Source of the DNA: Buxus sempervirens
Taxonomy: Eukaryota; Streptophyta; Magnoliopsida; Buxales; Buxaceae
Direction of reading: 5' to 3'
Length of the DNA stretch: 64,000 nt
Assembly (NCBI GenBank): GCA_947561395.2
Contig: OX387190.1
Span: 30,870,858 to 30,934,857, forward strand
Below are positions 1 through 64,000 of this stretch, one piece after another (the first letter of the stretch is position 1; each line of letters begins with the position of its first letter). Both the position numbers and the translations under genes were made by a program. The notes beneath the pieces are model-generated. The model was given only the letters and a program-made list of their open reading frames with translations. It was not told the origin of the DNA and made no database searches.

Positions 1-476
1 CGTCACAAATAGAATCACTGTAACATTTATCTGCACCTAATTGTGCAATCTTTTTTGCCGCATATTCTAGCCATCCATCTGGTCAAGCAACTAGATATTC
101 TATTGTTAAGACTGTAGTCATGTTACGGCCCACAGTAGAATAGCTTCACAGATTTCATATTGATACTCCAAAGGTTCAAAAATCTTAAACTGCGCATTGT
201 ACCAGGTGCTGTTGGTGCCTTAAGGAAATTTAAGAACCAATTTGCAGTGGTCAATAGCAAATGCAGTAAGTCCAAATCCCCTGTTTGCCACACACTGTCG
301 AACACCAAACTTGAAATCAGATAAAATGCAAACTTCTTCTCTATGAGAGAAAATTTCATGTTTCCAGAGAAGGTGGTTTGAAGCGCGATAACGAGAAGAG
401 TGAAAATTACAACCGCAAAGACGAGGAGGGGAACAGTAGGTTGACATTTACAGGAGTTCTTGAAAGGAGATCTCAT
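1..476 (-). CDS. Possible 5' part of an unidentified membrane-protein gene, running off the left edge
   Basis: I do not recognise this gene. On the minus strand an ATG at 476-474 opens a frame with a short basic/Cys start (MRSPFKNSCKCQP) followed by a strongly hydrophobic stretch (VPLLVFAVVIFTLLVIAL), as in a type II signal anchor. Nearer the left edge, bases 1 to about 78 read as a clean coding-like stretch (LEYAAKKIAQLGADKCYSD) directly after a plausible splice acceptor (TTGACCAG) in minus orientation. Together they could be exon 1 and exon 2 of one gene whose remainder lies left of the window. The donor site between them is not clear: several GT candidates lie around 280-300. The composition looks coding and the hydrophobic segment is real, but the gene model is inference. 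Confidence 0.3.
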
Positions 477-499
477 CTTTGGTCGGGAGCAAATTCATT

Positions 500-1084
500 G
501 AGTTGCATCTCCAAGTTAGCTATCGAAATGGAAAGAGCTTGAACAGTTTGAAAAATCTGGAAACCTGCCCTGTCTTGTCCAGTCCTGTGACATAAAGAGT
601 CAAAAAATGTTTGGTGGCCTCAGCCTTCGGGTAAGATCTACATATTTTGATGCCTTCATGAGCACGTAAACATAAATATAGGAGTTGCTGGTTGTTTAGG
701 CAGAGATCAACAGATAACAGAAACCACAAGGACAGAACAACCATAATTTGCATCCAATGATTAGTCTTAGAAACAGTGAAAAGGCTGATGCATATCAATC
801 AGAATAAAAGAAAAAAGAAAGCAAGGCAAAAAACAGACTGCATCTAAAATATTCCTCCTTGTGGTCCTGCGTTGGATGTCAGCTACACTTTTAGCTCTTC
901 TAGGCAACCTTGACAACCAAAGATCCACAGGAAATCCCAAATAACAAGCTAAGGGAAAACAGCATGCCGATCTCCAAGAACAGGCATTTGATTAAAGAAA
1001 TCAGCAATATTTGAACGCAATCCCCTAGTCAAATAGGCATTTTCTCAAGCACCTAGGTGATGCATGCCTAGGCATCATCTAAAC
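500..1084. other. Stretch with no recognised gene
   Basis: Only short open frames with no family resemblance were seen on either strand. If the minus-strand model at the left edge is right, this would be its promoter and 5' flank. Confidence 0.4.
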
Positions 1085-1560
1085 CAACTGACCATCTTTT
1101 TTTCCTTTTTGATGAATAACGAGAGATGTATTAATTCAGAAAAGATGTAAAGTACAAGAACAGTACAAAATTTAGAGTCAAAAAGTGCATGTCCACAAGG
1201 AACCACCCTAACTTCCCAACAACGCCCCAAACTCCTCAAAAACAACCACAATAAAGAAAGCATCTCTCATTGCCCCGTGTTTAGCGAGACAATCAGCCAC
1301 TAATATAGACTCAAAAACATGCTCATTACTCAACCATCTACCATGGAATATTCTGCAATACATCTCCAACCAAATGTGCTACGCTACTGCATGAAATAAG
1401 AGGTTGTAAAGAATACAGCCTCCCCTCCCAAGCCCCTATATCGTCACCGGTTAAAGCAAGCTCCAAATATGCCCGGCAAGACCCAATAAACACTAATCAT
1501 CTGTAATAGTTACATCCACATACCCCTAGCAAACTGACATAGAAGGAAGATAGGATAAAT
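1085..1560 (-). pseudogene. Decayed L1-type LINE 3' end (RNase H remnant)
   Basis: Read on the minus strand, 1480-1260 gives RNase H-like sequence ending in the typical C-terminal signature (VADCLAKHGAMRD, about 1310-1265), preceded by a segment resembling the late RNase H helix region (LELALTGDDIGAWEGRL, about 1490-1435). Stops interrupt the frame near 1340. A T-rich run at about 1096-1110 would be the remains of the poly(A) tail, so the 3' end points left. No reverse transcriptase is present, so this is a 5'-truncated, old copy. A GTAC...GTAC pair in the tail (about 1147-1166) recalls the 3'UTR hairpins of the better preserved LINEs further right. Confidence 0.6.
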
Positions 1561-3335
1561 AATCTCCCCTGCTGCCATACATAGAAAATGGACATGTGGA
1601 GATAAAGCTACCCTCCTCCATCTCCTCTGAATTAGACCAGCTATATTAATTCTATTCTAAAACGGCTATGTCTAGACCAAACCAAGCATAAACCGAAACA
1701 AATCGAGTCAGCCCACTGACACATCGGTGCGCTCACGAGCCCTATGGGCAAGCTGCTGCAAGGTGCATACAAATGACTTGGCAAGGATTAAGGAAGAAAA
1801 GCTCTCATGCTTAGGCCCAAATATGCTTAGGACCAAAAACTCTCCGTAGACGTCAAATATGGGAGCAGGTCACATCAAATATTTAGTCATCTAAGATGGT
1901 TGAAGTTGGGAGATGTCCATCTTTTCCATGATCCTCATTTATAGGCAGCAGCTCTGGCACTCTCCTTAATTCTCTGGTAAGGTTTAGAAAACCAGTACTG
2001 GCCGCTACTGACGAGTATTTATTGGTATTGTGAGTTTTAAAACATTGATTTTTGGGCACAGGTATCATCCAATGGTTGTCGTAAACCATTAGAAGTGGCA
2101 GCACCAATTTTATTAACAAGAATTTCCACCAAAAGGCAAGCTTTAATCTGGATGAATAGAATGTCCCAGATTTGACAGTACAAGTATGGGCCTTCAGTTC
2201 ATCCATTTTTTGAGGAATTCAGGGAACTGATGAGTTTTGCCTTCATCAAATCCTAGTAGCTTTTGGCTCTTTATGACCAAATTCAACTTGGTTTTTTCAT
2301 TTCAGATTATTGGAAGGCATTAAATTAACAGGGATGAAGTTAACAACAGATACCAAAGCACCCTTGAGTGAGACAGATTAAGCCTCGGAAGATCATAAGC
2401 TCAGGTAGAATTAATTAGTTTGGAAGAAAGACAGGTGTTTGAGACTTGGTTTTTGAATTGGTCATCCACGAGTATATTTTGTGCATATAGAGAGGTGTTG
2501 CTTTCATATCAGGCTGAGATATCGAATTTCAATTTACAAAAGAGATAATATACAAAGAGAATCTATATGATTCATGATTATCCTTCTTATCCGCCTCGTG
2601 TTTAAGCACTGCCTATAGGGAGACCAAAAAGAGATTCCAAGTATATATATGAGCTCGGAAGAAAAATGCTACTAAGAATCTTGGAAAAGCCTATCTCCAA
2701 CAATATATTAATTTACAGCAATGATAGTTTATATACAGATAAACCAAGAATTATTGTGGTGTCGCTGCACCTCCTTAACTCTAGAATAGGAAAATGAATC
2801 GGATGCCTTCAGACCACGTATAAATCATGATCCTCTGAGCAACTATCATTTGCAAGGATAATTCAATCTTCATTTTGCTAAGACTTCGTAAGTTCCCCTC
2901 ATGTTTCTCAAAATTGTTCACATGAACTCCATCATACTTTGTCGTGCTCGTGTAATGGTGGCACAAAACCGTTTCACATCCACAAACAGTAAGCGGACAC
3001 CAGCACGGCTTACAGAACGTAATAATCAAACTCATTCTATTCTTTTCAAATGACAATTTTCTAGGGTTTTTCACATAAAGTGCTGTCGGCATTATAAAAA
3101 ATACTAGAACAGAGAAAGCAAACCAAGCACATTACAAACCATGTTGATCCGCTCCCGCTCCCCGTCTCTGGTTATTCTTCTCGAGTACAGCTTGTTCTGG
3201 GTGTCTCGCTTCTTGTTACTTTGTTAGACTTAGCGGCAGAAAGGAAGGTTTCAGTCTGGTCGATATTGCAAGAGAAGGCGTCACAAAATGTGGGCACGCT
3301 ATGGGACGAACCAAATCCCAAAATGTGGTTTTGGG
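1561..3335. other. Intergenic stretch without recognised genes
   Basis: The minus-strand open frames here (for example 1883-2206 and 2781-3092) have no motif I recognise and read like chance frames. From about 3130 to 3220 a CT-rich, coding-like patch appears on the plus strand, but no start, splice pattern or family is evident. Confidence 0.4.
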
Positions 3336-3339
3336 TAGC

Positions 3340-4570
3340 TACCTATCCGAGCAGTTTGGTGCACGACTTAGCCGTGCCTGGGTATGCCGTGTTGGGCCAG
3401 TTCAAAATGTATCCCGTAAGAGAAGGATATTTAGGTATGTGAAATTAAAGAAAAATTTTAGGTATATGAAAATAAAAAATAGTTAAGGTAGTTCGTGCTT
3501 TTAATAGTAGTATAGATTATTTAAATATATTATATATATTTAATAAATATACATTAATTGAGCTGACACTACTCAAACACGACATGGCACAACATGACTT
3601 ACAAGTAGAGGTGTAAGTAGGGTGGGTTGGGTCGGGTTATGAGAGTTCGGGCTCAACCCAATCTAGGATTTACTAGCCCAAACTCGTCGTTGACCCGCCC
3701 TAACCCAAACCCAACCCAAACATTATTGTTTGAGTTCGGGCTGGGTTCGGGTTGGCCCAAACAAAATGTAAGATTTTTGAATTTTTTTACAATTTTTGTT
3801 ATAATTACAAAATGTTGAAATATCATTCATTAATTCGTCTATCAACATGCTTTTATATTTTTTTGTTATAAATGCAAATATTACAAATTCCTCTTGATTT
3901 GTCCCTTGAATTTGGGAAAAACACACTTAATTAATATATTTCCTTAAAAATTTTAAAATATAATACTAGCTCACTATATTTGTGGTTTTGCACAATCTTT
4001 CTTGTAGAGTATGTGCTCCCAAATATCATATTCATTGTAACATATATGTATATGTATGTGAGTATAAAATTATTTATTTGACAAAAATTCATGAATTTAT
4101 TATCACATGTTAATAATTTATGTTTAATAGTTGATTGCATAAATACAATGACAATATAAAAGAAAAAGAAAATAATGATACATATATATACAAATAAATA
4201 TTCACTTTTATATAAAATTATTAGAGCGTGTACATAAAGTCAACATTAACTTTGGGTTTTTCGAATTGTATAGCTTAAACCCAAACCCAACCCAAACTTA
4301 ACTTTAGGCTCGAAATGAAACCCAACCCAAACTCAATGCTCACCTCGGGCTCTTATTCGGGTTGGGTTGGACGAGCTTTGGGCAGTTCGGGTTAGATTTA
4401 CAGTTCTACTTACAAGTGTGCATTGGGCAATGCCATTACAGCCTTTTGGAGGGCTAGCACGGTACTATTAAATAAACAGGCTGACGGCATGGCACGATGA
4501 CACGGCTAACATGGGTCAATTGTGCTTGGACAAGCATGACACGGCCTGATTGACAAGCCTAGGTTCTATT
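3340..4570. repeat. GCACGG-rich dispersed repeat, split by a younger hAT insertion
   Basis: Both flanks of the hAT element at 3606-4408 carry the same style of sequence: clustered GCACG/CCGTGC/GACACGG motifs (3350-3415 on the left, 4455-4560 on the right). The same motif style recurs at 5900-6560, 8405-8475 and 9610-9760. Clusters of such hexamers near element ends are typical of subterminal repeats of plant hAT transposons. I see no clean terminal repeats, so the class is an inference. Confidence 0.4.
3606..4408. mobile_element. Non-autonomous hAT element with 8-bp target site duplication
   Basis: The element is flanked by the identical 8-mer CTTACAAG at 3598-3605 and 4409-4416. Its ends are imperfect inverted repeats: TAGAGGTGTAAG at the left and, read inward from the right, TAGAACTGTAAA. 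TAGRG-type ends with an 8-bp duplication are diagnostic of the hAT superfamily. Just inside each end are inverted tracts built on GGGTTGGGT/ACCCAACCC (3618-3760 and 4262-4400). The interior is AT-rich with no transposase frame, so it depends on an autonomous relative. It interrupts an older GCACGG-rich repeat. Confidence 0.82.
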
Positions 4571-4682
4571 GTGGGCTTTTACGAACACCATATGACTGGT
4601 GCATAACTAATCTTTCCAAAATGAAATCATGTGTTGCTTACTCCTGCAGTGAATTGTGCAGTTTAAATGAAATTATAATAAC

Positions 4683-5150
4683 CTGAATCCCATGTTGCTC
4701 ACGGAGGATAAAATAAAAGTCCATACATGTAAGTTGATGACTCCCTCAAGCACGAGGCCTTTTTGGGTAAAATCCGGGAACAAAACTATAAGGCCCAAGG
4801 GGTCAAAGCGGACAATATCATTATGGGTGGAATCGGAGCATTACATAATGATATTAGAGTCAGACACCAATCGGAAATGCAAGACCCATGCATGTGAGCG
4901 GGCTTGGATTAATGGGCTGACAAGCTACTAAAGCCAGTAGGCTATTGTACGGGGACATGCAGCCTTTAAAGGGAGTGGATTGTGAGAACCTAGAATCCCA
5001 TATTGCTCGGGGAGGAGAAAGTAAAGGTCCATACATGTAAGCTAGTGACTCCCTCAAGCAACGAAGCCTTTTGGAGTAAAACCCGTAAACAAAAACCGTA
5101 AAGCCCAAGGACTAAAGCGAACAATATCATTGCAGGTGGGATTAAAATGT
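4683..5150. repeat. Direct duplication, period about 305 bp
   Basis: A segment starting near 4683 (AATCCCATGTTGCTC..., ending around AACAATATCATT at 4838) is repeated near 4990-5140 (AATCCCATATTGCTC..., with the same GTCCATACATGTAAG, GACTCCCTCAAGCA and AACAATATCATT landmarks). The copies have diverged by scattered substitutions and small indels. No coding function is evident. The landmarks look like a dispersed plant repeat rather than a gene. Confidence 0.7.
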
Positions 5151-5625
5151 TACAAATTATGCTGCTAGATGGAGCAAATATTGGCTAGAGCTTTTTTATT
5201 AAGGAAACTTCACATTTTTCGATACCAAAAAATCTCTCATCGTGAGATGCTAAAGATGCTCTGCATGATGGCATCTCACTAAAATATATACACCATTGGT
5301 TTTGCTTCAAGTTTAACATCACCTATAGTTTTATATTTCAATCAACCATGTAGTTTGAGTGAGATGCTACTACATGACACATCTGATGGTTATATGTTTT
5401 TTTTTGGCTATCGAGAACGTAAAAGGAGAAAAAACTTTGAACAAGCGATGCTCCATGCAACAACTTCTCGCTTAAAAGTGCACAGTTCGATTTCAATATA
5501 AAATTGGATTTGATATCAACTAGTAACTTTGGGTAATGGCCATTAGATTGAAATCATCTATGGTTGAACCTATTATAAGGAACAGACCCAAGCCTCTATC
5601 ATGCTACCACAAACAATCTTTGACA
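5151..5625. other. Intergenic, no recognised gene
   Basis: It contains several short GAGATGCT/AGCATCTC-like words (about 5235-5370), which also occur near 21.9-22.6 kb and may be decayed MITE sequence. Nothing else can be supported. Confidence 0.35.
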
Positions 5626-5823
5626 TCTATACTATTAACAAGGGAAGAGGGGGGAATATTCCCCCTAGATTCTGGCCTCTTTTTTTTTCGAATTATTGCC
5701 CTCCCTAACTAAAACAATCCAAAACTGTAACCACCACACTACTCTCTCCTTATTTGAATTTAAATCACTACTTATATGCTACAATTAAGGTGAGGACGTG
5801 CAGTATGCACGTGCCACCACTAG
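5626..5823 (+). mobile_element. Short non-autonomous Helitron-like element
   Basis: The left end begins TCTATACTATTAAC directly after an A. The right end is CTAG directly before a T, as expected for Helitron insertion between A and T. About ten bases inside the right end is a hairpin of ACGTGC and GCACGT separated by five bases (5794-5810). A 5' TC, a 3' CTRR and a subterminal hairpin are the defining Helitron marks. At 198 bp it has no Rep/helicase. Confidence 0.68.
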
Positions 5824-5879
5824 TAATAATATACACTAAGACTTAGTGACCGTCAACTGCGTCGAGTTGCCGGAGCCCA

Positions 5880-6565
5880 GAAGGAGGGACGTGTTATACT
5901 AGGTTTGTCTAATGGGCAGGTGGGCACGGCACATCTTGGCTGTTTGGGTCCGCAAAGGAGCCCAAACATGGCATAGCCCACACCACACCAATGGCCCACC
6001 AGCAAGCCACCCACGTGCTAAGCTTTATTGAAAGTGTCTAGGGTTGCTTATCAGGCTAGGCCACACCTATTAACTACCCCGTGCGATGCCTAGGGTACAT
6101 GGGCACTAGGCCCGTCAAAGCTCGGTGGGCCATAACTAGCGAAGCATGCAAGGCGGCACAACACGCTTTAAGTGTGCCATACTATGCCTGCCTATGTTGC
6201 ATTAAAAAGAATGGGGTTTTTTTTTTACTTTTTTTTACAATTTCAAGAAAAATTGTATCCCAATATATGTAAAAAAATGTGTGTGAATAATAAATATATA
6301 TTTTTAGAATTTTTTTATTTTGTATTTATTTATTTCCTTTTTTTTCTATTTTTCTTATGCGGGCCACTAGCCTGTGTGCCATGGGCCAGCATGACACGCC
6401 CCAGCTTTAGCCGTGCGACGGGCTGGGCCGTGCCTGGGGTACTAGGTTATGGGACAGGCTTGACACGGCTCGTCTCCTAGGTGGGTCGTGCCCTACCCCG
6501 CTTGCAGCTCGCTAGGCACGGGTTTAACGTGCCTGTGCCGTGCCGAGTCGACCCATTGAGCAATC
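5880..6565. repeat. GCACGG-rich dispersed repeat
   Basis: Dense GGCACGG, CCGTGCC and GGGCACG words occur at 5920-6170 and again at 6380-6560, with a T-rich core between. The right part is near-identical in style to 8405-8475 (both contain GCTAGGCACGGGTTTAA and CCATTGAGCAA). Probably the two ends of a non-autonomous DNA transposon of hAT type; terminal repeats are not clear. Confidence 0.4.
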
Positions 6566-6716
6566 GTAAATATGTTACAAGTAGATTTACTTAATGGTTT
6601 ATATCTATATATATATATAGTTGGGATGTACACACACGTGCATATATTTATATAAATATTAATACACACCCATAAAGTTGGATATACTCATACTATGAGA
6701 TACATATATTTATATA
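6566..6716. repeat. Segment duplicated at 8545-8690
   Basis: The stretch beginning AATATGTTACAAGTAGATTT and ending TGAGATACATATA is repeated almost base for base at 8545-8690. The chief differences are the length of a TA run and a small deletion. The two copies flank the LTR-like fragment at 6717-8405. Confidence 0.75.
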
Positions 6717-8405
6717 AATATTTAAAACTTGCACAAAACAAATTCGTGTTTATTCGATATTCATGGTTGTTCGGTAGTTTGATGAGTTGTTTACGTGATT
6801 TATGATGTTTTATTTGTTGGAAATTGTTCTAACATGTTTATAAAGTGTTTTAGAATGGATTTGATGCATTAGTTATTGAGTTGTTGAATTTTTATTGATT
6901 TTCATAACTGTTTGGAAATTTTCGTCATAACGGGCCGCCTGAACAGTCGCTTCGAGTGCCCTGTTTGGCTGTATAAAACCCGATAACAATTTATTTCAGA
7001 ATAACTGTCGCTCGAGCGATTTATCGAGTGACCAACCCCTAAAACAACCTAAGTATTAGGCCGTTCGAGCACCCCTTGGCCGCTTGAGCATCCTGTCTGT
7101 CAGATTTCCAGAAATTGCCAATCAGCCTAGTTTTTCACTACGGAATTGTTTTTATCCATTTTTAACCTTTGAACCATTAATTTTAGGGTATTAGGAGATA
7201 GTTTGCACTGGTGAATGTTTAAAATTCATTTTTATAAAGATTTTCGGTAGATTTTACTAAGAAGGCACTTTTACTTAATACCATTGTTCCAAACAATTTT
7301 ATTTGCAACAAAACTTGATTTTAAGAGTTCCTACACCTATATTTGAACTATTTGACCATGTTTTGAGCTCCGAATGATTTATATATATACTTGGATTATT
7401 TTGCCGGTTGAAACCTGGAGTTTTGACATATGACTTGGTACCACTTGTGTTGGTTTTTGAGTCACAGTTGTGACATGGCAAATGCCTGGTTTATTATTTC
7501 TGTAAGGCGGATTTGTTATTTGTTAATACAAATGAGGTTCTGTATAAGTGGGTGTTATTGAGAAGTATGTCCAATTCCTGGTTTGGTTTTTTACCATCGA
7601 GTGGGTTTCGCAATTACATTATTAATTGATATGTTATTAAGATATTTAGAGTTTTTGATTGTGAGTTGTGTTTAGCAGGCTTAGCTCTTACATGGATCCA
7701 TAGAGTAGCTAGTAAATGAAATTGTTTTCCTAGAGGGGGTTTGAATTTTGTGTCATAGGCATTCCATTGTCTCGAGGATGGTACCGTTCCTAGATAGGTT
7801 AGTCGCTACGTTACCCACTCCTAGATAGGTTGGGCCGTACATGCTAACCCATGGTTGGGTTCTTCCGTTGGGTGTGGAATAACCAGTCGGCAGGTGTGGC
7901 TGGTCCACCTGTAATTCGGTTAGGTACCATATTTGCACATGTCTACTCTCTTTCTCTGGTCTACTATTCCATTAGTCCTGTGATGTTACAGATATGGTAT
8001 GCTGTTTGCTGTGATTTCTATATTATCATTTTTCTAGTTGTTGTTCTGGTTTAATCGTACACCTCATGACTTATTTTATATAAACATGGACTGATTTTAT
8101 GCATGCACCTTGCTACTTGTTGAGATTTATTCTCACTCTAGTTTCTCCTATTTTTTAAGTACTCTTGGTGAGGACGACAAACTTGGGCTAGTATGTAAAA
8201 GGGGTAGCCAATTAGAATAAAAAAAAATTAGTTTCATGAGACTAAAAACATTGTAATTGTTAAAAGATTAGTTGTCAATAATGTTTCCGCATATAACTCT
8301 GATGATGAAATTAATGAAGGTTTAAATTGATTCAGAATTTTTAGTTGCTTTTGTTACTTACCATAACACCTCGGGTTTTGGGAAAGGGACCCGGAACCGG
8401 GGCGT
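6717..8405. mobile_element. LTR-retrotransposon-like fragment (possible solo LTR)
   Basis: The right boundary reads GGAACCGGGGCGTTACA, an ending typical of LTRs of plant Ty3/gypsy-type elements. Unlike its surroundings, the interior is balanced in composition and has no long frame. It contains short direct repeats (CTCCTAGATAGGTTGGGC near 7820 and CCTAGATAGGTTAG near 7790). The left LTR end and a target duplication could not be found, so the class and left boundary are inference. Confidence 0.35.
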
Positions 8406-9038
8406 TACAAGTCGTGCCCTGCCCGACTCACAGCCTGCTAGGCACGGGTTTAATGTGCCCGTGCTGTGTCAGGTTGACCCATTGAGCAACCATACTAGTG
8501 TCACATTTTTATATTTTAATAAATTCATAATGCACACCCTAAATATGTTACAAGTAGATTTACTTAATGGTTTATATCTATATATATATATATATATAGT
8601 TGGGATGTACACACATGCATATATTTATATAAATATTAATACACACCCATAAAGTTGGATATACTCATACTATGAGATACATATAGCTATTGAATTTTGT
8701 AAGTTTGTATTATTTTTATATTATAAATAAAATGTGACTTTTATTTTAAATTTTATCTCTAAAATAAGTTTGTTGTTGTATGCAGGTTAAATTATGAGTT
8801 TTGCAATAACTTATATAATTTGATAACTTGTATAATAGAATAACTTAGATTAATTTATACAATATAATAACCTATGTTATTAAATAATTTATATAATATA
8901 AATTATATAAGCAACTTGTATTAGTAATAAATTATATGAAATAATTTATATATGTAACTTATAATAACTCACATAATAACCTACATTAACTTAGACAATA
9001 TAATAATTTATTATAATATAAAGAATATAAGTAATTTA
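8406..9038. repeat. GCACGG repeat fragment, duplicated segment and AT-rich spacer
   Basis: 8405-8475 matches the end of the 5880-6565 repeat and 8545-8690 duplicates 6566-6716. The rest, to 9038, is AT-rich low-complexity DNA with recurrent TATAATAA/AACTTATA words and no coding content. Confidence 0.5.
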
Positions 9039-9242
9039 TCTATTATTATTATAAAGCGAACACACTATTTTTTGGCTGACATTTGATACCAAACACACCC
9101 TCCACTTTTTATCAAATTAACTCCTACACCCATTAATGAATGCCATGTGTATTAATAATTAACTGCCTAACATTTTAATACCCAAAACGCCTTCAATTCT
9201 CTTTCAAAATTTTCTATGCGCATAACACGTGCATTCCCCTAA
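9039..9242 (+). mobile_element. Short non-autonomous Helitron-like element
   Basis: The left end is TCTATTATTATTATAAAG after an A, and the right end is CTAA before a T. A subterminal imperfect hairpin (ATGCGCATAACACGTGCAT, 9215-9233) precedes the end. It has the same architecture as 5626-5823 and 9288-9516. At 204 bp it has no coding capacity. Confidence 0.6.
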
Positions 9243-9287
9243 TATTAGTAATAGTATGTTATTATAACTTATAAATAATTTATATAA

Positions 9288-9516
9288 TCTATATCTATAT
9301 TGTATATAATGGGAATAGGCCCCTTGGGAAGCGTGCCAAACAAAATGCATAGCTTTCCAAAATATCCCTTATACACTATTGAGAACATATATAAATAAAA
9401 AGGGTCAAATAGTCAAACTGCCTCATTTTTTTTTTAAATTTGCCATCAGTTTTGTAACTGATTCCTCCCACGTTCTTCCCCCTCCCTTCCCTTCTTACAC
9501 ACGTGCACCTTGCTAG
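9288..9516 (+). mobile_element. Short non-autonomous Helitron-like element
   Basis: It begins TCTATATCTATATTG after an A and ends CTAG before a T. The palindromic word CACGTG lies just inside the 3' end (ACACACGTGCACCTTGCTAG), but the hairpin is weaker than in the other two copies. It lies 46 bp from its neighbour at 9039-9242. Confidence 0.5.
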
Positions 9517-9569
9517 TTATTACTTATATAAATTATATTAATTATTTATATTGGTTACAAGTAAAATGG

Positions 9570-9800
9570 GTCACGATGTCAATGGGCATACTTGATCGAC
9601 AACAAGGTACAAGTCTAAGCATAGCACGGCCCAGGCACAACGTGAGCCCAGTATGATGCTGTACAACTCGATTAATAAATGGGCCATGGGCTGTGCTAGG
9701 GCGACCTCTTGAAAAGTTGACACGCACGTCTGGAACGACTAAGCCGGTATAGTAAGGTCTATTTGACAACCCGGACTTACTTTTCAAAGTGGCCCAACAC
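9570..9800. repeat. GCACGG-rich repeat fragment
   Basis: AGCACGGCCCAGGCACAACG and related words at 9620-9760 match the repeat family at 5880-6565. No gene is evident. Confidence 0.4.
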
Positions 9801-9809
9801 AAATATTAA

Positions 9810-11161
9810 GGTGGCGTTTGGTGGGCATTATAGAATCTGTATTCATATTACAATCTTAGATTCTATAACCCTAATTATATTGCCTTGATTTTAGAATCCA
9901 AAATCTTATTTGGATAAGTTGAATTATGAACTCAGATTTTTAAACTCGAACTTGGAATCTTGTTTGGTTGAGACCGATTATTGAGATTAAATGTGGAGTT
10001 TTTGTATTAAAAATTGCACAAAAATAATATAACGTATATAGAAAAATTAAATTCCTATTTAAAATTATATGTATATATATTATATAATATATAAATTTAT
10101 ATATAATATTATTATATATAATATAATAATATTATTATTTATACTATGTATAATACAATAACACTATTACTATTTTAATAATATTATAATAATATATATA
10201 TAATAGTTATAATAGTATTATAATTTATAATATAGTATTATAATAATATATTATAATATAATATATATTATAATAAAAACTATATTTTATTATAATGTAT
10301 TTTAATATATAATTTTATAATAATATAATTTATGCTTATTATAACATAAATTTATGTTTATTATATATAATATTATAATAAATTTATTATAATATTAAAT
10401 TTAAAAAAATATAATATATTAATATGTTAATATTAATATAATACGAAATATGAATATTATAATATTAAATATAATATATTAATATATATATATATATATT
10501 AAATTTATTAAAATGTATTATAATATACTAAATATATTATGATATTATAAACTTAATATTATAATAAATTTATTATATCATAATATTGCAATATTATTTT
10601 ATGTATATTATTATGGTGTAATAATATGTTTAATTATAATATAATATTATAATATATAATATTATTATAATAATACTATAATATAATTTATGTTTATTAT
10701 AACGTATATTGTAATATTAGCTATATTGTAATTTATATTATTATAATAAATTATAATATAAATTATATTATAATTTATAATATAATATATATAATATTAT
10801 TATAATAATGATATTTATATTAATAATATTTATATTACGTATAATATAATATAATATTGTATTATCAATTATATAGCATATAATAAAATATATTATATTA
10901 TAATGCTTATAATGTAATTATTTATGATAATATGTTTTATAAAATATGTTATACATAATCTCTAGAATCACAGATTTTGGAAAAATGAGCACCAATGTCC
11001 ATAATCCTCATAATCACCAAAAAAGTAGATTTTGATTATGGGTTTGATTAAAAAATCAGATAGTAGAATCCGGTTTCAAAATCCCAACTAAACACATGTT
11101 TTGGATTATGGAATCGGATTCTACTTGAATCCAGATTCTATAATGCTCACCAAACATCCCC
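9810..11161. mobile_element. TIR element (Harbinger/Tourist-like) with extremely AT-rich core
   Basis: The ends are inverted repeats of about 30 bp. The left end starts GGTGGCGTTTGGTGGGCATT; inward from the right it reads GGGGATGTTTGGTGAGCATT, and both continue ATAGAATCTG. A TAGAATC/GATTCTA vocabulary fills both shoulders. The flanking trinucleotides are TAA on the left and TGA on the right, consistent with a mutated 3-bp TWA duplication of the PIF/Harbinger group; a G-rich GTTTGGT end is also common there. The core, about 10017-10960, is almost pure A and T (TATAATATTA words) with no frame. The right end lies 220 bp before the LDL1-like start codon. Confidence 0.65.
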
Positions 11162-11381
11162 TGAGTGTGGTATGTTCCACGTGACACCACCCGAACAAGA
11201 GAGCACCCTTCAATTGCAGGCGATTTCATCCCGATACCAAATCGAGATTCGAGAAGCCCTACTGCCAAGAGTCGTTACCTCTTTTTAGTGTTTTTTATTT
11301 TTTATTTTTTCAAGAAACAAGGAAGAAGCAAAGAAAACGGTGGCGTGCGGACGGCCGCGTTACGGACTGAACTCTCTTGGC

Positions 11382-14000
11382 ATGGAAACGAACTGCCCCC
11401 CGAACCTGCCGGTCGATCGAGACAACGATGCCGTCACGGAAGACCCAATGCCGGGAAATGGACTCCCGGACTCATCCAATTCGTCGGGAAACCGCTTCCC
11501 CGACCTGCAGATGTCACCAGAAAACAACAATACTCTTACGGAAGACCCGACGCCGGAAAACAACATCCCGGACTCTTCTACTTCGTCGGAGAACCGCTTT
11601 TCTGACACTCAGATGTCACCAGAAAAGAATCTCCCTGCCTCGTTCCAGAACCAACTTTCCGTCTCTCTAATAGAGAATTACGTTAAGGAATCTTCAGAAA
11701 CACTTTCCGAAAACCCTCTTCCGGAGGAAATCGCTTCTCCGGTTAAGAAACGTCGCCGGAGAAAGAAGTTGTTCCCTGAGATGATTCCGTCGGCCGCGGC
11801 CGTAAACGGACTTCGAGTCCTCCGCGCACACGCTAGGTCAAATGTATACGATGAAAAATTAATGGATGAGATCATAGAGATGCAGATAAATGACAATCCT
11901 TCTTTTTCGAAGAATCGGCGCCGTAGAATTGCTGATCTTGCAAAGGAAGTGGACATCGAAGCGCTGATTGCGATCTCCGTCGGATTCCCCGTGGATTCCC
12001 TCACTGAAGAGGAGATCGAGTGCAACGTGGTACCTTCACTTGGTGGACTCGAGCAGGCAAACTACATCGTTGTTCGGAATCACATCCTAGCTCGGTGGCG
12101 ATCGAATGTCTCCGTCTGGATGACTAGAGACCATGCGCTGGAGTCTATCCGCTCGGAGCACCGAGGACTGGTAAGCTCGGCGTACTCGTTTCTTCTCGAA
12201 CACGGGTACATTAATTTTGGCGTTGCACCGGCTATCAAAGAAGCGAATTTGAGATCGCCTGAAGGGGCTGATAAGGCAAACGTCCTTATTGTTGGTGCCG
12301 GTCTTGCTGGCTTGGCGGCAGCACGGCATCTCATCTCGCTAGGGTTTAAAGTTGTTATTTTGGAGGGTCGAAACCGGCCCGGTGGACGTGTAAGGACAAG
12401 AAAGATGATTGGTGAGGGCGTGGTCGCGGCTGCTGACCTGGGTGGAAGTATACTTACTGGAATTAATGGGAACCCTCTTGGAGTTCTGGCTAGACAGCTG
12501 GGGTTTCCTCTTCACAAGGTACGTGACTTGTGCCCCCTGTATCTGCCTAATGGAAAGGCTGTGAATTCCGAAATGGACTCGAGGGTAGAGGCTTCTTTCA
12601 ATAGGCTATTAGATAGAGTATGTAAGCTTAGGCAGGCAATGCTGGAGGAGGTTAAGTCTGTTGATATGTCTTTAGGGACCGCGCTTGAAGCATTTAGGAG
12701 CGTTTACAAGCTTGCTGAGGATCCTGAAGAACAAATGCTTTTACATTGGCATCTTGCAAACTTGGAATATGCCAATGCATCATTGTTATCTGATCTTTCA
12801 ATGGTGTTCTGGGATCAGGATGATCCTTATGAGATGGGTGGAGACCACTGCTTCATTCCTGGTGGGAATGGGAGGTTCATCCGTGCACTTGCTGAGAACC
12901 TTCCGATTTTTTATGAGCGGACTGTAGAGAGCATAAGATATGGAGTTGATGGAGTTGTGGTATATGCAGGTGGGCAGGTATTCCGAGGAGACATGGTTCT
13001 TTGTACGGTGCCATTGGGCGTGCTCAAGAAGGGTTCGATTGAGTTTGTTCCCGAACTTCCACAGCGAAAAAAAGATGCAATTCGTAGAATAGGGTTTGGA
13101 ACATTGAACAAGGTTGCTATGTTATTTCCCTATGATTTTTGGGGTGGGGGAATAGATACTTTTGGACATTTAACAGAAGATTCGAGTATGCGAGGTGAAT
13201 TTTTTCTGTTTTATAGCTATTCTTCTGTGTCTGGAGGACCACTTCTTGTAGCCCTTGTTGCAGGCAAATCTGCAGTTAAGTTTGAGATGATGTCTCCTGT
13301 AGATGCCGTGGAAAGAGTCTTGGATATATTGCGAGGGATTTTTGCTAGAAAAGGGATTACTGTACCAAACCCAGTTGAGGTTGTGTGCACTCGCTGGGGG
13401 AAAGATCAGTTCAGCCATGGTTCTTACTCTTATGTTGCTGTTGGGGCTTCAGGGGATGATTATGATGTTCTTGGTGAGAATGTGGGTGATGGAAGAGTTT
13501 TCTTCGCTGGAGAGGCAACTAATCGGCGATATCCAGCAACAATGCATGGGGCGTTTTTTAGTGGGATGAGAGAGGCTGCTAACATATTGAGAGTGGCCAG
13601 AAGAAGGTCCTTGATTCCCGTGGAGAAAGTAAATAATACAAGGGAAGAAAGTGCGGATTTAGATGTGCTATTTGAGACCCCTGATCTGTCATTTGGGAGC
13701 TTTTCTGTTCTTTTTGATCCAAGAACAAGTGAACTTGACTCTGCTTCACTGCTACGAGTGGGATTTGGGGAGGAGAAGGTTGCCACTGGTTCTCTATATC
13801 TTTATGGTTTGATCTCAAAGAGGCAGGTATTGGAACTGATTGGGGTCGATGGAGATGGAAACAGGGTGAGAATGTTAAATCGTAACTTTGGGGTGAAGTT
13901 GGTTGGTAGGAGAGGTTTAGATAATGCTGGAGAAGATCTTATCACCTGCATTAGATCAGCTAGAGCCAAAATTAATGGGGATATTGGGAATGAAGCTTGA
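11382..14000 (+). CDS. LDL1: LSD1-like histone H3K4 demethylase, LDL1 type
   Basis: This is a FAD-dependent lysine-specific histone demethylase. Plant LDL1 removes H3K4 methyl groups in the nucleus and, with FLD and LDL2, represses FLC-type flowering genes. I chose the ATG at 11382; the frame is open upstream to 11340 but only through a GTG. The protein has 872 residues in one exon, as in Arabidopsis LDL1. In order it shows a low-complexity acidic/Ser/Pro N-terminus, a basic stretch (KKRRRRKK, about residue 125), a SWIRM domain (about 185-285; EALIAISVGFP, NYIVVRNHI), then the amine oxidase domain from about 300 with the dinucleotide fold VLIVGAGLAGLAAARHL. The FAD-contacting Lys is present in GFGTLNKVAMLF (about 577), and the C-terminal FAD motif VFFAGEATNR is intact. 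No frameshift is seen. Its nearest upstream neighbour is a TIR transposon ending 220 bp before the start codon. Confidence 0.96.
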   Translation: METNCPPNLPVDRDNDAVTEDPMPGNGLPDSSNSSGNRFPDLQMSPENNNTLTEDPTPENNIPDSSTSSENRFSDTQMSPEKNLPASFQNQLSVSLIENYVKESSETLSENPLPEEIASPVKKRRRRKKLFPEMIPSAAAVNGLRVLRAHARSNVYDEKLMDEIIEMQINDNPSFSKNRRRRIADLAKEVDIEALIAISVGFPVDSLTEEEIECNVVPSLGGLEQANYIVVRNHILARWRSNVSVWMTRDHALESIRSEHRGLVSSAYSFLLEHGYINFGVAPAIKEANLRSPEGADKANVLIVGAGLAGLAAARHLISLGFKVVILEGRNRPGGRVRTRKMIGEGVVAAADLGGSILTGINGNPLGVLARQLGFPLHKVRDLCPLYLPNGKAVNSEMDSRVEASFNRLLDRVCKLRQAMLEEVKSVDMSLGTALEAFRSVYKLAEDPEEQMLLHWHLANLEYANASLLSDLSMVFWDQDDPYEMGGDHCFIPGGNGRFIRALAENLPIFYERTVESIRYGVDGVVVYAGGQVFRGDMVLCTVPLGVLKKGSIEFVPELPQRKKDAIRRIGFGTLNKVAMLFPYDFWGGGIDTFGHLTEDSSMRGEFFLFYSYSSVSGGPLLVALVAGKSAVKFEMMSPVDAVERVLDILRGIFARKGITVPNPVEVVCTRWGKDQFSHGSYSYVAVGASGDDYDVLGENVGDGRVFFAGEATNRRYPATMHGAFFSGMREAANILRVARRRSLIPVEKVNNTREESADLDVLFETPDLSFGSFSVLFDPRTSELDSASLLRVGFGEEKVATGSLYLYGLISKRQVLELIGVDGDGNRVRMLNRNFGVKLVGRRGLDNAGEDLITCIRSARAKINGDIGNEA

Positions 14001-14904
14001 GACAGATTGGAAACTCATGCAATAGGAACTAATGTCTAACTTGTATCCAAGGTTTCAAAGTGATTCTTCTGTCTGAATGGAGACAGCTCTTAGGCATCTG
14101 AATAGTTACTAATTTACACCCCAAGGATATGATACTCGTCTAACCGAGTTGCTTCATGCTGTATTTGCAGAATCTGGTGATTAGATTCTTGGACCCCAGG
14201 TATAATCTGTAATCTGTTGATTTATATTCTTTAAATTTTTAGTTTAAAATCCTAAAGGATGTCAAGATTTTCAACGGCCACTTGGACGGATGAATTTTTC
14301 TCCTCTCATTATTGTCAATTTGTGCTTATATTGGCAATTATAATAAATTTGTATTGGTGTCTATCTCTTTCTGCCATGTTTATTTAGATTCTGTTACATC
14401 AAATTGCAATGTGGAATATATGCTATAATGGTATTCATGGATGCTGGTGATTATGTGATTGATAAGATTTCCTAAATATTGATGTCATCACCTTCACTTT
14501 TTGGAGTATACTTAAGTTTGAGATATTAGAAACTTTTTAATGCATGATGGAAATTATTGTTGGATTGTTAGTAGTAAAACTGAAAAATATTTGATTTTAA
14601 GAAAACATTATTAAATCTAGCATGACCAGTGATATGGTGTTCAATTAGTTTTATTTAGTCTTGGGATAATAATTTTGGGTTAGTCATTATTTAATATGTA
14701 CATTACTCTTACGTTTTTGGGTTAATCACCAATTTCGTTATCTGGGATCAGTTTTTCTTATACAGGGAAATATTGACGAGGATGTCACATATAGAATTGA
14801 AGTTTGATGTCTTAAATGGGTAGCTACTACTAAAGGTCATGTTATCCTAACCAAAGGTAAATTTTACAGAATCGCTATTAGGTATAGTATGATATATGGA
14901 TTTT
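14001..14904. other. 3' flank of the LDL1-like gene
   Basis: AT-rich, no recognised gene. AATAAA-like words near 14340-14346 could serve as the polyadenylation signal. A CCCAGGTATAAT at about 14195 could be part of a 3'UTR intron, but this is not supported further. Confidence 0.4.
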
Positions 14905-15225
14905 ATTGATCGGCTAGGAATGAATTAATAAATACATAAGATGGATATTGAAATGGATGTATATGAATACTAGGAAAGGTAAGGTAAGAAATAATGAAAT
15001 CTGAGAGTGTCTGGGCAAGGTGTTGCCCAATAGGAGATGAAATAAAGGAAAGTAGATTAAAACAGTTTAGACACATATAATATGAAGGACTGGGATCTGA
15101 ATTTTTGACAAGATGTGATAGTATACCCATTGAAGGACCTAAGTGGATGAGAGGAAGACCAAAAAGAACTTGGATAGCGTCAATCAAAAAGAATTCAGAT
15201 GCTTATAATTTGACTAATATGTTTT
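14905..15225 (+). pseudogene. Decayed RTE-type LINE, C-terminal tail
   Basis: With frameshifts, the plus strand gives the conserved tail of plant RTE-clade reverse transcriptases: MRMLRWM-like start, then RNNEIRE, an APIGDEIKESRLK-like stretch, RCDSIPIEGP and MRGRPKRTWIASIKKN (about 15145-15195). The catalytic reverse transcriptase domain is absent, so this is an old 5'-truncated copy. It is a different LINE clade from the L1-type copies elsewhere in the window. Confidence 0.6.
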
Positions 15226-16059
15226 TTTTATATATTGAGATGAAAAAGGTATTTTATTGTTATTTTTATTATTAATGTTTTTTGTAAATGGACTCCACAA
15301 AAAGACATCATCTATTAGAAATTTGTATTCTTGAATGATGAATCTATACCCTTTGTATGAGGAGAGACATTGGGTATCACTATTTGGATATTAGGATAAA
15401 GATTTATTTATTGCAAGCTCTTTAGAACTCCTGCAGTCGTTTTCATTGGCTTAGCTATTTGGGACTCTATGATTTTTCATTTTATTTCATTGGGCACTCT
15501 AGCCTTGGTGCAGTAGTATGGTTGCTCCATTATGGCCTTAGGTCACAGGTTTGAGACACAGGAAACAGCCTCCCCACTTGCAGGCTAAGGCTGTGTACAT
15601 TAGACCCTCCCCAAACCCCACACAGTGGCAAGAGCCTCATGCATTGGGCTAGCCCTTCTTCTTTTATTCAGTACTCTAGGATTAGGACTGTATGGGCTTG
15701 TGGCTTGTTCTTTACCAATTTATTCTTCCTTATTCTCAAGGGCTGCTGTTATTCTAGAGTATTATCCAAATTTTTAGTTGTGGGTATCCTTTGCCATCTA
15801 GATTAACAAAATCTGTTTGGTCTTCCATCTTCTACAAGATTAGCACATGATATTTTGCAAAAGATAAGGGGCCATTGGTCCTCATTCTCAGACATATGCA
15901 TTATGTTTAGAAACAATGCAGAGTAGACCATTTGTCCACACATTATGTTTTTGCTTGAAACTTATGGATTCTTACATGCTATAAAGTTAGATTGGGCGAT
16001 GATATCTAGTATTTTCACACTACTAGAGTAATGAGACTCTTGGGATTAAAGACGAGGGA
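15226..16059. other. Intergenic, no recognised gene
   Basis: Nothing coding was recognised. The sequence is of ordinary composition with short frames only. Confidence 0.35.
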
Positions 16060-18450
16060 TAAGATGACATGTGAGGCACTATTCCTTGCAATTCTCTGGA
16101 CCTACGGAGGGAGAGGAACAAGCTTGTTTTCTGGAGAGATTAAGCATTAATAGATTGATGATTGATTCTATCATGCTGATGCTAACATCTTGGGTGATCA
16201 TAGAACTAGAGTTCAATGGTATTATAATTTTTGAGATTTTGAGAAGATGTATCATCATGGTTTGTTCATCCTTTTATTCATATTGATTTATTTAGTACAA
16301 ATTGAGTCCATTATCAAGAAGTTTATATCAAGCTGAATTTCGATTAATCTTCCATGGTCTATCCTAGGACATTAAGGATTGAAGTAATTTTCAAATGCTG
16401 GAGGCTTGTATTATCCATGCACTTTTAGAGCTTATAGAGGGTAGAGGCTCAACATTAGCTTAGATATTATCATTGCTTACTACTCTGAGAGAGGCGAGAT
16501 CCAGTTGAAAGCACTTTATGAAGCCAGGCCTATTGTTTAAGGTTAATCTTGAGAAGACATGATATGGTTGATTGGGATTTTTTACAAGCAGTACTGGAGT
16601 GGAAAGCTTCAGGGTTAGATGGTGGATGAGGGGGTGCGTGAGTAATGTCAAATTCTCAGTCATTGTCAGTGGGGAGGTGATGGGGTACTTTCCTTCATCT
16701 AGAGGCCTTTGGTAGGGAGTCCTTTTGTCTCCTTTTCTATTCTCTATGGTCAGTGATGTATTGAGTAGGATAATTTCTAGAGTAGAGATGGAAGGAAAAA
16801 ATTAGAGTACTTTCGATGAGAAAGGATATAAGGATCCCATATCTTACTTGCTCAGATGATAAGATTTTACTTTTAGAGACATCTAGAGGAAATGCATTTT
16901 GGATTAGGTGTCTTATTAGGTGTTTTGGGCTCATTTCTGGCCTAAAGGTAAATTTAGTAAAAACTATTTTGTCAGGAATAAACGTAGAGAAGAGGGTAGC
17001 AGAGGAATATTCACAAACACTAGATTGTGAGGTGAAGGACTTACCCATAACATATCTAGGACTTCCTCTTGGAGCCTATCCTAACTCTTGGAAGGTTTAG
17101 TAGCTAATTATTGAAAGAATTGAAAATAAAGTGAGCTCTTGGAAAACCATCTTATTTGTCATTTGGTGGATATATCGTTTTGATTCAAGCTTCACTTAAT
17201 AATATTTTTGAGTCTCATTTATCACTTTTTAGAGCCCCAGCTAGAGTGGTAAAAGTAATTGAAAAGTTGCATAGAGATTTTTTGTGGGAGGAGGGAGGAG
17301 CAAAGAAGAGGCATTTGGTTTAGTGGAGTGTGGTTTGCAGGAACAAATGTCAGGAGGTGTAAGTCTGGATAACATCCATGTCAGGAATATGACACTACTT
17401 GGAAAATGTCTATGGAGATTTAGTCAAGAAAGAGATGCATTATGGCGTATTGTGGTGGCAAGTAAGTTTGAAGTGAATAGGATTGGAAGAGACGTTAGAC
17501 CCAATGTAAAGGCTCTTAAAGTTAGTCCTTGAAAAGGGGTGACGGCCTTATTTCTTTCTTTTTTGCGTTTGATCAAAATACATGCTGAATGCTGGAGTTT
17601 CCGTTCAATTTTGGAAAGATGTTTGGTGGGGAGATTCCACACTTGCTTCTAGGTATTGCTGTTTGTTGCACTTAAGAGTCTTACTTGACCCCTTTATTCG
17701 AGATATCCTTTCTTGGTCTATGTCAAGTTTAAATTGGTACTTGTCCTTTCATCGGGAGCTACACATTGGAAAGATAGAAGATCTAGGGGCATTACTTGAA
17801 GATCCTAAGAACACTATCCTTACTCCTGAACTTCCTGATTCTCATCTATGGTCTATCGATGCATTTCAAGCCTTTACCTCAAGTTATTTTTTCCTGCCCC
17901 TATTACATGGTCAATCTCACTCTAGTCGTCCATACTCTTTCCCATATCTTTGGCGAACTCCAGTGTCTCCAAGGTCTAAGGCCTTTCATTATCAGCTCTT
18001 CTTGGAAAAATTAACAGTTAAACACATTAGATGTTCTACAATGAAGGAATAGATCATGAGCGCTAGTACCTAATGCGTGTACGTTGTGCCTCAAAAGGGA
18101 GAGGGTGGATCATTTACTTGTACATTGTGATTTTGTTAGAGCTATCTGGCTCACCTTATTGCAGAAAATAGGAGTAGAGTGGGTATTTCCTAGAAACCTT
18201 TGTAATCTTCGGCAGCATTGGAGGTTTCCTTTTCTTGGAAAGGTGGGGAAAACCATGTATCATGCTGATTTCTTTTCTATTTTGTAGTTAGTATATGGAT
18301 AGCAAGGAATAGGTGCATATTCGAGGACCATCGCACTCAGGTTCGCACAGTTTTAGGGGACATGTACGCCATAGTGGCTGATTGGGTTATATCCTTTGCA
18401 GATATCAAAGGGACACGAAGCAGTGATATTTATTAGAGCATTGGACACAG
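16060..18450 (+). pseudogene. Old L1-type LINE, degenerate reverse transcriptase and zinc-finger region
   Basis: Reverse transcriptase pieces are recognisable across many frames: [12 protein letters not shown] (about 16560), the active-site block with the catalytic pair (SDDKILLLE, about 16852-16878, from an ancestral ADD motif), then SGLKVNLVKT and ITYLGLPLGAYP (16935-17085). The thumb/connection region follows (NMTLLGKCLWRF, about 17385). The zf-RVT part has FWKDVWWGDSTLASRY (about 17610) and CLKRERVDHLLVHCDF (18084-18135), and the tail has ARNRCIFED (about 18302-18330). Stops and frameshifts are numerous, so it is much older than the LINEs at 31-50 kb. Its 5' half (endonuclease) is not recognisable. 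Confidence 0.75.
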
Positions 18451-21190
18451 TGAATTTGGACATTTGATGGGAGGTTTGGGTATAGCTGTATTGGATTATT
18501 GGTGTTTGTAGTTGCTAGCTTTGGCTCTATTTTTTTCTTCTTCCTTGTCTTTCCCATCTCTCATGGATAACTTGTATATTCTGATTTCTTATCCTTTTAT
18601 AACATTTCATTACTTATCCAAAAAGATATTTATTATTCCATCCCTTTGAAAATTTTATATATATATATATGCAATGTATCAATTGAATTTATTTTGTTAT
18701 ATTGTTGACAAATCAGGATATGATTCATTTTGTTGATCCCTTGGAACAAGGCATTGATGTTGTTGTCAATTGAGATCTGTATTTTTTTTTTCTGTGGGAG
18801 GATCATTGGTTTTAGATTGGAAATTCTATCACAAGATACAGATGCAACAATGAACTGCATGTAGAAACGAACTATGAGCAGGATAAACTAGACTATATTC
18901 TTGTAGAAACTATAATTGGGAGCTTTACAAAGGTCATGAGGGACAAAATAGTTTACATTTAAAATTATATTTCTTTAGTGTAAATTCTAAATAAATCACT
19001 CATATCTGCCATATTCTATGCACTGTTGTAGATGATGAGATATTTCTGATTTGATCATGTGCCAAGTTGGTGTTAAGTTTTTCCTGTTGTTTCTGCATTT
19101 ATTTATTTATTTTCAGAAATTATTTGATTTCCGAAGGATGCCACATTTTTCGTCTTGAAGCTTAATATAAATCAATGAAATACATAGAATTTGTATAAAA
19201 TTTCTGGACGTACGTGATTATCTTTGGTCAATGTCCCGAGGTACGTAAAAATTTATTGGTGCACGACCATGTGCTGGTCACTTTAACCCTTTAAAACCGA
19301 TAACTTACATGTCCATGATTCTCTTTATTCCTTTTAATTGCCATTGATTCTTTTTTGGCATTTATTTTTAATAATTGTGTTTTAGTATTCTACATACTGT
19401 CAACAATTATATCTTTGCCTAAGGTGCCTGAAGTACATACAAATTTATGACACTGTGCACTGGACATGTCAACCCTTTAAAACTGACAACTCTAAATGTC
19501 CATAATTCTGTCTATTCCTTTTTAATTGCTTTGGATTACTTTTTGGAATTTACTATGTATATTTGTATTTTAGTGTCTAAATTCTGTTAATGATCTAATT
19601 TTTATCATAATTATGTCATTGCCGTTAAGATCTTTAGCTTTATAAGTACAAGCACAATTGTCTATGTTCCTACTTATTAATATATAGATGATCTTTACCT
19701 ATCAAAAATAAAAAGTACAAGCACAATTGTCATATGATTACCTTTTCCAAATTTGATGGAAGTTAACAGAATCGGTAATGGAGATGATCAATGGGTGATG
19801 TTATGACAGTTTGAACTTTGAGCATTCTAATTTATGGATCTGAGCCTCCAAATATAATTTCATCATATTTGTGGGATTTTAACAAATTGTGTTTTGGTTT
19901 TTGGAAGTCCTTGAGGTTTCAAAACGTTTTCAAACTCAAAGCCTGTGGATTCAAAATAACCTCTTGTTTAGATTCCATTATAGACATCCAACGTGATTTA
20001 ATTTCTTCTCCAGGGATTTGTGGAGGAATGGCTTAACTTAAGATCTGAGGTTTCAAACCTCTAATTTTCAAGCTTATGAATTAGAAATCTACATTGCATT
20101 TCAAATCTTAGAATTCAAACTCTGTTGGTATTTTGATATATTGGTTTCACCTCTTCTCTACCATTATGTGCTGAGCAATTTCTTTAGATGAACCATACGT
20201 TTGATGCCATGCCATCATAGTTGAGTTGTGACCCCTGCAACCTTAGTTATTAAACCCTACACATAATTCATCTAGAGTTGAAACCGGTTGCTTTTGATTG
20301 TACTGAAGGGCTTCATGGTGCTGATCAAATTACTCATTAACCTGAGTAGTTATTAAATCCTACGCATAATTCTTTGAGGTTTTAAGGTCATCTTAAGTCT
20401 TAACACATTTCATTTGCTAAAACGACCTTTTCTTATTTGTTGGGATGTCTTTTTTGCATCTTATCTTATTTTCCATAGTTTCTAATGTGCCTTGGCATTC
20501 ATGGTTCTCTTCGTTATAAACATGACTTTAGAAGCAAGGAAGGTCTTATGTAAGAAACTTTGCATTATTTGTTAAAAGTAGTTTGTAAATATGGTATCTA
20601 TCTAGGTATCCTATGCAAATGGCAGATGATATTAATTTAATTGGAGTGCAGTACTAGAGGGTTGTATTTCTGTAAGTGGAATCAGCCATAAGGCACTTTG
20701 CTATAACTTTCTTCAACCGAAAGGGGAGGATCATAGCCAGCTGTGCGAGACATTACAGGTTGGATCACAGCCAGTTGTGTGAGATGTTACAGGTCATGTG
20801 ATGTAGATGATGAAATGTAGAAGAATAATTTGGCGGTAATAGATCCTTTGGATTAACCAGGTGGACTAAACTATATAAGCTATACTAATAAATGTGTATG
20901 TAGTTTTGTCATGATGATAGTGTTTTAAGTGATCGATGTTATGTGACATTTACTTGATCTGTAATTTATTATATGATTTCAGTTTGGTTTATGGTATACT
21001 TGGAGAGAAAAATCTCTTCAAATATACTTCCATGTACAAGTTCTTGATAATTGTAATTCTTAGAAAAAACAAATGAAAGAAAACAATTGTCGTATGTGCT
21101 GAGATGCTTGGAGTACGCACACTGGTGATCTTTGCATTTTTGTGATTGTAATAAATGAAATGTATAAAAGGAAGTCTCTTGTAGGGGTTG
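18451..21190. other. Long intergenic stretch without recognised genes
   Basis: No frame resembles a known family. A 33-bp tandem doublet built on GCCAGYTGTGYGAGAYRTTACAGGT lies near 20735-20800. Elsewhere the DNA is AT-rich and unstructured. Confidence 0.4.
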
Positions 21191-21204
21191 TAACCTTTTT
21201 TTGG

Positions 21205-21375
21205 GGTTGAAATCGTCTGTCCAGACCCACATGTAGCATCCCACCGCTGCTGTTTTGTTCATATTTTTTAATGTGAAAACGTCACTTTCATGGATTTGAA
21301 TTTGAATTTGAATTTGAAATTGTCTGTCCAGACTCACGTGTAGCATCCAACCGCTGCTGTTTTGTTCATCCTATT
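21205..21375. repeat. Tandem doublet of a MITE-end-like segment with (GAATTT)n
   Basis: A segment reading TGAAATCGTCTGTCCAGACC and continuing to CCGCTGCTGTTTTGTTCAT occurs at about 21208-21265. It recurs at about 21315-21370 with few changes (TGAAATTGTCTGTCCAGACT). Between them is a short GAATTT array (21294-21318). The TGAAATCGTCT word is also the terminus of the inverted-repeat element at 28962-29096. Confidence 0.55.
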
Positions 21376-22693
21376 CTGGAGACTTTGAATTTGAATTTGA
21401 GTGTGCTAGAACCCAGTTGGTATATTTCAAAAAGAATGGTTTATAAGATGGACAAATCCTGTGAACTCACCAAAGCAGATCTTGATTCAACTTGAAGGTT
21501 ATCTCCTCCAGTTCTGTATGAGAAAGTTCAGATCCTGGGACTGCTGCCATTATGTAATATGTAATGAAAAGCGAGTCTAAAAGTAAAACACATTAAAGTA
21601 AAATCATGTGATGGGCTTTGCCAAATTACATCTCAGGTACAAAATTCATTTAAATCTGGAGTTACTAATTCTGATAAATATTGGTAGTGTCACGATAACA
21701 ACGAAGATCGATACCAACTCCAACGGGATTATGGGCTCATGGAGTTGGAACGTCACATCCACTTTATGAGCCACCTGCGTCCGGGTGCGCTCCTGAATAC
21801 ACAAATTTCCAAATCCATTGGTTACGTTTGAAAAAGTCAATCACAAGACGTGCAGCATAGGGATGAAATTGTCTGTAACGTTTTATTACATTGCAGATTG
21901 TAATGGCCGTGAGATACTATCATGTGGAGTATCTCACAATCAGTATTTTATCATTTTTGTAAATGTGTCAGATGGGTTCCATTAAAAAAAAACGCCGACT
22001 GTGAGATGCTTCACATAACAGCATTTCTTGAAAATGATATACAAGCACACTTGTTTCTCTCTCTCTCTCTAGGAGCATCTCGTGAAAATGATACACGAGC
22101 ACACTTGTTTTCTCTCTCTCCCTCCCTCCCGTGTGTTCATGCGTTCTGCAGACTTGTTTTCTGGTATTCTAAGAATCTACCACTAGTTTCAAATTATTGA
22201 GACTTAAGTAACCGAATTTAGATTATTTTTAAAAAAATATCACCAAACTATAGATTTTCCTTTTCTAATTAGGTATCCAGAACTAGAAAAACGAGTGCGA
22301 AGACTACTAATCTAATCAAGTGATGGTATAAAAATAGTAGCGCTTGCTAAGAACTTGGTTTCCTCTCATTCAATAATGCATTCACAAATTTAACCATCTA
22401 AGCTGCCATCTGAACTAAACTGATATTTTTGGATTAATGCAGACATTTTACATTGAGATGAAAAAATTGAGATGAAGAAGTTAATGAAGTGAGTTGAAAC
22501 CGTATGCAGATGCGACAAACCTTGCAGCATCCTGTCATATGCAGCATCTCACGACTATTGTACCTTTCACATTTTCCAATGTAAAAATATCAATTAAAGT
22601 AACGCTTCACAAATGTGAAAAACGCAGCGCAGTAAAATGCTGCATGTGGCTGCAGGGTCTGCCGCAAGAACCTAGCTTCGACGCTTTAACAGG
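21376..22693. repeat. MITE-like debris, no gene
   Basis: 21863-21877 again shows GGATGAAATTGTCTG. Further right, GAGATGCT/AGCATCTC words and GCAGCATCTCACG (22549) suggest two or more decayed inverted-repeat elements. A TC run near 22056-22070 and another at 22112-22130 are simple sequence. No coding region was recognised. Confidence 0.4.
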
Positions 22694-24797
22694 CTAATGC
22701 TGTCCTGTATATATATGTCCTCTAGAGGATGATGGTCTGCCTTGGCTATTACGCTTCTTATAAATGAACCCCTCGTTGTCCTTGATTGCGTTACTGCTCG
22801 TAAGTTGAGGTCGTTGACAACGAACGCATGTACGTGCTGATCTCGGTGGTGTAAGTGCTTGCCCATTCAGATTAAGAAGCCTTTGAAGCAGACCAGAGAC
22901 TTCCTTCACCAACCGGTCATTGCCCATGTTTCTTTGAATTGGGTTTTCCAACAGATTCAGATCAAGTAGGGAATTGTAGTTTGCCATAAGCCGATGGAGT
23001 GCCTTTATTGTGCTTATCTTGTTGAAGCTCAAGTCAATTACTGTTAGCTTGAAGAGCCTGTGTAGCCCCTCTACATAGCTAATCTTGTTTCCAGCGAGAT
23101 AAAGTTCTTTGATGAGTATGCAGTTTGACAACCCTGACAAGATCCAAAACAACAAGTTTTACTTAGAGTTACGATCGATAATAAGAAAGACCTAGTAGTC
23201 GATCGGTAGTCTCCTCCCCTTTGCATGATCTCTTCCTCACTGTTGTGAATCATGCGTAAAATAAAGAAGAAGAACAACAACAAAAGCACACAAATCCTAA
23301 GTGGTTCTGCAATGTGCTTATGTCCACTGTGTACGCAAAAATTCAACTTAAAAAATTTCAATTAGGGTTACAACGTGATATATACACTAAGCCTACATCC
23401 AGTCAAGGTTTTGAGTTTCGGTGTCGATGGGCGTGTCAATCCTTGAAAAAAGCGAAACGCCGGAAAAATCAGAAAGACAAAAAACTGGAAAAAAAATTTG
23501 ATTTTTTTTATTTTGTCGAAATTTCACCGGCACGTCGCTAAAAATCGCTAATGAAAATTAAAAAAGATCAATTTTTTCTCTCTTTATCACCTATTTCACC
23601 CGTTTCAACCTATTTCGCTCGGCACGCTGCACCGTTTCGTCGACACACCGCAAAAAATCACCAACGATGCAACTGAGCGATTTTTTCCTATCGAAACGCA
23701 TCGTTACTTAAAAAAAACGAAATTTCGGTGGCACGCCGCGAACAGTGAATCCAATATATTTGAAATCTCAAAAATACTCTTACCGCACTGCCCTTGGACT
23801 CCAGAATATAAACCACTATGTTTTCAACAGACTGCACATGATCCAAAAAATAACATACCTCGTCCGATTTGAGAGATACGGTTGTAACTAAGATCGAGTA
23901 CCCGTAGTCGAGTTAGCTCTCTGAGTCCGTCAATAGTCACAATTTTGTTTCTGGACAAGTTAAGTCTGTGAAGGCCCTTGGGCAGTGATTGTGCAGTAAT
24001 ATGGACTGCATGGATGGAGGGATAGAGATTAGGTAGGCAATTAGATTATATCTCTCAGAATAATCTATATATTTTCCCAACTGTAATTACTTAAGTTAGC
24101 GTTAAGGATTGTTAATTTCCATACCAATGAAGTTGCTTGATAAGTTGAGATCTCTGAGGGCTGAGTAACCGGAAATGATGGGGATGACCTTCAAACGCAT
24201 ACCACAAATATTAGCTGAAGTTGAAGAAGATTTCAGGGACTGGATAACACTGTTGGCATGCAAGGCCTCCTCCAAGTCTACAATGCTTTTATCACATCTG
24301 TGCCTGGACGTCGTGTGAGTTGTCCTTCGTCTTGTCGGTAATCGGCTGGTCTCGGGCATGGATGGGAATACAATGGTTTCCTCACAGATCTCATCATCAT
24401 CAGTTGGAAGAGGAGGAGGATCATCAATACCTTTTAGCCGCTCCTCGGTTTGTGTTAACGAGGACTTGGAAGAGGAAGCGTTAACCCACTCTTTCTGGGA
24501 TCCCTCACTTGAAGAATTCCCACTACCATTAAACTTATTGATGGATATTGGAGACTTCAACTTATCCATACCCACATCTTGTTTTCCTTTCAGGGTATAA
24601 CCCAAAGAATACCCACCTTGACCACGATTCATAAGATGCTTGTTGGTTGCTTCTGGTTTTGGCTTTACCGGCCATGCAGGTTCATGCAGCTTACGGTTAA
24701 AGAAGAAGAGCAACTTAAACCACCGTGTTATACTGATATCCTGCAGAACTTGGCTTGAAGAATGATTCTTCATCTTCTTCTCTGTGTGCTGATCAAC
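22694..24797 (-). CDS. SDS22-like leucine-rich-repeat protein (plant 'outer arm dynein light chain 1'-like family), 5' exons not resolved
   Basis: Three exons can be modelled on the minus strand: 24797-24125, 24005-23859 and 23133-22694 (stop TAG). All junctions are GT-AG and both introns fall in phase 1, giving 419 codons in one frame. The first part is Ser-rich and disordered, with PTRRRTTHTTSRHRCDKSI and DLEEALHANSVIQSL. The second half has at least six leucine-rich repeats in the LxxLNLSxNxI pattern: LRDLNLSSNFI, LHRLNLSRNKI, LRVLDLSYNRI, IKELYLAGNKI, LTVIDLSFNKI and LLDLNLLENPI. From memory this resembles an Arabidopsis family annotated as outer arm dynein light chain 1-like; plants lack motile cilia in most lineages, so that name describes fold, not role. 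The exon 24797 acceptor (CCTAAG) has no ATG before it, so earlier exons probably lie at higher coordinates. The tail after the repeats (about 75 residues) is basic and Ser-rich. Confidence 0.82.
23400..23760. repeat. Dispersed repeat inside the second modelled intron of the LRR gene
   Basis: The block has recurrent TTTCRSCGGCACGCCGC-type words (CACCGGCACGTCGC near 23524, CTCGGCACGCTGC near 23618, GTGGCACGCCGCG near 23729) and GCGAAACGCC. Its composition differs from the surrounding intron. It is probably a small transposon remnant; no ends were defined. Confidence 0.4.
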
Positions 24798-26734
24798 CTT
24801 AGGAGTCAAAAATTACACCAGATGTGTCACTAAACATTGTATTAACCCCAAATTATATATAATCCTTGTGACAATTAAATATGAAACCAAAACAAATGGA
24901 AGATGATTCATATAAAACAAGGAAAAGAAATAAAAATAAAAAAAACAGAACGATAAGTAGTGGTAGTAACATTTGAGACCACGGCAGAGTCTTATATCAT
25001 ATTTTACAGAAAACATGAATAGATTAATTTAAAAAAAAAGGCATAAAGTTCCATAATGTTCTAATAATGTGGCAATGAGTGCTCTCTAAAGATCTTACAA
25101 CTGTAATTTCACATAATCAAAACATGCTTGGAGGAACCATCGCATTCTCAAAAGTTGTGGCCCTTTGCATTAGTGCTTACCACAACCAGGCCTAGTACTT
25201 CAGGTAGTATTTTATTTGCTGGATGAGTGAATTGCTTGCTTGCAACACTTTAAACCAGAATTTTCCTGGCAAAGGTTCCAATGAATCCGAGGAAAAGAGC
25301 ACATTATGGCCCATGACCAGCAGAAGATAAGTGTGGGTCGGTTTTCATCACATAGTAGTGCTGGGTCTTCATCTCTAAGTGCTTAATTTTTTCTTAAAAA
25401 AAAAAAAAATATCATTGTTCGTACGTATTTTCTGTTGCCTTCTCTTTTATAAAGTTCATGTGAAAAGATGTTATAAACTTCAAGTGATTGAAATCCTAAT
25501 TCTGCAAGGAAATCTTCTCCAATGTGAGAGATGCCTTGGAAATTAACAGTGACATGTTCCTTTGGTCACCAGATACCAACACCCTGTGCACACCAATGAC
25601 CAACCCCTCATCCTCATATGTTAGCATGCAACGAACCAATGTCTGACTCACCGATTATTCTTTTCTTTTGAAGTGAAACGCCCAAAATAATAGTATTTGT
25701 CTTGCTGAAACTGTAAATTCTTGAAGAATCATTTCAAATTTTCATCTTTGATATTTGTTGGTTTTGCATTATTTTTACTAGTCTGAATTGCACAATGTTG
25801 GCATGCTGATTTGGAACCTGGGAGGCTGCTGGAGTTGGCTCTTCCTTATATTGAGTTACTGCTAGAATCCACCTTTCACTGAGGCCAATGATGAGTTGAT
25901 TATGCATGCAGAGCCAAACAAAGCTTTAGCTTTAAGTCTTTGCATGACTGAGAAGTTATGTAGATGCTTTAATGGGGTACTTCAATTCTTGTGTTTATCG
26001 AGCCAGTGAAAGATGGATTGTATAGCTTGTGGGTATATTGAGAGTGTCATAGAAGCTTGGCCTGCTAGCTTTGTGTTGTTAGTTTAATTTAGTTGAACTA
26101 AGCCTAATCTATTAATGTGATGGATCAAAACTTTGTTCTGCTATGGGATTGAGCTGACACCTATTAGTGAGGGCATCGGAGAGGTTAATCATATTTTCAT
26201 AACCCTTCACGCTGCAGTCACTCTGATTACAATTGTATTGTACACTGCTGTCTTACTCTGCACCAATATTGTTTTACTGTTTACACCCTAATCCTGTGAA
26301 CACGCATTGATTCATGGTTTTCTTGAGGTCTGTATGCTGACAGAACATATTTTTGACGAATTCAGTAAATTTAATGTGATATATGCCGAGAAAAATAACC
26401 TTAACAGCACCGAGTCTAGGCCAAAATTGATTGAAAGCCATCTTCCATATTGGTGTACATATGAAAATATTTGATGAAAATTAGTGTTCTCCAGCCACCA
26501 GCTGATTTGATTTTTGGATCATTTGAAGTATTTTCGTATGGCTTGGAAAAGAGAATTAATAAATAAAGGTGAATCCTTGCCATAATATATAAAATGTCTG
26601 TCAATGGATTAGTGTGGTATGTTCCTATCATTTCTCTCCTGGTTTTCTTTTTCTTCCTTTTTCTCCCATTTTTCGAGAGCATCTTCAGAGTACTTCTATT
26701 GATGAATCTAATTGACCCAAGTCCCTTGAAGAGT
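24798..26734. other. Upstream of the LRR gene; unresolved 5' exons or promoter
   Basis: The missing N-terminal exons of the minus-strand LRR gene should be here or further right, but I cannot pick them. A minus-strand ATG at 25016 opens a short frame of low plausibility. The rest shows no gene; an A run lies at 25397-25409. Confidence 0.35.
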
Positions 26735-26746
26735 TCAAATGCAATG

Positions 26747-28585
26747 GTTTTTTTTTTTGGTATGGAATGTTTATATATTATTAATTAAACCTTCGTACAG
26801 TGGTACCACCTATTTGATTTGCATACAGAATTGAGTTTAAAAACATTGGGCTTCTGCTGATCCAAAGGCACGAGTACTCATCCATGGCATGGTTAGCCAA
26901 ATGATCTGCTGCTACATTGCCTTCTCTGTAGGTGTGAATTATATTGCAAACTTAATTTGAAGCTTCCTCTGAGAATCTTTGCTTTAGAAATGATGTTTTC
27001 GATTGTCCATGGAATAGTAGCTCCACCAAGGTTCATAAACTGAGTTAAGATCATCAGTCAGTCTCTATCTCAATGCAATGAAGTCCAAGACTCTTTGCCA
27101 ATTTCATGCCATCTAGGATTCCATGTGCTTCTGCTATTATTGCTGTTGTCCATCCAATGTTCCATGCTTTAGCTGCTATGAATCGCCCATCTTGGTATCT
27201 ACAAATTACTCCACATGCAGCTGCTCCCGGGTTCCCTCTCGATGCCCCATCAACATTGATCTTATACGAAGTGTTAGTCGGCCTCCTCCACCAAATTATC
27301 TCCTCTCTGGTTTGTGTTACTCTTCCACCTATCTCCTTCAGCAACTTAGAATCTTCTTGCAAAGAGTTAAAAATGGTCATGGTAAGTTGTATATTTGGAG
27401 TTTTACCTTCGAAAAAAACCTCGTTCCTTGCTTTCCAAATAGCCCAACTTATGTTAGCCCACAACTCGATTGGTAGGCCTTCACCTTGCTTTTCCTGTAA
27501 ATGACAAAACCACCAATCAAGCATGTTGCCATTAGATTCAAATCCATTTAACCTTACCCCTGTTGAAGCAAACAATAATGCTCTAGCAAAAGAACATTCA
27601 AAAAATAAGTGAATGGTACTATCAGTTGCTGCTTTGCATAGGAAACACTCTTGGATGGGGGCCTGAAGCCTTTGGTGCAATAATTCACCGGTAGTGAGAC
27701 CCCCCTACATACATTTCCAAACAAAAAACCTTAATTTTGTGGACAAGCAAGTTTCCAGATTTTCTTCCACTTGTGATTAACCTGCATGTCACCTCTGTTA
27801 GCTACCAAATCGTAAGCAGATTTAACCGACAAATTACCTGACTGACCAGCTTTCCATATAGGGCAATCACTACTAGTGGAAGGATGCAAGTGGACTGTCT
27901 TAATGATGTTTGTTATCTACTCAAACCACACCTTCTTCAATATGTTGGAGTCCCATTGATTTGTATCAAAAATTAACCAGGTCTGCCACTGTTTCAATGT
28001 TGCTGATTTCAGTGAGGTTTGGTTCAATGGATTGGTTCTCTATGAAGGGGATCCAACTTGTGTCATTAATGTTGATTGAAGCTCCATTTGCCATGTTCTT
28101 TGTATCATGAAAATGTCTCCAAACAAGGGAATCTGAACTTTTTTTAAAACTCTCCAGAAAGCTCTTGTTCCAAAAATGTTTGGCTTTGAAGTGGGAAGAC
28201 TAGAATTTGTCCTCATGAGCCATGAGCTCCCAAGCTTTTTTAGCTAGAAGGGCTTCATTGAATTTTTTCAGATTTTTTATGTTAAGCCCCCCAGCATCTT
28301 TAGGTCTACATATCTTGTCCCAACTAATTGTATGAAGAATCTTATCTTTATTGGGCTTGGCCCAAAGAAATTTCCTAGACTCTTTTTCAATCCATTCCAC
28401 AGTTTTGTTAAGTAATTTTATACAAGACATTAGGTGAAGGGGCATGCCCATGATGACAAAATTGATTAAGGTAGTTCTACCAGCCTGAGTAAGGAGTCTT
28501 GCTTTCTAGTTAGCAAGTCTCTTACTAATTCTATCATTAATTTCAGAAAAGAGAGCATTGGTCATTAATTTCTAGTTAGCAAGTC
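26747..28585 (-). mobile_element. LINE F: 5'-truncated L1-type LINE with RNase H, 12-bp target duplication
   Basis: The insert is bracketed by TCAAATGCAATG at 26735-26746 and 28586-28597. The T run at the left end (about 26748-26758) is its poly(A) tail read on the opposite strand. In minus orientation it carries the end of the reverse transcriptase/connection region ([19 protein letters not shown] and [20 protein letters not shown], about 28510-28330). A zf-RVT follows (CFLCKAATDSTIHLFFEC, about 27640-27590) and then RNase H (INVDGASRGNPG at about 27260; YREGNVAADHLANH at about 26930-26885). Frames are broken in several places, including a stop after the third RNase H block at 27054. It belongs to a different L1 lineage from LINEs A, B and E, which lack RNase H. 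Confidence 0.85.
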
Positions 28586-28597
28586 TCAAATGCAATG

Positions 28598-28957
28598 TTA
28601 ATAATGTAGTTAATTAGTTTAGCCATTGTTGAACTTGCAGGCTGATGTATTTAAGTTTTGAGGCAGGAATGACCTTGAGACTAGGTAACTTAATTACTCT
28701 AATTTATAAGATTTGAAGCAGCACTTAGATGTAGCTAATTGTGCATCTAAGTGGTGCTTGTAATGAACTTCACTGTTGATGCAGCAGCTGGTGACTTAAA
28801 GAAAGGAAGGAACCTCCAATCCTTCCAAAACGTTGTGGATAATTTCTGCAGACTTGGGAATTTGGAACTAATAGCATTCATTAGGAATTATCATGACACA
28901 GCTTTTAGAACACTAAAGATCCTTTTTGTGGTTATATTTTGTGGGTAGGAATATTTT
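28598..28957. other. Short intergenic stretch
   Basis: A 65-codon plus-strand frame at 28751-28948 has no recognisable motif, and I do not treat it as a gene. Confidence 0.3.
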
Positions 28958-28961
28958 GGGT

Positions 28962-29096
28962 TGGATTGAAATCGTCTACCTTGGGTCTGTGCTGCAGACC
29001 CGTGAAAACACCTTTTTTAAATGAAGAACAGTGGCCGTAAGATGGTGGCTGTTGGGTCCGTAGCACAGACCCAACGGTAGACGATTTCATCCCGTT
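28962..29096. mobile_element. Small inverted-repeat element (MITE), about 135 bp
   Basis: The left end reads GGATTGAAATCGTCTACC; the right end read inward is GGGATGAAATCGTCTACC. Both are followed by TTGGGTCTGTGCT, so the inverted repeats span about 40 bases of a 135-bp element. The interior is too short to code. The same terminal word TGAAATYGTCT occurs at 21208, 21315 and 21863, implying a family. Confidence 0.65.
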
Positions 29097-29109
29097 GGAA
29101 AATGGTCAG

Positions 29110-29679
29110 CCTTAACCCTACTTCTACAATAAATAGGTTGCTTGGGGTGGAACATCTTCGTTTTAGAAACATAAAAGAAAGTAACTGTTATTATCACATA
29201 CCTCTCCGAGGAGGTTAATTTAGTGTTTTACCCTTCATACGTGATAGCCTTAATGCCTCTAAGAGTTTGAAAGTTTGGGGCATAAGGTGAAGAGTGATTA
29301 AATTTTGAATTTAATTTCTTTAGATATTCGGTTGATAAGTATATTACCAACTGAACAGAACCCATTGTTACTGTTATTATCGTACATTTTTATTTCCTGG
29401 TAACAAGTTTTCTGGTGAATATTTAAATTTAAATTTAAATACATGGAAATACACGAGGTTACCGTTACGTGGGAAGCTTCAGGAATGAGACCAGGTTAGC
29501 AAATTACAAATATTCTGGGGTAAAAGTGAAAGTTTTACAGCTGGCCGCACTCAGACCGGAAACCTGATCCTGCCACCTGTACGGTCGTGATAGTCCGGGG
29601 GATTCGAATTTCCAGATGGTACAAACAAAAGGAAAGCATGCCCAACACTTGTGACATTGTTCCTCGAGCCCAACGAACC
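29110..29679. other. Upstream region of the MBD8-like gene
   Basis: No coding region was recognised. It includes a short ATTTAAATTT palindromic run near 29426-29440. It probably contains the distal promoter of the gene starting at 29810. Confidence 0.4.
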
Positions 29680-29688
29680 TATATAAAT
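29680..29688 (+). promoter_or_regulatory. Probable TATA box of the MBD8-like gene
   Basis: TATATAAAT lies 130 bp upstream of the ATG at 29810, a normal distance for a plant promoter with a 5'UTR of about 95-100 bases. Confidence 0.55.
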
Positions 29689-29809
29689 CAAGATCACCAG
29701 TTCAGTTCAAACCCTCCCTCTTCAATGACCCTACCGTTTGCCGCCATTTGTCGAAGCTCTAACTCGGAGAAGAGAGCAAACTTCACCCCCTTCCTCTCCT
29801 CCTTCGGTC

Positions 29810-30714
29810 ATGTCTACGGCCACCGTCGATTCGTCATCCAAGAACCTCCCAGCCGAGTCCATCTCGTTGGTGGATCTGCGTCTCCTGTCGCAGTCTGAGC
29901 TCCATACCTTGGCTCTCTGCTCCGATAAAGCCTTCGATCTTGGCCGATGCGACGACGTTGTCATCCCTAAAATCGACCGATCCGTCTTCAACGAAAGCGC
30001 TGGGAGTCGGAAGCAGACTTACTCCCGACTCCGCCTTGCTCCTCGCAAACCCGAGATCTCCACGATTGGCCCTCGCCGGCGCTGCCCCGGCCTTCTCCCC
30101 ATCCCCAAACCTCCGACGAATGCCATCGATGATCCCGAACGCAAGGAAAACAAACGCATCGTTAGCATTCTCAAGGAATTCTTCGCGAGGGAGAATATCC
30201 CAATCGAAGGCGGGCACGGAGGAGAGTCGTTCCCTGAACCGGTGAATATGAATAATGCGGGAGCGGATATGCGAAGGATTCCGATGGTTACCGCTGACGG
30301 CGAAAGGAAGAGGAAGAGGGGGAGGAAACCCAAGAACATAGTGAAGCCAAATGTCGAGGCGGATGGCGGCGATCTGAGCAAGGCCATGGTTGTTTACGAT
30401 AGTCGATCGAATTTGGAGGATAGGAGTATGGAAATTGTGAACAAAAATGGGGTTATTGTTGATGTTGCTGCATTGGCGAATGTTGAAGATCCTTTTGGTG
30501 CTGAATTGAAGAGGAGAACTGTTGGTTTGGAGACAGAACCACAGCTATTAGAGTTTCTGAGGGGTTTGAATGGGCATTGGGGAAGCCGGAGAAAGAAGAG
30601 GAAGATTGTTGACGCCAGTGATTTCGGAGATGTGCTGCCAAGAGGTTGGAAGCTTTTGCTCAGCCTCAAGAGGAAAGAAGGCCGTGTGTCATTATATTGC
30701 CGCAGATATATAAG
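29810..30714 (+). CDS. MBD8: Methyl-CpG-binding-domain protein 8-like, first exon only
   Basis: This first exon encodes 301 residues and two bases of the next codon. It starts at the ATG in GTCATGTCTACGG; the frame is open further upstream but only from a TTG. N-terminal features typical of plant MBD8-like proteins are VDLRLLSQSELHTLALCSD (about residues 16-34), VVIPKIDRSVFNESAGSRKQ and TYSRLRLAPRKP. An AT-hook follows in KRKRGRKPKN (about 165-175). The exon closes within the MBD fold: DVLPRGWKLLLSLKRKEGR, then SLYCRRYI. It is cut by a good donor (TATAAG/GTCTTG at 30714/30715) at the position expected for MBD8. The domain's second half is not found in the following 33 kb, which is full of LINEs. 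Either intron 1 is very long or the gene is broken. MBD8 proteins are nuclear; their DNA-binding specificity is not settled. The exon itself is undamaged. Confidence 0.85.
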
Positions 30715-31071
30715 GTCTTGTTATGAGTATAATTTTTTTTACCAGTTCCTGCCGTTCTTCTTTTACAAATGTTTGACTAATAAATAGTAAACCTGGAATA
30801 TCATATTTGATACATCTTGTACTTGCTCTAGGATCTAATTAAAGTTTGGTTTTGAAATGATTCTGTATTTGGATGTCTAATGACAGCACGCATTGGTTTT
30901 ATTGTTATTCTCATACATAGACTTATACTTGCATTTCTTTGGTGGACATTATACATATTAAATTTTGCTTGTGAATGAGTTGTTATTATTAAGGGTTTTG
31001 CTGATCTAGTTCTACAGGAATAAAACACAAAATTTACAGTATATGTATATGTTATGAGAGAGGGTTTCTCG
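30715..31071 (+). other. Start of the presumed first intron of the MBD8-like gene
   Basis: It begins GTCTTG after AAG and is AT-rich and non-coding. It runs to the left target duplication of LINE E. No acceptor and second exon could be recognised here or beyond. Confidence 0.55.
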
Positions 31072-33434
31072 AAAAGTGTGCTGAAGAGTATGAATTGGAA
31101 GGGGATAAGGCGCCGGGTCTGGATGGCTTCTCATTAGCATTTTTCAAATCATTTTGGCATGTCCTCAAGAAGGACCTTATGGAAGCCATAGAGTTCCATA
31201 GGGAGGGGAGTTTTGAGAAGAGTATGAATGCATCATTCATCGTATTAATTCCTAAGAAGGAGGAGGCAATCAAAGTGCAAGAGTTTAGACCAATTAGCTT
31301 TGTTGGTAGTGTATATAAGATAATTGCAAAACTTTTGGCTAATAGATTGAGAGCGGTTCTCAATACATTAGTATCTCAAGCTTAAGGTGCATTTGTTGGA
31401 GGGAGATAGCTTCAGGATGGTATCCTTGTGGCCAGTGAATGTATAGATACATGCATTAAGGAGAAGAGAAAGATGTTAATGTGCAAATTAGATTTGCAAA
31501 AGGAATATGACAATGTTAATTGGGAGTTTTTATTATATATGCTTAGAAGGATGGGATTTGGAGAAAAATGGAGAAGATGGGTGAGATACTGTGTCTCAAT
31601 AGCGCAGTTATCCGTACTAGTGAATGGATCTACAGTTGGTTTTTTTGGTATTTAGAAAGGTCTGAGGCAAGGGGATCCGCTCTCCCCCCTTCTCTTTACC
31701 ATAATTATGGAAGCTTTTAGTAAGATGATGTCTAGAGCTTCGCAAATGGGGAACATAGAGGGAATTTCATTTGGGGGAGAAGTGAATGTAAGTCACTATT
31801 TGCTGATGATACAAACGTTTTGTAGGCCCACAACCCATCAAGTGAGGTGGTTGAAGGGCATCCTTATGTGTTTTTCCAGGCATGTACGGGGCTGAAGGTC
31901 AACCTGGGAAAAACGAAATGTTTGGGATTGGAGAAGTAGTGAATTTGCAAAATCTAAGCTACTTTTTGGGGTGTAAAGTGAGTAAGTTCTCCACAACTTA
32001 TCTGGGTATTCCACTTGGTGTAGGTTACAAGAAAACTTTAGTGTGGAACTCGATAATAGAAAGAATGGAGAAGAAGCTTTCCTCATGGAAGAGTTGCATC
32101 CTATCCAAGGGGGGCAAGTTGACCTTAGTATTTAGTGTGTTAGCAAGCTTGCCTACATTCTACATGTCAATTATGACCATCCCTACAGCTATGTCCAAGA
32201 GGTTGGAACAAATTCAGAGGAGATTTTTATGGGAAGGTCCGGGGGGAGAATTTAGATACCATTTGGTGGATTGGAAATCCATTTGCAGGATGAAAAGAGA
32301 AGGGGGTCTAGGGATTAGGTCTCTCAAGGTCTTTAATAAGGCATTGCTTCAAAAATGAGTGTGGAGGTACAGTATTGAAAGGAATAACTTATGGAGGAAG
32401 GTGATCCAAATAAAGTATGGTAAAGCCTATGGGGAGTGGTTTCCATGTCAAACAACAGAAACCCTTGGAATGAGTGTGGAAACCAATATCTAGGCTGATG
32501 GAATTAGTTGCAAAAAATTGTAGATTCTCGGTTGGGGATGGTACTAGAATCCGGTTTTGGGAAGACATTTGGTGTGGAAATGGGAGGTTAAAGGACAAAT
32601 ACCCTAATTTATATAATGTTTGTAGAGATAAAGATGCAATGGTTTGTGACTACATGGCGTCTTCTGGTGCTGGAATTGTGTGGGATATAACTCTTAAGAA
32701 GAAACTTGCTAGATTGGGAGATCAACAGCTTTGAAGAAATGTTACAGGAGCTTTACAGTGTCCAATTGGAAAGGGAGGATTCGAGGAAGTGGAGGATCAG
32801 CAGATCTGGATTGTTTACAGTTAAAGAAGCATATGAAAGCCTAGCTCATGCTGGAATCAGATTCCAGGAGAGTAAACTCATATGGGTAAAGTCTATTCCG
32901 ACCAAAGTAACCTTCTACCTATGGGCAGCTGCATTGGATAAGATTCTAACAACTAATCTCCTAAAAAGCAGAGGGTGGTAGATGCCTAATAGGTGTATAA
33001 TGTGCAAGGAAGAGGAAGAAACAGTTCAGCACCTTCTGGTTCATTGTAGGGAGGCAAGGGCGATTTAGCTATCTTTGGATTAGTGTGGGTCCAGCCTAAG
33101 AATTTTGCCTTGGTATTACAATCGTGGGGGCATAGTTCAGAAAAAACCAGGAGAGCTTTATAGTGGAATATAGCTCCAGCAGCTATAGCATGGGGAATTT
33201 GGGCCGAAAGAAACCGGAGGATTTCAAAGATCAAGAAATAAGTGTTGGAGATCTACAGAAAAAAATTCTGCACATGATGTATGCATGGGCTCATCATGGG
33301 CTTCTATTAAGAATCTGTTGGACAATGTACAGATTCAAGAGTTATTATTTGGGGATGCTTCCCTGGATTAGGGGTTGCATAGGATGTACTGGGATATATC
33401 TAACTATTCAATCTCCTTCCTTCTTGTAGTCTTT

Positions 33435-33453
33435 GGTACACTATCTGTGTACC
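33435..33453 (+). promoter_or_regulatory. 3'UTR hairpin of LINE E
   Basis: GGTACAC and GTGTACC separated by TATCT form a 7-bp stem with a 5-base loop about 110 bases before the poly(A). Equivalent hairpins are in LINE A, LINE B and LINE G. Such 3' structures can serve as reverse transcriptase recognition sites in LINEs; that role is inferred here. Confidence 0.55.
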
Positions 33454-33471
33454 AAGACACTTCTTTTTTGG

Positions 33472-33474
<3 letters not shown>

Positions 33475-33533
<59 letters not shown>
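33475..33533. repeat. (TC)n followed by (TA)n microsatellite
   Basis: About 16 TC units run directly into about 12 TA units within the 3'UTR of LINE E. Confidence 0.95.
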
Positions 33534-33534
<1 letters not shown>

Positions 33535-33570
33535 CATATTATTTACTGATAAAAAAAAAAGTGTGCTGAA

Positions 33571-33929
33571 AATAGAACAACTTTTTTAAAAAATGACCTT
33601 GTTATACACTATTAGAATATAATTCTTATGAGGATAAGTTGATCTCTTAATTTTTTATTTTCCAAATATTGATCAACATTTTTTAAAGTGTTTGATTTGA
33701 TATACCAAACAATTAATTATGCCTACTTTTGAAATTTTCTTACCATGCAGTGCTGCATGTAACCAAATGTAAAAGAGGAATAACGATCATTTGTGATGTC
33801 ATATGGTTTAAAAAAAATGCCATGCGGCATTAATAAAAAGTGAAAAGACTAACTTGTCCTTATAATAATATCTTGTAATAAGTTATCGTTAGGTTGTTTT
33901 GAGAATAAAGATGTCTTATTTTTGACATG
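33571..33929. other. Presumed intronic DNA, no recognised exon
   Basis: AT-rich, without coding-like frames. It would be the continuation of the MBD8-like intron right of LINE E. Confidence 0.35.
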
Positions 33930-34580
33930 CTCTCCTAGACACACTCTCCCATTTTATTACTAGGTAATTGGCTTATTTCGGTTAAGTTGGGTTATGCCTA
34001 GGACTCTCTTTCATCTTGCAAAGCAGTGTCGTTTTCCTTTTCTTAAAAGTGAAGGTAAACTTTTTTATTACTAGGTAATTGGCATGCTCTCTTAGACACA
34101 TTCTCCTTTTGAAATGAGATGGTTGGGTTTATTTGATTATATTTTTTTGGATTATTGTGGTTAAGTTGGGGTTAAGCCTAGGACTCTCTTTCATCTTGAA
34201 AAGCAGTGGCGTTTTCCTTTTCTTAAAAGGAAAGGCATACTTTTGTATTATGCGACCTTTTATGTGACAATCTGGACTGTGTGGCTATTTCGGAATTGGT
34301 ACATTTTTGAAGGACTTAAATGAAAACAAAGGATTCTTGAAGATATAGAAGTTCTTGTATCCTTGTGAGTTTGTATTGGGGAGGACTTCAGATCAATATA
34401 GTTTGGTGATATGCTACGTAATTGTTCTACTGTTGCTTTTTCAGATTAGTTCTTCTTGTATTCTATAGATCACTGACTTAGGTACAAGTCCCATAGTCTT
34501 AGGTCCATTGTACTGATTGTAATTTCTTTTTCCTTTCATATTTATGAAATATCCTTGATTACCATAAAAAAGGAAAATTG
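33930..34580 (+). repeat. Internally duplicated tail of an old LINE
   Basis: A segment of about 150 bp beginning ACATGCTCTCCTAGACACAC is repeated from 34081. Both copies contain ATTACTAGGTAATTGGC or close relatives and then CTAGGACTCTCTTTCATCTT and GTTTTCCTTTTCTTAAAA (34001-34045 and 34172-34230). The following stretch reads WTVWLFRNWYIFE with a degenerate L1 tail (about 34270-34320), and a short A run near 34565 resembles a 3' end. No functional gene. Confidence 0.5.
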
Positions 34581-36129
34581 TTGCTTGAACTTGTTCAATA
34601 TGGCTGCAAGTTAGTAGAAACTTCTAGTTTCATGTCCTAAACCAATCATCCTTTTCATTCTTAAGGTCTTGGAAGACAACATGGGCAAAGAAGAAGCTAT
34701 GATACAATCTAACAATATGATTAAACCTTGAAACATATGAAGTATAGTTGATAATGAGATGGAGGAGGTTGGGAGAGCTATACCTACTCTCAAGCTTGGA
34801 GGATGATCTTTGACAATTGTTACTGAAGAATTGTGTGCCAATCTCTTGAGAGAGGTAGATGAGTTAGACTCACAATTATTATGTGCGGATGCACCCTAAT
34901 TAATCTGTGCGGATGACGTTGGGAAGTAAGTGGTGCAAGTGTACCTGAATAGAAAAGAGTAGATGTGGAGGAGGGCAGGATTGCGAAGCTAATCATTGAG
35001 TCTTAATTCGAAGTTTGTTATATTCATCACATGGGAGAATGGCTAGGAGTACTGGAGTAGGCTAAGGGTGAATATCAGCAGGCTGAATGTCTTCTTACCC
35101 AAGAGGAAAAGAAGCTTTATTAGATGATTTAAGCTTTCCAAATTTGGCACAAGATTTTTCAATGATTTGCTTAGTTTGAGCCACAATCAGTGCAGTTTTG
35201 GCTACCTTGATTCTTGCCTTTCAGTACCTCTGAATCTTAATCTTGATTATGGTAACTTTGTCCTTGTCTGTCTCCATAAATATCGTTCGTACTGTTGGTG
35301 AATGGGATTAATGCTGAGATATCCTTTAAAGATACAGAGAAATATTAATAGGGATAGCCACTTGCTGTAAGCAGCAAAAAAACAATGTTTAGAGAAGGAA
35401 AATTATCATTGGCTAGCATCTGTCCTTTTATGGAATGATTGTCTGGATTTTGACTTGAGAGAAAGCCGCCACGTATTAATCTATTGAATGGATCTGATTG
35501 GAGCTACCAGTAACAAACCTGAAAATAGAGATTCTTACTTGAGCAGGGGAAAGTTCAAGCTGTGCCATAAATTTTAGGTGCTGATCTGAGCTACCTATAA
35601 CAATGAAGAAGAGGCTCTTTTAGGCGGATAGGAAAATTTTTAAAGTCCAATTTTTATACAAAACCCAAGTTAAATTTATGAATTGTAAAGGAAGTGTGTT
35701 CTTAACTGAGATGGTTCTAGATGAACCTGAATTGGATGGTATATTGAGTTCCTTGGGGAAGAAATGAGGAAAAACCTGGAGAGTAATACTGCGAACCTGA
35801 CGAACAGGATATAGGGTTTGTATATCTGGAGATGGAGAAGAATATAGAGGCAAATTTTTTAGATTTTACAAATAAGAACCAGTTACAGTTTTTAATGATG
35901 TTATTCCTGGAAGGCGAACAAAAGTTAGATGATGTTGAGTTAGTAGAAAATATTTTAAACATTGACTGGTGGAAGATGGGTATACATAATTTATTTAAAG
36001 ATACGGAAAGCAGGTTGGCTGTCGAGGTTCTGATCTTTATGATGAGATTTGTGTTCGAGTTTTGGATTCCCATACATTTATAGGATATGAGCCTATTCCA
36101 AGAACTTGGAAATTTTTGTTGGTGCTATT
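34581..36129. other. Unassigned; possibly ORF1/5' part of LINE A
   Basis: Frames are short and mixed. A plus-strand frame at 35832-36083 (LDDVELVENILNIDWWKMG) reads like protein but has no recognised domain. It may belong to the 5' part of the adjacent LINE. No MBD8 exon was found. Confidence 0.3.
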
Positions 36130-36733
36130 ATTGAATGAACTTTGATTCAGACAATGGAGAGGAAATGTATTGGATAAGCATCAAATTCTGTTTGTCTCTG
36201 ATGACATTGTTGGTCAAGTTTTGTATGGCTGGAGACAGAGAAGATAATAAGAGTATATCCTTTATCTTTTTAATTAGTGGAATTTATGGACCAAATGTGG
36301 CTTCGGAGTCGTCTAGGATGTGGGAGGAGCTGGAAGAAGTAAGACAGGGAAACCAGTTCCCATGGTGCTTGGGTGGAGATTTTAATTTGATTCGATTTCC
36401 ATTAGAAAGAAAAGGATGTGGCAGAGTGTCCCCTGCAATGCAACAGTTTTCTGAGTTTATTAACAAGCATGCACTGATGGATATTCCTATAAGAGGATCA
36501 AAATACACTTGGTCTAATAGGATATCTTGCTCTAAGCTGGATAGATTTTTGGTTTCGTTGGGATGTGAAGCGAGATATCCAAACTTATCAGTTGAGGCCC
36601 TTCCAAGAACTACTTCAGATCATATTCCTCTATTGCTCAATTGTGAGAATAGCATCAAGAAGTCAGCCCCTTTTCGATTCGAGAACATGTGGCTAGAAGA
36701 CCCGGGGATTATAAAGAAGGTGGAGGAAGGGTT

Positions 36734-36753
36734 GGGGGGGGGGGGGGGGGGGG
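36734..36753. repeat. Run of 20 G inside LINE A
   Basis: It interrupts the endonuclease-to-linker region, where the related LINE B has ordinary codons. It accounts for a frame change there. It is one of three long G runs in the window. Confidence 0.85.
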
Positions 36754-39667
36754 ATTGGGTTTGATGATTGAGGGAAAGCCTAGTTTTGTCCTTAATCGGA
36801 AACCAAAACTGCTGAAATTGATTCTAAAGAAGTGGAACAAAGAGGAGTTTGGGAGGATAGATGAGCACTTAGCAAAGATTTTGAATCAAATCAAAGAAAT
36901 TGATGCTAGAGAAGAGGAAGAACAGCTGCCTGTGGAGGAATGGATTAGGAGACAGAGATTGAAAACAAAATTTAAGAGATGGGCCTACATGGAAGAAGTG
37001 AATTGGCGTCAGAAATCAAGAGCTATTTGGTTGAAAGCCGGAGACCAAAACACTAAGTTCTTTCATAGGATTGCTAATGCAAGATGGTGTGCAAACTTAA
37101 TTAATAAACTAGAAGGAGAGGGGCAGGTGCATGAAGATGATAAGGTCATTAAGGAGAAATTTTCAGATTTCTTCTTCAATCATTTTAAAGAGGAAAATCA
37201 GTTGAGGCCAGTAGTTGATGGGCTGGAATTTAACATCTTGGGACCAAAAGAAAGGGATAGGTTGGAAAGGCCTTTTTTGGAGTAGGAGGTTAAAGGGGTT
37301 GTTGACCAGATGGAGGGTGATAAGGCACCGGGGCCGGATGGATTTTCCATAAGCCTTCTTCAAGTCTTGTTGGCATGTTGTCAGGAAGGATCTTTTAGCA
37401 GCCATAGATGAGTTTCACAAGGATGGGTGCTTTGAGAAGAGTATGAATGCATCATTCATTGTACTAATTCCTAAGAAGGAGGGGGTCGATCAAGTTGCAA
37501 GATTTTAGGCCCATTAGCCTTGTTGGTAGTGTATACAAGATAATTGCAAAACTTTTGGCTAATAGATTGAAGGATGCTCTTAACCCATTGGTGTCACAAG
37601 CTCAAGGAGCATTTGTTGGAGGGAGGCAGCTTCAGGATGGAATTCTAGTGGCCTGTGAATGTATAGATTCATGTATTAAGGAGAAGAGAGATATGTTATT
37701 GTGCAAGTTGGATTTACACAAGGCATACGACAATGTCAATTGGGAGTTTTTACTATATATGCTTCGGAGGATGGGGTTTAGGGAAAAATGGAGGAGATGG
37801 GTGAGGTATTGTATTTCAATAGCCCGTTTGTCCGTTTTGGTGAATGGGTCTTCAGTTGGCTTTTTTGGCATCCAGAAAGGCCTAAGGCAAGGGGATCCGC
37901 TTTCACCCCTTCTCTTCTCCTTAGTAATGGAAGTGTTCAGCAGATTGATGTATAGGGCCTGGAAAATTGGAAGCCTAGAGGGAGTCACATTTGGGGCAGA
38001 CGTTTCTATTAACCACCTATTGTTTGCTGATGATATTTTAAAATTTTGTAGGCCCACTCTCAACCAAGTTATGTGGCTAAAAGGCATACTTCTCTGTTTC
38101 CAGGCTTGCTCGGGGTTGAAGGTTAATCTGGGTAAGAGTGAGATGTTTGAAATTGGAGAGGTAACAAATATCCAAAACCTAAGTCGTCTTATGGGGTGTA
38201 ATGTGAGCAAGCTTCCGACAACTTATCTAGGAATTCCACTTGGGGCGGGATATAAGAAAGCCACAGTTTGGAATCCGATTGTAGAAAGGATGGAGAAGAG
38301 GCTGTCTTCCTGGAAAAGCTGTATTCTCTTAAAGGGGGGTAAGTTGACCTTGGTATCTAGTGTGTTAGCAGGCATGCCTACATACTTCATGTCAATTATG
38401 AGTATTCCCTCTTCGGTTGCCAAAAGATTAGAATAGATCCAAAGGAGATTCTTATGGGAAGGTTCGGGTGGAGAGTCTAGATTTCATTTGGTGAATTGGA
38501 AAGCTGTGTGCAGGATGAAAAAAGAAGGGGGCCTAGGGATTAGGCCTCTCAAGGTGTTTAATAAAGCATTGCTTCAAAAATGGGTTTGGAGATACGGCAT
38601 CGAAAGGGACAATCTATGGAGGAGGGTGGTCCAAGAAAAGTATGGAAATTCTTTCGGGGATTGGCTCCCATGCCAATCAAAGGACTCGTTTGGGGTAAGC
38701 CTATGGAAACTTATAGCTAAGTTGATGGAGTCAGTTACAAAAGATTGTAGGTTCTTAGTTGGAAATGGAACCAAAGTTCGATTTTGGGATGACATTTGGT
38801 GTGGCAATGGGAGGTTGAAGGAAAAATACCCAAGCCTTTATAATGTTTGTAGAGATAAAGGTGCATTGGTTAGTGATTATAAGACCACTACCAGTGCTGG
38901 TACAGCGTGGAATATAATTCTAAGAAGAAATTTGCTGGACTGGGAGATTAATAGTTATGAAGAATTACTACAGGAAGTATATAGTACCCGATTGGAGCAA
39001 GGGGAGGACTCGAGGAAGTGGAGTTTAAGTAGATTCGGTGTGTTCACAGTTAAAGCAGCATTTGAAATGCTAGCCATTTCTGGATCTTCTTTTTAGGTGA
39101 GTCATGTGTGGTATGGGCTAAGCCTGTACCAAGCAAAGTGGGCTTCTTCATGTGGGCAGCCGCGCTAGACAAGATTCTAACGGTTAATCACTTAAAGAGT
39201 AGAGGGTGGCAGCTTCCTAACCGTTGTATAATGTGTAGGGAAGATGAAGAATCAGTTCAGCACCTTTTGGTTCATTGTAGGGAGGCAAGAACTATTTGGA
39301 ACAGAGTTCTTGCAAGATTCAGAATAGTGTGGGTACAACCTGAGAATTTTGCAAAGGTTCTACAAGTTTGGGGGCAGAGGAAACAAAAATCTAAGAGAGC
39401 ATTACTGTGGAATATCGCCCCAGCAGCAATAGCATGGGGGATTTGGAATGAAAGAAACCACAGGATTTTTAGAGATAAAGAAAAAAGTGTTGTAGAGCTG
39501 GAGAAGAAAATTCTGCACATTATGTTTGGCTGGGCTTCGATCAATAATCTGATGGCTAATGTATCAATTCAAGAATTCCTATTAGGAGATGCATTTCCAG
39601 ATTAGTGGGGTGGCCAGGATATGTTGAGGCTAACCTTCATAGTTTTCTATTCTGTTTTGTAGTCTTT

Positions 39668-39686
39668 GGTATACTATTTGTGTACC
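39668..39686 (+). promoter_or_regulatory. 3'UTR hairpin of LINE A
   Basis: GGTATAC, loop TATTT, GTGTACC: a 7-bp stem with one T-G wobble, about 60-80 bases before the poly(A). It is the counterpart of the LINE E and LINE B hairpins. Confidence 0.5.
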
Positions 39687-39760
39687 AAGACATATATTTT
39701 TTCTTCCTTCTTCTATCATATATATCATCTTAATTACAGATCAAAAAAAAAAAACAAACA

Positions 39761-40902
39761 AAACATTCTGGCCCAACAAGTGTTTTAGATTTCAAACTTG
39801 AGTACTTAAGTTGTTGGGAGGATGCCTTTGTGCTTCATGTCTGGTTGTGGAGTTGACATGTACCAAAATCGTCTCCTAGATCACCAAGAACAGTTGAGTA
39901 TATATTTGGAAATTAACAAGGTGACATTGCGGGTATGGATGATGGAGCCAAAGGTTGAAGATGTACATAACCTACTTGAGTGACATGATAATGTTTTCAG
40001 GATGGCTATAACTTACTGGGTTGGGGCTGCACTTAATGTAGATTTTGAAACTCAAAAGGTTGCAAGTAGCACAAAGGATGGGATTGATTTATCTATGTAG
40101 GAAAATCTGGAAATTAGATCCCGGCTTGGACGGGCCCAAATGAATGAAATGCAACTGGAGGGGTGGCATTAGGCCCAATTTGGGAATTTAGGTCCAGAAC
40201 TTGGATAATGGTGAACTTAGTTTGTGGGCACACAATGCACATATGATATCTCTTGGGTGATCCCTAGAACTTGCCTGAAAGACATGGGTTGCTGACCTTG
40301 CGTCCATCATAGTTTAGCTTTGCTACCTTGGAAATGGGCAGTCTCTAGGCTATACCACAATATTCAATTGGCAACTAAGTAATAGTGTTTCACATCCTTT
40401 AATAATATTTGAAATTGAGAATCCTTTGAACTCAGGTATAGATGAAACAGCGGAGCCACTTAGTGTGTAACTGAACTAAAAAGTGATTGTCTTGTACACC
40501 TTGCATCTTCAAATATTCTCATGTTCCCCTCTCACCTGATAGTCATAAAATAGCCAAGTAGCATGGTACAGGAATCTATGTTCTCATCCCAAATGCTGGA
40601 AATCTCTGTTACTGGGAGAGCTTGTAGTTAGTTTCCTATAACAGTTGCTAAACTCCGGCTTGGCTCAAAGTAATAAAAAATCTTCTTGTCTAGTATGCAA
40701 TGAAGAGATAATTGATCCACCATCTCACTTTGAACCATGCACATGTTAATCACATGCTGGTTAACTACTAGAAATTTCCTTCATTTTTGGAGTAAGTCAC
40801 TAGTATTAATATTATATAATACAACAGTTTGCATAAAAGCTTTAGCCCATTTTTCTTCACTCTATATATATATATATTTTTTGTACGGATTTTGCGTTGG
40901 TT

Positions 40903-40941
<39 letters not shown>

Positions 40942-41498
40942 AGATAGGTGGCTTCCAAAGAAAGTGGGGTGAGAAAGTTGCAAGTAGTATATTTTCTCTG
41001 AAGGGTTTAATAAGAACAAGAAAGTTGAGAACACCTATCCTAGATTAGTAATCCACATACAATTGTTGGGCATTCGGATTGTTGAGCATTTATTTTGGTC
41101 TCTCAAATAATGAGTCCAGATTTGTGGGTTGTAGAGGAGGGTCCTAATTTAGGTCATCTTGAGAACATTATATGGTTCCAAAAATTTTTAGGATCCTTCT
41201 CGGTTGAAAGACAAAGGATTCCGGGAACTAGTGTGAATATAAAAGAGATTCAGCCACCAAAAATAAGTCCGAAAACTAATTTTGATCCTAGAAACAATAC
41301 CGAAGAGTTACAAGATAAAACATGTTCTGGAGAAGTGTCTTCTTAGAAAGGTCATTTCCAACTTTGGTCTTGGGCTAATGTTGAACCATGTTTTCATAAA
41401 TGCCATATTTGCTTTAGTTTATCTTCATAACTATACACAAAAAGGTGTAATGTTTCGTCAATATATTTACTAAATTGAGGCTTCCTCTACTTTTGTCT
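39761..41498. other. Unassigned spacer with a 36-base G run
   Basis: No gene was recognised. A plus-strand frame at 41095-41346 has no known domain. The G run at 40905-40940 lies in a non-coding context. The stretch may be remaining intron of the MBD8-like gene or intergenic DNA. Confidence 0.3.
40905..40940. repeat. Run of 36 G
   Basis: An uninterrupted mononucleotide tract, preceded by TTTT and followed by AAGATAGG. Exceptional for plant nuclear DNA if real; sequencing or assembly error is a strong alternative. Confidence 0.85.
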
Positions 41499-42520
41499 TT
41501 TTTTTTTTAAATGATCAGTAATAATAGGAATTTGTTTAAGATCAACAGCAATACATGTACACGAGTGTACAGGTTTAACTAGAGGAGTAGAAGCTTCTAC
41601 AGATCTTTAAAATTTTCACTCAATAATACTTCCTGAAGGTTCAACCCTTTGCATCATTGCATGATTCCCTACTTGATGCCCAAAAAAGAAGACAGCTAAG
41701 ATTTGATTGAAACAAGGCCCTTGGTGGGCGAGATATACTGTTGAAAAATTCTCTTCTTTATCTCTTTCCAGAACGACCAAAAGATTGCCACTGGTGTCAA
41801 ACTCCATAATACCTCATGACGAGTTACCCTTTTACTGTTGTTCCAAGGGTTATAGTCTAATTTAAATCTTTAGGTTGCACCCACGGCTCCTAAATCTCGG
41901 TGTAAAGGCAGACCAAATTTCATGTGCCACCATACAATGCACTAGCAAATGATTTACAAATTCCAATTGAGATTTGTGCATCACACATCTGTTTGGTAAC
42001 TGCTATCCACCTTTCATGAGGTTGTCTACTGTTAATATTTTCCCCAAAATTTCTGTGCTCATGAAGAAACCAATTTTGGAACAGCAGGTTGTCACAACAT
42101 ACTGGAGAGATTCAAAATGATTCCTTTCTTGTTTAGATTTCTGCAGAGACTCCTAACAGAAAACTCATCAGATTTACCCCAAGCCCATTTCATGGCATCT
42201 GGATCCATGTTAAGTTGCTGCCCATATACCCATAAAAAAAGACGAAGGTTGCTGCCCATATATACTGCCCAAGATCTAGGCTAGAGAATCCAATTCCCAA
42301 TCGAAGATATTGCCTCTGAAATGCAGATTCCAACTCAAACCACTAATTCCATGATGACAATTAAAAATGCACGCTAGTGAAGAGGTTGTAATGCTGTAGA
42401 GATCTGGAAATGTGGCATTTATCAGACTATTTCTCACCATAAATCTTTCCAAAATCTTATCCGGTCGCCTCTGCACATTTAAAATCGTAATCAAGGTATA
42501 GGCATCTAAGAAAATCTAGA
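41499..42520 (-). pseudogene. LINE G: decayed 3' part of an L1-type LINE
   Basis: The T run at about 41500-41511 marks the poly(A) of a minus-strand copy. Minus-strand reading gives the zf-RVT entry FPDLYSI, then WNLHFRGNIFDWELDSLA (42335-42280), and the LINE tail (VAIFWSFWKEIKKRIFQQY, with frameshift, about 41790-41735). A perfect hairpin TGTACACGAGTGTACA lies in the 3'UTR at 41556-41571. Reverse transcriptase is absent or unrecognisable, and the right boundary is approximate. Confidence 0.6.
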
Positions 42521-42889
42521 AATAGGCCTCCATAGGATGCAACCGACATAACTGTTAACTAGAGGTTGCATTCATATGACAGGGTTGTAGTCATACTTGA
42601 TGGCAATCAGATTTATCCATAGGCTTGAAACTTCATATCTCCGCCACCACATAGCTAAATGAGCCCAATTGAGAGAATTTGGGATACAAAGGTTGGGTCG
42701 AAGTCAGTCCAGTCAAATGACTAATAGGAGCCAATACAGTTGTGAACTTGGGCCTTCGTCTAGGGCGGATTCAGAGGTTGAGAGTCGTCATCCAATTATC
42801 CGGCCCCTGTCACCATTGATAGGAGTTGCTGGAGTCAGTCGGAGGAGCAAGAAAATGAAGGTGTATCAGAGAGAAGAAACTATTTGAGC
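42521..42889. other. Spacer before LINE C
   Basis: A 72-codon plus-strand frame (42669-42887) has no recognised domain. It may be the 5' leader of LINE C or unrelated DNA. Confidence 0.3.
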
Positions 42890-45075
42890 AAACCAATGTG
42901 ATCCCTCCCCTTTCTTCTCCTCCTCCTCTGTTTCTTCGATTTTCTCCTTGTCGGATTACTTGGGGGAGCAGGATCTATTTCTAATGGAGGTATAGGGGTG
43001 TATTAGGCTCTTGGAGTCGGAAATACAAAAGGACTCTTTTAAGTGTTTCGTAGCTGCAGGGAAGGGCAAGAAGTTAGAGGTATGGATGCCTAGTAGTGCT
43101 CCGATTGAGAAGAGTAGTGTGGTAAGTTGGTTCCTCATGGGTGCGACAGGAAGTGGGAGAGAGATTATTATGGGAGAGATAGATTATTGTTGGGTTATAT
43201 TAAATGCATTAGTTCAAATGCTGAGTCGAGCAAGGAGATATCTCCTCTAACCACGTATCAGGTACGCTGGATCAGAATTATATTTTCTTCAGGTAAGTTA
43301 CAGCATAGGAAGGTTCAAGGTTCAGTTATTCTTATTCAAACATCTAACCCAAAGAATATGGACTGGTGGCCAAGCGGTCCTGATATGGTACTCCCCAAGC
43401 TACTGGTGTCGGCAAACAAACCATTAGTAGCGGAGGCTATGCCAAGGTTGCGGGAACAGGACGGCACTTTGGATGCATTGCTAGATCTTACGTTTCCTGT
43501 TGTGGTGGCTGATGTGTTTCAGTAAGAGAGGCAGAGAACTCTTTATGGGTTTAACCATAAATTAATAGTAAGAATAGGTCTGGAAAGATCTCTTTATTGG
43601 GGCATACATATAAGTGTTCCCAATCTCAAACTCTCAAAGGTGATGTCAAACAGAACGAAGCTTGCATTGATCCTCATGATCAGGAAGAGGTGGAGTGTGA
43701 AGTTTCCCTACCTCCTGCTTGTCTTGGAACTAAAAGGCAGGTTTCTGAATGGGTTCTTCACTCTATCATGGATCTTAGTAAATCCTGGGGTTTTGTTTGA
43801 AGGTTTTGAACAGGAAGAAAAAGATATGTTTTGGACAATTGAATATAGTCATGTTTTGGGCAAAGACAGTAGTAAAAAGATTGAGTGGGAGTTATGAAAT
43901 TTATCATGGTCAATAAATTATAAAGGCAGTTCAGGGGGCTCTGGACGTAGTGTGGATAAAGGAACAAGGAGGGGAACATTTGTTTCTCTGTGAAGTTAAG
44001 ACTTATAACGTGGAATGTGAGGGGTCTAAATGCGGCAGAGATGCGTTTTGTTGTCAAGGCAGTTCTTGATTTCTAGAATGGAGGGAGGTGATTTTGCTGC
44101 AATAATCAAAGTTAGAGGTAGTCTCTATGGAGATTATGGGAGACATTTGGAGGGAAAAGGAGTTGGGATGGTTGGCATTACCGGCCAGGAAGACAGCTGG
44201 TGGTATAATCATAGCATGGAATTCTAAAAAGTGGGTGATGGCTCAGTCTTGGGTGAGCACGTATTCAGTTTCTGTGGTCTTGAATGAAGCTCAGAGCCCT
44301 GATCTTTGTCTCATTTCTGGAATATATGGACCAAATGACAACATTCCCTCACAATTTCGCTGGTCAGAATTAAGTGACATTCGTAATGGGAGCCAGTTCC
44401 ATGGTGTAGAGCAGGTGATTTTAATATAACTAGATTTCCGACCGATAAATGTCGAGGTGAAATATTCATCAAAGCTATGAGAGAATTTTCAGATTTTGTG
44501 AATTTGCATTCCCTAATAGATATATCATTGAAAGGCTCGAAATTTAGTTGGTCCAAAAGTCAGAGTCTACCAGCACTCTCTAAGTTGGATAGATTCTTGA
44601 TATATTTAGAGTGGGAAGAGATGTTTCCCTGTGTTTCAGTTTCTACCCTTCCACTGCTTATATCAGATCATACCCTTTTGTTGTTGGATTGTGTGAATGA
44701 ATTAAGAGAGACAAACCTATTCAGATTTGAGAATATGTGGTTGGAAGATCAAACCTTTATCTCCAAAGTAGCAGGTTGGTGGTTAGGATCTGAGTTCTCA
44801 GGTAACACTCATGTATTTGGTAAGAAATTAAAGGCCTTGAAGGAAAAGATCAAGAAATGGAACAAAGAGGAATTTGGTAAAGTTGATTAACATATGGGGA
44901 ATGTTCTTCAATCTGTCCAGGATATGGATGCTAAAGAAGAAAACGGAGGCTGGCAATCAGCTGAGGTGATTCATAGGTAAAACTTGAGGATTGAATTTTA
45001 GAGGCTGGCATTGTTAAATGAAATACGTTGGAGGCAAAAATAAAGAGCTTTAAGGTTAAAGCTGGAGGACAATTA
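42890..45075 (+). mobile_element. LINE C, 5' segment (host of two nested insertions)
   Basis: It begins with a CT-rich leader (about 42902-42950) and ORF1-like frames (43011-43250 and 43127-43525, FKCFVAAGKGKKLEVWMP). Endonuclease follows, with ITWNVRGLNAAEM (about 44000-44040), GIYGPND, a frameshifted GDFN (44416-44427) and ISDHTLLLLDC (44661-44693). The linker (WNKEEFGKV, about 44858-44884) leads to LKLEDN at 45052-45072. There LINE B has inserted. Frames are broken repeatedly. The element resumes at 49209 and again at 63679. The left end is approximate because the right end lies outside the window. Confidence 0.78.
45060..45075. repeat. Left target site duplication of LINE B
   Basis: AGCTGGAGGACAATTA; the identical 16-mer is at 49209-49224. 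Confidence 0.93.
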
Positions 45076-48000
45076 ATAACAGGAGGTCAGCCAAGTTTCT
45101 GCCTGAATGTATTAACCAGGATACAGCAAATTCAGCAATGACAGGAGGTCAAATAACAACAGGACAGGCATTGGAAGGGGTGCTGAGTAAGATTTTGGGG
45201 ATGAGTAAAAGCATGGGGGTTTCTTTTAAAGGTTTCGAAGAGGAAGCAATGGCTCTTTTCACTGCGATAGAAGCTCAACATGAGAAGGAAAAAAATGTTA
45301 AAACAGGAAAAAATCAAGGGAGCTGCAGAAATTAACGTGGTCTATAAATGATCTACCTAGTTCATCTGGAAACAGGAGCTGTAGTAAAAGAAGTACTAGG
45401 AGGGGTCAGGGGACTTCAACTTTCTTATGAAGATTAATATTTTATCATGGAGCATGAGGATTTGAATGCAGGGGATAAAAGAGATGCAGTAAAGGTTGCA
45501 TTAAGGATGTGGAAACCTGATGTCATCATTCTTCAGGGGTTAAAATTAGGGAAGGTTGATATCAAAGTTGTGAGGGAGTTGTGGGATGTGCACAAGATAC
45601 AGTGGATCTTTAAACCAACTAGGGGAACTGCAGGGGGCATAATCTTGGCTTGGAAAGATAGATGTTTTCAAATGAGTCAAGCTTGGATAAGAGATTTTTC
45701 TGTTTCAGCACTCTTATATGATACCAGATTAAATGGAGGATTTATGATTTCGTGAGTGTATGGTCCCAACATGGATTCAATGAAGCATCAAATGTGGGAC
45801 GAGTTGGAGGAGGTGAGACATGGAGTTCAGGTTCCATGGTGTTTTTGTGTTGATTTTAATGTCATTATATTCCCTTCTGAGAAGCTGGGTTGTACTTGTA
45901 TATCAGCCACAATGCAAAGCTTCTCTGATTTCATTAATGGCTTTGCACTCTTGGATATGCTGATTAGTGGTTGCAGATATACGTGGTCAAATAACCAACC
46001 TGTACCAACCATGTCTAAGATAGATAGATTTGTGATATCACTTGATTGGGAGACTTTGTTCTCAAAAGTTTCAGTAGAATCAATGCCAAGACCGACTTCT
46101 GACCATATTCCTTTAATGTTCAGATGTGAAAAAGAGTTCAAGAGGCCCTCGCCCCTTTCCGTTTTGAGACCATGTGGCTTGAAGATTCATCTTTTATTAA
46201 GAGGGTGGAGCAGTGGTGGGGAGAGATCTGTGTAGTAGGGAAGCCTAGTTTCATCTTAAGTCAGAAATTAAAGAAGTTGAAGGAAATAATAAAAGTGTGG
46301 AATTGAGAGGCGTTTGGGAAGGTGGATGAGCATATAGCTAAAGTATTGGACCAAATTAAGGGGTTGGATGAGAAAGAAGAAGCCATGCAACTAAATTCTT
46401 CGGAATGGGTGATGAGAGAAAAGCTGAAAATGGATTTTAAACATTGGTCTAAGATGAAAGAAGTGAGTTGGCGGCAAAAATCAAGGGCATTGTGGCTGAA
46501 AGTGGGAAATAAGAACACAGGTTACTTTCATAGAATGGCAAATGCAAGATGTCGGGTTAATTATATTAACAAATTGGAGATTGATGGCCAATTGTACGAT
46601 GAAGAGGAAACTATTAAATCCAAGATTTTAGAATACATTTCTAATACTTTCAAGGAAGAGAATCACTTTAGACCTTCTGTCGATTGTTTGGAGAGTAATA
46701 TGTTAACGAAAGATGAAAGAATCTGGTTGGAGAGGCCTTTTTTGGAGGAGGAAGTCAAAGTAGTAGTGAATCAACTTAATGGAGACAAAGGACCTGGTCC
46801 GGATTGATTCACTATGGCTTTTTATAAGGCGTGTTGGCATGTGATAAAGGAAGAATTAATGGCGACAATTGAAGATTTCGCATGAGTGGAAGATTTGAAA
46901 GCAGCATTAACTCCACTTTCATTGTATTGATTCCCAAGAAGGAAGGAACAAGCAAGCTGTCAGAATTCAGGCCTATTAGTTTAGTGGGGAGTGTATACAA
47001 GATTTTGGCGAAACTATTGGCCAATAGATTGAAATCGGTCTTACAATCTTTCATTTCCCAAGAACAAGGAGCGTTCATTGGTGGTTGTCAAATGCAAGCT
47101 AGTATTATGGTGACTGGTGAGTGCATAGACACATGTATTAGAGACCTAAAGAAAAAGATCATGTGCAAACTTGACCTTCAAAAGGTATATGATCACGTTA
47201 ATTGGGATTTCTTGATGTACATGTTAAGAAGAATGGGTTTCGGTGATAATTGGAGAAGAAGTATTCTATTCTGCAGATCAACAGTACACTTGTCGGTGTT
47301 AGTCGATGGGGCATCAGTGGGATTCTTCAAATCTCATAGAGGTTTACGGCAAGGGGATCCACTAACCCCACTTCTCTTTACTTTAGTGATGAAGGCTTTT
47401 GGCCGGTTGATCACTTGAGCCTCGGAGTTGGGTAAGGTGAGTGGAGTAACATTCGGAGGTTCAAGATCTATTAGTCATCCCCTCATTGCAGATGATATTT
47501 TAACGTTTAGTGAACCAGCTCACGAGCAGATGAGGTGGCTAAAGGGTGTTCTAATTTGCTTCCAAGCTTGCTCGGGTTTGAGAATAAATCTGTCTAAGAG
47601 TGAAATTTTTGAATTAGGTGTGGTGGAGGATGCGGGCAGCCTAAGTCAAGAATTGGGGTGCAAGATAGGTAAGTTTCCCACAAAATATCTTGGAATTCCA
47701 TTGGGAGCAGGTCATAAAAAAGCTACTGTTTGGAATCCAGTTGTGGAAAGGAAACTTGCATCGTGGAAAAGCTGCATTCTATCTAAAGGCGTCAAATTGA
47801 CGTTGGTAAAAAGTGTTTTTTCTAGTCTTGCAACATTCTACATGTCAATACTTAAAATTCTAGTGTCAATAGCCGGGAGAATGGAAAAGATTGAGAACTT
47901 TCTATGGGAAGGACCAGGTGGTGAAGCTAAACATCATCTTGTGAACTGGAATAGCATATGTAAGCTGAAGCCTGAAGGAAGAAGGTGGTCTGGTTTTAAA

Positions 48001-49208
48001 GTCATTGGTACCATTCAATAAGACGTTGCTTCAGAAGTGGATATGGCGGTTTGGTAAAGAGCAAGGGAATCTTTGGAGAGAAATTATCTTCTTAAAGTAT
48101 GGGAGTTATTTTGGTGGCTGGTATCCTTCTCAATCTACAGTTCCATATGGGGTTAGTGTGTGGAGACCTATAGCTAAGTTAGCAGCCTCAGTAGAGAGGA
48201 ATGTAGACATTGTTGGGAATGGTGTAAGGACTTGTTTTTGGGATGATTTATGGACTGGAGGAAGAAGAACAAAGGATGAGTTTGCTACTATTTATAACAT
48301 CTGCAGAAACCAGAAAGCCTCTTTTAATGATTGTGTGTCCATATCAGTGGATGGGAATGTGCGGAATATTGAACTTAGAAGAAATTTGTTTGATTGGGAG
48401 ATCGGTAAGTTTGAAGAGCTGATGCAAGTACTGAATAATACTCAGGTGAGCCAAGATGAAGACAAAAGAACATGGATGAAGGAAAAATCTGGTGCTTTTC
48501 GGTGAAATCAGCATTTAAATCTTTCATTTCCACAGGAGTGGTGTTTCCAGCAGCTAGAGTGATATGGGTAAACCATGTTCCATACGAAGTGTCATTTTTC
48601 CTATGGGCTGCAACTCTTGATAGAACATTAACGATGGACCAACTGAGGAGGGGATGGCAAACTCCAAGTTGATGTATCATTTGTAAAATTGAGGAAGAAT
48701 CGGTGGCCCATTTGCTCATCCATTGTAAAGTTGCTACGATGCTATGGAACATTGTTCACAGCAAACTAGAAAGTTGTTGGGTGCAGCCAAGTGATTTTAG
48801 AATGGTAATGGAAGCATGGGGGTGGAAGGATGGGAAAACAATTCAGGATATGATATGGAACATAACACCAGCAGCTATCTCTTGGGTGATATGGGGTGAA
48901 AGGAATCTCAGAATTTTCAATGACTCGGAAAGGGAATTCACATATTTGGCTTAGGCGGTATTTTAAGACTAATGTATATATGGTTGGTGGGGAGTCCCAT
49001 GATGGAGAATGTGTCTCTGGAAATTTTCCAGATTTTCAGACTTAGGAGGATGTTAGGAGATGGCGGGTACCTTAATTGCCATCTCTTTTATATTTTTTTG
49101 CTGTTTTTGTAAGTGGTTTTTGGTACACAATTTGTGTGCCATGTACTTGATCTTATGCTTTAATCAATTAATCATATCTACCGATCAAAAAAAAAAAAAA
49201 AAAAGAAT
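45076..49208 (+). mobile_element. LINE B: L1-type LINE inserted in LINE C, 16-bp target duplication
   Basis: It is bounded by AGCTGGAGGACAATTA on both sides, with an A run before the right copy (49186-49204). A short leader with the end of an ORF1-like frame (45138-45335) precedes the endonuclease (about 45430-46150). There the usual ETK is read as QGLKL, so the catalytic Glu is lost; DFNV and TSDHIPLMF remain. The linker (46322-46800; RQKSRALWLKVGNKN) is followed by reverse transcriptase with FRPISLVGSVYKILAKLLANR (46967-47030), GLRQGDPLTPLLF and IADDILTF (about 47484-47508, Ile for the usual Phe/Tyr). KYLGIPLGAGHKK and a zf-RVT (CIICKIEEESVAHLLIHC) complete it. It has no RNase H. At 4133 bp it has stops at 45754, 46285, 46804 and 47416, and a frameshift near 48010. 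It is the same family as LINEs A and E. Confidence 0.9.
49122..49140 (+). promoter_or_regulatory. 3'UTR hairpin of LINE B
   Basis: GGTACAC, loop AATTT, GTGTGCC: a 7-bp stem with one T-G wobble, about 50 bases before the poly(A). Homologous in position and sequence to the LINE A and E hairpins. Confidence 0.55.
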
Positions 49209-50783
49209 AGCTGGAGGACAATTATACTAGTTTCTTTCATAAATATGCGAATGTAAGAAGTAGGGAGAACAATATTGATTGTTTGGAGGTTGATGGAAAC
49301 TTACTCTTGGAAGAAGAACAAATCAAATCAGAAATATCTAGCTTTTATGCAAGTCAGTTTTTTGAGAAGGCAGTGTTTAGGCCTAAGTTGGATGGTTTGG
49401 GATTTGATTTTATCTCTCAATAGGACAGGGATCTTATGAAAAATGGGTAACTCTAGAAGAATCGGAAGGTGTTGTAAAAGAATTGGAGGGTGATAAATTT
49501 TCGGGGCCGGATGGAATGACAAGCATTTTTTAAAAGATGTTGGCATGTTGTGGCTACTGATTTGTGGAAGCAATACAGTAGTATCTCTCCAATTCTGTTC
49601 TTGAAAAAAGTGTCAATGCCACTTTCCTCTCTCTGATGCTTAAGAAGGATTGTGCAAAAATTTTAAGGGAGTTTAGACCAATCAGTTTAACCAGTAGCTT
49701 TTACAAAATTCTGGCTAAGCTTTTGGCAAATAGATTGAGAACAGTGTTTCCAAAGATTATTTCTAATCCCCAGAATGCGTTTGTAGGAGGTCAGAATATC
49801 TTGGATGGAGTCCTAATTGCAATTGAATGTGTTGACTCTGTATTAAGTAATGAGGACAATTTTATTTTGTGTAAGCTGGACCTTGAGAAGGCATACGATC
49901 ATGTTAATTGGGAGTTTTTTAATACCCGCTACAGAGAATGGGTTTTTGGGAACATTGGAGAAGGTGGATATCCTTCAGCTTATGAACAGTTTCAATGTTA
50001 GTTTTAGTAAATGGACCAGCTACCAGTTTTTTTAAGACTTCTAGCGATCTAAGGCAGGGTGCCGTTTTTCACCTCTTATCTTTATAATTGTTGTGGAAGC
50101 ATTAGAATGTTTAATTCAGATATCAGCAACGGGGGCTTAATCATGGAGTGTTTATAGATGATGGGAACGTCATAATTAAGCATCTACTATTTGCAGATGA
50201 TACGCTGGTTTTCTGTCGTGCTTCTAATCAGCCGCTCCTCATCCTCAGATCAGTGATTTTATGTCTTGAAGCCGTTTCAGGTTTGAAAGTGAATCTCTGA
50301 AAAAGTGATTTTTTGGATGGGCTAAAGACTTCATGCGAAAGATTTTTAACTTATTCTTGAATGCAAAGTGGGCTGATTTCCTTCTTCCTATCTTGGCATT
50401 CCTATTGATGCCTCCTACAAGTTAATTCCAGTGTTGGAACCTTTAGTCACATGATTGGAGAAAAAGCTTGCTGCACGGAAAGGGCTGACTTCATTTTAAG
50501 GATGTAAATTGGCACTCAAGAATAGTGCTTTAGCCAACCTTCCATCTTTATTTCTCTCTATCCTTTGGATCTAAACATCTATAGCACAACAATTAGAGCG
50601 ATTGCAATGAGGATTTTTTTGGAAGGGGTAGGAGGAAGTTTAGAAAAATTATTGGGTGAAATAGGATGATGTGTGCAAGGCATGAGAAGATGGTGGATTA
50701 GGAATTAGATTGATCCTTCTCTTTAATAAGACTTTGCTGGGTAAGTGAATCTGCAGATATAGTAACGAGCCACTTTGTCTTTT
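49209..50783 (+). mobile_element. LINE C, middle segment (reverse transcriptase)
   Basis: It resumes exactly where the 5' segment stopped: after removal of LINE B the frame reads LKLEDNYTSFFHKYANVR across the junction. Reverse transcriptase follows with EFRPISLTSSFYKILAKLLANR (49669-49735), GGQNILDGVLIAIECVDS, CKLDLEKAYDHVNWEFF and LLFADDTLVF (about 50188-50215). Stops and frameshifts are common from 49990 onward. The segment ends in the left copy of the LINE D target duplication (50768-50783) at NEPLCLL. Confidence 0.85.
50768..50783. repeat. Left target site duplication of LINE D
   Basis: AGCCACTTTGTCTTTT; the identical 16-mer is at 63679-63694. The exact right edge is ambiguous by one or two bases because the LINE tail also begins with T here. 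Confidence 0.92.
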
Positions 50784-50834
50784 TATTTTATTTTATAAAG
50801 TGTTTCTTTGCAATCGCAATTGAAAAAAAATACT

Positions 50835-50836
<2 letters not shown>

Positions 50837-50869
<33 letters not shown>
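50837..50869. repeat. Run of 33 G next to the array edge
   Basis: It is followed by TGCGCAAAAGAGCTGAGAAAG. That resembles the array word GGGGTGGGAAAAGAGCTGAG, so the G run may have expanded from a GAGGGGTGGG core in a truncated tenth unit. Assembly error is possible. Confidence 0.85.
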
Positions 50870-50870
<1 letters not shown>

Positions 50871-50893
50871 GCGCAAAAGAGCTGAGAAAGAAA

Positions 50894-52095
50894 GAGAGTT
50901 TTCTATCTTCAAATATACAAGTATAAGTAAGCTTCATTTATACAATTCTGAGATTGGGTAAACCGGATTTATCCAATCTAAAATCGCCAATAATCTCTTA
51001 AGGCAAAAGAGGGGTGGGAAAAGAGCTGAGAAAGACCATTAGCACCAATTTTTGCCAAGGAATCAGCAACCGTATTCACTTCTCTGTAAACGTGAGAGAG
51101 ATGGTAATTGCATGAAGAGAGATGAGATTTGATCTTGGATATCCAATAAACCAAGTGCCAAGGAGGAGAAGATAATCCTTTTATCCAACTGATTAGATTT
51201 TTTTGAATCCGAATCAATATACAAATCATGGTAGCCTGCTGATATACAAATCTCCAAGGCATGAGACAAAGCTTTAACATCAGCTTCATTGTTAGAACAA
51301 TGATAAAAAAAGATGGAGAAAGCCAATATAAAAGCGCCATTAGCATCTCTAAGAATACCACCGCCTCCTCCTAGTCCTGGGTTTCCAAGAGAGGAACCAT
51401 GTATATTCAGCTTCAGAAATCCAATGGCAGGTTTCAACCACTTAAGTGATAGAATAGATGAAGATCTGCAACTTAAGGTAGGGATACCAAGGTCTATGAG
51501 AGAAGAAATTGATTCTCTTTTTTTGTCCTTCTTCGGAATGAAGAGAAACATAATTTCCCTTATGAAACGTAATTCTGGAAAGAAGCTGGTCAGTAGAAGT
51601 AATAAGATTGTCATATAATCTCCTGTTGCACTCTTTCCAAATCTCTCAAATGATCAAACAAGGAACCAGAATATGGAGAAAGCCTCCTTGAGATTTCGTT
51701 GAGGACTTAGAGAACCAAATCATTAGAAAAGAGAAAAGTGAAGAATCTCAAAATTGGAAGTTCATGATTCGACTAAAGTGATTCCAAAGAGAAACAGCAA
51801 GGTCACTTTGAAGAAATAAATGTTCTATGTTTTCTGATTGATGTGAAGAACAAGTACATCTGGAAGCTAATTGAATTCCAAGACGTTGGATATCTTGGTC
51901 CAAAGGTACTGCTTTATGACGAAGCTTCCAAAGGAAAATTGAAACTTTCATGGGGATCCACTTTACCCAGAGAAAGCGCCAAATCACAAGCATATGATAA
52001 TGAGGAGAAAAAATTCCACAGGCGGATTTCAAGGAAAATTTACCTGAGGGATTTAGATTCCAAATAAATCTGTCCTCTTGTTGAAAGAAAAGAAA
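50894..52095 (-). pseudogene. Array unit 1 (1202 bp)
   Basis: The zf-RVT frame is at 52032-51748 and RNase H at 51614-50978. An extra T in the run near 51199-51206 shifts the frame inside RNase H. The first catalytic Asp is His here (LNIHGSSLGNPG); the NTVADSLAK Asp is kept. A 24-bp RNase H fragment and the G run lie beyond its 3' side. Confidence 0.85.
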
Positions 52096-53303
52096 GAGAG
52101 TTTTCTATCTTCAAATATACAAGTATAAGTAAGCTTCATTTATACAATTCTGAGATTGGGTAAACCGGATTTATCCAATCTAAAATGGACGATAATCTCT
52201 TTAGGCCAAAGAGAGGGGTGGGAAAAGAGCTGAGAAAGACCATTAGCACCATTTTTTGCAAAGGAATCAGCTACTGTATTCACTTCTCTGTAAACTTGAG
52301 AGCGATGGTAATTGCATGAAGAGAGATGAGATTTGATCTTGGATATCCAATAAACCAAGGGCCAAGGAGGAGAAGATAATCCTTTTGTCCAGCCGATTAT
52401 ATTTTTTGAATCCGAATCAATATAAAAATCATGGTTGTCTGCTGATATACAATTCTCCAAGGCATGAGACAAAGCTTTAACTTCAGCTTCTTTGTTAGAG
52501 CAATGATAGAAAAAGATGGAGAAAGCAACTATAAAAGAGCCATTAGCATCTCTAAGAATACCACCGCCTCCTCCTAGTCCTGGGTTTTCAAGAGAGGAAC
52601 CGCCTATATTCAGCTTCAGAAATCCAATGGGAGGTTCCATCCACTTAAGTGATAGAATAGATGAAAATCTGCAACTTAAGGTAGGGATACCAAGGTCTGT
52701 GAGAGAAGAAATTGATTTTGTATTGTTGTCGTTCTTTGGAATGAAGAGAAACATAATTTCCTTTATATGAAACGTAAATCTGGAAGGAAGCTGGTGAGTA
52801 GAAGTAATAAGATTGTCTTATAATCTCCTGTTGCGCTCTTTCCAAATCTCCCAAATGATCGAAAAAGGAACCAGAATATGGAGAAAGCCTACTTGAGATT
52901 CCGTTGAGGACTTAGAGAACCAACCCATGAGAAAAGAGAAAAGTGAAGCATCTTTAAATTGGAAGTTCATGATTCGACAAAAGTGCTTCCAAAGAGAAAC
53001 AGCAAACTCACTTTGAAGAAATAAATGTTCTATGTTTTCTGATTGATGTGAAGAACAACAAGTACATCCGGAAGCTAACTGAATTCCAAGATGTTGGATA
53101 TCTCAGTCCAAAGGTACTGCTTTATGAAGAAACTTCCAAAGGAAAACTGAAACTTTCATGGGGATCCACTTTACCCAAAGAAAGCGCCAAATCACATGCA
53201 TATGATAATGAATAGAAAAAATTCCATAGGCTGATTTCAAGGAAAATTTACTTGAGGGATTTAGATTCCAAATAAATCTGCCCTTTTGTTGAAAGAAAAG
53301 AAA
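52096..53303 (-). pseudogene. Array unit 2 (1208 bp)
   Basis: A 204-codon RNase H frame (52754-52140) is open, but the first catalytic Asp is Gly (LNIGGSSLENPG). The last block reads NTVADSFAK. The zf-RVT part has a stop (GAATAG on the plus strand near 53209 belongs to the variant-B end shared with units 4 and 7). Confidence 0.85.
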
Positions 53304-54511
53304 GAGAGTTTTCTATCTTCATGTATACAAGTAAAAGTATGCTTCATTTATACAATTCTGTGATTGCGTAAACCATATTTATCCAATCTAAAATGGCCAA
53401 TAATCTCTTTAGGCGAAAGAGAGGGGTGCGAAATGAGCTGAGAAAGATCATTAGCACCAATTTTTGCCAAGGAATCAGCAATATTATTCACTTCTCTGTA
53501 AACGTGAGAGAGATGGTAAATGCATGAAGAGAGATGAGATTTGATTTTGGATATCCAATAAAAAAAGTGCCAAGGAGAAGAAGATAATCCTTTTTTCCAG
53601 CTGATTAAAGTTTTTAAATCCGAATCAATATACAAATCATGGTAGCCTGCTGATATACAAATCTCCAAGGCATGAGACAAAGCTTTAACTTCAGCTTCAT
53701 TGTTAGAACAATGATAAAAAATGATGGATAAAGCCAATATAAAACAGCCATTAGCATCTCTAAGAATAGCACCGCATCCTCCTGGTCCTGGGTTTCCAAG
53801 AGAGGAACCATCTATATTCAGCTTCAGAAATCCAATGGGAGGTTTCAACCACTTAAGTGATAGAATACATGAAGATCTGCAACTTAATGTAGGGATACCA
53901 AGGTCTATGAGAGAAGAAATCGATTCTCTATTGTTGTCCTTGTTTGTAAAGAAGAGAAACATAATTTCCTTTATATGAAATGTAGTTCTGGAAAGAAGCT
54001 GGTCAGTAGAAGTAATAAGATTGTCATATAATCCCCTGTTGCGCTCTTTCCAAATCTCCCAAATGATCAAACAAGGAACCAGAATATAGAGAAAGCCTTC
54101 TTGAGATTTCGTTGAGGACTTAGAGAACCATCTGATTAGATGAGTTTAAAGTGGAGCATCTTTAAATTTGAAGTTCATGATTTGACTAAAGTGCTTCCAA
54201 AGAGAAACAGCAAGCTCACTTTGAAGAAATAAATGTGTTGTGTTTTCTGATTGATGTGAAGAAGAACAAGTACATCTGGAAGTTAATTGAATTCCAAGAC
54301 GTTGGATATCTTGTTCCAAAGGTACTGCTTTATGAAGAAGCTTCCGAAGGAAAATTGAAACTTTCATGGGGATCCACTTTACCCAGAGAAAGCGCCAAAT
54401 CACATGCATATGATAGTGAGGAGAAAAAATTCCAGAGGCTGATTTCGAGGAAAATTTACCTGCGGGAATTAGATTCCAAATAAATCTGTCCTGTTGTTGA
54501 AAGAGAAGAAA
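53304..54511 (-). pseudogene. Array unit 3 (1208 bp)
   Basis: RNase H is open from 54070 to 53348 (240 codons) and keeps all four acidic positions (LNIDGSS, NNEAEVKAL, DSD, NNIADSLAK). zf-RVT (54409-54146) is separated from it by a stop near 54145. Confidence 0.85.
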
Positions 54512-55719
54512 GAAAGTTTTCTATCTTCAAATATACAAGTAAAAGTAAGCTTCATTTATACAATTTTGAGATTGGGTAAACCGGATTTATCCAATCTAAA
54601 ATGGCCGATAATCTCTTTATGCAAAAGAGAGGGGTGGGAAAAGAACTGAGAAAGACCATTAGCACCAATTTTTGCCAAGTAATGAGCAACGATATTCACT
54701 TCTCTGTAAACGTGTGAGTGATGGTAATTTCATGAAGAGAGATGAGATTTGATCTTTGATATCCAATAAACCAAGTGCCAAGGAGGAGAAGATAATCCTT
54801 TTATCCAGCTGATTAGATTTTTTGAATCTGAATCAATATACAAATCATTGTAGCCTGCTGATATACAAATCTCCAAGGCATGAGACAAAGGTTTAACTTC
54901 AGCTTCATTGTTAGAACAGTGATAGAAAAAGATGGAGAAAGCAAATGTAAAAGAGCCATTAGCATTTCTAAGAATACCACCGCCTCCTCCTAGTCCTGGG
55001 TTTCCAAGGGAGGAACCATCTATATTCAGCTTCAGAAATCCAATGGCAGGTTTCAACCACTTAAGTGATAGAATAGATGCAAATCTGCAACTGAAGGTAG
55101 GGATACCAAGGTCTATGAGAGAAGAAATTGATTTTCTATTGTTGTCCTTCTTTGGAATGAAGAGAAACATAATTTCCTTTATATGAAATGTATTTCTGGA
55201 AAGAAGCTGGTTAGTAGAAGTAATGAGATTGTCTTATAATCTCCTGTTGCGCTCTTTCCAATTCTCCCAAGTGATCGAACAAGGAACCAGAATATGGAGA
55301 AAGCCTTCTTGAGATTTCGTTGAGGACTTAGCGAACCAACTCGATTGAGTAGAGAAAAGTGAAGCATCTTTAAATTTGAAGTTCATGATTCGACTAAAGT
55401 GCTTCGAAAGAAAAACAGCAAACTCACTTTGAAGAAATAAATGTTCTATGTTTTCTGATTGATGTGAAGAACAACAAGTACATCCGGAAGCTAATTGAAT
55501 TCCAAGATGTTGGATATCTCAGTCCAAAGGTACTGCTTTATGAAGAACCTTCCAAAGGAAAAGTGAAACTTTCATGGGGATCCACTTTACCCAAAGAAAG
55601 CGCCAAATCACATACATATGATAATGAATAGAAAAAATTCCATAGGTTGATTTCAAGGAAAATTTACTTGAGGGATTTAGATTCCAAATAAATCTGCCCT
55701 TTTGTTGAAAGAAAAGAAA
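54512..55719 (-). pseudogene. Array unit 4 (1208 bp)
   Basis: RNase H is open 55170-54730 with LNIDGSS and NNEAEVKPL. It stops before the final block, where the Asp has become His (VAHYLAK). Its 5' end carries the variant-B junction (GAATAG). Confidence 0.83.
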
Positions 55720-56922
55720 GAGAGTTTTCTATCTTCACGTATACAAGTAAAAGTATGCTTCATTTATACAATTCTGAGATTGGGTAAACTGGATTTATCC
55801 AATCTAAAATGGCCAATAATCTCTTTAGGCAAAAGTGGGGGGTGTGAAAAGAACTGAGAAAGACCATTAGCATCAATTTTTGCTAAGGAATCAGCAACAG
55901 TATTCACTTCTCTGTAAACGTGAGAGAGGTGGTAATTGCTTGAAGAGAGATGAGATTTCATCATGGATATCCAATAAACGAAGTGCCAAGGAGGAGAAGA
56001 TAATTCTTTTATCGAGCCGATTATATTTTTTGAATCCGAATCAATATAGAAATCATGGTAGTCTGCTGATATACAATTCTCCAAGGCATGAGACAAAGCT
56101 TTAACTTCAGCTTCTTTGTTAGAGCAATGATAGAAAAAGATGGAGAAAGCAAATATAAAAGAGCCATTAGCATCTCTAAGAATACCACCGCCTCCTCCTA
56201 GTCCTGGGTTTTCAAGAGAGGAACCACCTATATTCAGCTTCAGAAATCCAATGGGAGGTTTCAACCACTTAAGTGATAGAATACATGAAAATCCGCAACT
56301 TAAGGGTGGGATAACAAGGTCTATGAGGGAAGAAATTGATTTTGTATTGTTGTCGTTCTTTGGAATGAAGAGAAACATAATTTGCTTGATATGAAATGTA
56401 ATTCTGGAAAGAAGCTGGTGAGTAGAAGTAATAAGATTGTCTTATAATCTCCTGTTGCGCTCTTCCAAATCTCCCAAATGATCGAAAAAGGAACCAGAAT
56501 ATGGAGAAAGCCTTCTTGAGATTTCGTTGAGGACTTAGCGAGCCTACTAAATTGAAAAGAGAAAAGTGAAGCATCTTTAAATTGGAAGTTCATGATTCGA
56601 CAAAAGTGCTTCCATAGAGAAACCGCAAACTCACTTTGAAGAAATAATTGTTCTATGTTTTCTGATTGATGTGAAGAACAAAAAGTACATCTGGAAGCTA
56701 ATTGAATTCCAAGACGTTGGATATCTTAGTTCAAAGGTACTGCTTTATGAAAAAGCTTCTAAAGGAAAACTGAAACTTTCATGGGGATCCACTTTACCCT
56801 GAGAAAGCGCCAAATCACATGCATATGATAATTAGGAGAAAAAGTTCCATTGGCTGATTTCAAGGAAAATTTACTTGCGGGATGTAGATTCAAAATATAT
56901 CTGTCCTCTTGTTGAAAGAAAA
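55720..56922 (-). pseudogene. Array unit 5 (1203 bp)
   Basis: A 204-codon RNase H frame (56378-55764) is open, with Gly in place of the first Asp (LNIGGSSLENPG, as in unit 2) and NTVADSLAK intact. The 3' 250 bases are almost identical to unit 8. Confidence 0.85.
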
Positions 56923-58140
56923 GAGAGTTTCTATCTTCGAATATACAAGTAAAAGTAAGCTTCATTTATATAATTCTGAGATTGGGTAAACCGGATTTAT
57001 CCAATCTAAAATGGCCGATAATCTCTTTAGGCAAAAGAGAGGGGTGGGAAAAGAGCTGAAAAAGACCATTAGCACCAATTTTTGCCAGGGAATGAGCAAC
57101 GGTATTCACTTCTCTGTAAACGTGAGAGCGATGGTAATTGCATGAAGAGAGATGAGATTTGATCTTGGATAGCCAATAAACCAAGTGCCAGGGAGGCGAA
57201 TATAATCCTTTTATCCAGTTGATTAGATTTTTTGAATCCGAATCAATATACAAATCATGGTAGCCTGCTGATATACAAATCTCCAAGGCATGAGACAAAG
57301 CTTTAACTTCAGCTTCATTGTTAGAATAGTGATAGAAAAAGATGGAGAAAGCAAATATAAAAGAGCCATTAGCATTTCTAAGAATACCACCGCCTCCTCC
57401 TAGTCCTGGGTTTTCAAGAGAGGAACCACTTATATTCAGCTTCAGAAATCCAATGGGAGGTTTCAACCACTTAAGTGATAGAATTGATTAAAATCTGCAA
57501 CTTAAGGTAGGGATACCAAGGTCTTTGAGAGAAGAAATTGATTCTCTATTGTTTGTCCTTGTTTGGAATGAAGAGAAACATAATTTCCTTTATATGAAAT
57601 GTAGTTCTGGAAAGAAGCTGGTCAGTAGAAGTAATAAGATTGTCATATAATCTCCTGTTACGCTCTTTCCAAATCTCCCAAATGATCAAACATGGAACCA
57701 GAATATGGGGATAGCGGCGATAGCCTACTTGAGATTTCGTTGAGGACTTAGAGAACCAACTCATTAGAAAAGAGAAAAGTGAAGCATCGCGAAATTGGAA
57801 GTTCTTGATTCGACTAAAGTGCGTCCAAAGAGAAACAACAAGCTCACTTTGAAGAAATAAATGTTCTATGTTTTCTGATTGATGTGAAGAACAACAAGTA
57901 CATCTTGAAGCTAATTGAATTCGAAGATGTTCGATGTCTTGGTCCAAATGTTTTGCTTTATGAAGAAGCTTTCAAAGGAAAACATGAAACTTTTATGGGG
58001 ATCCACTTTACCCAGAGAAAGAGCCAAATCACATGCATATGATAATGAGGAGAAAAAATTCCATAGACTGGTTTCAAGGAAAATTTACCTGACGGATTTA
58101 GCTTCCATATAAATTTGTCGTCTTGTTGAAAGAAAATAAA
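56923..58140 (-). pseudogene. Array unit 6 (1218 bp)
   Basis: RNase H is open 57466-56966 but has Ser for the first Asp (LNISGSS) and His for the last (NTVAHSLAK). zf-RVT (57947-57546) is in a separate frame. A small insertion near 57710-57720 (GGATAGCGGCGATAGC) adds length. Confidence 0.85.
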
Positions 58141-59399
58141 GAGAGTTTTCTATCTTCAAATATACAAGTAAAAGTAAGCTTCATTTATACAATTCTGAGA
58201 TTGGGTGAACTTGATTTATCCAATCTAAAATGGCCGATAATCTATTTAGGTAAGAGAGAGGGGTGGGAAAAGAGCTGAGAAAGACCATTAGCTCCAATTT
58301 TTGCCAAGGAATCAGCAACAGTATTCACTTCTCTGTAAACGTGAGAGAGATGGTAATTGCAAGAAGAGAGATGAGATTTGATCTTGGATATCCAATAAAC
58401 CAAGTACCAAGGAGGAGAAGATAATCCTTTCATCCAGCTGATTACATTTTCTGAATCCGAATAAATGCACAAATCATGGTAGCGTGCTGATATACAAATC
58501 TCCAACGCATGAGACAAAGCTTTAACTTCAGCTTCATTGTTAGAGCAATGATAAAAAAAAATGGAGAAAGCCAATATAAGAGAACCATTATCATCTCTAA
58601 GAATACCACCGCCTCCTCCTAGTCCTGGGTTTCCAAGAGAGGAACCATCTATATTCAGCTTCAGAAATCCAGTCGGAGGTTTCACCACTTAAGGGATAGA
58701 ATAGATGAAGATTTGCAACTTAAGTTAGGGATACCAAGGTCTATGAGAGAAGAAATTGATTCTCTTGTTTTGTCCTTTGGAATGAAGAGAAACATAATTT
58801 CCTTTATATGAAATGTAATACATGGAAGAAGCTGGTTAGTAGAAGTAATAATATTGTTATATAATCTCCTGTTGAGCTCTTTCCAAATTTCCCAAATGAT
58901 CAAACAAGGAACCAGAATATGGAGAAAGTCTCCGTTTGATTTCGTTTAGGACTTAGAGAACCAACTAATTAGAAAAAAGAAAAGTGAAGCATCTCAAAAT
59001 TGGAGGCTTAGAGAACCAACTAATTAGATAAGAGAAAAGTGAGGCATCTCGAAATTGGAGGTTCATGATTCGACTAAAGTGCTTCCAAAGAGAAACAGCA
59101 AGCTCACTTTGAAGAAATAAATGTTCTATGTTTTCTGATTGATGTGAAGAACAACAAGTACATCCGGAAGCTAATTGAATTCCAAGACGTTGGATATCTT
59201 GGTCCTAAGGTACTTCTTTATGAAGAACCTTCCAAAGGAAAAGTGAAACTTTCATGGGGATCCACTTTACCCAAAGAAAGCGCCAAATCACATGCATATG
59301 ATAATGAATAGAAAAAATTCCATAGGCTGATTTCAAGGAAAATTTACTTGAGGGATTTAGATTCCAAATAAATCTTCCCTTTTGTTGAAAGAAAAGAAA
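58141..59399 (-). pseudogene. Array unit 7 (1259 bp)
   Basis: RNase H (58688-58242) keeps all four acidic positions. A frame change near 58685 cuts it from the zf-RVT side (58903-58682). A 55-bp internal tandem duplication (CTTAGAGAACCAACTAATTAG at 58952 and 59007) explains the extra length. Its 5' end is variant B. Confidence 0.85.
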
Positions 59400-60615
59400 G
59401 AGAGTTTTCTATCTTCACGTATACAAGTAAAAGTATGCTTCATTTATACAATTCTGAGATTGGGTAAACTAGATTTATCCAATCTAAAATGGCCAATAAT
59501 CTCTTTAGGCAAAAGTGGGGGGTGGGAAAAGAACTGAGAAAGACCATTAGCATCAATTTTTGCTAAGGAATCAGCAACAGTATTCACTTCTCTGTAAACG
59601 TGAGAGAGGTGGTAATTGCTTGAAGAGAGATGAGATTTCATCATGGATATCCAATAAACGAAGTGCCAAGGAGGAGAAGATAATCCCTTTATCCTGCTGA
59701 TTAGATTTTTTGAATCCGAATCAATATACAAATCATGGTAGCCTGCTGATATACAAATCTCCAAGGCTTGAGACAAAGCTTTATCTTCAGCGTCATTGTT
59801 AGAACAATGGTAAAAAAATATGGAGAAAGCAAATATAAAACTGCCATTGGCATCTCTAAGAATACCACCCCCTCCTCCTAGTCCTGGGTTTCCAAGGGAG
59901 GAACCATCTATATTCAGTTTCAGAAATCCAATGGGAGGTTTCAACCACTTAAGTGACAGAATAGATGAAGATTTGCAACTTAAGGTAGGGATACCAAGGT
60001 CTATGATGGAAGAAATTGATTCTCTATTGTTGTCCTTCTTTGGAATGAAGATGAAGAGAAACATAATTTGCTTGATATGAAATGTAATTCTGGAAAGAAG
60101 CTGGTCAGTAGAAGTAATAAGATTGTCATATAATCTCATGTTGCGGTGTTTCCAAATCTCCCAAATGATCAAACAAGGAACCAGAATATGGAGAAAGCCT
60201 CCTTGAGATTTCGTTGAGGACTTAGAGAACCAACCCATTAGAAAAGAAAAAAGTGAAGCATCTCGAAATTGGAAGTTCATGATTCGACTAAAGTGCTTCC
60301 AAAGGGAAACAGCACGCTCACTTTGAAGAAATAAATGTTCTATGTTTTCTGGTTGATGTGAAGAAGAACAAGAACATCCGGAAGCTAATTGAATTCCAAG
60401 ACGTTGGATATCTTTGTCCAAAGGTACTGCTTTTTGAAGAAGCTTCCAAAGGAAAACTGAAACTTTCATTGGGTTCCACTTTACCCAGAGAAAGCGCCAA
60501 ATCTCATGCATATATGATAATGAGGAGAAAAAATTCCATAGGCTAATTTCAATGAAAATTTACCTGAGGGATTTAGATGCCAAATAAATCGTTCCTCTTG
60601 TTGAAAGAAAAGAAA
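59400..60615 (-). CDS. Array unit 8 with intact 355-codon zf-RVT/RNase H frame
   Basis: The only unit with one uninterrupted frame (60511-59444) from the zf-RVT (MHEIWRFLWVKWNPMKVSVF, CSCSSSHQPENIEHLF) through RNase H to the natural stop after LRIV. All four acidic RNase H positions are present (NIDGSS, NNDAEDKAL, DSDS, NTVADSLAK). The hydrophobic stretch before RNase H carries a two-codon insertion (FIFIPKKDN). There is no evidence of a promoter or of selection; it may simply be the youngest or luckiest copy. Confidence 0.7.
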
Positions 60616-61822
60616 GAGTTTTATATCTTCTCTTCAAATATACAAGTAAAAGTAAGCTTCATTTATACAATTCTGGGATTGGGTAAACCAGATTTATCCA
60701 ATCTGAATTGGCCGATATTCTCTTTAGGCAAAAGAGGGGTGGGGAAAGAGCTGAGAAATACCATTAGCACCAATTTTTGCCAGGGAATGAGCAACGGTAT
60801 TCACTTCTCTGTAAATGTGAGAGCGATGGTAATTGCATGAAGAGAGATGCATGAAGAGAGATGAGATTTGATCTTGGATATCCAATGAAGCATGTGCCAA
60901 TGAGGAGAAGATAATCCTTTTATCCAGCTGATTAGATTTTTTGAATCCGAATCAATATACCAATCATGGTAACCTGCTGATATAGAAATTTCCAAGGCAT
61001 GAGATAGAGCTTTAACTTCAACTTCATTGTTAGAACAATGATAAAAAAAGATGGAGAAAGCCAATATGAAAAAGCCATTAGCATCTCTAAGAATACCACC
61101 GCCTCCTAGTCCTCGGTTTCGAAGAGAGGAACCATCTATTTTCGGCTTCAGAAATCCAATGGGAGATTTCAACCACTTAAGTGATAGAATAGATGAAGAT
61201 CTGCAACTTAAGGTAGGGATACCAAGGTCTATGAGAGAAGAAATCGATTCTCTATTGTTTTCCTTCTTTGGAATGAAGAGAAACATAATTTCCTTTATAT
61301 GAAATGTAATTCTGGAAAGAAGCTGGTCAGTAGAAGTAATTAGATTGTCATATAATCTCCTGTTGCGCTCTTTCCGAATCTCCCAAATGATCAAACAAGG
61401 AACCAGAATATGGAGAAAGCCTCCTTGAGATTTCGTTGAGGACTTAGAGAACCAAGTCATTAGAAAAGAGAAAAGTGAAGCATCTTGAAATTGGAAGTTC
61501 ATGATTCGACTAAAGTGCTTTCAAAGAGAAACGGCAAGCTCACTTTGAAGAAATAAATGTTCTATGTTTTCTGATTGATGTGAAGAAGATCAAGAACGTC
61601 CGGAAGGTAATTGAATTCCAAGACGTTGGATATCTTTGTCCAAAGGTACTGCTTTTTGAAGAAGCTTCGAAAAGAAAACTGAAACTTTCATTGGGTTCCA
61701 CTTTACCCAGAGAAAGCGCCAAATCACATGCATATGATAATGAGGAGAATAAATTCCATAGGCTGATTTCAAGGAAAATTTACGTAAGGGATTTAGCTTC
61801 CAAATGAATCTGTCCTCTTTTT
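60616..61822 (-). pseudogene. Array unit 9, continuous with the ORF2 fusion
   Basis: The RNase H side is open 61502-60801 (233 codons), with LDRL...zf-RVT at 61964-61590 ahead of it. The glycine run after RNase H block 1 is one codon shorter than in other units. The first Asp is present (KIDGSS), but the last is His (VAHSLA), and a short internal duplication lies at 60838-60862. This unit runs without a break into upstream LINE D sequence. Confidence 0.85.
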
Positions 61823-61956
61823 GAGATAAATGAAAACCAAGGGAATCTAAAGATTCCCGCAAGCAAGTGAAAAGGATTTGTGATAGATCAGCTTGGTTAA
61901 ATGCATCTTTGATAGAAATGTCATCTGGGAAGACATGGAAAGAAGAAGAAAGTCTA

Positions 61957-61995
61957 TCCAACACCCCGAATATTCCATATTAGAGCTCTAAACAT
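61957..61995 (-). pseudogene. ORF2 start fused to a distant part of ORF2
   Basis: ATG at 61995-61993 is followed by FRALIWNIRGVG, the standard first strand of an L1 endonuclease, then a stop two bases later. In another frame the sequence continues LDRLSSSFHVF of the zf-RVT upstream region. About 2.5-3 kb of ORF2 (endonuclease, linker, reverse transcriptase) is missing relative to LINEs A-C. Confidence 0.8.
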
Positions 61996-62130
61996 GATTA
62001 GTTGGATGTTTAGATTTTGTTCTGGTAGAAACACCTGAAGTTGATGAAGGTTTGGCACTTGCTGATGCTCCTGAATTCCTAGATAAATTCTTCCGATGTT
62101 TGCTCTTCCGAAGGTAGGAAGAGATTAATT

Positions 62131-63540
62131 CTATGCCTGAGCAAGTATTGTTATGGTGATCAGGAAGGGCATAATCACCTTCAATATCAGAGTGAATGAC
62201 AAGAGTGCCATCAAATCAGAGAGAGAATCCGTAACATCTTCTTGATCACTTGGAGAGTTTGGAGCCAGATTAGTAGAATAGGAGAGACCACCTGAGTTTA
62301 AAACACTGAAAGTTGAAGATTGTGGATCAATTTCCTGGTTTGTCAAGATAATTGCAGGATCATTTTCCTTGTCTGTTTGTTGCCTTAAAGTTTCTTGATA
62401 ATTAAGAGGAGCTTCAATAACAGAGGTTGATTGATTTGGGAGAAAAATGTCAGCTGCTTCTATTGATATTTTATTTGAATCTCCAAATGCTGTAGTCGAT
62501 TGAGAATGATGAAAATCGCATGAGAAAGCAGGAGCTACTGAGGTTGATTGATTCTTGTGAGGAGCATTAAGACTTTCCTTGTTCAAAGCTGTTGATGCTG
62601 AGATCAATTGACTTTGATGTACTTTTTTTGTTGCTGATGAGATCAACTCTTGTTGATTGGCCTGTAACATTGGCTTATCAAAAGGATTCAGATGAACAAG
62701 AATAGGATCAAAAGAGACTTGTTTATCTTTTCGCTTGGCATTTGAAGCTTCAGTGGGATTTGTTGGTAAAGAAGGGAGTTTGTGGCATTCTTCCTTGGAG
62801 TGATCTTGCGTGGAACAATGGTGACAGTATTTGGGAAGGTTTTCAAAAATTATCTTTTGCCAGAAACCTGAACCTTTTCTGGTAATAATCCAGATCCGGC
62901 TAGGAGGAGCTTTCACAACTGATACTTCAATACATACTCTAGCCATGCTTGGATGTGCGAGGGCAAGAGTAGCTTGATCAATTTTCAAAACCCTACCAAT
63001 GGTTGACGCAATGGGTTTGAGAAGAGAAGGATTAAAAAAATTTAAAGGAAGAAGAGGAAATTGTGCCCAAACAGGAGTGATTGCAGACTCTTTTTTTGGT
63101 TCGAAATCTAGGCTCCATCTAAACATGCGGTAGAGGAAACTGTTAAGAAAGGGAGAATTTCTTGTCCAAGCTATAAGAAAATCCGTTTCAGAAGAGAGCT
63201 TGAGCTTGATATGACGGTGATCTATCAAACCGGCTGTGAACGGGGATGAGAAACCCCAAGAGGAAAGAGCAGTTCTGATGTCATCCATTGCTGGTCTGCC
63301 CCTTGAGAATTTTAATATCAAAGTGAAAGAGAAGTCTTCTTCTGATCGAGCAATGTCACTGGGAGAAAAGGAAACAAAGATCTCTTTGTCCTTGGAACCA
63401 ATGTGTGGTGATGATGGGAATTCAGTAAACTTGGAGTGTCCAAGAACAGCAGCAGCATAAGAGGGCTTCAGAGTAGAAGAAGAGCTTGTCGGTGACGCCT
63501 GCGGAGTTACCGCCGCCGGTAGGGGGTTCGATGAGGACAT
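62131..63540 (-). CDS. LINE D ORF1: DUF4283 and CCHC zinc-knuckle protein
   Basis: 469 codons, from the ATG at 63540 (MSSSNPLPAAV). After a Ser/Pro-rich start comes the DUF4283 domain (about residues 35-200; FSLILKFSRGRP-like, DIRTALSSWGF, FLYRMFRWSLDFEP, PVWAQFPLLPLNFF). A zf-CCHC_4 knuckle follows (YCHHCSTQDHSKEECHKL, about 232-250), then a long Gln/Ser/Asn-rich tail. DUF4283 proteins of plant L1 LINEs are RNA-binding ORF1 products that package the LINE RNA. The frame is undamaged over its whole length, in contrast to ORF2 next door, which suggests recent insertion. ORF1 and the ORF2 remnant are about 135 bases apart. Confidence 0.85.
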   Translation of the reverse strand: MSSSNPLPAAVTPQASPTSSSSTLKPSYAAAVLGHSKFTEFPSSPHIGSKDKEIFVSFSPSDIARSEEDFSFTLILKFSRGRPAMDDIRTALSSWGFSSPFTAGLIDHRHIKLKLSSETDFLIAWTRNSPFLNSFLYRMFRWSLDFEPKKESAITPVWAQFPLLPLNFFNPSLLKPIASTIGRVLKIDQATLALAHPSMARVCIEVSVVKAPPSRIWIITRKGSGFWQKIIFENLPKYCHHCSTQDHSKEECHKLPSLPTNPTEASNAKRKDKQVSFDPILVHLNPFDKPMLQANQQELISSATKKVHQSQLISASTALNKESLNAPHKNQSTSVAPAFSCDFHHSQSTTAFGDSNKISIEAADIFLPNQSTSVIEAPLNYQETLRQQTDKENDPAIILTNQEIDPQSSTFSVLNSGGLSYSTNLAPNSPSDQEDVTDSLSDLMALLSFTLILKVIMPFLITITILAQA

Positions 63541-63678
63541 TCAAAAAAAATTCGACAGAGATTGCAACAAATTAACAAGATTGCATATCCTCAACGATAT
63601 CAACAGCGAAGAAACGAAGGGAACCAGCGATCAGAGATTTGAAGCTGCGAATCAATCTCTGAATAAAAAAACAAAACC
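63541..63678 (-). promoter_or_regulatory. 5'UTR of LINE D
   Basis: 138 bases between the ORF1 start and the insertion edge; in minus orientation it begins just inside GGTTTTGT. L1-type LINEs usually carry an internal promoter here, but no specific box was recognised. Confidence 0.45.
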
Positions 63679-64000
63679 AGCCACTTTGTCTTTTGGGGAC
63701 TCTAACCATGTCAAAATATGGGTTGCCGAGGAGATTGTTTCCTAAGAAATCTACCATTCCGTTTGGTACAAGTTTGTGGAGACCTATAAGCAAATATGTG
63801 TATGAACTCAAGGCTGTTATTCGGTTAGTGGAAGATGGGAGGAGAGTTAACTTCTGGCTAGATAAATGGTGTGTTGGATGTTTGTTGAGGGATATATTCT
63901 TAAACATTTATGACATTAACTGCACTAAAGATGCTTGGGTAAGTGATCTTCTTCAAGTTAATAATCAGTCTCAAGTTAATCTGATGTTATGAAGAAACCT
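63679..64000 (+). mobile_element. LINE C, 3' segment (zf-RVT part), continues beyond the window
   Basis: It begins with the right copy of AGCCACTTTGTCTTTT (63679-63694). After removal of LINE D the frame continues from RYSNEPLCLL into GTLTMSKYG without a gap. It reads on through IPFGTSLWRPISKYV, DGRRVNFWLDKWCVG and IYDINCTKDAWVSDLL, the entry to zf-RVT seen in LINEs A, B and E. The frame is open from 63693 to near the window end. Confidence 0.87.

Follow-up and report, generated by a model that had tools for sequence, protein, structure and literature searches.

Within the 64,000-nucleotide stretch of Buxus sempervirens DNA analyzed here (the window), a single plant L1 insertion without a reverse transcriptase (RT) carries its own C-terminal segment nine times in tandem. 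We judge this array to be a nascent, single-locus case of the satellites that derive from LINE ORF2 and 3'UTR sequence, with a mutation load that is unexplained. It probably arose by duplication in place followed by out-of-register growth to nine units, in a copying process that was possibly mutagenic.

Self-comparison resolves nine head-to-tail units across positions 50887-61826 of the minus strand, each 1.18-1.26 kb long and containing zf-RVT, RNase H, a stop and ~60 nt of 3'UTR. Self-alignments reach 8.2 kb at 90%, which excludes a chance origin of the repeat pattern, and pairwise identity between units is 89.2-93.5%, that is, they differ by 6.5-10.8%. Units are numbered U1 to U9 from 5' to 3' of the LINE, which lies on the minus strand, with bounds quoted on the plus strand:

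60590..61826, minus strand: U1, with a 14-bp internal duplication
59374..60589, minus strand: U2, with the longest open frame (371 codons) and a 2-bp insertion near its start
58115..59373, minus strand: U3, with a 55-bp internal duplication
56901..58114, minus strand: U4
55694..56900, minus strand: U5, a mosaic whose middle has array-only variants in common with U8 and whose 3' end has them in common with U2
54486..55693, minus strand: U6
53278..54485, minus strand: U7
52070..53277, minus strand: U8
50887..52069, minus strand: U9, of the nine the nearest to the genome's single copies

Pfam searches covered pieces of U1, U2 and U7, recognizing both zf-RVT and RVT_3/RNase_H in U2, RVT_3/RNase_H in pieces of U7 and U1, and zf-RVT in the piece from the start of U1; the other six units were assigned by alignment with these throughout. 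On this combined basis the layout originally predicted, nine head-to-tail units in LINE orientation with the content given above, was borne out. At the join the 3'UTR (...TTTCA) meets ORF2 (...CTCAACAAG) with a 3-bp overlap, TCA, and the junctions connect the middle of the 3'UTR with the middle of ORF2, with no A-tail or 3' end between. The junction word offered earlier as a signature is exact in two of the eight internal junctions and has 1-3 mismatches in the other six; its exact matches genome-wide number two, both at this locus. A repeat caller, also proposed as a check, did not recover the array, which is absent from the Tandem Repeats Finder output, where the longest period is 500. As head-to-tail units of one TE segment, the array is a TE-derived tandem repeat. 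A search with the unit protein gave three distant hits. For the LSD1-like host gene, the best among 120 of 1409 matches comes from Tetracentron sinense (75% over 91%), in keeping with a host that is probably a eudicot lacking near kin in the database searched.

The carrier can be delimited by its target-site duplication (TSD) and has the following parts:

50784..63679, minus strand: the whole L1 insertion, 12,896 bp by TSD and insert length, nested in an older plus-strand L1
63679..63694, no strand assigned: TSD copy on the element's 5' side, AGCCACTTTGTCTTTT on the plus strand, a 16-bp exact match to 50768-50783
62131..63540, minus strand: ORF1 (DUF4283), 469 codons from stop to stop, with one frame break near its 3' end (judged by eye; a relative reads on)
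61930..61979, minus strand: EN-RT deletion junction at ~61957, where the start of ORF2 is joined to the stretch before zf-RVT
50875..50891, minus strand: 17-bp exact match to the units' RNase H-coding sequence, between the 3'UTR of U9 and the poly-C tract
50837..50869, minus strand: poly-C tract (33 C when read on the LINE strand), a 3'UTR feature that varies within the family
50784..50836, minus strand: final part of the family's 3'UTR plus the A-rich tail, common to single copies
50768..50783, no strand assigned: TSD copy on the element's 3' side, immediately past the A-rich tail

The TSD measures 15/16 bp, and none of 253 control pairs with the same spacing in the window shares a 15-mer. 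When the flanks are joined across the insertion they give one reading frame with a few stops, which by eye resembles L1 ORF2. The A-rich 3' tail and the TSD are those of a plant L1, and the domains, with DUF4283, zf-RVT and RVT_3/RNase_H in the window and RVT_1 in a relative, are those of an RNase H-bearing plant L1. The element begins inside its relatives' 5'UTR, its first 19 nt not matching L035-L039; a full-length 5' end was rejected because these relatives (five of the seven checked) have at least 172 bp more in common on the upstream side. Also rejected was the poly-C/poly-G run as a mark of assembly, since C runs of 21-44 occupy the same place in 4 of 18 other copies examined.

Behind ORF1, ~13 codons of ORF2 (counted by eye) are followed by a jump to the stretch preceding zf-RVT. 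Between ORF1 and zf-RVT, 2.58-2.81 kb is missing in comparison with seven relatives, and 3.13 kb in comparison with one more distant copy. RVT_1 is found in relative L010 within the part missing here (E 1.4e-11); EN was recognized in relative L034 by eye alone, two L034 pieces having no Pfam match. The same deletion was seen in none of the eight relatives compared. The carrier is a deletion derivative of a plant L1 without RT, its loss of EN being judged by eye, and lacks the EN and RT of its own that autonomy would require. The original prediction was right that the units lie inside one LINE, in that a single insertion holds them all, but the carrier is not intact, and both the EN-RT deletion and the TSD had been overlooked.

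How did one tail become nine? In a tree of the nine units and 18 of 28 single-copy loci, the array forms one clade (support 95/94), although recombined units violate the tree model. Array-only variants fall into blocks, with 9 of 61 neighbors incompatible where shuffling gives 29.8 (none of 5000 shuffles reached so low a value), and their sharing is highest at a distance of three units (p = 0.00025; 0.0021 over lags 1-4). Segments have thus been exchanged between units, with weak homogenization at the 6.5-10.8% difference noted above. The single clade, the variant blocks and the sharing at lag three together point to local amplification via out-of-register exchange, supporting the earlier proposal that a local duplication came first and that unequal exchange then amplified it. 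The 1.5-kb sequences flanking the 28 loci L003-L030 (27 places, as L017 and L025 overlap) contained no second unit, the sole exception being one 97-bp piece at 75% beside L004. The search for units across the genome missed the window's own nine and may miss other arrays too, so the lack of a second array is tentative, and by the same measure the long or multi-locus arrays of a mature satellite were not seen beyond the nine units here.

The units do not behave as genes. Every one is interrupted by one or more frameshifts or stops, some of them shared; differences are spread evenly over codon positions (170:150:160); and the first catalytic Asp of RNase H, which we take to be needed for catalysis, is lost in four of the nine. 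From pairs that are not independent, dN/dS pools to 0.81 overall and to 0.64 for the RNase H part alone; what may be a hint of constraint there is not upheld by the codon positions, and coding selection on the array was rejected. Reading the array as a functional series of RNase H domains is therefore not supported, given the broken frames, the even codon positions and the lost Asp: there is no multi-RNase H protein gene with open frames under constraint, and the array retains no coding function.

The mutations of the units are harder to account for. C>T/G>A changes per GC site amount to 0.038 in U1-8 and 0.035 in the carrier's own ORF1, so by that clock units and ORF1 are of the same age, but transversions per site are 0.0273 against 0.0036, a more than sevenfold excess in a comparison whose ORF1 side rests on 37 differences. 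Twelve single copies range from 0.0026 to 0.0195 in transversions per site (Mann-Whitney against the units, p = 6.4e-5), while C>T/G>A does not separate them from the units (p = 0.43). The excess in U1-8 extends to A:T>G:C changes, an extra load that ORF1 does not have. Array-only variants common to at least two units have the same make-up (39 of 64 are transversions) and therefore arose during unit copying; array-specific substitutions are near random in type, with a strand asymmetry (T>A 50, A>T 11). U9 diverges by 2.7%, compared with 4.5-6.4% in the other units, and U1-8 are about twice as diverged as U9 and ORF1. The array is not alone in having this spectrum, as the single copies L010, L014 and L017 are also transversion-rich and U4, at 0.0187, falls within the single-copy range (top 0.0195). 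Nor does an effect confined to the units fit well, since 3 of the 8 differences in the 132 bp that precede U1, which are single-copy here, are transversions. Clustering of substitutions was rejected: 33-44% of the differences in U1-8 have another within 4 bp, and a rough mental estimate puts the random expectation at that density at a similar level.

In the history we favor, an RT-less plant L1 copy would have entered an older L1 by target-primed insertion, a mechanism suggested by the TSD and A-rich tail, and a 1.2-kb segment that opens shortly ahead of zf-RVT and runs ~60 nt beyond the ORF2 stop would have been duplicated head to tail within the insertion. Out-of-register exchange or repair copying would have expanded it to nine, in part by three units at a time, mixing unit segments, and this copying may have been mutagenic, giving units 1-8 their extra transversions and A:T>G:C changes, although an extra load of at least 2% per unit far exceeds known repair-synthesis error rates. 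We infer that the duplication proceeded as DNA rather than RNA, that it took place in situ and that error-prone repair synthesis may lie behind the excess. A stronger form, in which tandem amplification is hypermutagenic and error-prone, strand-biased repair synthesis, perhaps from breaks near the poly-C/poly-G edge tract, built the units, seems to us possible but doubtful. If it were true, a newborn satellite would already be several percent diverse, and divergence between units would badly overestimate its age.

The array might instead predate the insertion, its units having drifted over many retrotransposition cycles in a mobile non-autonomous lineage under selection on ORF1 before all 12.9 kb inserted once. 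TSD and A-tail do enclose the whole, and reverse-transcription errors with few deaminations would explain both the equal deamination age and the transversion-rich load of the units. We consider this rather unlikely, because U9 should then be as diverged as the rest and because no sibling was found: the exact junction word occurs here only, the flanks of the 28 loci hold no second unit and none of the eight relatives has the deletion, though the unit search may miss arrays. Template jumping by RT in a single insertion event, of which LINE RTs are capable and whose one-strand copying would fit the T>A asymmetry, is highly improbable given junctions that lack any A-tail or 3' end and lag-three blocks suggestive of stepwise exchange; moreover, single copy L005 has only 0.26% transversions, showing that a single round by what is presumably the same RT falls short of 2.7%. 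Tandem arrays are difficult to assemble, and substitutions of near-random type could be base errors in a repeat, but differences of 6.5-10.8% between units make it unlikely that the assembler inflated one or two real units, and with variants shared in blocks, few short frame-breaking indels (which is not the typical long-read error) and poly-C runs in other copies that resemble the one at the edge, we think an assembly artefact of either kind very unlikely. The higher divergence of U1-8 would also suit older tandem DNA that homologous exchange or the insertion of a circle had carried from another locus into a young LINE; this is the least probable reading, as the units' deamination load equals that of ORF1 and neither the junction word nor the 28-locus flanks, in a search that may miss arrays, disclosed a donor.

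That satellites came from mobile elements is usually worked out only when the event is long past; here parent insertion, TSD, single-copy relatives and junction are all visible, making the first steps readable, and tail duplication within a retrotransposon emerges as one route to new repetitive DNA. The clock within the insertion, with C>T/G>A equal and transversions unequal, makes it possible to test the claim that amplifying a repeat adds mutations, which, if true, would bias the dating of arrays.

The original prediction knew of no described LINE of this form. Judged by title and the opening of the abstract, none of the matches listed in literature on plant retroelements and LINE arrays shows a plant LINE in which ORF2/3'UTR sequence is tandemly arrayed, but satellites derived from LINE ORF2 and/or 3'UTR are already listed in the part of PMC9659126 consulted. 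There, the chicken HinfI (SCR1) satellite from the CR1 LINE likewise has a tandem unit of partial ORF2 plus 3'UTR; HinfI is a named satellite, whereas here a single nine-unit array of 1.2-kb units sits within its parent insertion, a plant L1. Mammalian L1-related satellites also turned LINE pieces into tandem repeats, the common cetacean satellite from the L1 3' end and PROsat and Pvc 20 from ORF2 (PMC9659126; the common cetacean satellite and PROsat are also tabulated in PMC6947457), but in another host group and from another segment. The Ogre 3'UTR repeats of Lathyrus sativus, as described in the portion of PMC7004042 seen, similarly start satellites from short arrays within the 3' region of a plant retroelement, although Ogre is an LTR element with arrays in many copies, whereas ours is a LINE with coding sequence in the unit and one locus found. 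Comparable too are the plant L1 elements of the Ta11/L1 type, described with an archaea-like RNase H in the passages of PMC5348765 available to us: the relatives carry ORF1, then RT, zf-RVT and RNase H, with a CCHC upstream of RNase H as in plant L1 (PMC5348765), but in the element described here the RT part has been lost and the C-terminal segment is present nine times.

The window corresponds to C12:30870858-30934857 in a 676.5-Mb genome of 247 contigs, and self-comparison bears out the original prediction of a nine-copy head-to-tail array inside a single LINE, an L1 insertion (the carrier) that holds the whole array:

50768-50783 and 63679-63694: exact target-site duplication (TSD) of 15 bp, 16 counting one neighbouring base
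50784-63679, minus strand: carrier insertion, 12,896 bp
50837-50869: poly-C of 33 bases
50887-61826, minus strand: nine units, U1 to U9, numbered 5' to 3' along the LINE
62131-63540, minus strand: ORF1 with DUF4283, on the 5' side of the array in the LINE sense

The units measure 1183-1259 bp, are 89.2-93.5% identical in pairwise comparison, and each begins just upstream of zf-RVT, takes in RNase H together with the ORF2 stop, and ends after about 60 nt of 3'UTR. At the unit-to-unit junction, read by eye, ORF2 ...CTCAACAAG and 3'UTR ...TTTCA are joined with a 3-bp overlap, and the exact junction word, a short sequence spanning this joint, has two occurrences in the genome, both within this array. 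Small internal tandem duplications are present in U3 (55 bp, 58952-59061) and U1 (14 bp, 60834-60863).

The carrier begins within the family 5'UTR and ends with the family 3'UTR end and an A-rich tail adjoining the TSD; a 15-mer was shared in 0 of 253 control pairs of equal spacing, and the flanks, once joined, resemble an older plus-strand L1 by eye. Downstream of ORF1 come about 13 ORF2 codons (by eye) and then, immediately, the stretch preceding zf-RVT. The corresponding spacing, computed from genome-match coordinates, is 2.58-2.81 kb in seven relatives and, for one that is more distant, 3.13 kb; common sequence runs on beyond the carrier's deletion point in all eight relatives compared. 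The part preceding zf-RVT contains RVT_1 in one relative (L010; Pfam, E 1.4e-11), and the part following the ORF2 start in another (L034) is EN-like by eye, with no Pfam match. As the carrier lacks the stretch that separates these two parts in relatives, we infer that it is a deletion derivative, mobile only in trans. Elsewhere in the window lie two more plus-strand L1 segments (31096-33469 and 37311-39702; 76.6% alike) and an LSD1-like SWIRM/amine oxidase gene (903-codon open frame, 11289-14000) whose best match among those listed is from Tetracentron sinense.

A genome search with U2 returned at least 40 matches (39 of 43 candidates scored; counts are lower bounds), 28 of which, in 27 places, we treat as close relatives (L003-L030). 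Their 1.5-kb flanks held no second unit, the sole unit-like piece being 97 bp at 75% beside L004, though tandem arrays may be under-reported, as the U2 search missed the window's own nine units while an ORF1 search did find the window. Two relatives 43.5 kb apart on C9 (L003 and L004) are 98.9% identical across the unit, with similar flanks, and are probably a segmental duplication; four partial copies of the LINE 3' part (L021, L024, L029 and L030), all on the plus strand within 60 kb (C10:39.565-39.625 Mb), form another local cluster.

In a maximum-likelihood tree of 27 rows (the nine units and 18 loci), the units form one clade (support 95/94; 94% of 200 bootstrap trees). Yet, with four outlier copies left out, the units are no closer to one another (91.55% identity) than to 14 single copies (91.62%), and identity among these single copies is 93.39%. 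Array-only variants common to two to seven units number 62, and neighbouring variant sites are incompatible in 9 of 61 cases versus 29.8 after shuffling (0 of 5000 shuffles that low). Mean sharing is 7.83 at a lag of three units versus 4.25 at a lag of one (p = 0.00025 by permutation, or 0.0021 when the best lag from 1 to 4 is taken), and U5 is the clearest mosaic, with a U8-like middle and a U2-like 3' end. Out-of-register exchange in three-unit steps, together with conversion, would leave such a pattern.

Every unit carries at least one frameshift or stop, not counting a codon-9 stop reported for all units, which stems from U2's own shifted frame. U5, U6 and U8 have a TAA at one common position and a second shared stop position (TAA in U5, TGA in U6 and U8), and it is therefore probable that already dead units were copied. 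Differences between U1-U8 and single copies are spread evenly over codon positions (170:150:160; transversions 86:78:83), pooled dN/dS is 0.81 (point estimate 0.64 in the RNase H part), and the presumed first catalytic Asp of RNase H is gone in U4, U5, U8 and U9. As judged from sequence, the array units have no coding function.

What mutational process acted on these units? With the majority base of the single copies as reference, C>T/G>A changes amount to 0.038 per GC site in U1-U8 and 0.035 in the carrier's ORF1, so by this measure the two are equal in age, whereas transversions per site are 0.0273 versus 0.0036 (transversion/transition Fisher p = 2.5e-5) and T>C/A>G per AT site 0.0186 versus 0.0072. 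Against 12 single copies of the same region, U1-U8 are higher in transversions (median 0.0271 versus 0.0104, p = 6.4e-5) and T>C/A>G (p = 0.0007), with no excess of C>T/G>A (p = 0.43). The 285 array-only derived events include 182 transversions and 37 C>T/G>A, and the 64 common to at least two units have the same make-up (39 and 8); the process therefore ran during unit copying and is unlikely to reflect base-calling error. The array also shows strand asymmetry (T>A 50 versus A>T 11, p = 0.00012), and U9 is milder (transversions 0.0154; total divergence 2.7% versus 4.5-6.4% in U1-U8).

Mutagenic copying of the units is a possible source of the excess transversions, but U4 (0.0187) falls within the single-copy range (top 0.0195, L010), the single copies L010, L014 and L017 are likewise transversion-rich with spectra resembling those of array units, and the single-copy stretch preceding U1 has 8 differences over its 132 bp, three of them transversions. 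Break-induced replication at non-B DNA, as described in one paper (PMC11161834), combines heavy mutation with microhomology template switching. The poly-C adjoins U9 and belongs to a C tract of the family 3'UTR; among 18 other copies examined, four (L007, L014, L016 and L026) have this tract expanded to 21-44 C, and the remaining 14 have 2-6 C. Between the poly-C and U9 lies an exact 17-bp RNase H-coding piece that may have been left by template switching during repair. A part for the poly-C/poly-G tract in mutagenic break-induced replication here is speculation, and elsewhere in the family long C runs occur in single copies, not in arrays.

LINE ORF2 and/or 3'UTR sequences are known satellite sources: reviews derive the chicken HinfI satellite from CR1 and the common cetacean satellite, PROsat and Pvc 20 from L1 (PMC9659126), the cetacean satellite and PROsat also being given in a second source (PMC6947457). 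In Lathyrus, according to another paper, short 3'UTR arrays of Ogre LTR elements were the start of most satellites studied (PMC7004042). Judged on titles and abstract beginnings, none of the literature matches listed described an ORF2/3'UTR tandem array in a plant LINE. In light of the known LINE-derived satellites, the locus is therefore a young, unusually well bounded example of that kind, with one puzzling feature, its transversion load.
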